Assembly (NCBI GenBank): GCA_030427595.1
Contig: JAUIBX010000013.1
Coordinates: 1-34,441 of the forward strand
DNA from: Bacteriovoracia bacterium
GTDB taxonomy: Bacteria; Bdellovibrionota; Bacteriovoracia; Bacteriovoracales; Bacteriovoracaceae
Direction: 5' to 3'
Length of the DNA stretch: 34,441 nucleotides
In this document: positions 1 through 34,441 of the stretch, piece after piece
Numbering within the stretch: the stretch's first letter is position 1
Layout of the letters: the number at the start of each line of letters is the position of its first letter
Notes under the pieces: model-generated
What the model was told of the DNA's origin: nothing
Database searches by the model: none
Seen by the model: the letters and a program-made list of their open reading frames with translations, nothing else
Made by a program: the position numbers and the translations under genes

Positions 1-1426
1 CATCAAGAATCTTAGCTTCTGAGCTAAGCTTTTCGTAGCCTAAGAAGTTAGTCTCTCCATGCTTTTCTTTTGAGTCATGAAAAACTTTATCATCGAGATT
101 AAGAGCACCTTTCCAAGACTTTCTTGAGTCCTCCTTTCTTTCCTCCATGGCCTTATCAAATTCAACTTCATCAACACTGATACCTTTTTCAGCTAAGATG
201 ACTTGAGTAAGATCTAGAGGGAAGCCATAGGTGTCGTAAAGTTTAAAAGCCGAGCGGCCATTAAAAACTTTATCTTTGACGTCCTTTTTAAGTGAATCTT
301 CTAGAAATTTAAGACCAGTATCTAGAGTCTCTAGAAACTTCTTTTCTTCAAGGTTCAAAAACTTTTCTGCCATAGCAGCATTAGCTAGGTTTTGGGGATA
401 CTCGTTACCCAGTTCTCTAAGAACAACTTGGGATAATTTGGCGAATGTTCCTTGTGGGACTTCAAGCTCCTTCATGTGACGAATCGCTCGGCGAATAATT
501 CTTCTAAGAACATATCCTCTGCCTTCATTGCTTGGGATGACCCCGTCAGTAATAAGCATGGTGCAGGAACGGATATGGTCCGCTACAACTCGCATGGCAG
601 TTTGGTATTTTTCATCTTGATATTTCTTACCAGATATCTTTTCAAGTTCTTTAATAATGGGGGTAAAGGAGTCAGTGTCGTAATTCCAATATTTTCCCTG
701 AAGGACTGCTGCCACCCTTTCAAGTCCCATACCTGTATCAATGGAAGGGTTTGGAAGAGTCTTTTGACCACCTTTTCCATCTTTTTCAAATTGCATAAAG
801 ACTAGGTTCCAGATTTCGACATAGCGAAGTTCATCATCAAGAATGTCTTGATCCTTACCGGGTTTGAAGCTAGGGGTGGCATGGGATTCACCATGGTCAT
901 AGAAGATTTCACTACAAGGGCCGCATGGACCCACATCACCCATTTCCCAAAAGTTATCTTTATCGCCTTTTCGGAAAATCTTCTCTTTGGGGACACCGAT
1001 TTTCTTTTCCCAAATTTCAGCAGCTTCATCATCTGAATGGTGAACTGTCACGTAGAGCTTTTCGGCGGGAATACTAAGTTCTTTTGTGAGGAACTCCCAC
1101 GCCATCTCGATAGCGCCTTCTTTGAAGTAATCACCAAAAGAGAAGTTACCTAGCATTTCAAAGAAAGTATGATGACGTGCTGTAAGACCAACATTTTCAA
1201 GGTCATTATGCTTTCCACCAGCACGGACAACCTTTTGAATGGTGACGGCCCTTTTGTATGAAGGGGTCGCTTTACCAGTGAAAAAATCTTTAAATTGATT
1301 CATTCCGGCATTGGCGAAGAGAAGAGTGTCGTCATTTAGAGGAACGAGGGGTGAACTTGGTACCTTTTCGTGACCTTTACTTTGAAAATAGGATGAAAAC
1401 TTTTCTCTAATCTCTTGCACTTTCAT
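1..1426 (-). CDS. alaS: Alanine--tRNA ligase, N-terminal part (runs off the left edge)
   Basis: This is the aminoacylation half of alanyl-tRNA synthetase, the cytosolic enzyme that charges tRNA-Ala. I translated the minus strand from the ATG at 1426 and found about 475 codons open to the window edge. The protein starts MKVQEIREKF. Class II motifs are clear: RAGGKHNDLENVG (about 68-80), HHTFFEMLGNFSFGDYFK (85-102), GDVGPCGPCSE (163-173) and DTGMGLERV (230-238). The editing and C-Ala domains would lie beyond the window. The gene follows recX by about 80 nt on the same strand, giving recA-recX-alaS, the order known from many proteobacteria. No break or frameshift is visible. The ribosome site is weak (GGTGG before a short AACC-containing spacer), so the start rests mostly on family alignment. 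Confidence 0.97.
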   Translation of the reverse strand, partial: MKVQEIREKFSSYFQSKGHEKVPSSPLVPLNDDTLLFANAGMNQFKDFFTGKATPSYKRAVTIQKVVRAGGKHNDLENVGLTARHHTFFEMLGNFSFGDYFKEGAIEMAWEFLTKELSIPAEKLYVTVHHSDDEAAEIWEKKIGVPKEKIFRKGDKDNFWEMGDVGPCGPCSEIFYDHGESHATPSFKPGKDQDILDDELRYVEIWNLVFMQFEKDGKGGQKTLPNPSIDTGMGLERVAAVLQGKYWNYDTDSFTPIIKELEKISGKKYQDEKYQTAMRVVADHIRSCTMLITDGVIPSNEGRGYVLRRIIRRAIRHMKELEVPQGTFAKLSQVVLRELGNEYPQNLANAAMAEKFLNLEEKKFLETLDTGLKFLEDSLKKDVKDKVFNGRSAFKLYDTYGFPLDLTQVILAEKGISVDEVEFDKAMEERKEDSRKSWKGALNLDDKVFHDSKEKHGETNFLGYEKLSSEAKILD

Positions 1427-1507
1427 GGGTTGAACCACCAGCTAAAAATTGGTTAAAACAGGCTCAAACCATAGCATAATGTGCTCAGGAAATGAATTTA
1501 AGGACTT

Positions 1508-2050
1508 TTACTCTTCTTCGTATTTTTGAATGATTTGGTCGTAGAATTTGCTGGCATCGCTAATGTTGTGGCCGCGATTTACAGCGTAGCGAAGAGTACG
1601 TTCCCTAAGCTTCTTTTTGTTGCTTACAAAGTCGTAATCAATTCGTACTTTTTTTTCGATGAGTTCTCGAAGCTGGTCATTGCCAGTGAGGTCATTTTCA
1701 CCGGCTACCGCAAAAATCTCTTCCTCTGTTGCGGGGCACATCTCTTGGGACATTTTGTAACTAACGGCGTTAAAAGAGTATCCCTTTCTGAGAAGGCCTT
1801 TAATTCTGGCTTCTTTGTAAAGATCCTCTCTGAGGTAGTTTCGCTCAATAAGTTCGTCTAAAACTTCTTCTACGGTACCTCTCTCGTGACCCTTCTCAAC
1901 AAGTTTCTTTCTTAGTTTGAAACGGGAGTAATCTTTGCGTGCGAGGTGAGCAATTGCGCTGTTGTAGCACTTTTTACGAGGACTATCTTCGTCTTGAAGG
2001 TCTCTTTGGTGATCTTTGTGGGGACCTGTTATTTCGTTAAGTTCTTCCAT
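1508..2050 (-). CDS. recX: RecX-family regulator of RecA
   Basis: RecX binds RecA filaments and limits their growth. The 180-residue product has the RecX three-helix repeats: AIAHLARKDYSRFKLRKKLVEKG is the first (given here only as landmark near residues 32-54), then DELIERNYLREDLYKEARIK, then LRYAVNRGHNISDASK near the C-terminus. Length is normal for the family. The only in-frame start before the first repeat is the ATG at 2050, with about 30 extra charged residues ahead of the domain. That ATG lies directly after the U-tract of the recA terminator, so the usual ribosome site is missing; the nearest G-rich stretch is the 3' arm of the hairpin. The gene sits between recA and alaS. Assignment is firm; the start and expression level are less certain. 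Confidence 0.9.
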   Translation of the reverse strand: MEELNEITGPHKDHQRDLQDEDSPRKKCYNSAIAHLARKDYSRFKLRKKLVEKGHERGTVEEVLDELIERNYLREDLYKEARIKGLLRKGYSFNAVSYKMSQEMCPATEEEIFAVAGENDLTGNDQLRELIEKKVRIDYDFVSNKKKLRERTLRYAVNRGHNISDASKFYDQIIQKYEEE

Positions 2051-2080
2051 AAAGAAAAAAGCCGCCCAATGGGCGGCTTA
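2051..2080 (-). terminator. Rho-independent terminator between recA and recX
   Basis: On the minus strand AAGCCGCCC, loop ATT, GGGCGGCTT (arms 2079-2071 and 2067-2059) is followed by a T-rich run that ends at the recX ATG. It lies 10 nt after the recA stop. In E. coli a terminator in the same place lets only a small fraction of recA transcripts reach recX; the same role is inferred here. Confidence 0.9.
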
Positions 2081-2089
2081 GCGTAAAGC

Positions 2090-3223
2090 TTATTGAATTG
2101 TTTTCTTAGTTTTTTTGGCTTTCTTCTTTTCCTCTTGAGGTGGCATTTCATCTTCGATGATTTCACCTTTTGCTGTATCAACATCAGGGCTTGCTGTTGG
2201 ATCTTTTGCTAGACCATACTTAGCAAGAACCTTGGTTTTGATTTCATTAAGGATATCTGGATTTTCTGCCAAGAAGGTTTTTGAGTTTTCACGCCCCTGA
2301 CCAATCTTTGCATTATCATATGAGAACCAAGCACCAGCTTTTTCGACAATCCCGTTAGTAACAGCAAGGTCGAGTACATCACCAGTTTTAGAAATTCCTT
2401 GTCCATACATGATATCAAATTCAATAGTTTTAAATGGAGGAGCAACCTTGTTCTTCACGACTTTAATCTTGGTGCGGTTTCCGATAACTTGATCACCATC
2501 TTTGATAGCACCAGTTCTACGAATATCCATTCTTACTGAACTGTAGAACTTAAGAGCGTTACCGCCAGTAGTTGTTTCAGGGTTACCAAACATTACACCA
2601 ATCTTCATACGAAGTTGGTTGATAAAGATCACGGTACAATTTGAACGAGAAATACTGCCTGTTAGTTTTCTAAGGGCCTGAGACATAAGTCTTGCTTGAA
2701 GACCCATATGAGAGTCACCCATGTCGCCTTCAAGTTCAGCTCTTGGAGTAAGAGCCGCTACAGAGTCAACAATGAGGAGGTCAACTGCACCAGAGCGAAC
2801 GAGCATATCGGTAATTTCAAGAGCTTGCTCACCAGAGTCTGGTTGAGAAATAAGAGTGTTGGGAATATCGACACCAAGCTTTGAAGCGTATTGTGTATCA
2901 AGGGCATGTTCCGCATCAACGAAAGCAACTGTTCCACCTTGCTTTTGAGCCTCAGCTGCAATGTGAAGAGTAAGAGTCGTTTTACCTGAAGACTCTGGTC
3001 CGTAGATCTCGATGATTCTTCCCTTAGGAATCCCGCCAATACCAAGAGCAAGGTCAAGGCTTAAGCAACCTGTAGGGATTGAAGGAATCTTATCTTGATT
3101 GTCGCTTCCATCAAGTTTCATGATGGCGCCTTTTCCGAATTGTTTTTCGATTGTGGAAAGAGCGAGGTCTAGTGCTTTCTTCTTGTTCGCATCACCTGAA
3201 GCGGTTGTTTTTGAAACGGCCAT
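2090..3223 (-). CDS. recA: Recombinase RecA
   Basis: RecA forms ATP-dependent filaments on single-stranded DNA, drives strand exchange and triggers LexA-type repressor cleavage. The 377-residue product carries the Walker A GPESSGKT (75-82), [23 protein letters not shown] (Walker B) and the DNA-binding loop 2 region [20 protein letters not shown]. The C-terminal tail is acidic then lysine-rich ([14 protein letters not shown]), typical of the regulatory tail. The start ATG at 3223 has AGGAGA seven nt upstream. The gene lies downstream of pgpA with a 256-nt gap that contains a candidate promoter with a dyad in the spacer and a 14-bp palindrome. A terminator follows the stop. cinA, often found between pgpA and recA, is absent. 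Confidence 0.99.
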
Positions 3224-3343
3224 AATGTCTCCTAAAAGTTTAAGTTTTCCTAACTTAAAAAGTGCTGTGCTGTAGTTGTGTGTCCTTCGAATTTAACATC
3301 ACAAATCTGGCTTGACACCTTTCAATTACTCTCTTGTCTATGC

Positions 3344-3357
3344 GAGGACGCGTCCTC
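3344..3357. promoter_or_regulatory. 14-bp perfect palindrome in the recA leader
   Basis: GAGGACGCGTCCTC is a perfect palindrome with no spacer, about 120 bp upstream of the recA start. It would lie in the 5' untranslated region if the promoter at 3444-3472 is used. A protein-binding site is more likely than a hairpin because there is no loop. I do not recognise it as a published LexA box. Confidence 0.4.
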
Positions 3358-3443
3358 TAAGAGCTTTGTAAGTGCTTAGATTTGCTACGCTTTTTCTCGC
3401 CGCTTCACAAAAATTGCGCACTCAAATAACTCTATTGATTACC

Positions 3444-3472
3444 ATTTTGTGCGTAAGTTATGCGCAAGTCAA
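3444..3472 (-). promoter_or_regulatory. Candidate recA promoter with dyad in spacer
   Basis: On the minus strand TTGACT and CAAAAT are separated by exactly 17 nt. The spacer, TGCGCATAACTTACGCA, is itself an imperfect dyad with TGCG/CGCA ends. It starts 8 nt after the pgpA stop. A repressor bound there would block RNA polymerase, as expected for an SOS-type gene, but the site does not match the TTAC-N3-GTAA LexA box reported for Bdellovibrio. The promoter call is by eye. Confidence 0.45.
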
Positions 3473-3479
3473 GCGTAAA

Positions 3480-3980
3480 TTAAAAAAAGCTTCGGAAAAG
3501 ATAATCACCGAGAAGAAAGACCAGTCCAGCATAGACTCCGCTAACGATGTCATCGAGGATGGTACCTGCCCCGTGTTTAACCTCTTTATCAAAGTAGGTT
3601 GCAGGCCAGAACTTAATGATATCAAAAAACCTAAAAAGACCAAAGATAATCAAGAGGGTGAGCCAAGATTGGTTTCCAGAAAGGGTGAAGAGCCATGCAG
3701 TCCACATACCGAGGACCTCATCCATAACTATCCAACCGGGGTCATGGAGATCAAATTTTTGCTGTGTGACTTCTGCCACATAGCAGGTAATGATGGTCGC
3801 CATGATGAGAAAGGGGATAAAGACGAAGAAAGGTGCTTCAGAAACACCGAGGATGTAGAGAATGGGACAGATGGCGAGACTACCCCAGGTCCCAGGTGCC
3901 TTGGGTAAAAATCCAACTCCGAAAAAAGATAGGAAGACTACCTCCGGATAAGAAAGACTTGGTGCGTTTTTCTCTTTCAT
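3480..3980 (-). CDS. pgpA: Phosphatidylglycerophosphatase A
   Basis: PgpA is an integral inner-membrane phosphatase that converts phosphatidylglycerophosphate to phosphatidylglycerol. The 166-residue product shows the family signatures in order: GFLPKAPGTWGS near residue 23, DPGWIVMDEVLGM near 79, LFRFFDIIKFWP near 115 and HGAGTILDDIVSG near 136, with hydrophobic segments between. The length is normal. It is the first gene of the pgpA-recA-recX-alaS run and is divergent from the gene at 4028, with only 47 bp between the two starts. The ribosome site is weak (GGGA close to the ATG). Confidence 0.93.
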   Translation of the reverse strand: MKEKNAPSLSYPEVVFLSFFGVGFLPKAPGTWGSLAICPILYILGVSEAPFFVFIPFLIMATIITCYVAEVTQQKFDLHDPGWIVMDEVLGMWTAWLFTLSGNQSWLTLLIIFGLFRFFDIIKFWPATYFDKEVKHGAGTILDDIVSGVYAGLVFLLGDYLFRSFF

Positions 3981-4027
3981 AGGTCCCAGCTATAATGCCT
4001 CATCTTTGTTTAGGTTATTGAAAATTT

Positions 4028-5269
4028 ATGGAAAGACCAAGCTATTTATCAAAATATCTCTTTGATTGGGAGTCACTAGATGTGGTGATTGGGGGCAAGT
4101 CTGCTCTTGATTCCAAATTCTTTATCGGCCCCATGAGTAACACTGAAATGGTGGAGAGATTCTTGGTGGGCTATGGGCTTGGTGCAAATGACCCTGTCGC
4201 CAGGGCAGAGCTCTTTGGCAATTTTCAAGAGGCCTTACAATTTATTCGTCGTTATTTTTTAAAAGAAGGCAATGAAGACGGCCTTGATATCAAGGTTCCT
4301 AATAGCATTATTATGATCACTGATATTAGTGACCTCTTTCTTATGGCCACGGGAAATAAAGAAGGTTGCTCAAGAGAGGATATGTTGTGGGCCGAAGTTG
4401 TCCTCAAGGTTATGCACACGATCCTTCATGTTGATAAGGACCTTCGTTCTAGTTACTTTTCAGAAATCCAAACTCAAATTTTTGACCGCTTTTATAAGTA
4501 TCTTTTTAGAGATGGTGAGGATCTTTTCTTTGCTGAGTCCAAGAAGTCTAATTTACGAGTTCCACTGGTGGAGTTTGAAACAAAGTCGAAGAAGACTCGT
4601 GAGTCAGTGATTATTAAGCTTCTTCACAAAGCCGAAAATGTCGCTGAAGAGCTCTTCGATCGGGTTGGTGTGAGAATTGTCACTCGTAACCGCTTTGATG
4701 CAGTAAGGGTTATTAAATTTCTCATTGAGAACTATGTCGTAATTCCTCATAATATTAAGCCGAGTCGTTCAACGAATTCATTAGTTGATATGGACTCTTT
4801 TAAGAAGCGCCATTCACATCTGATTAAGTTTGCTCTTAGAAATGACTTAACTGAAGAAAAGTTTCTTGAGGCCATTGAAAGGGAAACCCAGGAAAGCTCT
4901 TTTAAAAATAAAGATAATGAAGAGAGAAATAACCACTCTTTGTCAGCTTACCAAGCAATTCAATTTACCTGTCGTCACCTCATAAAGTATAAGAACCCTT
5001 TTCTTCAGGAGTTTATTGATCTTAGGCGTGAGGCCAAGGAACAAAAGGACTCTGATATCTCTAAGAAAATTCTCGCGATGGACTACTCACACATCGCTCG
5101 TGATGTGCGCTTCTTCTACCCTTATGAAGTACAGGTGGTGGATCAAGAATCGCATCTCATTAATACCGAAGGTGAGGCTTCCCACGTCGAATACAAAAAG
5201 CAACAAGTGCAAACGGCGCAGAAACGCGTCTTTGGTACACTCATTGAACACTTAGGGCTTGATAGCTAA
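4028..5269 (+). CDS. Uncharacterised protein with a RelA/SpoT-synthetase-like region
   Basis: I do not know the exact function. The 413-residue protein is soluble, with no signal peptide or membrane segment. The middle contains VIIKLLHKAENVAEELFDRVGVRIVT (about 193-218), then a SAYQAIQFTCRHL stretch (near 309) and FFYPYEVQVVD (near 367). This order (R/KxK, then a D-x-x-G-[VI]-R strand, then YxAIxxT, then ExQVxD) resembles the nucleotidyltransferase core of RelA/SpoT (p)ppGpp synthetases. It also recalls uncharacterised deltaproteobacterial families such as TIGR04552/TIGR04562; that is memory, not a search. The usual synthetase residues are only partly kept, so catalysis is uncertain. A TATAAT at 3991-3996 could serve as its -10. 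It ends overlapping the stop of the convergent hydrolase gene by 4 nt. Confidence 0.7.
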   Translation: MERPSYLSKYLFDWESLDVVIGGKSALDSKFFIGPMSNTEMVERFLVGYGLGANDPVARAELFGNFQEALQFIRRYFLKEGNEDGLDIKVPNSIIMITDISDLFLMATGNKEGCSREDMLWAEVVLKVMHTILHVDKDLRSSYFSEIQTQIFDRFYKYLFRDGEDLFFAESKKSNLRVPLVEFETKSKKTRESVIIKLLHKAENVAEELFDRVGVRIVTRNRFDAVRVIKFLIENYVVIPHNIKPSRSTNSLVDMDSFKKRHSHLIKFALRNDLTEEKFLEAIERETQESSFKNKDNEERNNHSLSAYQAIQFTCRHLIKYKNPFLQEFIDLRREAKEQKDSDISKKILAMDYSHIARDVRFFYPYEVQVVDQESHLINTEGEASHVEYKKQQVQTAQKRVFGTLIEHLGLDS

Positions 5270-6156
5270 GAGTGATTTTCTAAGAAAATTAAGATCCTCT
5301 CATTCACGGTTTCATGAAAATCGACTTGGGGTACATGACTACCATTTTTAATGATGTAGAGGCGTGAGTTTGGTAGGGAGTCACTAAGAATATTTTGAAG
5401 AAAGTTAGGAATAACCTGGTCTTTATCGCCGCCCATAACGAGGGCAGGAACATGAATACCTTCAAGTTCAGAAATAATACGATGGTTTTTCATTTCAGTT
5501 AGTAATTGCAAGAAAACCTCCGGGCTAAGTTCACCAATCTTTTTGAGGTAGTATTCAATAAATTGCTTTGGAACCTTTGTCGTATTAAAGCCGCCTTTGT
5601 GAACCAGATGAGTCGCTAGGGGATTAAGGTGCCCTGTTTTCCAAATATTCTTGTAGAGAGTTGGGTATTTTTTTAAAAGGGCCTCTAGTATGGGTTGAAG
5701 GATCTCCATCCAGTTGGAGTCAAAGAGTATATCTTGTGGTGGTAGTACAGTTCCAGAAATGAGGGCCATACCCAGAACATCGTTTGGATTTTGGTAGGCA
5801 TATTCAAGAGTTGTATTCACTCCCATACTATGGCCAAGATGAAAGGCCTTTTCAATTTTAAGGTAAGAGAGGAGGGCCTTCATGTCCTTACCGATATTTT
5901 CAAATGTTAAATCGGTGATTGAGTCAGTGCCGTCACTTTTAAAATGAAAGCGGTAGTCATGATAGAGAATGTTATAGCCAAGTTTATCAAAGAAGGGGAT
6001 TTGATGTTGCCAGTGAGCAATATTACAAACCAGTCCATAATTTAAAACAATGGTGGCCTTACCTCTCGGATTGGCTGGATCAAAGTTAAGACCGTAGTTT
6101 AGTTTTAAACCCTCTGGTGTTTGATAAATATGTTCTTGGAAGTTTTCAAACTCCAT
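5266..6156 (-). CDS. Alpha/beta hydrolase
   Basis: A 296-residue alpha/beta-hydrolase-fold enzyme with unknown substrate. The nucleophile elbow is GHSMGVNTT (Ser near residue 106). The later acid is in VMGGDKDQVIP (near 240) and the histidine in IIKNGSHVPQVD (near 270), giving a full Ser-Asp-His triad. An early LNYGLVCNIAHWQHQ replaces the usual HGxG oxyanion stretch. No signal peptide is present, so it should act in the cytosol. GTG at 6159 is also possible, but AGGA lies 8 nt before the ATG at 6156, which I prefer. It is the last gene of the minus-strand operon with the FHA gene 5 nt upstream. Confidence 0.85.
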   Translation of the reverse strand: MEFENFQEHIYQTPEGLKLNYGLNFDPANPRGKATIVLNYGLVCNIAHWQHQIPFFDKLGYNILYHDYRFHFKSDGTDSITDLTFENIGKDMKALLSYLKIEKAFHLGHSMGVNTTLEYAYQNPNDVLGMALISGTVLPPQDILFDSNWMEILQPILEALLKKYPTLYKNIWKTGHLNPLATHLVHKGGFNTTKVPKQFIEYYLKKIGELSPEVFLQLLTEMKNHRIISELEGIHVPALVMGGDKDQVIPNFLQNILSDSLPNSRLYIIKNGSHVPQVDFHETVNERILIFLENHS

Positions 6157-6161
6157 CACGT

Positions 6162-6587
6162 TTATCCTGTCACTCCATCATCAGCGAGAATCAATTCTTT
6201 TTCTATAGCAGAGAGAATAGTGTCATATTCTTCTTTTTCCGAGTGAAACTTATCATAAAGCTCTTCTAGGTTTAAAGGAGCAAATGAGCTGTCATAATTA
6301 TATTCCTTAAGCTTGATAAGGGATTCTCCAACCTTGAGATTGTCTCCAAGTTTAATTACTTTTGATCCGATAACTTTTTTTCCATTGATAAAGAAAGCCA
6401 AGTCTTTAATTCCTTCTACAAGAATTCCTCGGGGAGAGCTGGAGAGTCGCAGACAAAGCCTTGGAAGGTCCTCGCCTTTAACACGAATATGGCTGGAGCG
6501 ACTTGTGCCAATCAGAATATCTCTGAAGTACAATGACTGCTCTAGGGGTGAGCTGCTTTCATGAAAGTAAATTTCAAAAGTGACCAT
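6162..6587 (-). CDS. FHA-like domain protein
   Basis: The 141-residue product has a forkhead-associated-like beta sandwich: YFRDILIGTSRSSHIRV near the start (the GR-S-xx-I strand turn), LCLRLSSSPRGILVEG, then FFINGKKVIGSKVIKLGDNL (the NG and GD turns) ending about residue 95. The C-terminal 45 residues are acidic and helical. FHA domains bind phosphothreonine peptides, but the canonical SxxH is represented only by SRSSHI, so binding is plausible, not shown. It lies between recG and a hydrolase gene in one operon. I know of no standard partner kinase here; a UbiB-type protein is encoded nearby but on the other strand. Confidence 0.65.
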   Translation of the reverse strand: MVTFEIYFHESSSPLEQSLYFRDILIGTSRSSHIRVKGEDLPRLCLRLSSSPRGILVEGIKDLAFFINGKKVIGSKVIKLGDNLKVGESLIKLKEYNYDSSFAPLNLEELYDKFHSEKEEYDTILSAIEKELILADDGVTG

Positions 6588-6626
6588 AGGAGTATTTTAT
6601 TAGAGGTTGGCCTTAAAAAATAGGGG

Positions 6627-8747
6627 TCAAATAGTTTGAGTGAGGAACTCATCTTGACTGACTTTATCAACAAATTGATCAAATATTTGTGGATAACGCT
6701 CTTGAATAACTTCGACATCTTCACAGGCCTGTAAGAGACTCGCTTGGTTTTCTACTAGAGAAGCTAGGATTTTAGTGGACTTTATACCTGACTGGTCTTT
6801 GCCAAAGAGGTCTCCCTCTCCGCGAATCCTTAAGTCTTCCTCAGAAATGATAAAGCCGTCAGTATTCTTTTCAATGACCCGTAGCCTCTCCATCGCCTGT
6901 TGAGAAATTTGCTTGTCATTAACAAGAAAGCAAAAGCCCGGTTTGTCACCACGACCAACTCGACCCCTCATTTGATGAAGCGAAGAAAGCCCAAAGCGCT
7001 CAGGACTGAGAATGCTCATGACGGTGGCATTAGGATTATTGATGCCGACCTCAATGACACTTGTGCTGATAAGGATGTCGATTTTCTTTTCTCGAAAGTT
7101 AATAAAGGCATCATTCTTTTCTTTTGCCTTCATCTTTCCATGTAGACCAACAATTTCAAAGTCAGGAAAGTATTCCTTGTACCTTTTAAGAACGGTCTCA
7201 AGATTGAGCATGTCTTGTTCGGGATTATCCTCGATAGCAGGAACCACGACATAGGCTTGTTCTCGCATAGAGATACGTGTTTTCAAAAAGGACAGGTACT
7301 TTTGATAGGTATCAGGGGTTACGATTCGAGTCTGAGTTCCTTTTCGATCCGAAGGCATCGACTTGATAATAGAGAGGTCTAAATCCCCATATTGAGTGAG
7401 GCTCAGGCTTCGAGGAATTGGCGTTGCCGTCATTAACAGACTGTGGCAACCCTTTCCTTTACGAGTAAGTTTCATTCTCTGCTCAACACCAAACTTATGT
7501 TGTTCGTCTATTACGGCCAAAGCCAAGTTATTAAACTCAACGCTATCTTGAATGAGGGCATGGGTACCAACAACCAATTTAACGTGGCCACTTTTAATAT
7601 CATTGAGAACGCTCTCTCTTTCACTCCTTGTTTGAGAACCAATAAGAAGATCAATGGGGTGATTATCGGGTAGTAGACTCTTGAAGGTAAGGAAGTGTTG
7701 TAAGGCCAGAGATTCAGTCGGGCACATAATGGCCGCCTGATAACCTTGATCAATCACCATTAATGAGGCCATAAGGGCCACTGTGGTTTTTCCACTACCA
7801 ACATCCCCTTGGATCAGCCTCATCATAGGAGTTCCAGATTTGAGGTCATTTGCTATATCAACAAGAGATGACTCCTGATCTGTTGTAAGTTCATAGGGAA
7901 AGAGTTCTTTCCATTTTTCCCAATTTGGCTCATTGAGTGTGATCGCAGGATCTTTTTTGAGAAAAGTCTTACGCACTTTGATTTTTACCTGTTCATTAAA
8001 GAACTCTTCATAAATTAAGCGCTCTCTTGCCTTTGCGAGATTCTTTTCTCCAAGCTCTCTGATAGAGCACTTCCCATGCATCAGGCGAAAAGTGGTGCCA
8101 AGGTCCATGAGCTGACGCTCTTTTAGAATGTCTTCGGGGAGAGTTTCTTCAATATTATTCCAAAGTTCTTCAGGAATTTTATCAAAGAGAGAGCCAAGAT
8201 GGTGTGGACTTATGCCTTCTACAGTTGGGTAGGTAACCTTGATCGTTTCTCTATATTCAGCTTGCCAGCTTTCGAGATCTTTTTGATATTCTTGCGAAGT
8301 CAGATCAACGACTTCAGCGTTAATGATTTGAAAATTGCCCATGAATTCACTAAGAGAGCCCGTAAAAAAGATATGCTCATGGGCCTTAATCGCTTTTACT
8401 TGGGAGGGGTAGCAATTGAACCACTTTAAAGAAAGGGTAGCATTTGAAAAGCGGTCTTGAACTGTACCCGTAACATTGGAGAGGGGAGTCCCTCCCTTTC
8501 CTTTGACTTTGAAATTTGGCTGATCCCTGAAGGCGACCATTTTCCCGACGCCCTTAAAAAGAGAGTCGTGGTGGGTCTGGGTAAAAGGTTGCACTCTTGG
8601 AAGAACTTGGGTTTTAAGGGGAAAGAGCCATAAGAGATCAGATACGCTTTTGCGACCTGTTGAAATGAGTTTATCAACAGTTTTGCTCTTTCTTCCTGAA
8701 ACAAGCGCTTTGAGAGGTGAGGACCAGTTAATTTCCTTTGAACTCAA
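6627..8747 (-). CDS. recG: ATP-dependent DNA helicase RecG
   Basis: RecG remodels stalled replication forks and Holliday junctions by branch migration. The roughly 706-residue product has an N-terminal wedge/OB region followed by a superfamily 2 helicase: GDVGSGKTTVALMA (motif I), VIDEQHKFGVEQR (DExH), LLMTATPIPRSLSLTQYGDL (motif III), ISTSVIEVGINNPNAT and LHQMRGRVGRGDKPGFC (motif VI), then LRIRGEGDLFGKDQSG near the end. There is no ATG near the N-terminus. TTG occurs at 8756 and 8747; GAGG at 8760-8757 is directly against the first but nine nt from the second, so I chose 8747. The start overlaps the 3' end of greA, which suggests translational coupling. Confidence 0.97.
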   Translation of the reverse strand: MSSKEINWSSPLKALVSGRKSKTVDKLISTGRKSVSDLLWLFPLKTQVLPRVQPFTQTHHDSLFKGVGKMVAFRDQPNFKVKGKGGTPLSNVTGTVQDRFSNATLSLKWFNCYPSQVKAIKAHEHIFFTGSLSEFMGNFQIINAEVVDLTSQEYQKDLESWQAEYRETIKVTYPTVEGISPHHLGSLFDKIPEELWNNIEETLPEDILKERQLMDLGTTFRLMHGKCSIRELGEKNLAKARERLIYEEFFNEQVKIKVRKTFLKKDPAITLNEPNWEKWKELFPYELTTDQESSLVDIANDLKSGTPMMRLIQGDVGSGKTTVALMASLMVIDQGYQAAIMCPTESLALQHFLTFKSLLPDNHPIDLLIGSQTRSERESVLNDIKSGHVKLVVGTHALIQDSVEFNNLALAVIDEQHKFGVEQRMKLTRKGKGCHSLLMTATPIPRSLSLTQYGDLDLSIIKSMPSDRKGTQTRIVTPDTYQKYLSFLKTRISMREQAYVVVPAIEDNPEQDMLNLETVLKRYKEYFPDFEIVGLHGKMKAKEKNDAFINFREKKIDILISTSVIEVGINNPNATVMSILSPERFGLSSLHQMRGRVGRGDKPGFCFLVNDKQISQQAMERLRVIEKNTDGFIISEEDLRIRGEGDLFGKDQSGIKSTKILASLVENQASLLQACEDVEVIQERYPQIFDQFVDKVSQDEFLTQTI

Positions 8748-9210
8748 CGGATTCAACCTCGTACTCTATCTCACCCTTTGGAGCTTTGACGACAACACTA
8801 TCGCCTTCCTCTTTACCGATAAGGGCCTTTCCGAGCGGGCTTTGAAAAGATATCTTTCCCTTTGAAGAGTCACTCTCAATATCACCAACGATTTGGTAGG
8901 TGACAGTTTCATCTTTATCAACATCAAGGAGAGTAACGGTGGCGCCAAAGACTACTTTATCTCCACTCATTTGCGCGGGATCTACAACTTTAGCAGAAGC
9001 AATGATTCCTTGAAGTTGGGAAATTCTTCCTTCAATAAGGGCCTGCTTTTCTTTGGCCGAATGGTATTCAGCATTTTCTTTGAGGTCACCGAGTTCACGG
9101 GCTTCACCAATGGCCTTTTTAATTTCTTCACGGTCAACTTTAATAAGTTGGCTCAGTTCTCTTTCAACAGCTTCATATCCACTTTTCGTAATTGGTGTTT
9201 GACCTTGCAT
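8728..9210 (-). CDS. greA: Transcription elongation factor GreA
   Basis: GreA enters the RNA polymerase secondary channel and stimulates cleavage of backtracked transcripts. The 160-residue protein has the standard layout: an N-terminal antiparallel coiled coil whose tip is GDLKENAEYHSAKEKQ (41-56, with D42 and E45 as the acidic catalytic pair) and a C-terminal globular domain with SPLGKALIGKEEGDSV and PKGEIEYEVESVEF. Length is normal. AAGGAA precedes the ATG. It follows the zinc-ribbon gene by 15 nt and overlaps recG. Confidence 0.98.
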   Translation of the reverse strand: MQGQTPITKSGYEAVERELSQLIKVDREEIKKAIGEARELGDLKENAEYHSAKEKQALIEGRISQLQGIIASAKVVDPAQMSGDKVVFGATVTLLDVDKDETVTYQIVGDIESDSSKGKISFQSPLGKALIGKEEGDSVVVKAPKGEIEYEVESVEFKGN

Positions 9211-9225
9211 TTCTTATTTCCTTTT

Positions 9226-9525
9226 TTAATTCTTAAAAAGAGCGTTGGCGGCGTCCATAAGCTTGTCTTTGGCCTCGCCACCACTTCCACCACTTCCGAG
9301 TTTGAAGAAGTCACAAAAGTTTGCTTTTTCCTTATCTAGAACTCTGTTGGCCATGGGCTCTTTGCACTCATTGTAGGCACTTTGGTCGTAGAAGTTACAC
9401 ATCTTACAACAGTGGAGGCTGGCGTAACAATGCGGGCATTCTTCTTGCCTACTGATTTTTGTTCCGGCTTCAAGAGACAGTTCTTTTTCACACTTATAGC
9501 ATTGAAGTTGCGTTACTTGTTGCAT
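9226..9525 (-). CDS. Small zinc-ribbon protein
   Basis: A 99-residue protein with four metal-binding pairs: CYKC, CPHC, CCKMC and a later NECKEP with ANFCDFF. It recalls a widespread uncharacterised family with the pattern FYD..A.N.C.EP.A.RV.DKE.ANFC..F, whose function is not known to me. The C-terminus has a GSGGSGG linker and a short helix. Two starts are possible: GTG at 9543, which overlaps the upstream stop, or ATG at 9525, which lies 5 nt after that stop with GGAG 12 nt upstream. I chose the ATG. It sits immediately upstream of greA in the operon, so a link to transcription is possible but unproven. Confidence 0.8.
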   Translation of the reverse strand: MQQVTQLQCYKCEKELSLEAGTKISRQEECPHCYASLHCCKMCNFYDQSAYNECKEPMANRVLDKEKANFCDFFKLGSGGSGGEAKDKLMDAANALFKN

Positions 9526-9530
9526 ATGGT

Positions 9531-10040
9531 CTAAAAGCTCCACTCTTTACTGATAGAAAACGATACACCTGGACCTAAACTTCCATCCGTCTCACGATCG
9601 GGGTTGAAATAAATTTTAGGTAGGTTCCTCTTGTTATATTCTTCGATCGCTTTTATCAAGTTTTGTTCGTTAGAAGCTTCCAAAGTTCGGGCAACAAGGA
9701 AGTTTAGAATCATAAATGTGGCGCCGCCAATGAGGAGGGTTTGCTTGCGCTCTGAGTCGTTGTTGGTAAGAATTCCGGCGAGCATCATCGTTGTGCCCGC
9801 TGTTCCTAAAACAGCATTTTGCCACTTGATTTGGGTGCCCTCTTGATAGGCATCTAAATAGCTTTTCGCTGTTTTGTCCTTTTCTAGATGGAAGCGTAGA
9901 CCTTCGCCCTTTTCCGTGGAGTTGGTATCGACTAGGACTTCTTGGTAGTTGATGATCGCAATTCGGCTACACGTCTCCACAGCATAGGCTCTTCCCATGA
10001 TGCACAGAGTAGCGATTGTGAGAGTAATAAAATTTTTCAT
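9531..10040 (-). CDS. Hypothetical exported or membrane protein
   Basis: I do not recognise this 169-residue protein. It begins with a likely signal peptide (MKNFITLTIATLCIMGRAYA, cleavage after AYA). Two hydrophobic segments follow near residues 76-90 (LGTAGTTMMLAGIL) and 100-116 (LLIGGATFMILNFLVA), so it is probably an inner-membrane or periplasmic protein. The end reads GPGVSFSISKEWSF, reminiscent of a beta-strand tail ending in an aromatic residue, but it is too short for a barrel. TTG at 10043 directly precedes the ATG at 10040. No clear ribosome site. It heads the operon that includes greA and recG and diverges from the UbiB-like gene. Confidence 0.75.
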   Translation of the reverse strand: MKNFITLTIATLCIMGRAYAVETCSRIAIINYQEVLVDTNSTEKGEGLRFHLEKDKTAKSYLDAYQEGTQIKWQNAVLGTAGTTMMLAGILTNNDSERKQTLLIGGATFMILNFLVARTLEASNEQNLIKAIEEYNKRNLPKIYFNPDRETDGSLGPGVSFSISKEWSF

Positions 10041-10181
10041 CAAAAGTTATCGTCCGATAATTTCCATCTTTCTTAAAGAAAAATCGCTATAATGAGGGTT
10101 CAGACCCAAATGATACTCTATCAGAAAAGCTATCGGGCTAAAACTTAGAGTAGACTGAGTGCGCAATCAACGGAATGAAGT

Positions 10182-11906
10182 ATGGATTTAATTAGAACAG
10201 GAATTGGTCTTACAAAAACAATAAGAAACGTCAGTCGTTTGAGAGAGATCGTGTTGGTCTTTGCTAAGAACGGTTTTGATGAGTTTATTTCTCTCAACGT
10301 AATTTCAAGTATTCCTAATTTTGTTCTTCCTCGTTCTAAAAAAGGCATTAAAGAAGAGCTAGATACTCAAACTGAGAAGGACTGGCCGCGAATCCTGGGT
10401 CATCGCCTACGGTTGTGTTTTGAGGAGCTGGGTCCTGCTTTCATTAAGTTTGGCCAACTTCTTTCAAGCCGCGAAGATATTTTTGATAGTTCCTTTATCG
10501 ATGAAATGAAAATCTTAAGGGACAAGGTGAAGCCGGTTCCTTTCAAAGAGGTTAAGTCAAAAATTGAAGAGTCTTTAGGTGGTCCTATCGAATCAGTCTT
10601 TAAAGAGATTGATCCAAACCCCATTGGCACTGCAAGTATTGGTGTTGTTTATCAAGGTACGCTTCTTGATGGAACTGAAGTTGTATTAAAAGTTAAAAGA
10701 CCTGGAATTGAAAAAATGATGGAAACGGACTTTTCCATCTTAAGGTTTCTTGCCTCTCAAGCAGAGAAAGTCTCCGAAGAGGTGAAGTATCTTGGTGTTT
10801 CTCGTGTTGTAAAAGATTTCAGTTTGTCGCTGACGAATGAATTAAATTTTCACACTGAGGCTTTGAATTGCTCACGCTTTAAAAAGGTTCTTGAGAATCA
10901 CGATAAAGATGAGCTTCTTTATCTTCCCAAGATGTATGAGGAATTTAGCTCTCGTGACCTTTTGGTTATGGAAAAACTAAAGGGGATACCTTTTAGTGAT
11001 TATCAGCGGATTATGCCTCATATTGATGAGCTTGCTCCAAAGCTTGATGAAGGTCTTAAAATCTTTATAAAGACATTTCTCTCCGATGGCTTCTTTCATG
11101 CAGACCTTCATGGAGGTAACTTCTTTTGGTTAGAAAATGGTAAGATTGGTCTTATCGATTTTGGCCTTATGGGAACACTTTCTAAAAAAGGAAGAAAGAA
11201 CTTTATTGCGATTGTTTATTCTCTAATTAACTTCAATTATGAAAATGTTGTTTATGAGTTCTTAGAGGTTGCGGCCTATGACAAAATTCCAGACATTGAT
11301 GGCCTGATTGAAGATGTTAGGGATGCCTTATCACCCTATATTGGTTTAACAGTTCAGCAAACGGACTTTAGTGAAGTTTTAAAAGCTGTTATCTCGACCC
11401 TGAAGCGGCATGAAATTTATCTTCCTCGTGAGTGGTTTATTGTCTTTCGTGCCCTAATGACTCTTGATGGGGTAGGGCGTTCTCTTGATCAGGATTACGA
11501 TATCTATGCCATGATGGAAGATGATATTCATGAAATCATTCGTGAGAGTTTTACGAAAGAAGAACTTTTAGAAGAGGGGCTTTGGGCGGCCAAGGATCTC
11601 ATTAGTATCGCTCGAATTGTTCCTCGTCACCTCAAGTGGTTTTTACGAGATTTTTCTAATAAGAAGTACGGAGTAGAGCTTATCCTTACAGGTTACGAAG
11701 ATAGTGCTCGCATGATCAATAGTTCATTGGTTTTTGTGGCCTATACACTCTTGACCTGTCTATTTGTAGGAAGTGGAGTGTACTTTATTGGAAGTATCCG
11801 CGAGGTTTCACACTGGACAATGATTCCAACAATCACATGGATTTTTTGGGTCCTAGGTGCAGGAAGTTTTTTAAAGGGTTACTTTACTCTTAATAAAATC
11901 AAATAG
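10182..11906 (+). CDS. ABC1/UbiB (AarF) family protein kinase-like protein
   Basis: UbiB-family proteins are atypical kinase-fold ATPases at the inner membrane, linked in many bacteria to isoprenoid quinone synthesis. The 574-residue protein shows the hallmark KxGQ region in LGPAFIKFGQLLSSR (about 82-96), an alanine-type nucleotide loop in GTASIGVVYQG, the lysine in VVLKVKRPG, HADLHGGN (about 305-312) and LIDFGLMG (the DFG motif). Two hydrophobic stretches near residues 520-570 are the typical C-terminal membrane anchor. A TATAAT at 10088-10093 may be its -10, without a clear -35. Its 3' end overlaps the convergent acetyltransferase gene by 8 nt. Whether it acts in ubiquinone or menaquinone synthesis cannot be told from this window. 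Confidence 0.93.
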   Translation: MDLIRTGIGLTKTIRNVSRLREIVLVFAKNGFDEFISLNVISSIPNFVLPRSKKGIKEELDTQTEKDWPRILGHRLRLCFEELGPAFIKFGQLLSSREDIFDSSFIDEMKILRDKVKPVPFKEVKSKIEESLGGPIESVFKEIDPNPIGTASIGVVYQGTLLDGTEVVLKVKRPGIEKMMETDFSILRFLASQAEKVSEEVKYLGVSRVVKDFSLSLTNELNFHTEALNCSRFKKVLENHDKDELLYLPKMYEEFSSRDLLVMEKLKGIPFSDYQRIMPHIDELAPKLDEGLKIFIKTFLSDGFFHADLHGGNFFWLENGKIGLIDFGLMGTLSKKGRKNFIAIVYSLINFNYENVVYEFLEVAAYDKIPDIDGLIEDVRDALSPYIGLTVQQTDFSEVLKAVISTLKRHEIYLPREWFIVFRALMTLDGVGRSLDQDYDIYAMMEDDIHEIIRESFTKEELLEEGLWAAKDLISIARIVPRHLKWFLRDFSNKKYGVELILTGYEDSARMINSSLVFVAYTLLTCLFVGSGVYFIGSIREVSHWTMIPTITWIFWVLGAGSFLKGYFTLNKIK

Positions 11907-12870
11907 AGTCGAAGCCTGGAATCATAATTTCTGGAATTAGTCCTTGCCACTCTTCGACTTTACCGGGTCCCCATAGGCCTTGGATGAAATCTCTTTCGCC
12001 AAGCTCATAAACCTCACCATCAAAATTAACTCTAATAAGGCCTTGGTCTTGCTCAACGATAGAAAGACGACCTTGAGAAGTTTTTTCAATAAGTTTATTG
12101 AGAGGCTCAAGATTTCCAAGTCTTAGAAAGCCCATATAAAGGAGAGTGTTGCTTTCTTCTTGATTTGGATTTTCAATAAGTCGCCAGTTCTTATATCCAG
12201 GGACGAGAGGAGCGTTGAGGGGATGATGCTCATGACAAATACCCTGAAGGTCCATACCCTTGTTAACCAAATAAATATTTTGGGCAGAGTCTTCTAAGAT
12301 ATTAATTGATTTATTTTGTAAAAGAATGTGCCAGTGATGTTCATCTCTTTCAGGCACTAGGAAGTTGTCTTTAAGACTCATATAACTTTTTATGAGTTGA
12401 GGAGTATGATCAGATGAGAAGGGCTTAAGTTCTTCCTCGTTGTTTTTTGAATCTGACTGATCAATTTCTTTCATCATCCCAAACTCGTAGAAATTAAACT
12501 TCTCATAGAGTTGAGCAAGGTCTGACCACAGAAAATAAAGTCCGTAATTTGGATTTAAAAGAAGAATTGTTTCGAGAAGAGTTCTAAAAAGACCACCGCC
12601 TCTCTTTTCATCGCGTACACTAATGCCTCCTAGGAAAAGAACGGGAAGTTTTTCGTCTTTATAAAGGAGAGTTCGTGGCAAAGTGAATAACGTTGCCGCC
12701 ACGAGGTCCTCTTCTAAAAGAAAATAACAATTTTGAAAGTTCTCCTTATCTATAAGGAGGGCAAAGTCCTCTTTAAAGGAGTGGCTTTGGTCATAGTTAA
12801 AGGACTCCTCTATAAGGAGTAGGCATTCGTTTAGTTTTTCAGGGCACTCGGCCAGTGTTTTGACATTCAT
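11899..12870 (-). CDS. GNAT acetyltransferase, Eis-like
   Basis: A 323-residue protein with an N-terminal GNAT fold. LFLGGISVRDEKRGGGLFRTLLE (about 80-102) is the acetyl-CoA-binding strand and R/Q-x-x-G-x-G/A loop, followed by YFLWSDLAQLYEKFNFYEFG, the usual region before the fold's end. The C-terminal third ends in IRVNFDGEVYELGERDFIQGLWGP, which resembles the sterol-carrier-like domain of Eis-type enzymes. Substrate unknown. TTG at 12906 would add 12 residues; I prefer the ATG at 12870. The gene is convergent with the UbiB-like gene and divergent from the flagellin leader. Confidence 0.72.
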   Translation of the reverse strand: MNVKTLAECPEKLNECLLLIEESFNYDQSHSFKEDFALLIDKENFQNCYFLLEEDLVAATLFTLPRTLLYKDEKLPVLFLGGISVRDEKRGGGLFRTLLETILLLNPNYGLYFLWSDLAQLYEKFNFYEFGMMKEIDQSDSKNNEEELKPFSSDHTPQLIKSYMSLKDNFLVPERDEHHWHILLQNKSINILEDSAQNIYLVNKGMDLQGICHEHHPLNAPLVPGYKNWRLIENPNQEESNTLLYMGFLRLGNLEPLNKLIEKTSQGRLSIVEQDQGLIRVNFDGEVYELGERDFIQGLWGPGKVEEWQGLIPEIMIPGFDSI

Positions 12871-13025
12871 AGGCTCTATTGTGTGCAAAATTTGGGCAAA
12901 TACCAAATAAGGCCGCCAAAAATATAGGCAAAGCCTGATTGAATGAGTCTACTTTTTGCATTTAAAGCATTGGAATTATTGAGGTTTGGTAATTCTTGCC
13001 TGTCCAAAAAAGCGACAAATAGTTC

Positions 13026-13052
13026 TAAAGAAATTGCGTGCCGCGGCGAAGA
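13026..13052 (+). promoter_or_regulatory. Candidate sigma-28 promoter of the first flagellin gene
   Basis: TAAAGAAA, 11 nt, GGCGAAGA matches the flagellar sigma-28 pattern TAAAGTTT-N11-GCCGATAA at the key -35 bases and at five of eight -10 bases, with exact spacing. The transcript would have a leader of about 90 nt that contains a hairpin CCGAC/GTCGG at 13104-13127 with inner GGGA/TCCT pairing. Confidence 0.55.
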
Positions 13053-13150
13053 GGTTATTGAAGGTGCTATTCCTACGTCATGGATGGATGTGAGGAAGGT
13101 ACGCCGACTTGGGATTGTCCTCGTCGGAACCCGTTATCAAGGAGGATAAA

Positions 13151-13999
13151 ATGGGACTTCGAATTAACACTAACGTGGCCTCCCTCAATGCCCAGAGGAA
13201 TTTGCGAGGCACGCGTCTTTCGATGAACAAATCGTTAGAAAAGTTAAGTTCAGGGCAAAGAATCAACCGCGCTGGAGATGATGCTGCTGGTTTGGCAATC
13301 TCCGAAAACCTCAAGGCTCAGGTTCGAGGGCTTAAACAAGCTGAAAGAAACGCTGAAGATGGTATCTCACTTGTTCAGATCGCTGAAGGTGCACTATCGG
13401 AAGTTTCAAACATCTTGATTCGTCTTCGAGAGCTCAGTGTTCAGGCCGCTTCAGACACCATCGGTGCTACTGAAAGAAAGTTCTTGAACGTTGAATTCGA
13501 GCAACTCACTTCAGAAATTGACCGTATTGCGAACTCGACAGAGTTCAACCGTGTACCACTTCTTAATGGTACTGGTGCGGTTTTCGACATTCAGATTGGG
13601 ACTCGAAATGACCCTATATCTGACCGTCTTACATTTGATGCTTCTAGTGCAGACGTCAACGTAGCAGCTCTAGGTCTTAACCTGGCTTCTGTTGCTGACA
13701 AAATTTCTGCTCAGAACTCACTTTCTGCAATTGACCAGGCGATTATTTCTGTTTCCGGGATCAGAGCTGACTTTGGTGCCCTTCAAAACAGACTTCAATC
13801 AACTGTAAATAACATTGCGGTAAGTATTGAAAACCTATCTGCTGCGAACTCCAGGGTTAGAGACACTGACGTCGCTGCTGAAACTGCTGAACTTACAAGA
13901 AATAATATCTTGATGAGTGCCGGTACTTCAGTACTAAGTCAGGCCAATGCCTCAACTAGAACAGCCCTTAACCTCATTCAATCAGCTGCTCAAGGGTAA
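13151..13999 (+). CDS. Flagellin (first copy)
   Basis: A structural protein of the flagellar filament. The 282-residue product has only the conserved D0/D1 ends: MGLRINTNVASLNAQRNL, LEKLSSGQRINRAGDDAAGL and LKQAERNAEDGISLVQIAEG at the N-terminus, and NNIAVSIENLSAANSRVRD, AELTRNNILMSAGTSVLSQAN at the C-terminus. The central variable domain is nearly absent, as in other short flagellins of predatory bacteria. GGAGG at 13141-13145 sets the ATG at 13151; an upstream TTG in the same frame is rejected. A sigma-28-type promoter lies about 100 nt upstream. A second flagellin gene follows at 14219. No export chaperone or cap gene is present here. Confidence 0.96.
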   Translation: MGLRINTNVASLNAQRNLRGTRLSMNKSLEKLSSGQRINRAGDDAAGLAISENLKAQVRGLKQAERNAEDGISLVQIAEGALSEVSNILIRLRELSVQAASDTIGATERKFLNVEFEQLTSEIDRIANSTEFNRVPLLNGTGAVFDIQIGTRNDPISDRLTFDASSADVNVAALGLNLASVADKISAQNSLSAIDQAIISVSGIRADFGALQNRLQSTVNNIAVSIENLSAANSRVRDTDVAAETAELTRNNILMSAGTSVLSQANASTRTALNLIQSAAQG

Positions 14000-14186
14000 G
14001 CCTGAATGAACAAACGAAACGGAGTACGTAATGTTAGGACCAAATGGATGAATGCTTTAAAGCGATGACCTAGCCTGCAATAGGAAATTGCTTAAATACA
14101 AAGACGTAGAAAAAGAAAGTTGGTTATTCGAACTGCATGAAAACTATTATTAACTTTTGGCGAGCATGATGCCCGCGACAATTTAC

Positions 14187-14216
14187 AGGAGGTAAGAGAT
14201 GTTTGAAGGAGATTAG
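14187..14216 (+). other. Five-codon minicistron ahead of the second flagellin gene
   Basis: AGGAGG at 14187-14192 is followed seven nt later by ATG TTT GAA GGA GAT TAG (14199-14216). The stop lies 2 nt before the flagellin ATG, and the minicistron itself contains the GAAGGAG used by flagellin. Translation here could control access to the flagellin start. Seen in sequence; function inferred. Confidence 0.45.
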
Positions 14217-14218
14217 TC

Positions 14219-15052
14219 ATGGGACTACGAATTAATACCAACACGCCGTCAATCTCGGCTCAACGTTCATTAAGTGTTACAAACAGGAGAATGAACGACA
14301 ACCTAAGGAAACTTTCCTCAGGAGAGAGAATTACGCGAGCAAGTGACGATGCTGCAGGTTTAGCAATTAGTGAAAATTTAAAAGCGCAAATACGAGGAAA
14401 TAGACAAGCAAAGCGAAACGCTAACGACGCTATTTCTATGATACAAACGGCCGAGGGAGGCTTAAGTGAGATTTCTAACATTATCATTCGACTTAGAGAA
14501 CTCGCAGTACAAGCTGCCTCGGATACAGTTGGGGCTACGGAGAGAGGTTTCTCCGACATTGAGTTTCAGCAGCTCAAAGAAGAGATCGACAGGATCTCGA
14601 AATCCGCAGAGTTCAACGGGATTAATCTTCTCGATGGCTCAGGAGGAATGCTGGAGTTTCAAGTCGGCGTACACAATGACCCTATACTGGACCGTCTGCG
14701 CTACGATGGTACAAAAGCTAATACTACCCTTGCAAACTTGGGACTTGTTGGCGAAACCGTTAGCACCAAAGAGGGGGCACAAGTCACGCTCAAAAAGCTT
14801 GATGATGCCTTGGTGCAAATTAACGGAGTTAGGTCCGAACTTGGGGCGACCCAGAACAGGCTCACATCAACGATCAACAACTTGGCGATCAGTGATGAGA
14901 ACCTTAGTGCGGCCAAATCGAGAATTAGAGATGTCGATGTAGCAGCTGAAACTGCAGACTTGGCAAGAAACAATATTCTCGTACAGGCAGGTACATCTGT
15001 GTTGTCACAGGCAAACCAGGCACCTAATGCTGCCCTCAAATTACTTGGATAA
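14219..15052 (+). CDS. Flagellin (second copy)
   Basis: A second short flagellin of 277 residues, clearly a paralogue of the one at 13151. It has MGLRINTNTPSISAQRSL, LRKLSSGERITRASDDAAGL, IRLRELAVQAASDTVGATER and C-terminal INNLAISDENLSAAKSRIRD and ARNNILVQAGTSVLSQAN. It ends in LKLLG rather than the usual hydrophobic-glutamine tail. AAGGAG lies seven nt before the ATG, inside a minicistron. The 219-nt gap from the first flagellin has no strong terminator; a TAAAG at 14058 could be part of a weak sigma-28 site but the -10 match is poor. A strong terminator follows. Confidence 0.96.
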   Translation: MGLRINTNTPSISAQRSLSVTNRRMNDNLRKLSSGERITRASDDAAGLAISENLKAQIRGNRQAKRNANDAISMIQTAEGGLSEISNIIIRLRELAVQAASDTVGATERGFSDIEFQQLKEEIDRISKSAEFNGINLLDGSGGMLEFQVGVHNDPILDRLRYDGTKANTTLANLGLVGETVSTKEGAQVTLKKLDDALVQINGVRSELGATQNRLTSTINNLAISDENLSAAKSRIRDVDVAAETADLARNNILVQAGTSVLSQANQAPNAALKLLG

Positions 15053-15068
15053 ATAACTTTCTTTTTAT

Positions 15069-15105
15069 CACCCGGAGCTTCGAATGAAGCCCGGGTGACT
15101 TTTTG
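15069..15105 (+). terminator. Terminator after the flagellin genes
   Basis: CACCCGGAGCTTC, loop GAAT, GAAGCCCGGGTG forms a long GC-rich stem with one bulge, followed by ACTTTTTG. It lies 17 nt after the flagellin stop. Confidence 0.88.
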
Positions 15106-15153
15106 CATTCAGGATGAATGCATGCCGCGGAGGCAGGAGCCGACAGCAGGCAT

Positions 15154-15600
15154 ACCCAGCCCTGAACTCCACCAAAACCAAAAGCGAAGGAAAACTGACA
15201 AAGACCCGCAAGCGCGCAGCGCGAGGAGTCTTCCGGCAGTTTGACGAAAGCGTTCGGAGGTAAATCTTCGAACTAGAGAAGTTGTTCTTGAAACAGGCAT
15301 GACAGACTAGCCAAAATCATCACCCAGCCCTGAACCCCACCAAAACTAAAAGCGAAGGAAAACTGACAAAGACCCGCAAGCGCGAAGCGCGAGGAGTCTT
15401 CCGGCAGTTTGACGAAAGCGTTCGGAGGTAAATCTTCGAACTAGAGAAGTTGTTCTTGAAACAGGCATGACAGACTAGCCAAAATCATCACCCAACCCCG
15501 AACCCCACCAAAACTAAAAGCGAAGCGAAATCGGCAAATGACCGCGGCAGCTTGCTGCAAGGTTATTCCGGCGATTGAGCGTAAGCTTGTCCTCGCACAT
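15154..15600. repeat. 168-bp tandem repeat (two near-identical copies plus a diverged third) with conserved nested inverted repeats
   Basis: Copy 1 is 15154-15321, copy 2 is 15322-15489; they differ at only a few positions. Copy 3 starts at 15490, keeps about 45 bases, then diverges in sequence but keeps the same architecture. In copies 1-2 AAACTG/CAGTTT encloses AAGAC/GTCTT and GCGC/GCGC. In copy 3 AATCG/CGATT encloses AATGACC/GGTTATT and GCAGC/GCTGC. A second stem-loop follows in each (GTTCG/CGAAC versus CATTC/GAATG). Minus-strand ORFs across this region are just repeat read-through. I do not recognise the element. Confidence 0.85.
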
Positions 15601-15620
15601 TCAAAGAATGAAGTACCACT

Positions 15621-15656
15621 CAACAAGCGACACCCGTAGGGTGAGCGACTCTAAAA
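15621..15656 (+). repeat. Short hairpin element (AGCGAC family), copy 1
   Basis: CAACAAGCGA then a small stem CACCC, loop GTA, GGGTG, then AGCGACTCTAAAA. The flanks match, in reverse complement, the two units at 28532 and 28582, while the stem sequence differs completely yet still pairs. Confidence 0.7.
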
Positions 15657-15673
15657 AAACCACGAGCCACAAA

Positions 15674-15699
15674 CCAAAGAAGGGAGACTTTCGTCTCCC
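15674..15699 (-). terminator. Terminator of the small hydrophobic ORF
   Basis: On the minus strand GGGAGAC, tetraloop GAAA, GTCTCCC is followed by TTCTTTGG. It starts about 10 nt after the stop of the 28-codon ORF at 15710-15796. Confidence 0.7.
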
Positions 15700-15709
15700 C
15701 CCTAAGGGC

Positions 15710-15796
15710 TTAAGAGTAAATAATCTCGTAGAGCATAACCAAAAGGTTAATCAACAAAATCAATACCTTAATCCATTGTAGGTACTTCTCCTCCAT
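15710..15796 (-). CDS. 28-residue hydrophobic peptide, type I toxin-like
   Basis: I found this ORF by reading the minus strand; it is very short. It starts MEEKYLQWIK, continues as an uninterrupted hydrophobic helix (VLILLINLLVMLYE) and ends IIYS. A charged N-terminus plus one membrane helix is the layout of type I toxins such as Ldr/Ibs/Fst and of some phage holin-like peptides. GGAGG lies five nt before the ATG, and a GNRA-loop terminator follows the stop. TTAACC, 17 nt, GATAAT on the minus strand upstream (about 15870-15842) is a possible promoter. No antisense RNA promoter is clear. A block TACCTACAATGG within the ORF is repeated about 117 nt upstream. Alternatives are a small membrane regulator or a chance ORF. 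Confidence 0.55.
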   Translation of the reverse strand: MEEKYLQWIKVLILLINLLVMLYEIIYS

Positions 15797-15905
15797 GAAA
15801 ACCTCCATTTAGGAGCCCTCGTCACTGAGGGAAATGGGGAGACATACCCAAAAAATATGCTATTATCAGCTAATCCCTTCTGGGGGTTAACCATTGTAGG
15901 TATAC

Positions 15906-15937
15906 AAAAAGCCCTTCTCTCGTAGAAGGGCTTTTTT
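15906..15937 (-). terminator. Terminator after the HIT gene (bidirectional)
   Basis: GCCCTTCT, loop CTCGT, AGAAGGGC with A5 on one side and T6 on the other can work on both strands. On the minus strand it follows the HIT gene stop by about 12 nt. Confidence 0.85.
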
Positions 15938-15948
15938 ATTTTTGAAAT

Positions 15949-16377
15949 CTAAATTTCCTTACGAATCCTCATGGCCACACCATCCAACTTTTCTCTCTCC
16001 CACTCATGTAAACCTCCACCATGAGAGAAGCCCATGGGGAGACCGTCGTTTACTACGCGCGGGCAAATATGAAGATGGGAGTGCATGACTTCCTGGCCAG
16101 CGACTTCACCATCGCTTAAGAAGAAGTTTGTGCCATCACACTTGATGTCGGAATTGAGGATAGCTGCTTGAATTTTTTGGGCCATCTTAAACATCTCTTC
16201 AAGGTAGACGGGTTCAATTTCTTGAAACCATTGGAAGTGTTTGTTGGGAATGACTAAGGCGTGTCCTTCTTGAATAGGGTGAAGATCCATAAAAGCGGTG
16301 ACAAAATCATTTTGAGCGATGAGGGAAACCTCTGCTTCACCTTTTAAAATTTTACAGAAAATACAATTGTCACTCAT
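15949..16377 (-). CDS. HIT-family nucleotide-binding protein
   Basis: HIT proteins are small nucleotide hydrolases or transferases that act on AMP-linked or dinucleotide substrates in the cytosol. The 142-residue product starts MSDNCIFCKILKGEAE, the common HIT N-terminus with a CxxC pair, has HALVIPNKHFQWFQE in the middle, and carries the catalytic HSHLHICPR (the H-x-H-x-H motif) near residue 104. GGAGG eight nt before the ATG at 16377 supports this start over one 20 codons upstream. It is divergent from the RmlD-like gene with about 74 bp between starts. Confidence 0.93.
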   Translation of the reverse strand: MSDNCIFCKILKGEAEVSLIAQNDFVTAFMDLHPIQEGHALVIPNKHFQWFQEIEPVYLEEMFKMAQKIQAAILNSDIKCDGTNFFLSDGEVAGQEVMHSHLHICPRVVNDGLPMGFSHGGGLHEWEREKLDGVAMRIRKEI

Positions 16378-16451
16378 ATAACCAACCTCCATACCCTGAT
16401 ACTTCTTGCCCATTATCTTATAATACCTATCGCTCATGCTAATATTTTCTT

Positions 16452-17471
16452 ATGGTTATTGGTAAGAAGTCCTTAAAGAAGAAAGAGGAAGAAGAGAAGG
16501 AAGACACCCGAAAGACGGTTGTGATCTTTGGTATTTCTTCTTTTCTTGGTTCTAATCTCGCTGAGTTTCTCAAGAGAGACTATAAGGTTGTTGGAACTTA
16601 CCACAAGCATTCGGTGAGGGTTCCTGGAGTACTCTCGATTCGTTGTGATGTTCTTGCCAAGGAAGAGGTTCAGCTTACTCTTTTTGCTTTCAAACCAGAC
16701 TTTGTGATTTATTGCGCAGGAGTTTCTTCCGTCTTGGATTGTCACAAAAAAGAAGAGCTTGCTGATGCTCTTAATACTTCTGGTCTTTTTAATGTCGCTG
16801 AATACTGCCAGCGTTATAAGGCGCAAATCTGTTACATAAGCTCAAGCTTTATCTTTGCCGGACAAAAGAAGAACTACTTTGAAATGGACATTCCTGATTC
16901 TTTAACTACCTACGGGAAGACTCAGGCCGCTGCAGAGTTTTATCTGCAAAAGACTTCATTAAACTATATTCTCTTTCGCTGTTGTCGCCTCTATGGCCGC
17001 TCTATTACGGCCCAAAGACCAACATGGTTTCAGAACTTTCAACGTCAAATGATGCAAAATAAAACACTGGCCATGGACGATTTCATTCATACAGGTTTCC
17101 TAGATGTTTATTACTTAGGTCTACTCATTAAAATGTGCTTAGACCGGAAGGTTTCAAATAGGCTCTTTCAAGTCTCTTCAAATGACATCGGCACACTTTA
17201 TGAGTTTTCGAAAACCTATTGTGAAGTCTTTGGTGCCAGTAAAGATTTGATTTCTAAAGGGCGCTGGCCTTTTCCGATGAACAAAACTCAATCAACGACT
17301 CAGGTTGAAGAGCAGCTCTACTTCAAACTTGATACGGCCAACCTTGAAGGTTTTCTCAATATCAATCTTCCTTCTATTAGAGAGTCTTTAGAATTCTCTT
17401 ACAACAGATTTGGTGGCCAAGCTCAGAATAAGAAGAAGTCTCAAGCTTCTGAGGGCATCAAGTTTATTTAA
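16452..17471 (+). CDS. NAD(P)-dependent sugar epimerase/reductase, RmlD-like SDR
   Basis: An extended short-chain dehydrogenase of 339 residues. The Rossmann nucleotide loop is VVIFGISSFLGSNLAE (about 22-37, G-x-x-x-x-x-G), followed by FVIYCAGVSSVLDC, ICYISSSFIFAG and YGKTQAAAE, which supplies the YxxxK pair. This matches dTDP-4-dehydrorhamnose reductase-like enzymes that make nucleotide sugars. The first 20 residues are very charged (KKSLKKKEEEEKED) and lie before the fold. No Shine-Dalgarno is visible; a TATAAT at 16419-16424 suggests a leader of about 20 nt. A role in flagellin or surface glycosylation is possible from context but not shown. Confidence 0.82.
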   Translation: MVIGKKSLKKKEEEEKEDTRKTVVIFGISSFLGSNLAEFLKRDYKVVGTYHKHSVRVPGVLSIRCDVLAKEEVQLTLFAFKPDFVIYCAGVSSVLDCHKKEELADALNTSGLFNVAEYCQRYKAQICYISSSFIFAGQKKNYFEMDIPDSLTTYGKTQAAAEFYLQKTSLNYILFRCCRLYGRSITAQRPTWFQNFQRQMMQNKTLAMDDFIHTGFLDVYYLGLLIKMCLDRKVSNRLFQVSSNDIGTLYEFSKTYCEVFGASKDLISKGRWPFPMNKTQSTTQVEEQLYFKLDTANLEGFLNINLPSIRESLEFSYNRFGGQAQNKKKSQASEGIKFI

Positions 17472-17488
17472 AAATTTTTGCTTTGGAA

Positions 17489-18016
17489 TTACTGAGCTGA
17501 CTGTTTGATAAACTCAGTGAGGTAGTGCTTCGCCATGGCGTGCATATCCACAGGCTCGCCTTGAAAGCGCCAGCTGATTTTATTGAAAGGCCCTAAATGA
17601 GCACGAATCTCGTGAACACCTTCAGAGCCAAATCGATCCTCTTGTTGAAGACGAGGAGCTAATAGGTCTTTTCCGTTTGAAATAAAGGCGATGCTAATAA
17701 GGTCATTAGCTTTACGGGCAAAGATTAAGCGCAATGAATTTCTAAAGAGCATAAAATCATTAACCGTATTTGAAATCTTGAAAATCTTAATGTGATTACT
17801 ATTTTGATGACCTCGATACTCGTTGAATTTGGCCACATAGAGTTCAATCAGATCACGAAGCTCATTCATAAATTCAATGGATGATTCTTCTAGGAAGTGA
17901 AGAGGGTTGAGGTGTTCGTGGATATCAATAACACCAGACTCTGACATATTGATTTCTTCAATGGCCAGATTCTCTACCCAAGTTGTTCCTGCTTCATTCT
18001 GATTAAGATTTTCCAT
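17489..18016 (-). CDS. Hypothetical protein
   Basis: I do not recognise this 175-residue protein. It has no signal peptide or membrane segment. It is acidic at the start (ENLAIEEINMSESGVIDIHEHL) and helical in the middle (IEFMNELRDLIELYVAKFNEYRG). The centre, HIKIFKISNTVNDFMLFRNSLRLIFARKANDLISIAF, could be a strand-helix-strand unit, and the end has INKISWRF-like strands before a helix. There is no ribosome site. A TTGACA-N17-CATCAT promoter ends about 6 nt before the ATG, so the mRNA may be leaderless. It is convergent with the RmlD-like gene. Confidence 0.75.
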   Translation of the reverse strand: MENLNQNEAGTTWVENLAIEEINMSESGVIDIHEHLNPLHFLEESSIEFMNELRDLIELYVAKFNEYRGHQNSNHIKIFKISNTVNDFMLFRNSLRLIFARKANDLISIAFISNGKDLLAPRLQQEDRFGSEGVHEIRAHLGPFNKISWRFQGEPVDMHAMAKHYLTEFIKQSAQ

Positions 18017-18022
18017 ACTTAA

Positions 18023-18051
18023 ATGATGATTTTAGTGAAGCTTATTGTCAA
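18023..18051 (-). promoter_or_regulatory. Candidate promoter giving a leaderless mRNA
   Basis: On the minus strand TTGACA (18051 down; read as TTGACA beginning at the base before TGACA) and CATCAT (18028-18023) are 17 nt apart. A start site about seven nt downstream falls on or next to the ATG at 18016, which has no purine-rich ribosome site. Confidence 0.5.
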
Positions 18052-18099
18052 TGAAAGGCTGATTGAAAGGGGGTTGGAGAAGAAAGAGAAAAAAAGAGT

Positions 18100-18367
18100 G
18101 GGTTTTGCTGGCTTCAAGTTTCCGCCCGTCATTTGACAGGTGGACGCAGTTAGTAACCACTTTAGGCTTCTCACCTCGAGCTTTCGCTGTTGTGAGCTTG
18201 CTCACCATGGCCAGGGACCGCTTCCTTGGTAGTTATTGTAGGGCGAAATACTGTATGCCAACCACAAAACCCATTTATGAGTATGCCCGAAAATAACGCA
18301 TTATTCAATGGTTAAATTTAGCCCTTGCTACCGTAAGTTTTTGAATATATTGAGTTTTGCTTATTTG
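18100..18367. other. Intergenic stretch with inverted repeats before the Tad operon
   Basis: No credible gene between 18017 and 18488; a 77-codon ORF at 18063 has no recognisable features. The stretch holds a perfect hairpin GTGAGC/GCTCAC near 18200, CGTC/GACG near 18130, and a segment that in reverse reads CAGCGAA...GAAGCCTAAA, a possible degenerate relative of the AGCGAC hairpin elements. Confidence 0.45.
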
Positions 18368-18396
18368 TTGCTGCGCATCATGAACTGGAGTATAAT
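18368..18396 (+). promoter_or_regulatory. Sigma-70-type promoter of the Tad/Flp operon
   Basis: TTGCTG (18368-18373), 17-nt spacer, TATAAT (18391-18396). The predicted start near 18403 gives a leader of about 85 nt before the Flp pilin ATG. The best promoter match in the window. Confidence 0.75.
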
Positions 18397-18407
18397 AGTC
18401 ATATAAG

Positions 18408-18480
18408 TCAGTTTCCACGAGGGAAAAAACTCAAGTTTTTCGGTGCCTAAGCCGATAACTTGCAAACAGAGGAATTTAGG
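18408..18480 (+). promoter_or_regulatory. Structured 5' leader of the Flp pilin mRNA
   Basis: Two stem-loops lie in the leader: TTTCC/GGGAAA around ACGA near 18411-18426, and CAAGTT (18432-18437) with AACTTG (18457-18462) enclosing TCGG/CCGA. AGGAG then precedes the start codon. It does not match the c-di-GMP riboswitch consensus as I know it. Confidence 0.5.
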
Positions 18481-18488
18481 AGCTGAGC

Positions 18489-18680
18489 ATGAAAAACCTA
18501 ATCATTGCTTTTCTTAAGGATGAAGAGGGTCAGACATCTACAGAGTATATTCTACTCGTTGCCGTTGTTGCCCTTATCGTCTTCAAGTTTAAGGACCAAG
18601 CAACCAAGAGGCTAGGTGACATCACTGATGGTGTGTTCACTGGTGCTGAAAGTTGGGTTGGCGAGCTAAATAATCAATAA
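18489..18680 (+). CDS. flp: Flp/Tad major pilin
   Basis: The 63-residue product is a Flp-type prepilin, the subunit of the thin Tad adhesion pilus. The N-terminus MKNLIIAFLKDEEG is the charged leader; processing by the TadV/CpaA peptidase is expected after the glycine, leaving QTSTEYILLVAVVALIVFKF, with the glutamate at mature position 5 or so and a hydrophobic helix. The rest is short and acidic. AGGAG lies ten nt before the ATG. A strong promoter and a hairpin just after the stop bracket it, so it is probably expressed far above the rest of the operon. Confidence 0.93.
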   Translation: MKNLIIAFLKDEEGQTSTEYILLVAVVALIVFKFKDQATKRLGDITDGVFTGAESWVGELNNQ

Positions 18681-18708
18681 ACCAGTTTAGGCACAGTCCT
18701 AAACTGGT
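18681..18708 (+). terminator. Hairpin after the pilin gene (attenuator or processing stem)
   Basis: ACCAGTTTAGG, 6-nt loop, CCTAAACTGGT forms an 11-bp perfect stem directly after the Flp stop. There is no U-tract after it, so it may stabilise the pilin mRNA or reduce read-through rather than stop transcription. A second inverted repeat AAAGGAAGT/ACTTCCTTT lies at 18741-18759, followed by CTTTTCC. Confidence 0.65.
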
Positions 18709-18795
18709 ATTTAGCTCACTTAAACTTAAATATCGCTTAAAAAGGAAGTGACTTCCTTTCTTTTCCTATTTTTATTTCCTGCTAAAATCAAATAC

Positions 18796-19011
18796 ATGAA
18801 AATCTTTAATAACGTTGGACAGGCGACGATTGAGTATTTGCTTATTTTCTCTTTCATATCATTGATAGGTGTAGGCTTAGCGAATGCTATTGGTTCAAGC
18901 ATCGCCGGAAGTACCAAAAGTCTTGGCTGGGTTCTGACTCAAGAACTGACGACGGGTGTCTGCCGCTCTCAGTGCTTTTATAGTGATTACAAAAATGGGA
19001 TTACGGATTGA
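18796..19011 (+). CDS. Small class III prepilin-like protein (Tad locus)
   Basis: A 71-residue protein beginning MKIFNNVG, then QATIEYLLIFSFISLIG, which is the glycine-cleavage site, glutamate and hydrophobic helix of Flp/TadE-type prepilins. The C-terminus has two cysteines (CRSQC) that could form a disulfide. A longer reading from 18748 adds a second hydrophobic stretch ahead of the leader; the family pattern favours the ATG at 18796, though its ribosome site is weak. Likely a minor pilin. Its stop overlaps the TTG start of the peptidase gene. Confidence 0.8.
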   Translation: MKIFNNVGQATIEYLLIFSFISLIGVGLANAIGSSIAGSTKSLGWVLTQELTTGVCRSQCFYSDYKNGITD

Positions 19012-19520
19012 GGTTCTCCTTATACCTTTTCATTCTCCTCGCTTTAGAACTCGTTTTTGTTTCCTATATTGATATTCGCTATCGAAAGATTTCAAACTAT
19101 TGGTCTATTCTCAATATCACGCTCTATTTTGCGATGCTCTTTGTTTTTCCATCTCTTTATAAATTTAATTTTGTGACTTTCTTTTATCCTGCAGTTTTTC
19201 TTGGGGTGGGATTCTTTCTATTTATCCTTAAAATTATGGGCGGTGGGGATTCAAAATATCTTTTCTCATTTTTCCTTTTAGTGCCCGAGTTTTATCATGA
19301 GCTTTTCTTTATGAAGCTGGTTTATTCGACCATTGCGATCGGACTTTACCTTCTTCTCTATAATACTATTCGAAATTTTGATAAACTATCCATGGCCATT
19401 AGGATTATGGACGTTAACGGAATAAAAGGAGTCTACGGCACTAAGTTTGCTTATGCTCCTGTTATAGCGATTTCATGGATAGCTTTCGGGTGGGAAATAA
19501 GAAACCAATTCATTTTTTAA
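19008..19520 (+). CDS. Prepilin peptidase, TadV/CpaA type
   Basis: An inner-membrane aspartic protease (family A24) that cleaves Flp and pseudopilin leaders. The 170-residue product is all membrane segments, with the two catalytic aspartates visible: YIDIRYRKISN near residue 22 and the GxGD-type IMGGGDSKYL near residue 76. It lacks the N-terminal methyltransferase domain of PilD, as expected for TadV. The start is TTG at 19008, sharing bases with the previous stop (TTGA), a coupled arrangement; no ATG is available nearby. It overlaps the next prepilin gene by about 45 nt. Confidence 0.88.
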   Translation: MRFSLYLFILLALELVFVSYIDIRYRKISNYWSILNITLYFAMLFVFPSLYKFNFVTFFYPAVFLGVGFFLFILKIMGGGDSKYLFSFFLLVPEFYHELFFMKLVYSTIAIGLYLLLYNTIRNFDKLSMAIRIMDVNGIKGVYGTKFAYAPVIAISWIAFGWEIRNQFIF

Positions 19521-19819
19521 AAGGACAAAAAGGTCAATCTACTGTTGAGTATGTCCTTTTGTTGGCCGTAGTAGTCTCTCTCGTAACTTCTGTTTTCAAC
19601 TCACCAACTTTTCAAGAGTTTTTTGGTGAAGACTCCCAATTCTTTAATGCGATTGCAGAAAGAATGAGGCTTGATTATCGCTATTCAACTAAAGTCGACT
19701 CTGGAGACGATATAGGAAATGCAAGGCCTACGGCCCATCCTTCCTTTAGTCAGCCAGACGGCTCATTATCTCGATTTTTTGGTTTTCAAGCAGGAGGAAG
19801 TCCGTACCCACCACCATGA
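19475..19819 (+). CDS. Prepilin-like protein (Tad locus)
   Basis: A 114-residue protein. After a basic leader (KKPIHFLKGQKG) comes QSTVEYVLLLAVVVSLV, the class III prepilin motif. The mature region is polar and ends in a proline/glycine-rich tail (GGSPYPPP). It overlaps the 3' end of the peptidase gene, and its own stop overlaps the next start as ATGA, so translation is coupled. Both the ATG at 19475 and a GTG at 19490 are possible starts. Function as a minor pilin is inferred from motif and place. Confidence 0.8.
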   Translation: MDSFRVGNKKPIHFLKGQKGQSTVEYVLLLAVVVSLVTSVFNSPTFQEFFGEDSQFFNAIAERMRLDYRYSTKVDSGDDIGNARPTAHPSFSQPDGSLSRFFGFQAGGSPYPPP

Positions 19820-20346
19820 AAAAGTTAAAAGAAGAAAAAGGACAATCGACGATAGAATTTCTCGTGAGCTTCTCCATGGCGTTAGGCTTCGTATTTGCCT
19901 TTTTAAAAATCTCCATTGCTTACACTAACGGCTACCTTGTTCATTATGTGAACTTCTTATCTTCGCGTGCCTATATGGTTGGGGAAAGAGACTCTAACCA
20001 GCCTTCTGGCTCAGATGGTGCGGCCAAGGATCTCGCAGAAGCTGTTTTTGAGGGTTTTAATATTGGTGGCATTATTCCTACTTTTGATAGCAATCTCCAA
20101 ATAGAAGACCCCGAAAGTAACCTGGGGGGAACCAATCTCTATATTGGAACTCGTGTTGAGTACGAAGAATCGATAAATATACCAGGCTCAACAAAGAAGA
20201 TTCGCTTTCCTTTTGTTTCAGAGTCCTACTTAGGTATGGAGCCTACAAGAGCAGAGTGCAAGTTTAGAATTTGTGATGCCATGTCGCGAGTGGGTTCAGG
20301 GGCGAGTTGCCTAAAGCATTCAACTGTATCTGATAATGGATGTTAA
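19816..20346 (+). CDS. TadE-like pseudopilin
   Basis: A 176-residue protein with the short leader MKKLKEEKG followed by QSTIEFLVSFSMALGFVFAF, a TadE/TadF-type prepilin signature. The remaining 140 residues form a periplasmic domain with cysteines near the end (ECKFRICDAM, SCLKH, DNGC) that could make disulfides. The ATG overlaps the previous stop (ATGA). TadE-like proteins are minor pseudopilins needed for Tad pilus assembly. Confidence 0.82.
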   Translation: MKKLKEEKGQSTIEFLVSFSMALGFVFAFLKISIAYTNGYLVHYVNFLSSRAYMVGERDSNQPSGSDGAAKDLAEAVFEGFNIGGIIPTFDSNLQIEDPESNLGGTNLYIGTRVEYEESINIPGSTKKIRFPFVSESYLGMEPTRAECKFRICDAMSRVGSGASCLKHSTVSDNGC

Positions 20347-20887
20347 TTTGAAAAGCCTAAAAGAGATGAGAAAACATTTACATGAAGATGAAAGTGGTCA
20401 GGCGATTTTTGAGCTTCTCATCTTTATGCCCATTCTGATTTTCTTTTATACGATTATTTTTAATGTTGGAAATTCAATCAATGTATCAATTAATCAACAA
20501 AAGGTGACGAGACGCTATTTCTACCACCTGACAAAGCAAAATAGCTTTGTTCCTAACAATAGAGTTCTAGAAAATTTTAAAGCGGGCTTTACTCGTGCAG
20601 GCATCGCGATGGTTGGTTTTGCAGACCGACTAGATGGTGGTGGCACTGGTAGTCCTATTGGACCCTGCTTTAAGTTTAATTCTTTCTTTGCAAGCGATAA
20701 TGGTGAAACTTGTGAGGATCCCACAAGTGGAGAAAGACAGACCTCATTTGTCAGAGTTTATACTGCTTATGGTGTCTGTGGTGAAAGTTACTCCCTTCAG
20801 GGTAACCGTTGGTTTGTTTTTAATTCATCTGGTCCCGGAGTACCTGACCCCAAAAGTAAGTATCTCGCCTGTTCTGTCTCTAACTAG
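20336..20887 (+). CDS. TadE/TadF-like pseudopilin
   Basis: A 183-residue protein overlapping the previous gene by 11 nt. The leader reaches HEDESG, then QAIFELLIFMPILIFFYTII, where phenylalanine stands one residue before the glutamate; this is the TadE-type motif. The periplasmic part carries a glycine-rich stretch (DRLDGGGTGSP) and four cysteines (GPCFKF, ETCEDP, YGVCGES, LACSVSN). The gene is followed by an AAAGGGG/CCCCTTT hairpin at 20892-20914, which may lower expression of the downstream genes. Confidence 0.8.
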   Translation: MDVNLKSLKEMRKHLHEDESGQAIFELLIFMPILIFFYTIIFNVGNSINVSINQQKVTRRYFYHLTKQNSFVPNNRVLENFKAGFTRAGIAMVGFADRLDGGGTGSPIGPCFKFNSFFASDNGETCEDPTSGERQTSFVRVYTAYGVCGESYSLQGNRWFVFNSSGPGVPDPKSKYLACSVSN

Positions 20888-20973
20888 TCAAAAAGGGGAT
20901 AATTCTGCCCCTTTCTCTAATAAAATTGACCCTTTGCTAAAATTATAAGGAACAGGATTCTGAGGAGTTGAGT

Positions 20974-21789
20974 GTGAATACACGGGCGTTCACCCTGGCA
21001 TTGGTCATCGCAGGTATAGCCGTCTTTATGGTCTACACCTATATCGAAGATCAAAAAAGTGCCTTGATAAGTCGCTATGGAACGGAAGTTTCAGTGGTGG
21101 TAGCGAAAAGAGATATTAAAGAATTGGAGCTTCTTGATGACACCAAGGTGTCTATTAAAACAGTTCCTAAAAACTTTGCCTCACCGGGAAGTTTTTCAAC
21201 GATTAAAGGCGTTGAAAACACCATGGCAACTGTTCCTATCATGAAAGGGGAGCAGATTACTAAGCCTCGTGTAACCTACCCTGGTGCAAAAACGGGTCTT
21301 TCTCGTCAGGTGAGTATTGGTAAAAGGGCCATCGCTATTCAGATCACAGAGAGGCAAGCGGTTTCTAAGCTGATCAAGCCTGGAGATCGAGTCGATGTAC
21401 TCGCGCCTATAGACTTTTCTAATGGGCGAAAGGATATGCAAAAAACGAATACGATCCTTCAGGATGTTCTGGTTCTTTCGACTGGTAAGAGTATGACCAA
21501 TGCTATTCCTATTTACGGGGTCAAGACACCAAAAGAAATTCGTAAGATGAATGCACAAGTCTATGAAAGATATGACACCGTTACTTTGGAGCTTACTCCT
21601 TACGAGGCCCAGAAGTTAATCTTTCTATTGGCCTACTCGGGTCAAAGACCTTGGCTCGCCCTAAGAAATAATAATGACAAAAAACGTGTTCGTATCAAAT
21701 CGACTGATATTTTTGATGTTATCGGCGAAGAGGGACGAGCCGAAGCTAAGAAGTATTTTGATTCACAAAATAAAAGAAGAGGTCAATGA
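20974..21789 (+). CDS. cpaB: CpaB/RcpC pilus assembly protein
   Basis: CpaB/RcpC is a periplasmic, membrane-anchored protein of Tad pilus machines that works with the secretin. The roughly 271-residue product has one N-terminal helix (FTLALVIAGIAVFMVYTYI), a SAF-like domain (VSVVVAKRDIKELELLDDTK to about residue 105) and the CpaB core with RAIAIQITERQAVSKLIKPGDRVDVLAPID and LTPYEAQKLIFLLAYSG. TTG at 20968 sits directly against GAGGAG, so the GTG at 20974, six nt away, is the better start. The next gene overlaps as ATGA. Confidence 0.9.
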   Translation: MNTRAFTLALVIAGIAVFMVYTYIEDQKSALISRYGTEVSVVVAKRDIKELELLDDTKVSIKTVPKNFASPGSFSTIKGVENTMATVPIMKGEQITKPRVTYPGAKTGLSRQVSIGKRAIAIQITERQAVSKLIKPGDRVDVLAPIDFSNGRKDMQKTNTILQDVLVLSTGKSMTNAIPIYGVKTPKEIRKMNAQVYERYDTVTLELTPYEAQKLIFLLAYSGQRPWLALRNNNDKKRVRIKSTDIFDVIGEEGRAEAKKYFDSQNKRRGQ

Positions 21790-23285
21790 TACACAAATTT
21801 GCAGCTAGCCTTTTATTTTCACTCTTCATGATTCTTGCAATCATGTCTCAAGGCTTTGCCCAATCAAGCACAGTACAAGAAAAGCCTGTTGAAGTTATCT
21901 TAGGGATCGATAAGATTATCAAATTAGATTTTTCACCTAATCCACAGGTTCAAGTCGGTAATGAGTCATTGGTTCGAATTACAATGGTTCCTCAGAAAAG
22001 AGAAATTGTTTTGGCGGGCCAAAAGCCTGGCAAAACATCGGTTACATTAAGAAACAATGTCGGGGATGTGAAGGCCATATTTGTGGTTACAGTAACCGCA
22101 AATGATCAATCCCGTCTTGTAAAAGAATTGAAAGATTTTATTGGGGATGTTGAAGGTCTTGAGATTGGTATAAAGGGAGAAACTGTTTATGTTGGAGGAA
22201 ATATCATTGTTCCTAATGATATCGGTCGCGTTGTTAAGGTTTTAAATCAAGAAAAGTTTGGAGAGGTTCTTTTTCTTGTGGAACTTAGTCCCCAGACTGA
22301 GCGCTTAGTTGCCAGAAAAATGCAGGAAGAGATTCAAAAGAACCAGTTACCAGATGTCACAGTGCGAGTTGTTAATCATACATATTGGCTGGAGGGCATC
22401 GTAAACTCTGAAGGCAAGAAGAGAAGGGCTGAAGATATTGCAAAAGCCTTTTATCCCGATAAAATTGCTTCTTTGGCAGAAAGAACTGGGCAAGTAATTC
22501 AAGCTCAAAAGCCAGCTATTCAAAACTTTATCCAAGTAAATGAGAAGAGTCAGCCTCCACCTCTTGATAAACTCATAAAGGTAACGGCTCAGTTTGTTGA
22601 GCTTATTAAAGACTATTCCAAGACCTTTGGTTTTAAATGGACACCTCTCCTTTCAAATGGAGCAGGTGAAATCAATATTGGTCGGACAAATAATGGTGGT
22701 GTTACAACGAGATCAGAAGGCACTCTTTCAGGAACAATTTCTAATCTCTTTCCGAAGCTAAATTCAGCTAGGCAGGCGGGTTATGCCCGAGTCGTTCAAA
22801 GTGGAGTCATTGTCGTCAAAGATAAGAAAGATGGTCGAATCACAAAAGATGATACCCGTCGTTTTAGTTTAGGTTCTGGAGAGTTTGCCCAGGCCCAGCA
22901 GGCCCGAGCTCAATTTACCGTTGACGTGAGACCAGAGATTTTACAAGAAGAAAAGATTAACCTTACTTTAAATGTAACAGTCTCTTCAAATACAGGGGCA
23001 AACCCACCGGCAACCCAATCAAATGCCATAAAAACTGAGATCATTGTTAAATCCAAAGAAAGTGCTGTTGTTGGCGGGATTGTGATTAATAAGTCTTCTA
23101 CTGATTATGACAAACTCCCACCTGATGAGGTTCAAGGCTCAAGTCCACTATTTAACTTTGTTAGAGGTAAGGCCTTCTCCAATTCGAAATCTCAATTTGT
23201 TGTCTTTGTCACACCCGAGATTGTTGAATCAGCTAGTTCTGGAACAGAAGACATTAAGCGCAAGTTTCGTAGGAGAAGACGCTAA
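21786..23285 (+). CDS. cpaC: Outer-membrane secretin CpaC/RcpA
   Basis: The secretin forms the outer-membrane channel for the Tad pilus. The 499-residue product has a signal peptide (MIHKFAASLLFSLFMILAIM, cleavage after GFAQ-type end near 26), the pilus-formation N-terminal domain (VEVILGIDKIIKLDFSPNPQ to about residue 105), a BON-like region, and the secretin domain from about residue 270 (KLIKVTAQFVELIKDY) through NLTLNVTVSSNTG and SKESAVVGGIVINKSS to FVVFVTPEIVES. It ends in a run of arginines (KRKFRRRRR). No lipobox is seen. Start and stop overlap both neighbours, so the block is tightly coupled. Confidence 0.93.
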   Translation: MIHKFAASLLFSLFMILAIMSQGFAQSSTVQEKPVEVILGIDKIIKLDFSPNPQVQVGNESLVRITMVPQKREIVLAGQKPGKTSVTLRNNVGDVKAIFVVTVTANDQSRLVKELKDFIGDVEGLEIGIKGETVYVGGNIIVPNDIGRVVKVLNQEKFGEVLFLVELSPQTERLVARKMQEEIQKNQLPDVTVRVVNHTYWLEGIVNSEGKKRRAEDIAKAFYPDKIASLAERTGQVIQAQKPAIQNFIQVNEKSQPPPLDKLIKVTAQFVELIKDYSKTFGFKWTPLLSNGAGEINIGRTNNGGVTTRSEGTLSGTISNLFPKLNSARQAGYARVVQSGVIVVKDKKDGRITKDDTRRFSLGSGEFAQAQQARAQFTVDVRPEILQEEKINLTLNVTVSSNTGANPPATQSNAIKTEIIVKSKESAVVGGIVINKSSTDYDKLPPDEVQGSSPLFNFVRGKAFSNSKSQFVVFVTPEIVESASSGTEDIKRKFRRRRR

Positions 23286-25510
23286 TGGCCGGCCACGTAA
23301 TTACCATTATTGGTGGAAAAGGCGGGGTTGGTAAATCTCAGGTTGCTGCTAACCTGGCCTTTGCTCATGCAGCCGAAACACGTTCAAAGGTGATGCTTCT
23401 TGATTTTGACCAAAAGGCTTCAGGTGATCAAAACTTTATTACCGGTATAAAGTCTAAAAAGACTGTACGTGAACTTGCAGAATTTAATGGGGCCATTGAT
23501 CCTCGCTCGATCATGCCTTTTATTTCCGCCCACCCTGCGGGAGTTCAATACATTGGAATGCCTGATGATCCGGCGGCATCCGAGTCAATTAATTCCGATG
23601 GCATGGGCAAGTTCCTTAAGGCTGCCCCTAACCTTTTTCCTTTAACTGTCATCGATGGTGGAAGTGAACTAACGCCTTTGACATTGAAAGCTCTTGAGTA
23701 TTCCACAGCGATTTTCATTGTCGTCACTCCCGATATCCTTGCACTAAATCAGTCAAAAAGACTCTATAGCGAGCTTGTTACGATGCTCTTTCCTAAGGAC
23801 ATGATTCTTTTGATTGGAAATCAAGTTCAAAAAGGGCATCCCGTCACTCCTGAAGTGATGGGAAAGACAATCGGTAAGCCAGTATTTGCGACGATACCTA
23901 AAGACGATCAAATTTGTGTCACTGCCTTAAATCAGAAAAAACCCATCATGATTATTGGCAAAAACTCTGCTTTTGCTAAGGGAGCAACGGAATGTGTACG
24001 AAAACTTATTCAAAGAAACGTACTTAAGACTCTTGCTCGTCTCCAAAAGCCTTCTGATGTTCAAAAGAAAAGTTCCTCCTCTCTTGGAGAAGGGGAAGGC
24101 AAGGGGAACTCTTGGACTGATCTTAAGTCGAGGATTCATAGAACTCTTGTCGATGAGATGGATCTTAAAAAAACGGATAAAGATGATCCTAAAGCACAGG
24201 TTATTTTAAGAGAGCAAACAAAGAAACTCGTGGTTGAAATACTTAACAAAGAAGACACCAAGGGAATCCTTAACTCTCGCGAAGATATGAGCCAGATTGT
24301 TAAAGAGATCCTTGATGAAGCCCTCGGCCTAGGCCCCCTTGAAGATCTTCTTGCAGATAAAGAGTGCTCTGAAATTATGGTTATTGGGCCGGATAAAATT
24401 TATTATGAGCATGGCGGGAAAATTAAAAAATCTCCGATTACATTCACAAATGATCGCCAGGTTTTAAATGTAATTGAAAGAATTGTTGCTCCTATTGGCC
24501 GTCGAATTGATGAGAAGACTCCCTATGTGGATGCTCGTCTGCGAGATGGCTCTCGAGTTCACGCAATTATTCCTCCGTGTGCACTAGATGGTTGTACGAT
24601 TACCATTCGAAAATTCCCTGAAAACCGCCTCACTTATAAAGACCTCGTTAAGTTTGATTCTATGACTCAGAATATGGCCGACTTTTTGCGGATTGCTGTT
24701 GAGGCCCACAAGAATATTATTGTTTCTGGTGGTACTGGTTCTGGTAAGACGACCCTTATTAATGTCCTGGGAAGCTTTATTCCTGCCAACGAAAGGGTGA
24801 TTACTTGTGAAGACTCTGCCGAACTTGATCTTCCTCAAGATCACGTCGTGCGCCTTGAAACACGTCCACCGTCTCTCGAAGGTGATGGTGAGATTGATAT
24901 TCGCTGCCTTGTTAAGCAAACATTGAGAATGCGTCCCGATAGAATTGTGGTCGGGGAGTGTCGTGGAGGTGAAACTCTCGATATGCTTCAGGCCATGGGT
25001 ACAGGTCACGAAGGTTCAATGACAACAGTTCACTCCAATAATCCGCGTGAGTGTATCGGCCGTATTGAAACACTTGTTCAATATGCTGGTGCGGGCCTTG
25101 AGCCTCGAGCTATTCGTGAAATGATTTCTAACGCTGTTCACCTCATTATTCAGCAGTCTCGTCTTGATGATGGCTCTCGCCGAGTGACTTATATTACTGA
25201 GCTTGGAGGGATGCAAGGGGATGTGGTTATCCTTCAAGATATCTTTGTTTATAACCAACGAGGTTTTGATAAGAGTGGAAAGATTCAAGGTGAGTTTCAA
25301 GCAACGGGATTTATTCCCAAGTTTATCGAGATCCTTGAGAAGAAAGGTTACAACGTTCCAAGAGGACTTTTTAACAATACTCAGCAAGCGCCACCGAAAC
25401 CAGAAGGAGATAAACCTCCTGCACAAGACCAGGCGCCTGCAAATAAGGGGCAAGCTCCCCAACAAAAGAGACCTCAAGGTAAACCTGATCCTAAAAAGAG
25501 AAGAGCATAG
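23285..25510 (+). CDS. Fused TadZ/CpaE-like ATPase and TadA/CpaF motor ATPase
   Basis: One 741-residue chain joins two Tad proteins that are usually separate. Residues 1-250 are a MinD/ParA-like domain: ITIIGGKGGVGKSQVAANLA (deviant Walker A), MLLDFDQKASGDQN and FPLTVIDGGSELTPL, as in TadZ/CpaE, which places the machine in the cell. There is no receiver domain. After a charged linker (250-300) comes the TadA/CpaF secretion ATPase: LGPLEDLLADKECSEIMV, FRKFPENRLT-like region, VSGGTGSGKTTLINVLG (near 479-495), RMRPDRIVVGECRGGE and TGHEGSMTTVHSNNP. The tail from about 705 is proline/lysine/glutamine-rich. No frameshift joins the parts; the frame is open throughout. It overlaps the secretin stop by 1 nt. 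Confidence 0.93.
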   Translation: MAGHVITIIGGKGGVGKSQVAANLAFAHAAETRSKVMLLDFDQKASGDQNFITGIKSKKTVRELAEFNGAIDPRSIMPFISAHPAGVQYIGMPDDPAASESINSDGMGKFLKAAPNLFPLTVIDGGSELTPLTLKALEYSTAIFIVVTPDILALNQSKRLYSELVTMLFPKDMILLIGNQVQKGHPVTPEVMGKTIGKPVFATIPKDDQICVTALNQKKPIMIIGKNSAFAKGATECVRKLIQRNVLKTLARLQKPSDVQKKSSSSLGEGEGKGNSWTDLKSRIHRTLVDEMDLKKTDKDDPKAQVILREQTKKLVVEILNKEDTKGILNSREDMSQIVKEILDEALGLGPLEDLLADKECSEIMVIGPDKIYYEHGGKIKKSPITFTNDRQVLNVIERIVAPIGRRIDEKTPYVDARLRDGSRVHAIIPPCALDGCTITIRKFPENRLTYKDLVKFDSMTQNMADFLRIAVEAHKNIIVSGGTGSGKTTLINVLGSFIPANERVITCEDSAELDLPQDHVVRLETRPPSLEGDGEIDIRCLVKQTLRMRPDRIVVGECRGGETLDMLQAMGTGHEGSMTTVHSNNPRECIGRIETLVQYAGAGLEPRAIREMISNAVHLIIQQSRLDDGSRRVTYITELGGMQGDVVILQDIFVYNQRGFDKSGKIQGEFQATGFIPKFIEILEKKGYNVPRGLFNNTQQAPPKPEGDKPPAQDQAPANKGQAPQQKRPQGKPDPKKRRA

Positions 25511-25517
25511 GTAAAGT

Positions 25518-26411
25518 ATGTCTTACGTCATTACTACCATTTTAGGCTATAAAGGAATTGTCGCACTCACAGGCTTTTTGATTTTTGTTTTTTGTTTGCG
25601 TTACTCTACGGTTATTTTTGATTGGATTGAAAGACAAACACTCGGTACAAGAATTTACATTCAAGAAAAGTTAGAGTTGCTCTTTATTGATATACCACCA
25701 GATCGCCTCACAATGGGGCTTTTGATCTTTTCTCTCCTTCTCTCAACATTTTTCTTAGTTTTCTTTGGCATGTGGATTAGTTGGATACTAGGATTCATCA
25801 TCGGTATAGGTGTCGGTGTTCTATCATTTCGCGTACCAAAGTTTGTTGTGGATTATTTAGTCGAAAGAAGAATTAAGCAGTATCAGAATCAAATGGTTGA
25901 TGGTTTAACCCTTCTTGCAAACGGAATTCGTGCCGGCCTTTCAGTACCCCAAGCCTTGGGAATGGTTGTGAATGAACTTAATCCCCCGATCTCTCAAGAG
26001 TTCGGTATGATCTTACAGCAAAATAGAATTGGTGTGACTCTTGAGGAGTGTTTTGAAAACCTTGCGAAAAGGGTTCCGACTGAAGATAACGATATGTTTG
26101 TCTCTTCCATCAATATCCTAAGGGAGACAGGTGGTAACCTCGCTGAAGTTTTCGATACTATTGTGGCTGTTATTAGGGAAAGAGTCCGTCTTCAACAGAA
26201 AATTGATACCTATACAGCACAAGGGATGTTCCAAGGGGTGACGATTGCCTGTATGCCTTTTGCTATCGCGGGAATCTACGGCGCGTCTGATCCGAACTCA
26301 ATAAAATTACTTGTCACCAATCCCATTGGGATAATCCTCACTCTTGTAGCCTTAACCCTTGATTTTGTTGGGTTTATGGTCATTTTGAAGATCGTAAAGA
26401 TAAAGATTTAG
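25518..26411 (+). CDS. tadB: TadB inner-membrane platform protein
   Basis: A type II secretion F-domain protein of 297 residues, the inner-membrane platform of the Tad pilus. Membrane helices lie near residues 8-28, 64-84, 88-110, 243-262 and 270-292. Between them is the cytosolic F domain with MVDGLTLLANGIRAGLSVPQ, TLEECFENLAKRVPTEDN and NILRETGGNLAEVFDTI, all typical of TadB. The partner TadC usually follows immediately, but here an AT-rich hairpin and an unrelated Rhs gene follow. AGGT lies before the ATG. It is the last gene of the operon. Confidence 0.92.
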   Translation: MSYVITTILGYKGIVALTGFLIFVFCLRYSTVIFDWIERQTLGTRIYIQEKLELLFIDIPPDRLTMGLLIFSLLLSTFFLVFFGMWISWILGFIIGIGVGVLSFRVPKFVVDYLVERRIKQYQNQMVDGLTLLANGIRAGLSVPQALGMVVNELNPPISQEFGMILQQNRIGVTLEECFENLAKRVPTEDNDMFVSSINILRETGGNLAEVFDTIVAVIRERVRLQQKIDTYTAQGMFQGVTIACMPFAIAGIYGASDPNSIKLLVTNPIGIILTLVALTLDFVGFMVILKIVKIKI

Positions 26412-26414
26412 CCT

Positions 26415-26437
26415 AAAAAAAGCGCTAAAGCTTTTTT
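26415..26437 (+). terminator. Probable terminator of the Tad operon
   Basis: AAAAAAAGC, loop GCTAAA, GCTTTTTT follows the tadB stop by three nt. The stem is AT-rich, so it may be weak. Confidence 0.6.
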
Positions 26438-26498
26438 GCTATGGGGTCGAAAAGAGACAGAGAGATTTAATAAGTCTGTATGGAATAAAGGACTACTC

Positions 26499-28124
26499 AT
26501 GAGAGCTATTCGTTTACTGTTATTGTTTTTTCTAATGCCTGCTTTGGCATTTGCTGGTGTTAATCTTAAGAACGGGAATTTCTACATCTCGTACACAGAT
26601 ATCATTGTTCCTGGTGGAGGAATGGATCTGGAAATTACTCGTACCAACAACTCAAAATCGACCGAAAAAGGTTGGTTTGGATTTGGATGGGGTAGTGATT
26701 ACGAAACTTATGTAACTGTTTCTGCCGATGGTTCAGTTGTCGTTCATGAAAACGGCTCCGGCGCCTTGACACGATTCACACCGAAAACAGCAGTTGACGC
26801 GAATAAGGCCGCTGAAAATATTGTAGCTGCTATTCGTAAAAGAAGCTCTATCAATGACAAGTTTGCAAAGGATCTTCTTGAAAAGCTAAAGAATGATGCT
26901 GAACTCAGACAAGCCTATGCTCGTAAGTACAAAGTTTCTGCTAAGATTGCAGATGGGACTGAGCTCTTCTCAAATACACGTGGTCTACAAAAACTTATCA
27001 AAACGAAAAAAGGCTTCGTTCGTCACTTCAATGACGGAAAAAAAGAGTACTTTAACAAAGACGGAAATCTCTCTCAAATCGTTACTAAAAATGGATATAA
27101 AGTAGACCTTACTTACAAGAAGGGTAAGCTTGTTAGCATCAAAGACAGTCAAGCTAAGCAGTTATTCTTTGAGTGGTATCCAGATGGTAAAGTGAAGCAT
27201 ATTTACTCTGCTGGCGATAAGAAGACGTTTTACAAGTATCGTGGTGACGACCTGATTGAGTCAAAGGACGTTGCTGGAAATGTTTTCAAGTATGGTTATG
27301 ATGCCAACCACAACATGACGTCTGTTACTTATACCGACAATTCAAAGCTCAAAATTTCTTATACTCCAAAAACTCAGTTTGTTGAGGAAGTTGTTTCAAG
27401 AAATGGTGAGTCGACTAAGTATGAGTATGACTCAAATCCTAAGAATCCAGAATTTCACTACTGGACGACTGTAACTAAGAAGTCTCCAAGCGGGAAAGTT
27501 TCAAAGTCAAAGTATGAGTATGAGATTAAGACTCGTCCTGATGGCTCACAATACACTTATAGAATTGCTACTGAGATCAATGGTATTAACACAGAGACTA
27601 TTTACTCTGAGTGTTGTTCTCTACCTCTTAAAATCACAAGAGGGAACCACACAACAACTTTTGAGTACAATAAGAAAGGTCTTCTTACCAAGAAGTCTTC
27701 AACTAAGGGTGATATGGTTCAGCTTGCTTACCACCCTAAGTTCAACAAGATTACTAAGGTTACCAATAGTCGTGGGACTACGAAGTTTGACTACGATGAT
27801 CGCGCTAACCTAGTTAAGGCCACTAATGACAAAGGTAAATCCGTTATGCTCTTTTATGATCATAAAGGCCGTATCCAGAGAATGTACGACAAAGACCGCA
27901 AGACCAATAAAACTCGTGTTCTTAGCTTTAAGTACAATGCTCTCGGTAAGCCTGTAGAAATCAAAATGAAGGGTGTTGGCAAGATCAACGTAGCCTATGA
28001 CAACTACGGTGAAATAAAGAAGGTTGAGTCAAAGCAAGGTCATAAAATGGCCCTACAAGTTACTCAAGCCTTCCAAAGCCTTCTGGCCATCGTGAAGCCT
28101 GCAGGTGTTAATCTGAATATGTAA
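26499..28124 (+). CDS. Short secreted Rhs/YD-repeat protein
   Basis: A 541-residue protein with a signal peptide (MRAIRLLLLFFLMPALAFAG). The N-terminus (TDIIVPGGGMDLEITRTNNS, then GWFGFGWGSDYE) is the DUF6531-like start of Rhs proteins, and the rest holds many YD-type strands: YFNKDGNLSQIVTKNGYKVD, YKYRGDDLIESKDVAGNV, YGYDANHNMTSVTY, FDYDDRANLVKATNDKGKS and FKYNALGKPVE. It ends without a variable toxin tip or the PxxxxDPxG core boundary, so it is not an ordinary polymorphic toxin. A single CC pair occurs in YSECCSLPLK. AAGGA precedes the ATG at 26499; an ORF start 21 codons upstream is rejected. It may be a surface or envelope protein. Confidence 0.82.
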   Translation: MRAIRLLLLFFLMPALAFAGVNLKNGNFYISYTDIIVPGGGMDLEITRTNNSKSTEKGWFGFGWGSDYETYVTVSADGSVVVHENGSGALTRFTPKTAVDANKAAENIVAAIRKRSSINDKFAKDLLEKLKNDAELRQAYARKYKVSAKIADGTELFSNTRGLQKLIKTKKGFVRHFNDGKKEYFNKDGNLSQIVTKNGYKVDLTYKKGKLVSIKDSQAKQLFFEWYPDGKVKHIYSAGDKKTFYKYRGDDLIESKDVAGNVFKYGYDANHNMTSVTYTDNSKLKISYTPKTQFVEEVVSRNGESTKYEYDSNPKNPEFHYWTTVTKKSPSGKVSKSKYEYEIKTRPDGSQYTYRIATEINGINTETIYSECCSLPLKITRGNHTTTFEYNKKGLLTKKSSTKGDMVQLAYHPKFNKITKVTNSRGTTKFDYDDRANLVKATNDKGKSVMLFYDHKGRIQRMYDKDRKTNKTRVLSFKYNALGKPVEIKMKGVGKINVAYDNYGEIKKVESKQGHKMALQVTQAFQSLLAIVKPAGVNLNM

Positions 28125-28143
28125 TGCCTACTTTTGGTGGCAG

Positions 28144-28167
28144 GGTCCTGAACCTAAATTCAGGACC
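28144..28167 (+). terminator. Hairpin after the Rhs gene
   Basis: GGTCCTGAA, loop CCTAAA, TTCAGGACC. The following bases (TTAGTTCTAAGG) lack a U-tract, so read-through into the small peptide gene at 28243 is possible. Confidence 0.6.
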
Positions 28168-28242
28168 TTAGTTCTAAGGTTAGGTTATTTTAGGACTTAG
28201 AGAGAAAATAGATACACAAACACAAAAATGTGGAGCGAAAAA

Positions 28243-28455
28243 ATGAAAACTTTAAAAACCCTTATGTTGATGTTGATGTTGGTATCGAGTGCCTCTGTTA
28301 TAGCTACAGAAGCTGTAGCAGGCGGTGAGAGTTTGACTGCTGAAGATTGTATGGAAGAAGTTGTGGATTCGGACAGAGGTGCTGCTGATGTCACCCTGGA
28401 GGATGAACAGCCCACGAACAATCCACATCCCCCTGCAGCTGTTGATGCAGAATAA
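28243..28455 (+). CDS. Small secreted acidic single-cysteine peptide (P1)
   Basis: A 70-residue product. MKTLKTLMLMLMLVSSASVI plus a few residues is a signal peptide with cleavage near TEAVA. The mature part is acidic (EDCMEEVVDSDRGAADVTLE) with one cysteine at position 36 and a proline-rich end (NNPHPPAAVDAE). It resembles the peptides at 28889 and 32202 in size, signal, acidity and single cysteine. GGAG lies seven nt before the ATG at 28243, so a start five codons earlier is rejected. No sigma-54 site is seen upstream, unlike the other two; it may be read with the Rhs gene. A strong terminator follows. Function unknown. Confidence 0.75.
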   Translation: MKTLKTLMLMLMLVSSASVIATEAVAGGESLTAEDCMEEVVDSDRGAADVTLEDEQPTNNPHPPAAVDAE

Positions 28456-28492
28456 GTTTTAAATAGATCAAAATATATTTCTTTTTTTAGAG

Positions 28493-28520
28493 GCCCACTC
28501 GAAAGAGTGGGCTTTTTTTT
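28493..28520 (+). terminator. Terminator after peptide P1
   Basis: GCCCACTC, tetraloop GAAA, GAGTGGGC followed by eight T residues: a textbook intrinsic terminator. Confidence 0.95.
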
Positions 28521-28531
28521 GGGGGGGTCCA

Positions 28532-28577
28532 TTTTGAGTCGCTTAGTTGGCGTTGCCAACTGGCGCTGGTTGAGGGG
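28532..28577 (-). repeat. AGCGAC-family hairpin element, copy 2
   Basis: On the plus strand TTTTGAGTCGCTT, then stem AGTTGGC, loop GTT, GCCAACT, then GGCGCTGGTTG. The flanks match copy 3 (50 bp further on) and, in reverse complement, copy 1 at 15621, while the stems differ and still pair perfectly. Confidence 0.8.
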
Positions 28578-28581
28578 TACC

Positions 28582-28625
28582 TTTTGGCGTCGCTTACTCC
28601 CTGCGGGAGTGTCGCTGGTTGGGTG
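28582..28625 (-). repeat. AGCGAC-family hairpin element, copy 3
   Basis: On the plus strand TTTTGGCGTCGCTT, stem ACTCCC, loop TGC, GGGAGT, then GTCGCTGGTTG. Period to copy 2 is 50 bp. Same flanks, different but fully complementary stem. Confidence 0.8.
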
Positions 28626-28641
28626 AATTCATGGCATTTGA

Positions 28642-28745
28642 GAACGCTTCAGCGGCCGCGAGCTGCGCTCTAGCCGCTTTTCGCTAGTCACATACATCTC
28701 TGCGCCATTTGACCTGCCAGTGGCAGGTCATGGGCGCAGGATGTG
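28642..28745 (+). repeat. Bipartite inverted-repeat element A upstream of peptide P2
   Basis: First part: GCTTC, stem AGCGGC/GCCGCT with an inner AGC/GCT, then TTCGCTAGTCACA. Second part: ACATC...GATGT enclosing CTGCGCC/GGCGCAG and the dyad CCTGCCAGTGGCAGG. A second copy with changed but still pairing stems lies at 31976. It ends 74 nt before a sigma-54 promoter, so it may be an activator-binding region. I do not recognise it. Confidence 0.8.
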
Positions 28746-28818
28746 ATCAAATTTTTTACACCTCTAAAATTTATACACTTTTTCCTATAGTTAACTCGTT
28801 GAAACCTCGCTACTTTTT

Positions 28819-28849
28819 TTGGCACATCTCTTGCTTCTATATAAAGCAA
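28819..28849 (+). promoter_or_regulatory. Sigma-54 promoter of peptide P2, with overlapping dyad
   Basis: TTGGCACATCTCTTGCTT has the -24 GG and -12 GC elements of sigma-54 promoters with the required spacing (TGGCAC-N5-TTGC). TTGCTT (28831-28836) and AAGCAA (28844-28849) form an inverted repeat across the -12 and start region. Confidence 0.85.
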
Positions 28850-28888
28850 TAGAAATGAGAGAGAACCCGAATTTTTGGGAGGGATGAA

Positions 28889-29077
28889 ATGAAAAAACTA
28901 CTTTTTGTAATGATGGCAATTTTGCTCGTAAACATGTCTTACGCAGCTGAGCTTGGTGAAGACCAAAAAGGTGACTGTATTAACAGTCCTAACCACTCAC
29001 GTGGCCAAGAGGTTCTAGTTGATGACGCTCAAACGTCTACTCAGCAAGAGTCTGATAAAGGCGTTGTAAGCGAATAA
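28889..29077 (+). CDS. Small secreted acidic single-cysteine peptide (P2)
   Basis: A 62-residue product. MKKLLFVMMAILLVNMSYAA is a clear signal peptide; cleavage after AYA/AA would release about 42 residues that are acidic and polar (ELGEDQKGDCINS, ending QQESDKGVVSE) with one cysteine at position 30. It is not a lipobox cysteine. GGGAGGG lies close to the ATG; an overlapping ATG AAA TGA just upstream might tune initiation. Transcription should start from the sigma-54 promoter at 28819, so expression is expected to depend on an enhancer-binding activator. A strong terminator follows, making this a one-gene unit. Function unknown; secreted signal, envelope or antimicrobial peptide are all open. 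Confidence 0.8.
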   Translation: MKKLLFVMMAILLVNMSYAAELGEDQKGDCINSPNHSRGQEVLVDDAQTSTQQESDKGVVSE

Positions 29078-29112
29078 TTTAAGTGCAAAAATCTAATAAT
29101 CTTTTCTGTTTG

Positions 29113-29141
29113 AGTCCCACCAAATGGTGGGACTTTTTTTT
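29113..29141 (+). terminator. Terminator after peptide P2
   Basis: AGTCCCACC, loop AAAT, GGTGGGACT followed by a long T run. Confidence 0.95.
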
Positions 29142-29185
29142 ATTGGCCGGTTAGAATAAGAGAGTCTTAAATTTAGGAGCTTCTC

Positions 29186-30559
29186 TTGCAATTTATCGAA
29201 GATAAACACCAAAGATTAAAATTGGCTTTTGGCCAACGAATCAATCATTCCTATCAGACCCGTTGTCATAACCTTTTAAAATTAAAGTCTCTTATTGTAG
29301 ATAATGAAGATGCTATTTTAGAGGCACTGAATAAAGACCTTGGTAAGTCTCAGTTTGAGGGCGTTATTAGCGAGACCCTCTTCCTTATTAATGAAATCGA
29401 TTTCACTCTTAAGCGGCTTAAGAAGTGGATGAAGAAAAGACGGGTCTCAACCCCTTTTCTTCAGTTTCCGGCACGCTCCTATGTTATCCCTGAGCCATTA
29501 GGGACAGTTCTCATTATTAGTCCCTGGAATTATCCTTTTCAGTTACTTATTTCGCCTTTAATCGGTGCTCTCGCTGCTGGTAATACGGCCATGCTAAAGC
29601 CCTCAGAAGTGGCTCCTAACGTCTCAAGTCTCGTCTCTGAGCTTATCCCCAAGTACTTTTCAGAGGATCTTATAGCAGTGGTTGAGGGGGGAATTCCTGA
29701 AACTCAGGCTATCTTAGACCTTCCTTTTCAGCACATTTTTTATACAGGCAACGGCACTGTCGGCCGCATTGTCATGGAAAAGGCGTCCAAGCATTTGTGC
29801 CCTGTAACCCTTGAATTAGGGGGAAAGAGTCCATGCTATGTGGATGAAGATAATGATTTAGAAGTTGTCGCTAGACGCATTGTTTGGGGAAAGTTTTTTA
29901 ATGCCGGACAAACCTGTGTGGCTCCAGACTACATTCTTTCAACAGAGAGGGTGAGGGATATTCTCATCAAGAATATGGAAAAGGCCCTTAATCAATTCTT
30001 CCCTAAAGGGGTTAAGGCCAGCTCTGATTATGGAAGAATTATTAATGAACATCATTTTGAGCGCCTTGAAAGCTATATTGACCCAAGTGAAATTGCTTTA
30101 GGGGGTGAGAGCGATCGCTCCAGCCTTTTTATTAGTCCAACAATTTTAAAGTCAACAGGGGGGAGCCCCTCTATGAAAGAGGAAATTTTTGGACCAGTTC
30201 TTCCCATGTTAACGATAAACTCGCAAAAGGAAGCGATAGAGTTTATTAAACAAAGGCCACATCCCCTGGCGGCCTATGCTTTCTCACGAAACTCAAGGAT
30301 TCTTGATGAGTTTGAAAATGAGGTGAGCTCAGGTGGCATGTGCTTAAATGATAGTTTGGTCCATTTGAGCAGTGAGACCCTGCCCTTTGGGGGAGTTGGT
30401 GAGAGTGGTATGGGCTCTTACCATGGAAAACGTTCTTTTGAGATTTTTAGCCATTATAAGTCGGTAATGAGAAGAGGCTTTTTTGACCTGCCTGTTCGCT
30501 ATCCTCCCTATGAAGGAAAATTGGGCCTAATCCGAAAGCTTTTGAGCTTTCTCGGCTAA
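29186..30559 (+). CDS. Aldehyde dehydrogenase (ALDH3-like)
   Basis: An NAD(P)-dependent aldehyde dehydrogenase of 457 residues, oxidising aldehydes to acids. The N-terminus and length fit the class 3 group acting on fatty or aromatic aldehydes. Motifs: PLGTVLIISPWNYPFQLL (near 100-117), AGNTAMLKPSEVAPN, VTLELGGKSPCYVDED (catalytic Glu near 210), FFNAGQTCVAPDYIL (catalytic Cys near 243) and EEIFGPVLPML. The start is TTG at 29186 with AGGAG six nt upstream; no better ATG exists before the conserved region. Exact substrate is unknown. It lies alone between two peptide units. Confidence 0.94.
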   Translation: MQFIEDKHQRLKLAFGQRINHSYQTRCHNLLKLKSLIVDNEDAILEALNKDLGKSQFEGVISETLFLINEIDFTLKRLKKWMKKRRVSTPFLQFPARSYVIPEPLGTVLIISPWNYPFQLLISPLIGALAAGNTAMLKPSEVAPNVSSLVSELIPKYFSEDLIAVVEGGIPETQAILDLPFQHIFYTGNGTVGRIVMEKASKHLCPVTLELGGKSPCYVDEDNDLEVVARRIVWGKFFNAGQTCVAPDYILSTERVRDILIKNMEKALNQFFPKGVKASSDYGRIINEHHFERLESYIDPSEIALGGESDRSSLFISPTILKSTGGSPSMKEEIFGPVLPMLTINSQKEAIEFIKQRPHPLAAYAFSRNSRILDEFENEVSSGGMCLNDSLVHLSSETLPFGGVGESGMGSYHGKRSFEIFSHYKSVMRRGFFDLPVRYPPYEGKLGLIRKLLSFLG

Positions 30560-30664
30560 CTTCATGCTCTAAGTACCTAATTTTTTTATACTTTTATATT
30601 AGCCCCAAAACTCTATCATTCGACCGTCAAAGAAGTATCGAAAGTCTAGCAATCGGAGGTCGAT

Positions 30665-31909
30665 ATGAAAGCTGTAAGAATATTATTTATTTTGAAGTTA
30701 ATTGTCCTGTCTATGAGTGTCTCTGCCCAGAGACGTTTTGTGAAATACTCATGTGAGTTTAGTCAGACGACTTGTACTTATGGAGGTGGGAGTATTGCCT
30801 GGCAATGGAGGTGTGCTGGAAATTATGGACAGGAAACATCACCAGTTATTCCAGGCGATTTTTTCGCCTTAAATCAAGGTCAGATAATTAAGACATCTAG
30901 CTATAGCGGTCGATATGATAATCAAGGAGAAGATGAATGTACCTGTACTCATAGCTATACCTGCACACCGAAGTCTTTTAGAAGACCTCAAACCCGCTCT
31001 TGTTTTTTAAATGGTTCAAAGTATTCATGTCAAAAAGATGTAGCCTATGGGAGTCATCCTTCTCAAAAGCTAGATATTTGGCGCCCTCAAAACTACAATT
31101 CGAGCAGAGGGCTTGTGGTTTATATTCACGGTGGTGGTTTTTACCAGGGAGATAAGTCTTCTGCCTATCAAAGATTTTCTACAGTTAATCCGAAGAAAAT
31201 TTTAGACTCGGGCTTTGCTTTTGCTTCAATTAATTACAGATTGTCTGATGAGGCTCATTTCGGCGCTGGTGAAAGTATCCCTCCTGCTATGGCCGATTCG
31301 GCCAAGGCCATTCAATTTCTGAGATCAAAGGCTAAGTCATTTGGCTTTAATAAGAGAAATGTTGCTCTAACGGGAGGCTCAGCTGGAGGTGCGATAAGCC
31401 TATGGCTTGCCTTTCATGATGATCTTTCAAAACCAGGTGTTTCAGGCTTAGCGGGCGAGTCTACAAGAGTCAGTTGTGCTGCGGTTTTTGAAGCTCAGAC
31501 CACTTTAAATATGGGGGAAATTAGAGACCTTTTGGGCGCGGATGGATATGAACAGAAAAAAGGACTACCTGCCTTCTTTGGAATAAATGTTGAAAATTAC
31601 AACAGGAACCCAAGGCTTTTTGATAGAGTTTTGGCAGCAAGATATAAAAAGGCCAGCCCCATAAGCCATATTTCTAGTGATGATAAGGTTAAAGTCTTAA
31701 TGACTTATAATAGAGACCTCAATGAGGGTGATATTCATTCGCCGGAACTAGGGATTTATCTTGCACAGGGGAGCCCTCATTCTGTTAAAAGGAAGTACAA
31801 AAGAAAGTCGCTCGAGCAACTTGGGATTTCTCATGAAGTTCATTTTGGCCAGCATCAGTTTTTCAATAAATTTAAGATCAATGACTTCTTGATTAATCGT
31901 TGTTTCTAA
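30665..31909 (+). CDS. Secreted alpha/beta hydrolase (esterase/lipase-like)
   Basis: A 414-residue protein with a signal peptide ending SVSAQ near residue 21. About 100 residues of cysteine-rich sequence follow (CEFSQTTC, WRCAG, DECTCTHSYTCTP, RSCFLNG, YSCQKD), probably disulfide-linked outside the cytoplasm. The catalytic domain starts near 125 (LDIWRPQNYN) and has the oxyanion hole VVYIHGGGFYQGD (about 151-163), the nucleophile elbow TGGSAGGAISLW (about 235-246), and a late histidine in VHFGQHQFFN. This matches the hormone-sensitive-lipase/BD-FAE side of the fold. GGAGG lies five nt before the ATG. Substrate unknown; an extracellular role such as prey or envelope degradation is possible. 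Confidence 0.85.
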   Translation: MKAVRILFILKLIVLSMSVSAQRRFVKYSCEFSQTTCTYGGGSIAWQWRCAGNYGQETSPVIPGDFFALNQGQIIKTSSYSGRYDNQGEDECTCTHSYTCTPKSFRRPQTRSCFLNGSKYSCQKDVAYGSHPSQKLDIWRPQNYNSSRGLVVYIHGGGFYQGDKSSAYQRFSTVNPKKILDSGFAFASINYRLSDEAHFGAGESIPPAMADSAKAIQFLRSKAKSFGFNKRNVALTGGSAGGAISLWLAFHDDLSKPGVSGLAGESTRVSCAAVFEAQTTLNMGEIRDLLGADGYEQKKGLPAFFGINVENYNRNPRLFDRVLAARYKKASPISHISSDDKVKVLMTYNRDLNEGDIHSPELGIYLAQGSPHSVKRKYKRKSLEQLGISHEVHFGQHQFFNKFKINDFLINRCF

Positions 31910-31931
31910 TTATACCAGTATAAAAAAAATG

Positions 31932-31955
31932 GCCTCCTTTTAAGGAGGCTTTTTT
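31932..31955 (+). terminator. Terminator after the secreted hydrolase gene
   Basis: GCCTCCTT/AAGGAGGC with TT between the arms, followed by TTTTTT. Confidence 0.93.
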
Positions 31956-31975
31956 GTACCCGGAAAAAATAGGTG

Positions 31976-32080
31976 GAATGCTTCGGCCGTACAGCGGGCC
32001 TTGCCCTAGCAGGCCTTCGCAAGTCACAGACATCTTCGCGTCACTTGGCCTGCCACTGGCAGGCCGTGCCGCGAGATGTG
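31976..32080 (+). repeat. Bipartite inverted-repeat element B upstream of peptide P3
   Basis: Homologous to element A at 28642. Shared: GAATGCTTC (A: GAACGCTTC), TTCGCAAGTCACAGACATCT (A: TTCGCTAGTCACATACATCT), CCTGCCACTGGCAGG and GATGTG. The first stem is GGCC/GGCC around GGGC/GCCC instead of AGCGGC/GCCGCT, and the second has CGCG/CGCG instead of CTGCGCC/GGCGCAG. It ends 73 nt before the sigma-54 site. Confidence 0.8.
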
Positions 32081-32152
32081 TATAAACCTTAGTCAGGGTG
32101 GGAAAATTATACAGTTGGAGCCATCTAAGTTGCTGTTATTACATGGTTTATT

Positions 32153-32182
32153 TTGGCACATCCCTTGCTTATATATAAGCAA
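32153..32182 (+). promoter_or_regulatory. Sigma-54 promoter of peptide P3, with overlapping palindrome
   Basis: TTGGCACATCCCTTGCTT differs from the P2 promoter at one base. TTGCTTATATATAAGCAA (32165-32182) is a perfect 18-bp palindrome across the -12 and start region. Confidence 0.87.
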
Positions 32183-32201
32183 AACAGAAAAGGAGAGAGA
32201 C

Positions 32202-32405
32202 ATGAAAAACTTACTACTAATTGGATTACTACTACTAGGAACAACTACTGCATCTTTTGCCTCTGAAAGCGAGCAAACTTTAGGAGAGCAAGCTTCAGCA
32301 AATTGTGTTGAAACAATTCAAAACAATCGTAATGGAACAGCTAATGATGTTGATGCTGTGGCCGCTGAAGAAGAAGATACTACAAGAGCAGCTCGTGTAG
32401 AGTAA
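32202..32405 (+). CDS. Small secreted acidic single-cysteine peptide (P3)
   Basis: A 67-residue product. MKNLLLIGLLLLGTTTASFA is a signal peptide; the mature part of about 47 residues is acidic (SESEQTLGEQ, then DAVAAEEEDTTRAARVE) with one cysteine at position 35 (SANCVETI). It matches P1 and P2 in size, composition and cysteine placement. AGGAG lies seven nt before the ATG; an ORF extension to 32076 runs through the promoter and is rejected. The sigma-54 promoter at 32153 and a bidirectional terminator make it a one-gene unit. Function unknown. Confidence 0.8.
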   Translation: MKNLLLIGLLLLGTTTASFASESEQTLGEQASANCVETIQNNRNGTANDVDAVAAEEEDTTRAARVE

Positions 32406-32431
32406 TTAAAGTCAAAATTAGATCTAAAAAA

Positions 32432-32457
32432 AGCCACCTTTAAGGTGGCTTTTTTTA
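32432..32457. terminator. Bidirectional terminator between peptide P3 and the minus-strand gene
   Basis: AGCCACCTT/AAGGTGGCT with A7 before and T7 after works on both strands. It ends 3 nt inside the stop region of the minus-strand gene at 32455. Confidence 0.92.
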
Positions 32458-32802
32458 TTCCTTTTGAAGAAGTATTTTTTTGAGCATATCCCTTTCTTCA
32501 GCTGTGTATTGCTCACCGTGATCATGTTCAATCGACTTCAGCATCTCCTTCTTATCTATAGAAGAATTTTGGAGAGATATTTCGTCTTGTTGAGGAACAG
32601 TATTGTTAAAGAGTTTCTGACTGAAGTTTTTTGATTTCTTTACCCCATCTATTAAGACATCCCTTGAGCCCATGAAAACCTCATCAGTAATGGGCTTGGC
32701 CCATTTGTTAAGATAGTAAAAGAGAGGCTTTTTTTGAACAGGAATACTAAGAAGTAAGAAGCTCACGCAAAAGGTAATTAGAAATTTAAGCATGGAAAAC
32801 AT
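32455..32802 (-). CDS. Hypothetical membrane-anchored or secreted protein
   Basis: I do not recognise this 115-residue protein. The N-terminus MFSMLKFLITFCVSFLLLSI is a signal peptide or anchor. The rest is polar and helical, with a lysine/serine-rich middle (GVKKSKNFSQKLFNN) and an acidic end (HDHGEQYTAEERDMLKK). AAGGA lies six nt before the ATG at 32802, 2 nt after the stop of the CheY-like gene, so the two are coupled. Confidence 0.72.
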   Translation of the reverse strand: MFSMLKFLITFCVSFLLLSIPVQKKPLFYYLNKWAKPITDEVFMGSRDVLIDGVKKSKNFSQKLFNNTVPQQDEISLQNSSIDKKEMLKSIEHDHGEQYTAEERDMLKKILLQKE

Positions 32803-32804
32803 GT

Positions 32805-33200
32805 TTAATCCTTTTCTCTTTCAGCAACTATTTTATCAACGGCTTTAATCAGATCTTCAGGTAAAAAGGGTTTGGGTAAGAAATCTAGAGCACCACTACT
32901 GATCGATTCTATAACGATAGATTCCATGTTGAGAGAGGACACCATGATAATGGAGGCGCCCATAGACTTTTCATTGAGAAGCTTGGCCATCTCTAAACCA
33001 GATCTATCTGGCATGATGACATCAATAATGAAAACATTAGCACCAGATGTGGCGCCTAAGGTGATTCCCTCTTCTGCTGAACCAGCAGAGCCTACTACGT
33101 TGTAGCCTTCATTTTCGAGGATTTCGACAATAGACTTGCGTGAAAACTCAGAGTCATCAACGACAGCAATACGAATATCTTGATTCTTTTGGTTGGACAT
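32805..33200 (-). CDS. CheY-like single-domain response regulator
   Basis: A 131-residue stand-alone receiver domain. It keeps the acidic pocket D15/D16 (VVDDSEFS), the phospho-acceptor D60 (FIIDVIMPDRSG), a serine at 88-89 (MVSSL) and K110 (LPKPF). With no output domain it should act by protein contact, as CheY does at the flagellar motor or in another relay. AAGGA precedes the ATG. It lies 74 nt downstream of lon on the same strand. No histidine kinase is in the window. Confidence 0.93.
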   Translation of the reverse strand: MSNQKNQDIRIAVVDDSEFSRKSIVEILENEGYNVVGSAGSAEEGITLGATSGANVFIIDVIMPDRSGLEMAKLLNEKSMGASIIMVSSLNMESIVIESISSGALDFLPKPFLPEDLIKAVDKIVAEREKD

Positions 33201-33273
33201 AATCCTTTCCCTTTAAAGTATTTTAAAAGAAATTAGGATTATCGCCAGAAAAAATACCAGAAAAGCTTTGAGA

Positions 33274-34441
33274 TTATGCAGCTACCGGAGGCATATTACT
33301 TTTGCCACGATTGCCACCCTTTTTGCTCTTAACTGACTTGAGCTTTTTCTTGCGCTCATCCCAGCCAATAAGGGCCAAATCTAAAACTTCATCAATGGTC
33401 TTCACCGGAATAAGTTCGAGTCTTTCACGATACTCTTCTGGGATATCAACCAAATCTTTTTGGCATTTCCACGGTATGATAACCGTTTTGATATTCATTC
33501 GCATGGCCGCGAGACACTTCTCTTTGACACCGCCAACTGGAAGAACTTTTCCTGTTAGGGTGATCTCACCAGTCATGGCCACTGTTTTATCAATTGGGCA
33601 GTCGGTGAGAAGAGAGATAATCGTCGTTGCGAGCGTAATACCTGCACTTGGTCCATCTTTAGGGATGGCACCTGCGGGTAAGTGAATATGAATTTCATTA
33701 TGCTCAAAAACATCTTCAGGAATTCCCAGATATTGAGCACGGCTTCTAATGTAGCCAATGGCCGTTTGAGCAGATTCTTTCATCACGTCACCAAGTTGTC
33801 CGGTGAGGGTAAGTCCCTTTCCTTTCATCTTAGTTGATTCAATATAAAGAACTTGTCCACCAGCGGCAGTCCAGGCAAGACCTGTCGCCACACCAACTTC
33901 ATCTTTTTCACGATGATCTTCTTTGGTGTATTGAGGCGGTCCTAAAAGATCCAGTACTGTATCAGGGATGATATGAGTAACTTTCTCGTCTCCCTTAGCA
34001 ATCTTCATGGCCACTTTTCTACAAAGAGCACCAATTCTTCTTTCAAGATTTCTTAGTCCAGCTTCAGCTGTGAAGTGCTCAATGACGGAATGAAGACCTT
34101 CGTCAGTAAATTCGACGTGGTCATCAGTAATACCATTTTCTTCAAGCTGCTTAGGAATAAGATACTTTTTAGAAATTGCTACTTTTTCTTCCTGAGTGTA
34201 ACCAGAGAGGTTAAGAACTTCCATTCTGTCTCTTAGTGGACCCGGGATATTTTCTAAAACATTTGATGTAGCAATAAACATCACGTTTGAAAGATCGAAG
34301 GGAACATTAAGATAGTGATCTCTAAAGTCTTTGTTTTGTTCAGGGTCTAAAACCTCGAGAAGGGCACTGGAAGGATCACCTTTGTAATCGCCACCAAGCT
34401 TATCAACCTCATCGAGTAGGATCACCGGATTATTGGTCTTA
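33274..34441 (-). CDS. lon: ATP-dependent protease Lon, C-terminal part (runs off the right edge)
   Basis: Lon is a cytosolic AAA+ serine protease that degrades damaged and regulatory proteins. The frame stays open to the right edge, reading KTNNPVILLDEVDK, so the apparent start at 34425 is an internal valine. Visible parts are Walker B (ILLDEVDK), the sensor region (MFIATSNVLENIPGPLRDRM), the arginine of GLRNLERRI, and the S16 protease domain with GPSAGITLA (catalytic Ser) and TGKVLPVGGVKEKCLAA (catalytic Lys). The tail is basic (KKKLKSVKSKKGGNRGKSN). The ATPase N-terminal half lies outside. Confidence 0.97.
   Translation of the reverse strand, partial: KTNNPVILLDEVDKLGGDYKGDPSSALLEVLDPEQNKDFRDHYLNVPFDLSNVMFIATSNVLENIPGPLRDRMEVLNLSGYTQEEKVAISKKYLIPKQLEENGITDDHVEFTDEGLHSVIEHFTAEAGLRNLERRIGALCRKVAMKIAKGDEKVTHIIPDTVLDLLGPPQYTKEDHREKDEVGVATGLAWTAAGGQVLYIESTKMKGKGLTLTGQLGDVMKESAQTAIGYIRSRAQYLGIPEDVFEHNEIHIHLPAGAIPKDGPSAGITLATTIISLLTDCPIDKTVAMTGEITLTGKVLPVGGVKEKCLAAMRMNIKTVIIPWKCQKDLVDIPEEYRERLELIPVKTIDEVLDLALIGWDERKKKLKSVKSKKGGNRGKSNMPPVAA

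Follow-up and report, generated by a model that had tools for sequence, protein, structure and literature searches.

What is a 168-bp tandem repeat doing directly behind a flagellin gene, and why does a copy that has lost much of its sequence identity still keep its fold? We addressed these questions in a window of 34,441 nucleotides (contig JAUIBX010000013.1, positions 1 to 34,441; assembly GCA_030427595.1) from a Bacteriovoracia bacterium of the family Bacteriovoracaceae. A first-pass annotation of this stretch, made from the letters alone, had taken the repeat for a structured non-coding element rather than a junk duplication.

A tandem array of hairpin units behind a flagellin gene

The gene upstream of the repeat (14219–15052, + strand) is the second of two flagellin genes (Flagellin_N, 5e-42; Flagellin_C, 8e-26), and its orthologs in five congeners are 91–94% identical to it. 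It is followed by an intrinsic terminator, read from the sequence, that consists of CACCCGG..CCGGGTG and a T-run (15069–15104, +) and is kept in the congeners. Tandem Repeats Finder reported a single array in the window, at 15154–15530, with a period of 168, 2.2 copies, and a score of 710; this copy number rests on a single draft assembly of 3.8 Mb in 360 contigs. Copy 1 (15154–15321, +) is made up of a folded part, which we call unit B, and a tail, and carries a nested hairpin at 15184–15251 and a second stem-loop at 15252–15273. The corresponding structures lie at 15352–15419 and 15420–15441 in copy 2 (15322–15489, +), and at 15520–15586 and 15598–15610 in the diverged copy 3 (15490–15610, +), the last of which takes the array slightly beyond 15600.

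Copies 1 and 2 are identical at 165 of 168 positions, differing at 15168, 15179, and 15217, which bears out the description of a nearly identical 168-bp repeat in the first-pass annotation. The same annotation had placed the loss of identity in copy 3 after about 45 bases, and the drop was found near there: copies 2 and 3 agree at 37 of the first 41 bases, and over copy bases 42–109 they agree at 42 of 64 aligned positions. A coding repeat was rejected: although 168 is divisible by 3, every frame on both strands is interrupted within two 168-bp units. The tail of copy 1 contains a weak promoter-like site, TTGAAA-18-CAAAAT (15288–15317, +; a consensus match only), which recurs at 15456–15485 in the tail of copy 2, so that each site is located just 5′ of the next copy. 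Four promoter-like sites were counted in the region against 0.9 expected, with two of the four being this same repeated site.

The fold of unit B is conserved through paired substitutions

In copy 3, the outer stem AAACTG/CAGTTT of copies 1 and 2 is replaced by AATCG/CGATT, and the middle stem AAGAC/GTCTT by AATGACC/GGTTATT, with one G·U pair. Overall, 10 of the 22 stem positions are substituted, yet 10 of 11 tested pairs are retained. The earlier proposal that copy 3 keeps its nested stems and the following stem-loop holds, with a correction to the inner stem, which had been given as GCAGC/GCTGC: pairing GCAGC-UU-GCUGC would give a 2-base loop, and the apical stem folds instead as GCGGCA/UGCUGC with a GCU loop.

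A single-copy homolog of B was found in a congener, G005, between the orthologous flagellin gene and the gene for an RmlD-type epimerase, which in the congeners directly follows the flagellin gene. Its stems, AAACCG/CGGTTT and AATGCCC/GGGTATT, keep 11 of 11 pairs through paired changes. The first-pass annotation had staked its reading on such paired substitutions in further homologs, and G005 has them in the same stems. Under random substitution at the observed numbers, the probability of keeping the observed pairs is 0.0013 for copy 3 and 0.0021 for G005. No B was found behind the orthologous flagellin gene of G001, G002, G004, or G006, while the G003 contig gave no useful coverage of the place. 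The site common to the window and G005 fits plain inheritance with losses.

In an alignment of copies 1–3 and the G005 homolog, 96.8% of 62 cells are paired, and 4 of 16 pairs have changed on both sides. The covariation score is 0.333, compared with 0.154 for shuffled alignments, and none of 500 shuffles reached the observed value; since the structure was drawn from the same sequences that were scored, the slid control is biased. When copy 1, copy 3, and G005 were folded separately on the + strand, the same nested stems appeared in all three, with z-scores of −1.16 (weak), −2.98, and −2.75, respectively, compared with −0.79, +0.44, and −0.48 on the − strand. The wobble pairs are solely G·U on the + strand, in what are very few sequences. 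The loop motifs rCA/CCGG and GCGAA..AAGC are kept as well.

The core of copy 3 agrees with the G005 homolog at 35 of 41 aligned positions, and that of copy 1 at 32 of 42. These core identities suggest that copy 3 represents the older form, and that the copies were homogenized in their 5′ parts afterward. The alternative between structured element and junk duplication that the first-pass annotation had drawn is only partly apt: the fold of B has been conserved over a longer time, but copies 1 and 2 themselves arose from a recent duplication in tandem.

The searches for unit B turned up no carrier besides the window genome and G005. Model R1, run over 129 genomes of the family, recovered these two (G000 and G005) and otherwise weak matches, the best of which (G151, E 2.4e-4) lies inside an ORF. 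Similarly, the sole further blastn match among 98 relatives (G054, E 2.2e-4) falls inside a coding frame, and both candidates were rejected as homologs. When a pattern for the B core was scanned over 84,980 GTDB species, 29 stretches matched; R1 accepts just one of them, the G005 record (74.6 bits, with the next at 16.3). Viral contigs contained no match to B, and blastn searches of phages and plasmids found nothing. Rfam gave no match at gathering score in 15100–15600, CsrB and the RsmX/Y/Z families included; at E-values up to 5, the sole nearby match was a weak one at 15619–15664, outside the repeat.

Element A, a dispersed double hairpin, precedes the array

Directly upstream of copy 1 lies a second structure, element A (15104–15153, +), which falls outside the coordinates of the first-pass annotation and had been missed there. 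It is a double hairpin of about 50–60 bp with GGA loops. Hairpin 1 (15104–15122, +) reads GCATTC-AGGAT-GAATGC, with AGGAT as its loop, and hairpin 2 (15122–15153, +) has an outer stem ATGCC/GGCAT and an inner GGC-AGGA-GCC at 15132–15141. The fold z-score in the window is −4.10 on the + strand and −3.94 on the − strand. G005 also carries A directly upstream of its B homolog, with paired changes that give an outer stem TATCCAG/CTGGATA around GGC-AGGA-GCC. B was not found beside any copy of A other than those in the window and G005.

A search with the pattern CAGGATG-N6..26-GGCAGGAGCC detected A in 19 of the 125 genomes of the family; the forward sense matched 49 times and a reversed control once. 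From these, 42 distinct copies entered alignment A4, on which the covariance model R2 was built; the invariance of the core motifs in these 42 copies is by construction of the pattern. R2 matches the window copy at 15102–15158 with 44.4 bits and has matches in 44 of 129 family genomes, covering 18 of 48 genera. The maximum is 26 copies in G107, followed by 16 in G162, 15 in G103, 11 in G017, and 8 in G118; the window genome has 5. Among 290 genomes of the phylum, 40 had an A match; 34 of these belong to the family, and the other 6 have E-values of 0.0025–0.005, about what chance would give in a set of that size. Likewise, 3 of 28 genomes reached through other loci matched A at E ≤ 0.05, again near chance. 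In viral contigs, the pattern matched 100 times, and none of the 80 listed loci that were tested passes R2 (best 17.3 bits, E 0.056).

The stems of A are compensated almost without exception. An alignment of 84 distinct copies has 94.9% of its 1057 cells paired, with changes on both sides in 10 of 13 pairs. For this alignment, which was fitted to the structure, covariation is 0.582 against 0.164 when shuffled (0 of 500 shuffles reaching it) and at most 0.116 for slid versions. A MAFFT alignment of the 42 copies gave the same picture (0.431 against 0.134 when shuffled). Among the 41 distinct copies outside the search pattern, 34 retain GGA in loop 1 and 38 in loop 2, while the stems swap; the linker GTATG and the leading TTTAT are conserved as strongly as GGA.

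Several loci showed further variation. Some consist of tandem or inverted pairs, or have extra hairpins inserted into the stems, and the three copies in G155 (L178, L179, and L180) each carry a different extra hairpin in the first loop. G110 (L175 and L176) has an A-like hairpin embedded in a longer unit of about 150 bp, which occurs five times across these two stretches on the same strand, kilobases apart. G108 and G109 (L101 and L102) carry A at what is seemingly the same site, within similar flanks, and the two copies are distinguished by paired changes in the stems of both hairpins.

Element A lies preferentially behind terminators

For an analysis of placement, 81 of 98 R2 matches were kept, after removal of 13 duplicates, in which one place was covered by two loci, and of 4 neighbors that were partial or in tandem. 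A terminator with a perfect stem and a T-run lies directly upstream of A in 46 of the 81 copies, compared with 0–2 of 77–80 at eight control offsets. The window copy goes unscored by this strict rule because of a mismatch in its terminator stem. A looser, differently scored rule gave a weaker contrast (38 of 81, against 4–6 of 77–79). The upstream gene is co-oriented with A in 60 of 78 cases, whereas no such bias is seen for the downstream gene (39 against 35). A greedily called ORF is overlapped by 11 of the 81 copies.

One copy in G107 is a clean insertion of about 60 bp: its flanks are collinear with those in G103, G108, G109, G110, and G111, which have a few bases instead. G100, G101, and G020 have other short spacers at this site, so that five of the eight relatives compared fit a clean empty site. 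A second G107 copy is absent at the aligned site in G103 and G108. Given the clean insertion and the bias in placement and orientation, A is a small palindromic element that is, or once was, mobile.

Relation to known palindromic elements

RAYT transposases are the usual explanation for small palindromic elements, and known REPs are moved by these Y1 enzymes. REP elements are short intergenic palindromes, located mainly behind coding regions, whose subfamilies are described as differing by complementary stem residues (PMC3733652). In terms of the features given there, A is alike in being intergenic, dispersed (up to 26 copies per genome), mainly 3′ of genes, and variable through complementary stem differences. 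It differs, however, in its two fixed hairpins, GTAT linker, and GGA loops, and in having neither a terminal GTAG nor a CGTC tag; the base that would complete CGTC is a G in just 20 of the 41 non-seed copies. Nor is A associated with Y1/RAYT genes. Y1_Tnp was present in 30 of the 44 genomes with A and in 56 of the 85 without it, as counted by eye from lists, and was not found in the copy-rich carriers G162 (16), G017 (11), and G118 (8), of which G017 and G118 are less than 90% complete. On the absent tag and the absent Y1 association, membership of A in the REP/RAYT class was rejected, and association with Y1_Tnp pointed to no mobilizing enzyme. A family-wide element with clean insertions, a preference for terminators, and near-perfect stem compensation, yet no tie to RAYT genes, raises the question of what moves it and how it comes to land behind terminators.

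The double-hairpin elements of Allomyces, which belong to fungal mitochondrial DNA, are a further close parallel. Fungal mitochondrial GC clusters are tiny palindromic elements that are thought to be mobile and occur singly, merged, or in tandem (PMC4478555). A shares this small palindromic form, presumed movement, and single, merged, or tandem arrangement, but the elements concerned are mitochondrial rather than bacterial, and the cited account, in the parts relevant here, describes neither a preference for terminators nor fixed GGA loops (PMC4478555). In outline, B resembles an integron attC site, with its two short helices, central internal loop, and variable end. This assignment was rejected, as the core boxes GTTRRRY/RYYYAAC were not seen in B when its sequences were read by eye; no cassette arrangement was seen. 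No earlier description of A or B was found in the literature searched, the coverage of which excludes most subscription journals.

Interpretation of the locus

We tentatively favor, at somewhat below an even chance, a composite of hairpin repeats behind the flagellin terminator, in which B, duplicated in place, is joined to the mobile A. A would have spread by insertion through the genomes of the family, preferring sites just behind intrinsic terminators and the direction of the upstream gene. B would be a lineage-specific hairpin module that became joined to A in a common ancestor of the window genome and G005, and that was then duplicated in tandem in the window lineage, copy 3 earlier and copies 1 and 2 recently. 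The stems would be kept because of the use of the hairpin itself, which would most likely act as folded single-stranded DNA while the element spreads, and secondarily as a 3′-end hairpin in read-through RNA. We infer that hairpin-based mobility is the reason for the conservation of the fold, and that B shares the mechanism of A. The array would then be an example of a folded module joined to a mobile element and amplifying beside a highly expressed gene.

A rival reading, in line with the first-pass annotation, takes B for a transcribed structured RNA. It would be either a small RNA or a 3′ read-through RNA of the flagellin gene, and possibly one in which the promoter in each tail serves a hairpin RNA in the next unit. 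The paired changes across three sequences, the promoter-like site just before each next copy, and the shared location behind flagellin in two species agree with this, and the strand-specific folding, with + strand G·U pairs in copy 3 and G005, hints in the same direction by suiting RNA better, if in very few sequences. We nevertheless consider this reading doubtful: the promoter match is weak and half of the sites are one repeated site, copy 1 barely folds better than its shuffles, B is missing behind the flagellin gene of four congeners, the repeat has no Rfam match even at E 5, and its neighbor resembles mobile DNA. Wobble pairs in A do not help here. A has 20 G·U against 16 A·C, but terminators, which act as RNA, gave 17 against 15 in an unbiased scan (tRNA acceptor stems, 3 against 1), so that the count does not separate DNA from RNA, and the argument was dropped. 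Template switching can yield paired changes without selection, and copies 1–3 might thus be ordinary tandem duplicates whose shared fold arose by coincidence or through template-switch correction of near-palindromes. The near-identity of copies 1 and 2 and the fact that only three B sequences are independent would suit such neutral duplication; the low probabilities of keeping the pairs under random substitution, the retained loop motifs, and the independent homolog in G005 make it quite improbable.

A GGA in a hairpin loop is the motif recognized by CsrA, and A displays it as do the CsrA-sequestering RNAs of the CsrB/RsmZ class. Two such hairpins with their loops 20-odd bases apart are predicted to fit one CsrA dimer, which would make A, and thus the locus, a CsrA decoy or a CsrA-responsive RNA. 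CsrA is encoded in 119 of 129 family genomes, GGA persists in most non-pattern copies while the stems swap, and A here sits behind flagellin, a usual target of CsrA/FliW. As csrA in the window genome lies between an flgL-like gene and fliW (flgL-csrA-fliW in a row), a CsrA–flagellin circuit is plausible there. In contrast to the CsrB/RsmZ class, however, A has two sites per element, occurs as dispersed single units behind terminators, and has no Rfam match. The linker and the leading TTTAT are as well conserved, so nothing singles out GGA, and R2, with which the copies were found, favors its own consensus. A position behind terminators means little transcription, most copies adjoin unrelated genes, the conservation of GGA does not extend to B (the copy 3 hairpin has none), and 85 of 129 genomes have no A although nearly all have CsrA. 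A decoy function is hence distinctly unlikely. The composite of mobile A and duplicated B can also be extended, in a form that we regard as a long shot, to an undescribed family of mobile double hairpins in Bacteriovoracaceae-type bacteria that homes to sites just behind terminators by means of an enzyme other than a REP transposase; behind one flagellin gene, it would have gained a second hairpin module with a promoter, which undergoes tandem amplification and is predicted to make a series of structured RNAs with two or more GGA-displaying hairpins.

Other features of the neighborhood

The gap between the flagellin and epimerase genes is a variable spot. Among the congeners compared, only the window genome has a gene for a HIT-domain protein there (15949–16437, −), and G006 has a different insert of about 2.5 kb. 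Between the array and the HIT-domain gene, a hydrophobic ORF of 32 residues (15710–15808, −), or of 28 residues if translation begins at an inner ATG, which has a good ribosome-binding site, is followed by a terminator-like hairpin at 15703–15678. Its product resembles a small membrane peptide such as the type I toxins; the 28-residue form gave no match in a Pfam search. The short direct repeat CCATTGTAGGTA occurs at the start of this ORF (15775–15788) and downstream of it (15890–15903), and an antisense contact between the two is possible. Further along, a 6S RNA (RF00013, 60.7 bits) was detected at 18093–18278 on the − strand.

Follow-up and report, generated by a model that had tools for sequence, protein, structure and literature searches.

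Two chains of hairpins lie behind a flagellin gene and behind a YD-repeat gene in the window, that is, the whole 34,441-nt stretch of Bacteriovoracia DNA analyzed here (Table 1). Three short hairpins in these chains, described in a first-pass annotation as having constant flanks, different stems and 3-nt loops, are all present at the claimed positions. Each unit consists of GTACCACCCAACCAGCGAC, one arm of a stem of 4–7 bp, a 3-nt loop, the second arm, the motif RAGCGAC and an A-rich linker, and tandem units follow one another with a period of about 50 bp. Unit 1 reads AGCGAC ACCC GTA GGGT G AGCGAC (from 15621, plus strand), and a flanking C-G pair lengthens its ACCC/GGGT stem to CACCC/GGGTG. 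On the minus strand, unit 2 reads AGCGAC ACTCCC GCA GGGAGT A AGCGAC (28582) and unit 3 AGCGCC AGTTGGC AAC GCCAACT A AGCGAC (28532), the left flank of the latter being AGCGCC instead of AGCGAC.

Table 1. Positions of the hairpin units and of the chain modules around them.
Feature	Position	Strand	Details
Hairpin unit 1	15613..15661	+	linker GTACCACTCAAC, flank AGCGAC 15626-15631
Unit 1 stem, ACCC/GGGT	15632-15635, 15639-15642	+	loop GTA; right flank GAGCGAC, then A-rich linker
Hairpin unit 2	28578..28621	-	CAACCAGCGAC, stem, loop GCA, AAGCGACGCCAAAA
Unit 2 stem, ACTCCC/GGGAGT	28605-28610, 28596-28601	-	loop GCA
Hairpin unit 3	28527..28572	-	direct tandem copy ~50 bp from unit 2: CAACCAGCGCC, stem, loop AAC, AAGCGACTCAAAA
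Unit 3 stem, AGTTGGC/GCCAACT	28555-28561, 28545-28551	-	loop AAC
Chain module upstream of unit 2 (element B)	28640..28695	-	GTATGTGACTAGCGAAAAGCGGC..GCCGCTGAAGCG
First module, tandem-pair chain	28688..28748	-	outer arms TCACAT/ATGTGA, CTGCGCC/GGCGCAG; inner hairpin TGACCTGCC ACT GGCAGGTCA
Whole inserted chain	28521..28748 (approximate)		begins with G7 run right after T8 of terminator 28493-28520
Modules upstream of unit 1	15105..15600	+	begin right at flagellin terminator T-run
168-bp tandem array	15154-15530	+	within modules upstream of unit 1
Element A	15519-15590	+	within modules upstream of unit 1

The units form the end of longer chains of hairpin modules, and GTATGTGACYAG recurs in such chains on contigs C187, C278, C283 and C338. 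Elements A and B, formerly proposed as larger relatives of the units, are chain modules of the same kind, with the same position and a common design of constant unpaired motifs and changed stems, but they do not share the sequence of the unit. What is rare in the window is the two flanks in combination, either flank alone being at chance level: single-flank searches gave no excess (12 matches against 12.4 expected, and 13 against 16.2), whereas AGCGACN{8,26}AGCGAC matched twice, against none in 100 dinucleotide shuffles.

Copies in the genome and compensation of the stems

A genome-wide search for further copies, as advised in the first-pass annotation, revealed 12 units beyond the three of the window. 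The family thus comprises 15 units at eight loci of the source genome, counts that are lower bounds because the assembly consists of 360 contigs and several chains lie at contig ends (C117, C132 and C338). The units are intergenic as far as read, and the tandem units on C42, C278, C153 and C256 are in direct orientation. The pattern AGCGACN{8,30}AGCGAC has 14 matches in the genome against five for the reversed control; most are not hairpins, three correspond to units with perfect hairpins, of which two belong to the window and one to C187, and a fourth match, on C283, pointed to an adjoining unit. A covariance model, R3, was built on the correct stem register and supersedes earlier models, the first of which found matches that rest mostly on flank sequence; its E-values over one genome reach down to 7e-13, partly by construction.

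The family is nearly confined to a single bacterial species. Covariance model searches of 129 genomes of the same taxonomic family detected it in two, the source genome and a sister species with one degenerate copy, and not in the other 127. Since 48 candidates were scored per genome under strict filters, weak copies in relatives may have been missed. An Rfam search of the window matched only 6S RNA, and in a lenient search of 17 related loci only tRNA exceeded the gathering score. No match to GAGGTATGTGACYAGGGAG was found in a database of genome contigs, nor to the stem AGTTGGCNNNGCCAACTAAGCGAC among viral contigs.

Comparison of 12 units reveals nine distinct stems, with arms that are perfectly complementary in every unit and contain no G.T pairs. 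In nine units aligned in the correct stem register, 98.2% of the cells pair, two-sided changes occur at four of the seven pairs, and the covariation score is 0.294, against 0.088 in shuffles, none of which reached this value in 500 trials, and a maximum of 0.095 in slid controls. Mean pairwise identity over the 12 units is 0.77 for the final 8 nt of the left flank, 0.66 for the 7 nt that open the right flank, and 0.47 and 0.52 for the two arms. The proposal of constant flanks with compensatory stems holds with the 12 additional copies.

Sites of the chains and empty sites in relatives

Four of the eight loci are located 177–432 bp behind a tRNA gene on the same strand; the two window chains do not adjoin any tRNA. 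The chain with the tandem pair is missing behind the YD-repeat gene in all six genomes of the same genus (loci L275–L280). The neighboring genes are kept at these loci, five of which were aligned while the sixth has no visible chain, and model R3 found no match in the six regions. This empty site corresponds to the behavior of mobile palindromic repeats (MITE-like in the broad sense). The chain junctions are too diverged in the alignment with relatives for a target-site duplication to be read.

At the flagellin gene, the site, reached through the regions adjoining the YD gene, is short in two of the four relatives in which it is visible (136 bp in G031 and 132 bp in G032). Related hairpin modules start exactly at the end of the flagellin terminator T-run in G000 and in G033, the one in G033 being related to the first module upstream of unit 1 but with a changed stem. 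Because the more distant G033 has a related module, loss in G031 and G032 is as possible as two insertions. The gap between the flagellin and epimerase genes of G030 (L355) is filled by other DNA of about 2.5 kb, and this locus was left out of the comparison. A search of the genus with the HIT protein returned distant paralogues only.

In two sister genomes, none of 40 tRNA trailers, two of them cut by contig ends, contains the ERIC-like core described below or the GTATGTGAC module under strict patterns, and there is one near-match (L338). Trailers contain inverted copies of at least 10 nt of the 3' part of their own tRNA at 7 of 22 loci, against 12 of 462 comparisons with another tRNA; direct copies were found in 4 of 22 and 9 of 462, respectively. 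An antisense match of the left flank to tRNA (AACCAGCGAC against GTCGCTGGTT, 4 of 30 tRNAs) was discarded as weak, since 17 of 500 shuffles equal it.

Probable nature and spread of the hairpin family

The genome contains three Y1_Tnp genes (loci L015–L017), which settles whether a REP-associated transposase (RAYT) candidate exists, but the repeat beside them is GGTACCACGTACC and not the hairpin unit. This repeat, with 90 copies against one in the control, mostly arranged in inverted pairs with a spacing of about 56 bp, represents a REPIN family; repeats of its type are located at L015 and L017, and none was printed for L016. The units therefore do not form a REP/RAYT pair with these genes; the empty site at the tandem pair agrees with the suggested REP-like mobile element. 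The units are nonetheless short multi-copy extragenic palindromes, in modest number for REPs. As described in PMC3733652, REPs tagged with GTAG or CGTC are short extragenic hairpins, often behind genes, whose constant tag is unpaired; their stems carry alternative complementary residues, some families are limited to one species, and the CGTC families are presented there as having no known transposase. The hairpin units resemble these REPs, as portrayed in that source, in being extragenic and species-restricted and in combining a constant unpaired part with complementary stem change. No GTAG tag stands beside the stems of the 12 units, and in three of the 12 the right flank runs on as AAGCGACG (CGTC on the other strand), some nucleotides from the stem.

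Two other repeat families are comparable to the chains. ERIC is an intergenic palindromic element described in PMC10969869 and PMC2267715 from Enterobacteriaceae and Vibrionaceae. Published ERIC primers correspond to GTCAC TTAC..GTAA GCTCC. The chains, like ERIC, are intergenic and palindromic, and in those on C187, C278 and C283 the modules on the tRNA side carry an ERIC-like core, GGTCAC-hairpin-GCTCCC; the GTCAC-hairpin-GCTCC core of the 127-bp palindrome is not in the hairpin unit itself. A blastn comparison of the C187 trailer with E. coli gave no match. ERIC-like cores with locus-specific self-complementary outer stems were also found in several phyla. The pneumococcal BOX element (PMC3049150) is portrayed as boxA-boxB(n)-boxC, in which end modules are combined with tandem hairpin modules whose number varies. 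The chains, compared by architecture alone, are likewise composites with tandem hairpin modules of similar size, but differ from BOX as outlined there in that the tandem module lies at one chain end and the stems are replaced.

We consider it probable that the units are a species-private, non-autonomous palindromic repeat of the REP/ERIC/BOX kind that spread recently, is recognized by its unpaired flanks and has had its stems rewritten, a reading of the observed copy number, constant flanks with nine paired stems, tandem arrays, empty site and position beside tRNA genes and terminators. The hairpins would be terminal, tandem-repeatable modules that close the multi-hairpin chains on their 3' side. 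Recognition would depend on the unpaired borders, CCCAACCAGCGAC at one border and RAGCGAC with the A-rich linker at the opposite one, and on the short perfect hairpin that they enclose; the stem sequence would then be free provided that the arms match. Chains may have entered next to intrinsic terminators, at the T-run, or shortly after the 3' ends of tRNAs, where insertion costs little. Movement presumably took place as a folded single strand with an enzyme acting in trans, the natural candidate being one of the Y1/HUH type. Stems may have been rewritten through compensated substitution and template switching, the latter yielding perfect arms in one step. According to PMC8794818, template switching makes or repairs perfect stems in one event in the histories of RNA genes; by analogy with that account, it would produce constant borders and replaced stems here. 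The copies could alternatively have spread through segmental duplication of chains instead of transposition.

An unlikely alternative is a structured RNA with a job, in which trailer RNA made with tRNAs and with the flagellin mRNA uses its hairpins and fixed single-stranded motifs to bind a protein, or to protect or process the transcript, the insertion history being incidental. The constant strand and order behind tRNA genes at four of the eight loci and the compensated stems agree with such a role, as does the better folding of trailers than of shuffles at several loci (the window chain reaches z -6.1 on a stretch that includes the terminator hairpin). Fold scores are mixed, however, with -2.3 on C283 and -1.3 and -2.4 for the flagellin-side pieces, and the best trailer (C268) has no unit. 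Close relatives are almost without copies, their orthologous tRNAs manage without chains, neither window chain adjoins a tRNA, and the loci match no Rfam family. The lack of G.T pairs in 12 units is, moreover, unlike a stem selected only as RNA.

Mobilization of a REP family by the genome's own RAYT enzymes appears less likely still, even though the three Y1_Tnp genes exist, the unit linker AAAAGTACCAC also occurs in the RAYT-associated repeat GAAAAAGTACCACGTACC, and GTACCACGAACC comes after the C187 unit. No unit lies at the three RAYT loci by pattern or by model R3; GGTACCACGTACC is the repeat of this type in the genome, the units are direct tandems with no inverted pairs seen, and the GTAG or CGTC tags reported in PMC3733652 are not conserved in them. 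Conserved structure, free stem sequence and tandem arrays would also suit recombination sites read as folded strands. In integron attC sites the core boxes are inverted relative to each other. The unit flanks AGCGAC and AAGCGAC are by contrast direct repeats, and no cassette ORFs lie between units at the ~50-bp period, which makes this reading very improbable. Chance resemblance among three unrelated hairpins, which single flanks at chance level might have suggested, is refuted by the 12 further copies with their partly constructed E-values and by the absence of the combined pattern from the shuffles.

The preferred reading of a mobile palindromic repeat can be extended, tentatively and at a likelihood that we rate as low, to a broad hairpin class including ERIC. 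Identity would reside only in unpaired motifs, while template switching would rewrite the stems at each new site with reversed copies of local sequence, including the T-arm of a neighboring tRNA. The window hairpins would be a freshly expanded, species-private branch, and the ERIC-like cores in several phyla the widespread form.

The family is a clean natural example of exchanged stems and retained unpaired sequence in a small mobile hairpin, and makes it possible to ask which part is actually read by an enzyme or a transcript. As sister species without copies are available, one can trace stage by stage where insertion occurred, how pieces of tRNA were captured and how stems were rewritten. 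Should ERIC-like elements in other phyla follow this rule, with arms that pair within a copy but not between copies, searches by sequence identity would miss most of them, and the distribution of ERIC-like elements across bacteria would be badly underestimated.

Hairpin units and their copies

The three hairpins that the first-pass annotation had described in the window are present, with small corrections: the unit at 28532 has AGCGCC as its left flank, and the stem of the unit at 15621 measures 4 bp, or 5 if the flanking C-G is counted. The pattern AGCGACN{8,26}AGCGAC has two matches in the window and none in 100 shuffles; each flank searched alone there stays at chance level. Genome-wide, the exact pattern has 14 matches versus five in the reversed control, and their inspection gave one more hairpin unit on contig C187 and, on C283, a hit that led to a unit close by. 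A covariance model of the unit (R1) and the linker pattern added units on C278 (two), C153 (three), C306 and C256 (four). The further copies that the annotation had proposed to look for thus exist, with 15 units at 8 loci. Tandem units are in direct orientation with a period of ~50 bp (C278, C153, C256 and C42, which holds the pair at 28532 and 28582). A later covariance model, R3, finds 11 of the 15 units, 9 of them strongly and the outer two C153 units at E 0.003 and 0.013. It misses the four near-identical C256 units, which are based on a pattern match for three of the four, plus reading.

The annotation had also proposed constant flanks with compensatory stems, and the arms bear this out. 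Among 12 units, with the four C256 copies entered once, all arms are perfectly complementary and 9 are distinct, and less than half of the arm is common to 39 of the 66 unit pairs. The inner flanks show identities of 0.77 and 0.66, versus 0.47 and 0.52 for the arms. A nine-unit alignment has two-sided changes at 4 of 7 pairs and a covariation score exceeding both controls, with few independent stem changes, since several units have AGTTNNC stems in common.

Chains, tRNA genes and empty sites

The units are the final modules of longer chains of hairpin modules. On C187, C278, C283 and C256, the chain follows a co-directional tRNA gene, with units 177–432 bp beyond it. The first module on C187, C278 and C283 bears GGTCAC-hairpin-GCTCCC, which occurs 11 times in the whole genome (control, 0); the distance from a preceding tRNA is 51–58 bp for seven copies and 280 bp for one more. 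Parts of the chains are copies of the chain's own tRNA. The DNA 3' of the tRNA genes (trailers) was tested for 30 of the 32 tRNAs, excluding two whose trailers are short and six with a further tRNA behind them. Inverted copies of at least 10 nt match the own tRNA in 7/22 cases and other tRNAs in 12/462; for direct copies, the values are 4/22 versus 9/462. The inverted copy on C283 comprises 15 nt of the tRNA 3' end. Many trailers of this genome (L104–L133) hold direct or inverted copies of the 3' part of their own tRNA, and the tRNA-Pro trailer on C268 has long inverted pieces of its own tRNA.

Same-genus genomes keep both the YD-repeat gene that precedes the tandem pair (78–89% identity) and the gene order behind it. 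At this site the window has T8, G7 and a chain of ~220 bp (28521–28748), versus a terminator and a T-run that continue without a chain in the relatives (five aligned; a sixth, L279, read directly). R3 has no match in the YD-repeat loci of same-genus relatives. The empty site that the annotation had suggested looking for is therefore found for the tandem pair. Two chain ends show terminator T8 followed by a G7 run (28513–28527, and near 3770 on C278); the relative L275 has a single G where the window has the G7 run.

The flagellin B and epimerase genes are separated by 132–136 bp in the relatives G032 and G031 versus 1399 bp here, and the extra DNA contains hairpin modules, 168-bp repeats, the unit at 15621 and a HIT-family gene. 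A more distant species, G033, has a related module starting from the same T-run with different stems (for example, AAACCG/CGGTTT versus AAACTG/CAGTTT here), which suggests that the site was used twice, or that the module was lost in between. The AGGA-loop hairpins behind the flagellin terminator, which resemble CsrA sites, are kept in G033. Elsewhere in the window, two near-identical stretches resemble sigma-54 promoters; the TGGCA..TTGC pattern at the first is also present in relatives.

Features of the window and repeat families of the genome
Feature	Position	Strand	Remarks
Extra DNA, flagellin B–epimerase	15053-16451		~1.26 kb more than G031 and G032
Two AGGA-loop hairpins (GCATTC AGGAT GAATGC; GGC AGGA GCC)	15105-15141		directly behind flagellin terminator
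HIT-family gene	15949-16437		inside the extra DNA
6S RNA	18093-18278	minus	Rfam RF00013
TTTTGGCACATCyCTTGCTT, near-identical stretches	28814-28844 and 32148-32178		before small ORFs
GGTACCACGTACC REPIN family	this genome (G000), e.g. L015, L017, L025, L042		inverted pairs
ERIC-like core CGGTCACGTACn3-6GTACGCTCCC	L134-L253		several phyla, mainly intergenic

Among 129 genomes of the same bacterial family (48 genera), two have the unit: the present genome, with 9 matches, and G031, whose single match (E 1.6e-4) contains a T.G pair in its stem. In G031 and G032, none of 40 trailers behind tRNA genes (two of them shortened by contig ends) matched the strict core and GTATGTGAC patterns or R3; L338 shows a near-match.

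RAYT genes and an ERIC-like core

A REP-like element accompanied by a RAYT gene had been suggested, and three Y1_Tnp (RAYT transposase) genes do exist. Their repeat, however, is GGTACCACGTACC, which adjoins two of the three and has 90 genome matches with at most one mismatch versus 1 in the control. Its copies are mainly inverted pairs ~56 bp apart, that is, a REPIN family. None of the three Y1_Tnp loci holds a hairpin unit, and the unit was rejected as the genome's own REP. AAAAGTACCAC is common to the unit's linker and the GGTACCACGTACC-type REP; as a lead from sequence, this may reflect common ancestry or a common enzyme.

The core CGGTCACGTACN{3,6}GTACGCTCCC occurs in at least 120 stretches of genome contigs, with fewer than one expected by simple arithmetic. 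The titles of the matches listed include Bacteroidales, Clostridia, Bacillales genera, Coriobacteria, Verrucomicrobia, Myxococcales, Desulfovibrio and Gammaproteobacteria. Among the 119 listed matches with 70 nt on each side, CGTTG lies upstream in 51 (10.7 in shuffles) and CCTTG downstream in 68 (13.1 in shuffles). A complementary run of at least 8 nt joins the two sides of 72 of these matches, versus 7 with sides from different matches; in the listed matches the outer arms pair inside a copy, not across copies. Of 128 cores, 31 lie inside an ORF of at least 150 aa, in loci of which ORFs cover 0.78. The Citrobacter copy aligns over 127 bp, the stated length of ERIC, to a stretch that E. coli genomes carry at a median of five places each. 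A review gives the range of ERIC as Enterobacteriaceae and Vibrionaceae (PMC10969869), and our literature search found no report from other phyla, which does not prove absence from print. A tRNA lies within 300 bp of only 9 of the 87 core matches listed, which makes the tRNA linkage a trait of the present genome.

Known relatives and origin of the stems

REP super-families combine a constant unpaired tag with stems of alternative complementary residues, and no transposase is known for the CGTC repeats (PMC3733652). The units are alike in constant tag and variable stems, but differ in tags and dimer type. BOX has an architecture similar to the chains (PMC3049150). ERIC has its core in common only with the tRNA-side modules of the chains.

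The stems could be exchanged by ordinary compensated changes, and AGTTCGC and AGTCCGC, within one array, differ by such a change. Alternatively, exchange might proceed by template switching, which is known to make or mend perfect stems in one event (PMC8794818). Template switching is favoured by the lack of G.T pairs in the 12 units together with the inverted tRNA copies; a recent origin could account for the missing G.T pairs as well. The data fit a non-autonomous palindromic repeat whose recognition would lie in its unpaired borders.

Follow-up and report, generated by a model that had tools for sequence, protein, structure and literature searches.

A candidate type I toxin-antitoxin locus in Bacteriovoracaceae with a predicted divergent antitoxin RNA that may pair with its toxin mRNA at two sites

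A divergent antitoxin RNA gene that lies outside the toxin gene is found in the TisB/IstR-1, ShoB/OhsC, Zor/Orz and DinQ/AgrB pairs, which, as described in passages of PMC4147584, combine a short hydrophobic peptide with a structured toxin mRNA; according to the same passages, the divergent antitoxins of E. coli bind the long leader of that mRNA, outside the initiation site and coding sequence, and Ldr/Rdl is present in several copies per genome, partly in tandem, with an antitoxin RNA of about 60 nt. The par/Fst system of pAD1 (RNA I/RNA II) has, as set out in part of PMC7472228, two pairing sites, of which one acts at initiation by way of direct repeats and the other lies at the 3' terminator, with the Shine-Dalgarno sequence in an intramolecular hairpin, and RNA II, which arises from convergent promoters, binds near both ends of the message. 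A 2025 abstract (PMC12390103) gives Proteobacteria, Firmicutes and Tenericutes as the only groups from which type I systems are so far known. The Bdellovibrio transcriptome report PMC3627812 lists 8 attack-phase non-coding RNAs and does not use the word "toxin", and no description of the pair reported below came up in searches of open-access papers on Bdellovibrio, Bacteriovorax, Halobacteriovorax or type I systems in general. Read from its sequence, this pair quite probably belongs to a new family of type I toxin-antitoxin systems that is restricted to one lineage and has a divergent antitoxin RNA that would act at two sites.

The window, i.e., the whole 34,441-nt stretch of DNA that was analysed (contig C42 of a 3.82-Mb genome in 360 contigs), carries on its minus strand a 28-codon open reading frame at 15710-15796, stop included, the product of which, MEEKYLQWIKVLILLINLLVMLYEIIYS, is a hydrophobic peptide of 28 residues with a single helix. 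The Shine-Dalgarno sequence GGAGG (15806-15802), inside a predicted small hairpin, is spaced 5 nt from the ATG, and a terminator-like stem with a GAAA loop follows the ORF at 15703-15678, though its U tract is imperfect. Thus, the first-pass annotation, which had described a minus-strand MEE peptide of this size with GGAGG at a good distance and a GNRA-loop terminator, was borne out. Folding of the segment 15870-15660 was better than that of 200 of 200 dinucleotide shuffles (z -4.2). A second in-frame ATG at 15808, four codons upstream of the MEE start, is absent from the two paralogs of the same genome, one of which (contig C2) has TTG at this position while the ORF of the other (contig C148) begins at the MEE codon.

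Both paralogs comprise 28 codons from the same MEE start and are 61% and 50% identical to the window peptide, with 13 of 28 columns invariant among the three. Homologues with a synonymous bias, which had been suggested as a check on the gene, were found: pooled pN/pS was 0.49 for the three copies of this genome and ranged from 0.22 to 0.53 over all five groups tested. The peptide is under purifying selection and, given these values and two paralogs of the same length, the 28-codon gene is real, beyond chance.

Outside this genome, a peptide profile of the three copies gave weak matches, two of which, both in genome G140, had the same anatomy, and a sixth locus was recovered by a pattern search. 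A covariance model of the leader and ORF start of six loci (model R1) matched at E <=1 in 78 of the 129 genomes of the family, although many of the weaker matches may be due to chance. The 96 matches collected, from 72 sources, were reduced to 89 by dropping 7 that duplicated a place or were cut at a contig end, and a suitable small ORF was present in 69 of the 89, comprising 19 clear relatives of the window locus (class I), 49 members of a sister group (class II) and one match, L154, that was judged spurious and set aside. A second covariance model (model R2), trained on the mRNA part alone of the 19 class I loci, matched at E <=0.1 in 22 of the 368 genomes of the phylum, all of them among the 129 searched from the family of the window, and in none of the phylum genomes outside that family. 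Twenty loci scored at least 60 bits with this model and the next match 52.6 bits. Class I, the three copies of this genome included, thus consists of 20 loci in 7 of 368 phylum genomes and 6 genera, all confined to the same family, and in all 20 the ORF is intact. Among named genomes, query A11 retrieved one class II locus, in a Bacteriovoracaceae metagenome-assembled genome from which the family name used here is taken, and query A1 gave no match; neither query matched viral contigs.

Certain class I loci depart from the common form. Five of them (L098, L117, L118, L119 and L120) start with M(R/K/T)K rather than MEE and, owing to the offset start codon, carry the conserved GAAGAG in another frame while keeping the leader and the layout of the two pairing sites described below, which suggests a constraint at the RNA level besides that on the peptide. 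Tandem arrays were noted at L117, L118 and L119 (G059:C21 and C10) and at L085 (G140:C5); since class I copies lie at the ends of two G059 contigs, the array may span an assembly gap.

The leader of the window mRNA is predicted to fold into a domain (15778-15850, minus strand) in which 15850-15834 pairs with 15796-15778, i.e., with the start and first codons, and which encloses two hairpins. The first of these holds the motif CAGTGA, which reads CAATGA in relatives, and the second holds the Shine-Dalgarno sequence. This leader-ORF pairing was specific to each locus in class I, where none of 5000 permutations was as good, and was weaker in class II (p 0.003 when the conserved start was left out). 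A long-range pairing between the 5' and 3' ends of the toxin mRNA, good in the three copies of this genome, failed across class I (permutation p 0.18) and was rejected.

In an alignment of the three loci of this genome, 12-20 nt of ORF sequence from within codons 3-10 recur upstream, adjoining a terminator hairpin that serves the opposite strand; differences between the copies that are tolerable as G-U pairs suggest a divergent antisense RNA. In the window, a plus-strand small RNA of about 69 nt (approximately 15873-15941), which the first-pass annotation did not mention, is accordingly predicted. It would be the antitoxin, and it carries complements of two parts of the message (here the pairing sites R1 and R2, distinct from the covariance models so named). 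R1, codons 5-8 (15773-15784, minus strand), is complementary to R1' at 15891-15902 in the small RNA (against mRNA 15784-15773), and R2, which runs from the last base of the stop codon into the 5' arm of the terminator (15696-15710, minus strand), is complementary with G-U pairs to R2' at 15874-15888 (against mRNA 15710-15696). R2' lies between R1' and the predicted promoter of the small RNA, GAGACA-16-TGC-TATTAT (15839-15866, plus strand), in which the spacer of 16 includes the TGC and the -10 overlaps, on the opposite strand, that of a candidate toxin promoter, TTAACC-17-GATAAT (15862-15890, minus strand). The predicted gene ends with a terminator (15906-15936, plus strand) composed of a 13-bp stem followed by TATTTTT. 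By sequence, the locus thus shows a feature characteristic of type I systems, namely a neighbouring predicted RNA gene with complementarity to the mRNA of the toxin.

The pairing and small-RNA promoter analyses covered the 18 of 19 collected class I loci that have upstream sequence (L118, one of the 20, lacks it). Promoters were scored with a simple sigma-70 matrix against mononucleotide shuffles, and related loci are not independent. On this basis the small-RNA promoter had p 0.065 at the window locus alone and a combined p of 6e-14 over the 18 loci, 10 of which have TTGACC or TTGACT 17-18 nt before the -10, while the toxin-strand promoter was above shuffles neither here nor in the class I set (combined p 0.93). 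In 16 of 18 loci, the predicted start of the small RNA was no more than 2 nt away from where R2' ends, and the two exceptions, off by 9 and 11 nt, were both loci where R2' had been drawn long. By a strict rule, a terminator was found 0-8 nt after R1' in 13 loci (expected 0.04), and in the other five a T tract accompanies a hairpin whose loop is longer. The predicted length of the small RNA in class I is about 65-85 nt.

The two complementarities were tested by counting transitions between each site and its copy, scored alike in both directions. For R1, the best repeat started at ORF +8 to +12 in every one of the 18 loci, which had first been picked partly for showing R1, and 20 transitions were G-U-compatible as opposed to 2 that were not (binomial p 1.2e-4). 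For R2, an unconstrained alignment ran into the terminator of the small RNA in some loci (27 compatible and 13 incompatible transitions) and was replaced by one that required R2' downstream of R1', a requirement chosen after the outcome of the first alignment had been seen; with it, 34 transitions were compatible and 2 incompatible. The corresponding p of 1.9e-8 against one half overstates the result, since non-cognate controls (306 combinations) were themselves at 298/166 for R2 (334/316 for R1), yet 34 to 2 is still clearly skewed against that ratio. Scores of cognate and non-cognate combinations were 24.4 and 12.6, respectively, for R1 and 18.9 and 10.5 for R2. In predicted duplexes, the best of 18 possible partners for a small RNA was the ORF start of its own locus in 17 of 18 loci and the 3' end of its own locus in 13 of 18, the remaining five preferring another partner. 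Of the three small RNAs of this genome, that of the window is predicted to be the most specific, and good pairing with the C148 message is also predicted for that of the C2 paralog. Another class I locus, L188, which entered neither the covariance models nor the pairing counts, had 2 compatible R1 transitions, 1 incompatible one and a short R2. At the window locus alone, 1.6% of non-cognate scores reach its R1 score, which is modest, and 12% reach its R2 score, which is not significant; the case rests on the family. Single-stranded target sites are not claimed, as R1 was of average accessibility in predicted mRNA folds and R2 mostly paired (mean unpaired 0.32 and 0.11, respectively, compared with 0.33 for the whole mRNA).

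The 49 class II loci, from the same bacterial family, encode peptides of the kind MEEMIRVL...QLAVILR and resemble class I in leader hairpin, Shine-Dalgarno hairpin or region, start region and type of peptide. Unlike class I, they had no R1' or R2' copies above the non-cognate level, the few high scores coming from neighbouring tandem copies, and control transitions (R1 68/43, R2 39/26) and scores were like those of non-cognate combinations. The predicted promoters followed opposite patterns. Thus, an antisense promoter convergent with the ORF from downstream had a combined p of 5.9e-14 in class II and 0.85 in class I, whereas the values for an upstream divergent promoter were 0.62 in class II and 3.7e-11 in class I.

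The neighbourhood of the window locus was also inspected. Two 168-nt direct repeats, 98% identical and followed by a diverged partial third copy, lie at 15154-15489 behind the second flagellin gene; they were found nowhere else in the genome at E 1e-5. These repeats, to which the first-pass annotation had pointed, were not seen at the paralogs; the relevant repeats are the short R1 and R2 pairs. A flagellin-like gene lies with its 3' end towards the window copy (14219-15052) and the C148 copy (L013:6544-7368), and the C2 copy has no such neighbour; this adjacency may be coincidence. No relative of the adjacent HIT protein was found at E 1e-20 in the 6 other genomes of the genus. With Rfam at the gathering score, a 6S RNA (RF00013, 60.7 bits; 18093-18278, minus strand) was the only match elsewhere in the window, and a tmRNA the only match in 10 related loci.

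Searches for known families placed none of the peptides. Curated profiles exist for the type I toxin peptide families Fst, Ldr and Ibs; the three peptides of this genome matched 0 Pfam/NCBIfam families at E 10, PADLOC gave no match, and one of 20 class II members reached the TisB_toxin profile at E 0.02, which is not significant. A peptide without a known toxin relative might instead be a non-toxic regulatory or structural membrane peptide that serves, for instance, to tune a membrane complex and is made under tight control of the divergent antisense RNA, and the peptide and small-RNA sequences fit such a role as they fit a toxin. This explanation is considered rather unlikely, since class I copies occur several to a genome, some of them in tandem arrays, and every copy has a predicted antisense RNA of its own and a differing neighbourhood, an arrangement that fits a toxin better. 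A decayed copy in G059 also fits a toxin better. In this second copy on its contig (L189, G059:C22:52191, within G059:C22:51300-52800), the start codon reads ATA and the ORF is lost while the small-RNA gene, divergent promoter and leader are kept nearly unchanged, so that it is apparently a solitary antitoxin, a single case of toxin loss with the antitoxin remaining. The first-pass annotation had held that a decayed ORF between conserved flanks would speak against its type I toxin candidate; one clear case of this kind was thus found, set against 20 intact class I ORFs. A second, less clear candidate for decay is L191.

Still less probable is that the functional product is the RNA itself, which would be structured, non-coding and paired with a partner RNA, and that the ORF is incidental. 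The strength of the RNA structure and the retention of the GAAGAG motif in a different frame in one class I subgroup favour such a view, which is nevertheless very unlikely given pN/pS of 0.22-0.53, diversity in class II that is highest at third codon positions, and the conservation of both a Shine-Dalgarno sequence and an ORF for a hydrophobic peptide in 20 class I loci. That the ORF arose by chance or is the leader peptide of a neighbouring gene might have been entertained for so short a frame when, as in the first-pass annotation, one copy was known, but with paralogs and relatives of the same layout, a terminator of its own, differing neighbours and purifying selection, it is scarcely credible. 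The toxin reading is probably the right interpretation of the locus. The type I toxin proposed at the outset gained support from the relatives, from purifying selection, from a leader that would bury the start site and from the adjacent predicted small-RNA gene, and the type I reading is supported above all in that the two small-RNA complementarities follow the message from locus to locus.

In the proposed type I mechanism, the minus-strand mRNA would encode a single-helix membrane peptide, translation of which would be held low by pairing of the leader with the start and first codons and by the Shine-Dalgarno sequence in its own hairpin. A divergent promoter overlapping that of the toxin would produce the small RNA (about 65-85 nt). 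Its 5' end would pair with the mRNA at the stop codon and terminator arm, and its middle with an early section of the ORF, about codons 4-10, that the initiating ribosome can reach. It is established that base pairing in the first codons of a message blocks translation initiation. The duplex would in this way prevent initiation and be exposed to RNase III, and a shortage of the small RNA would lead to synthesis of the peptide and its insertion into the membrane. Since the small RNA and the leader would compete for part of the same codons, repression is the sign of regulation that we infer; likewise, we infer from sequence the transcription of both RNAs, decay of the mRNA, toxicity and a physiological role. 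A broader proposal, favoured on balance and with less assurance than the type I assignment, is that classes I and II form an undescribed type I superfamily of one Bacteriovoracaceae-like family, in which one toxin-mRNA design is served by two antitoxins, a divergent two-end RNA in class I and a convergent 3' antisense RNA in class II; the divergent RNA would in effect reproduce both ends of its target in shortened form and would since have co-evolved with each paralog, giving partly insulated pairs within one genome.

Were this so, type I pairs would exist in a group where the searched literature described none, approximately 20 co-evolved RNA pairs, several per genome, would offer a test of how pairs diverge and yet stay specific, and the replacement of an antitoxin gene could be traced in a single toxin design that has two antitoxin arrangements. 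The layout would, in addition, combine the divergent IstR type with the two-site par type. Class I resembles TisB/IstR-1-type pairs in its short hydrophobic peptide, structured mRNA and divergent antitoxin RNA gene, the last by prediction, and differs in that pairing, which lies in the leader in those pairs, is predicted at the first codons and the stop and terminator region. It shares with par/Fst two separate pairing sites and a Shine-Dalgarno sequence in a hairpin, whereas the convergent promoters and single bidirectional terminator of par/Fst are replaced by predicted divergent promoters and a separate predicted terminator for each RNA; thus, with no downstream antisense promoter in class I (p 0.85) and separate terminators, the par/Fst layout was not seen. 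Nor does the peptide match Fst, and the class I small RNA, unlike that of par/Fst, repeats segments of its target. Multiple, partly tandem copies and a short antitoxin RNA recall Ldr/Rdl, but Rdl is encoded opposite the ldr leader and overlaps it, while the class I RNA gene lies outside the mRNA and would pair through copied segments, and there is no match to Ldr. What is new, as read from these sequences, is that a partner RNA is predicted, that it has two pairing sites and that these co-vary with the message across one bacterial family.

Follow-up and report, generated by a model that had tools for sequence, protein, structure and literature searches.

The choice between obligate predation and prey-free growth in Bdellovibrio has been a standing question since the discovery of the hit (host-interaction) locus. 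Descriptions of Bd0108, a small secreted protein of that locus and its known lifestyle switch, have confined it to Bdellovibrio. The window analyzed here, a whole stretch of 34,441 nucleotides from a Bacteriovoracia bacterium, is, as judged from its genes and their order, the Bacteriovoracaceae counterpart of the hit locus, and it contains genes for two small, predicted secreted peptides, B and C, each preceded by a sigma-54 promoter. What are these peptides, how are they controlled, and what could they do in such a locus?

Gene order and promoters in the window

TAD pilus genes are followed in the window by the gene of a Bd0109-like YD-repeat protein, peptide A, and then B and C. Genes located 5' of the YD-repeat gene code, according to Pfam, for a prepilin peptidase-like protein, RcpC, a secretin, a TadA-like ATPase, and T2SSF proteins. 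The relevant features are as follows.

18431..18458, + strand: FliA-like promoter (TCAAG-N16-CCGATA) that precedes the first flp-like gene of the TAD cluster
26499..28124, + strand: secreted YD-repeat (RHS) protein, 541 aa, without toxin tip, Bd0109-like (Pfam RHS_repeat, DUF6531; alignment)
28243..28455, + strand: peptide A, 70 aa, with signal peptide; takes the place of Bd0108 by synteny; no sigma-54 site (best 7/12)
28490..28520, + strand: terminator-like hairpin after peptide A
28710..28730, unstranded: REP-like palindrome TGACCTGCCAGTGGCAGGTCA, a dispersed repeat and no part of the promoter
28761..28777, + strand: candidate enhancer (UAS) of peptide B, CCTCTAAAATTTATACA, 13/16 to TGTCTAAANTTTAGACA, 41 nt 5' of the -24 element
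28792..28802, + strand: weak IHF-like sequence TAACTCGTTGA between the UAS and the B promoter
28819..28835, + strand: sigma-54 -24/-12 element of peptide B, TTGGCACATCTCTTGCT, 12/12 match
28889..29077, + strand: peptide B, 62 aa, predicted secreted, one cysteine; RBS and signal peptide
29110..29142, + strand: terminator of B
29186..30559, + strand: aldehyde dehydrogenase (Pfam Aldedh), which separates B from C in many marine relatives
30665..31909, + strand: BD-FAE-type esterase, additional in the source genome
32046..32066, unstranded: second copy of the REP-like palindrome, a dispersed repeat
32079..32095, + strand: candidate enhancer (UAS) of peptide C, TGTATAAACCTTAGTCA, 13/16, 57 nt 5' of the -24 element
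32153..32169, + strand: sigma-54 -24/-12 element of peptide C, TTGGCACATCCCTTGCT, 12/12 match
32202..32405, + strand: peptide C, 67 aa, predicted secreted, one cysteine; RBS and signal peptide
32425..32457, + strand: terminator of C, a perfect 16-nt inverted repeat

The FliA-like site at 18431..18458 is the best match to the published FliA consensus, which is that of Bdellovibrio (PMC3627812), in the scanned interval from 17000 to 33000. Control of TAD genes by FliA has been published for Bdellovibrio and proposed for other BALOs (PMC5430801). An AlphaFold model of the YD-repeat protein, of poor confidence (pLDDT 69.5) and used for its fold class alone, matches Rhs/Tc shells in the PDB; this likeness is compatible with the encapsulation idea put forward in PMC4267844.

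The first-pass annotation had the coordinates and sequences of the peptide genes at 28889 and 32202, with their RBS and signal peptides, right. Both promoters match TTGGCAC-N5-TTGCW at 12/12 positions, in agreement with the -24/-12 spacing that had been called correct, and they are indeed near-identical, sharing a 31-nt segment of 90% identity. There are seven sites of this pattern in the whole source genome (3.82 Mb), versus one for the reversed pattern. As had also been noticed, each peptide gene has a terminator of its own: a hairpin with a T-run lies 3' of all three. Peptide A, the third relative (28243, 70 residues), had been listed as devoid of such a promoter; its best score is 7/12, and it is preceded by neither a sigma-54 site nor a TGTCTAAANTTTAGACA palindrome. 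It is best read as the positional counterpart of Bd0108, belonging to the TAD/YD-repeat operon. The aldehyde dehydrogenase and the esterase are probably not components of the peptide system, because the former is absent from many relatives and the latter is an extra of the source genome; in relatives of the same genus, the spacing between B and C is too short to hold the esterase.

Conservation of the peptides and of their control in relatives

A search of relatives for this arrangement, recommended at first pass, revealed it throughout Bacteriovoracaceae and beyond. The order TadC, YD-repeat protein, A, B, [aldehyde dehydrogenase], C, small ORF, receiver, Lon is kept in about 30 genera, and the order from TadC to Lon, with or without the aldehyde dehydrogenase, is also found in 80 named contigs, including those of Halobacteriovorax marinus and Bacteriovorax spp., which place the compared family as Bacteriovoracaceae sensu lato. 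Sigma-54-preceded secreted peptides were present at 76 of 77 non-redundant loci (two peptides at 63 and one at 13, 139 in total), next to the YD-repeat gene in almost every genome, and peptide A lies directly 3' of that gene in nearly all loci. The sigma-54 sites of B and C in relatives score 9-12/12, mostly 10-12. Scores of 11/12 or more were obtained for 76 of 227 ORFs in the locus and for none of 98 control ORFs, the best of which scored no higher than 10/12; the controls were small ORFs with a signal-like start taken from the same contigs as the loci.

An upstream palindrome, TGTCTAAANTTTAGACA, was detected with a score of at least 12/16 in 109 of 139 B/C promoters (2.15 expected from shuffles), its end lying at a median of 58 nt before the -24 element, and upstream of only one of 75 peptide A genes. 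It is a candidate enhancer of the B and C genes, and its conservation strengthens the proposal, made from the window alone, that their expression would be activator-dependent. Of the 139 B/C promoters, 27 contain an IHF-like core, versus 5 in shuffles. Another palindrome, the REP-like CCTGCCANTGGCAGG located some 90 nt before both promoters, was rejected as the enhancer: it is dispersed in the genome (about a dozen sites, 0 for the reversed control) and is missing from this place in relatives. Taken together, these sequence comparisons indicate that B and C are separate short units, each with a -24/-12 element, an upstream palindrome and often a terminator, that are conserved across Bacteriovoracaceae.

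In the source genome, at least five further genes, all coding for secreted proteins or lipoproteins, have the pair of TGTCTAAANTTTAGACA and a sigma-54 site in front of them; therefore, B and C appear to belong to a regulon of exported proteins that one activator probably controls. RpoN is present in 182 of 192 genomes, that of the source included, and the source genome contains eight strong activator-domain genes (PF00158). Phylogenetic profiles did not single out the activator: one candidate, an L155-type protein, occurs in every lineage. An L154-type response regulator is strong in families f1, f6, f11, f18 and f8 and found at paralogue level only in f12, which lacks the sigma-54 peptide; with genome G152 as an exception, this loose fit is a lead only.

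Exactly one cysteine is found in the mature part of all 139 B/C peptides, versus 26 of 98 control ORFs, and the cysteine played no part in choosing the peptides. An RBS and a signal peptide are present throughout. Thus, of the shared traits described at first pass, the signal peptide and the single cysteine stood, while acidity did not: mature charge averages -0.9 (sd 4.0). The statement that little other sequence is shared did not hold either, as A, B and C of the window have in common a weak GE-x4-6-C ... R motif and a C-terminal tail; across B and C, the motif consists of GE, four to six residues, the cysteine, and a basic residue 8-9 positions on. The mature part is polar (16% ILVFWMY), a composition that fits disorder. 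Peptide A has 3-5 cysteines in many relatives and one in the window. No Pfam or NCBIfam family matched the peptides above cut-off. The class III leader and hydrophobic motif of Flp (type IVb) pilins were not found in B and C, which, unlike Flp pilins, carry a Sec-type signal peptide and a polar mature part.

Pooled pN/pS of B and C was 0.41-0.50 in pairwise comparisons within genera, and dN/dS of the peptide genes was well below 1. The first-pass annotation had named a lack of coding constraint in relatives as what would speak against the peptides; in that check, pooled pN/pS was 0.41-0.42 for B and C. These substitution ratios indicate that B and C are real genes under purifying selection.

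The mature parts of B and C from the same genome resemble each other. Identity in the core around the cysteine is 0.50 versus a null of 0.23 (maximum 0.30), and in the last six residues 0.44 versus 0.15 in shuffled genomes; for the last six residues of A and B, the values are 0.33 and 0.14. Signal peptides of B and C are no more alike within than between genomes (0.34 versus 0.31), which makes a recent whole-gene duplication an unlikely source of the likeness, and codon sharing is just modestly above expectation (353 versus 273). The C-termini of B and C are not common to other proteins of the sigma-54 regulon. Within a genome, B and C thus co-evolve in the mature part alone, and peptide A joins them at its C-terminus. 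Because the mature parts and C-termini are alike and the signal peptides are not, selection on the exported part for one partner explains the pattern best, and suggests a common partner for B and C; gene conversion limited to the mature part could have contributed as well. A disulfide between the peptide cysteine and the invariant Cys-Cys pair of the YD-repeat protein was considered and rejected, since only 59 of 108 YD-repeat proteins have the pair and the Bdellovibrio protein has other cysteines.

Equivalents in Bdellovibrio and other families

A profile search revealed a strong YD-repeat homologue in each of 30 genomes from other families of the phylum. Most members of family f6 encode a small secreted protein at about +15 after the YD-repeat gene. 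The RT-PCR primers that PMC3818213 gives for bd0108, bd0109 and the small RNA all match one Bdellovibrio genome, G175, without mismatch, and the tailed complementation primer matches it with one; the exact matches indicate that G175 is HD100 or nearly so. The Bacteriovoracaceae YD-repeat profile also matches the Bd0109 position in this genome. The small protein encoded 3' of its YD-repeat gene has 101 residues, with D24, C56, C59 and Q101 as given for Bd0108 in PMC3818213 and PMC4267844. At +510, after CTGGCACACGCGATGCA, lies the gene of a secreted peptide of 66 residues with one cysteine, and equivalents with GG-N10-GC elements are present in f11, f18 and some f8 genomes. From position and promoter, we conclude that the B/C units have counterparts in Bdellovibrio and in several more families. 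The genus-61 genomes (f12) lack a sigma-54 peptide within 1.5 kb, even though they possess a Bd0108-like small ORF and RpoN.

For HD100, Capeness et al. (2013, PMC3818213) reported that a small non-coding RNA, mapped to 96436-96822 and then refined to 96455-96716, is increased in all bd0108 mutants. The 66-codon ORF (96483-96683) lies within this transcript, for which the covered part of the account states no strand, and both RT-PCR primers for the RNA fall inside the ORF. The sigma-54 site is at 96743-96759 on the minus strand, and its predicted start, at about 96732, is within about 16 nt of the reported boundary at 96716. Comparison of the ORF with close Bdellovibrio genomes gave synonymous to non-synonymous ratios of 12:1 and 15:3. 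On this evidence (an ORF inside the transcript, a sigma-54 site and a synonymous excess), the reported non-coding RNA reads as a messenger for an exported peptide. The ORF is probably the hypothetical gene BD_RS00505 mentioned in PMC5941755. The upstream palindrome in Bdellovibrio is GTCT-N7-AGAC, and it is separated from the -24 element by only 8-9 nt, a shorter distance than enhancers usually have. Sigma-54 is not mentioned in the covered passages of published accounts of bd0103-bd0108, and a literature search on Bd0107 returned nothing.

Alignment of mature-part profiles with hhalign gave no significant similarity of A to Bd0108 (P=0.03, probability 1.6%) or of B/C to A (P=0.05), and a profile comparison of B/C with the Bdellovibrio peptide was likewise not significant. 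Common ancestry is therefore argued from position, promoter and short motifs.

A proposed role, its alternatives and known systems

We consider it likely that B and C are sigma-54-dependent, activator-controlled members of the hit locus, an estimate that includes the following mechanism. B and C would be disordered periplasmic ligands of the partner of A, most likely the YD-repeat protein. The operon of TAD genes, YD-repeat protein and A would be expressed with the attack phase via FliA; a change in the state of A, the YD-repeat protein or the pilus would make a bacterial enhancer-binding protein switch on B and C, which would displace or compete with A and so reset signalling of pilus and prey dependence. 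More tentatively, and here we are rather doubtful, the lifestyle switch as a whole may be a peptide-exchange circuit, in which the FliA operon makes both a receptor, the YD-repeat protein, and its resident ligand, A or Bd0108, until B and C take over. Loss or displacement of A/Bd0108 would be sensed across the envelope and relayed through the sigma-54 enhancer-binding protein to B and C, the "non-coding RNA" of 2013 being the feedback arm. Of the programs suggested at first pass, predation or lifestyle is favored on account of the gene neighborhood, the hit locus with its TAD and YD-repeat genes; envelope stress found no support here.

The short, monocistronic units with terminators could instead produce regulatory small RNAs in which the ORFs are incidental, and sigma-54 drives small RNAs in other bacteria. 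The HD100 transcript was read in this way in 2013, being termed a small non-coding RNA in PMC3818213. The excess of synonymous changes, both in B and C of Bacteriovoracaceae and in the HD100 ORF, the invariable RBS and signal peptide, and the cysteine retained in every one of the 139 peptides make this very improbable, though the RNA might act both as a regulator and as a messenger for the peptide. It is also possible to view B and C as secreted signals or anti-prey peptides that act outside the cell. Their secretion signal, short length and co-diversification, which resembles ligand-receptor coevolution, are in keeping with this view, but no signal for export across the outer membrane was recognized in them, their mature part has too few hydrophobic residues to resemble membrane-active peptides, and no processing or immunity gene is present beside them, so that we regard it as quite improbable.

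Sigma-54 often controls the bacterial exterior, and the enhancer and promoter pair found before other secreted-protein and lipoprotein genes of the source genome raises the prospect of a general envelope regulon unrelated to the neighboring hit locus. This reading is unlikely, given that B and C stay next to the YD-repeat gene in nearly every genome, that co-variation links the mature ends of B and C to each other and to A of the hit operon, and that their C-termini are not seen in other proteins of the regulon. Moreover, the HD100 transcript responds to bd0108 mutation (PMC3818213). A shared regulon and a hit-specific task can both hold.

These results place microproteins of the switch locus across Bacteriovoracaceae and in several other Bdellovibrionota families, add a predicted layer of sigma-54 and activator control to a locus known for FliA control only, and lead to a reported small RNA induced in bd0108 mutants being re-read as the mRNA of an exported peptide. 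Each of these three points is directly testable in B. bacteriovorus HD100, for which gene deletion and host-independent assays exist.

The B and C promoters resemble textbook sigma-54 promoters, with their enhancer, IHF site and -24/-12 element, in having TGGCA[CT]-N5-NTGC[AT] and a palindrome about 58 nt upstream; the IHF-like core is present as well, but in a minority, and TGTCTAAANTTTAGACA was not traced to a known activator. The HD100 small RNA is encoded in the same place as B and C; it was reported as non-coding and is read here as a messenger, driven by sigma-54, for a peptide with one cysteine. In Halobacteriovorax marinus SJ, two small signal-peptide proteins, BMS_0183 and BMS_0184, lie beside the Bd0109 homologue BMS_0182 and were described as having no significant homology to Bd0108; the covered part of that description (PMC4267844) mentions no promoter, family or regulation. 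The positions of the two fit A and B.

Bd0108 itself (PMC3818213, PMC4267844) is like the peptides in being small and secreted and in adjoining Bd0109-like YD-repeat and TAD genes. Bd0108 and the peptides are polar, low in hydrophobic residues, and have a GE motif that follows the signal peptide. A CxxC-like motif is often seen in peptide A, whose gene is in the same position as that of Bd0108. However, bd0108 shares a transcript with bd0109 and lacks a sigma-54 site, whereas B and C have their own terminator, a sigma-54 promoter and an upstream palindrome, and in place of the CxxC pair of Bd0108 they have a single cysteine. Because the pair is missing and profile similarity is not significant, we do not assign B and C to the Bd0108 family. 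B and C share its locus and probably work in a similar way.

Sigma-54 sites with a shared upstream palindrome

Five additional sigma-54 sites in the source genome (loci L003, L005, L006, L007 and L275) carry the same UAS palindrome, a candidate enhancer, as the promoters of the secreted single-cysteine peptides B and C. The genes downstream of these five sites encode secreted proteins or a lipoprotein. Judged by sequence, the sigma-54 sites with the common palindrome are predicted to constitute a single regulon of exported proteins.

In the same genome, a strict sigma-54 site was also observed within the region 1500-1620 of locus L004 (C88:4532). The site is followed by ca. 90 nt that contain no convincing ORF and terminate in a hairpin and a T-run; the UAS palindrome was looked for upstream of this site and is absent. 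The stretch is possibly a sigma-54-dependent small RNA.

Peptides and YD-repeat proteins in relatives

In other Bdellovibrionota families, a small secreted peptide with a sigma-54 site was found 3' of the YD-repeat gene (L248, L270-L274 and L245), and the sequences of these peptides are highly divergent. Among the YD-repeat proteins themselves, an ECC motif (adjacent cysteines) is absent from those of a freshwater group and of Bdellovibrio lineages, and is invariant in one large group from marine Bacteriovoracaceae.

Other elements of the window

A 106-nt repeat is present in two copies, 73% identical (28642-28745 and 31976-32080), and contains the palindrome CCTGCCANTGGCAGG. Because this palindrome occurs at about a dozen sites in the source genome, we consider the repeat a REP-like dispersed element. 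Immediately upstream of the TAD cluster, at 18093-18278, the minus strand encodes a 6S RNA, which matches Rfam family RF00013 with 60.7 bits.
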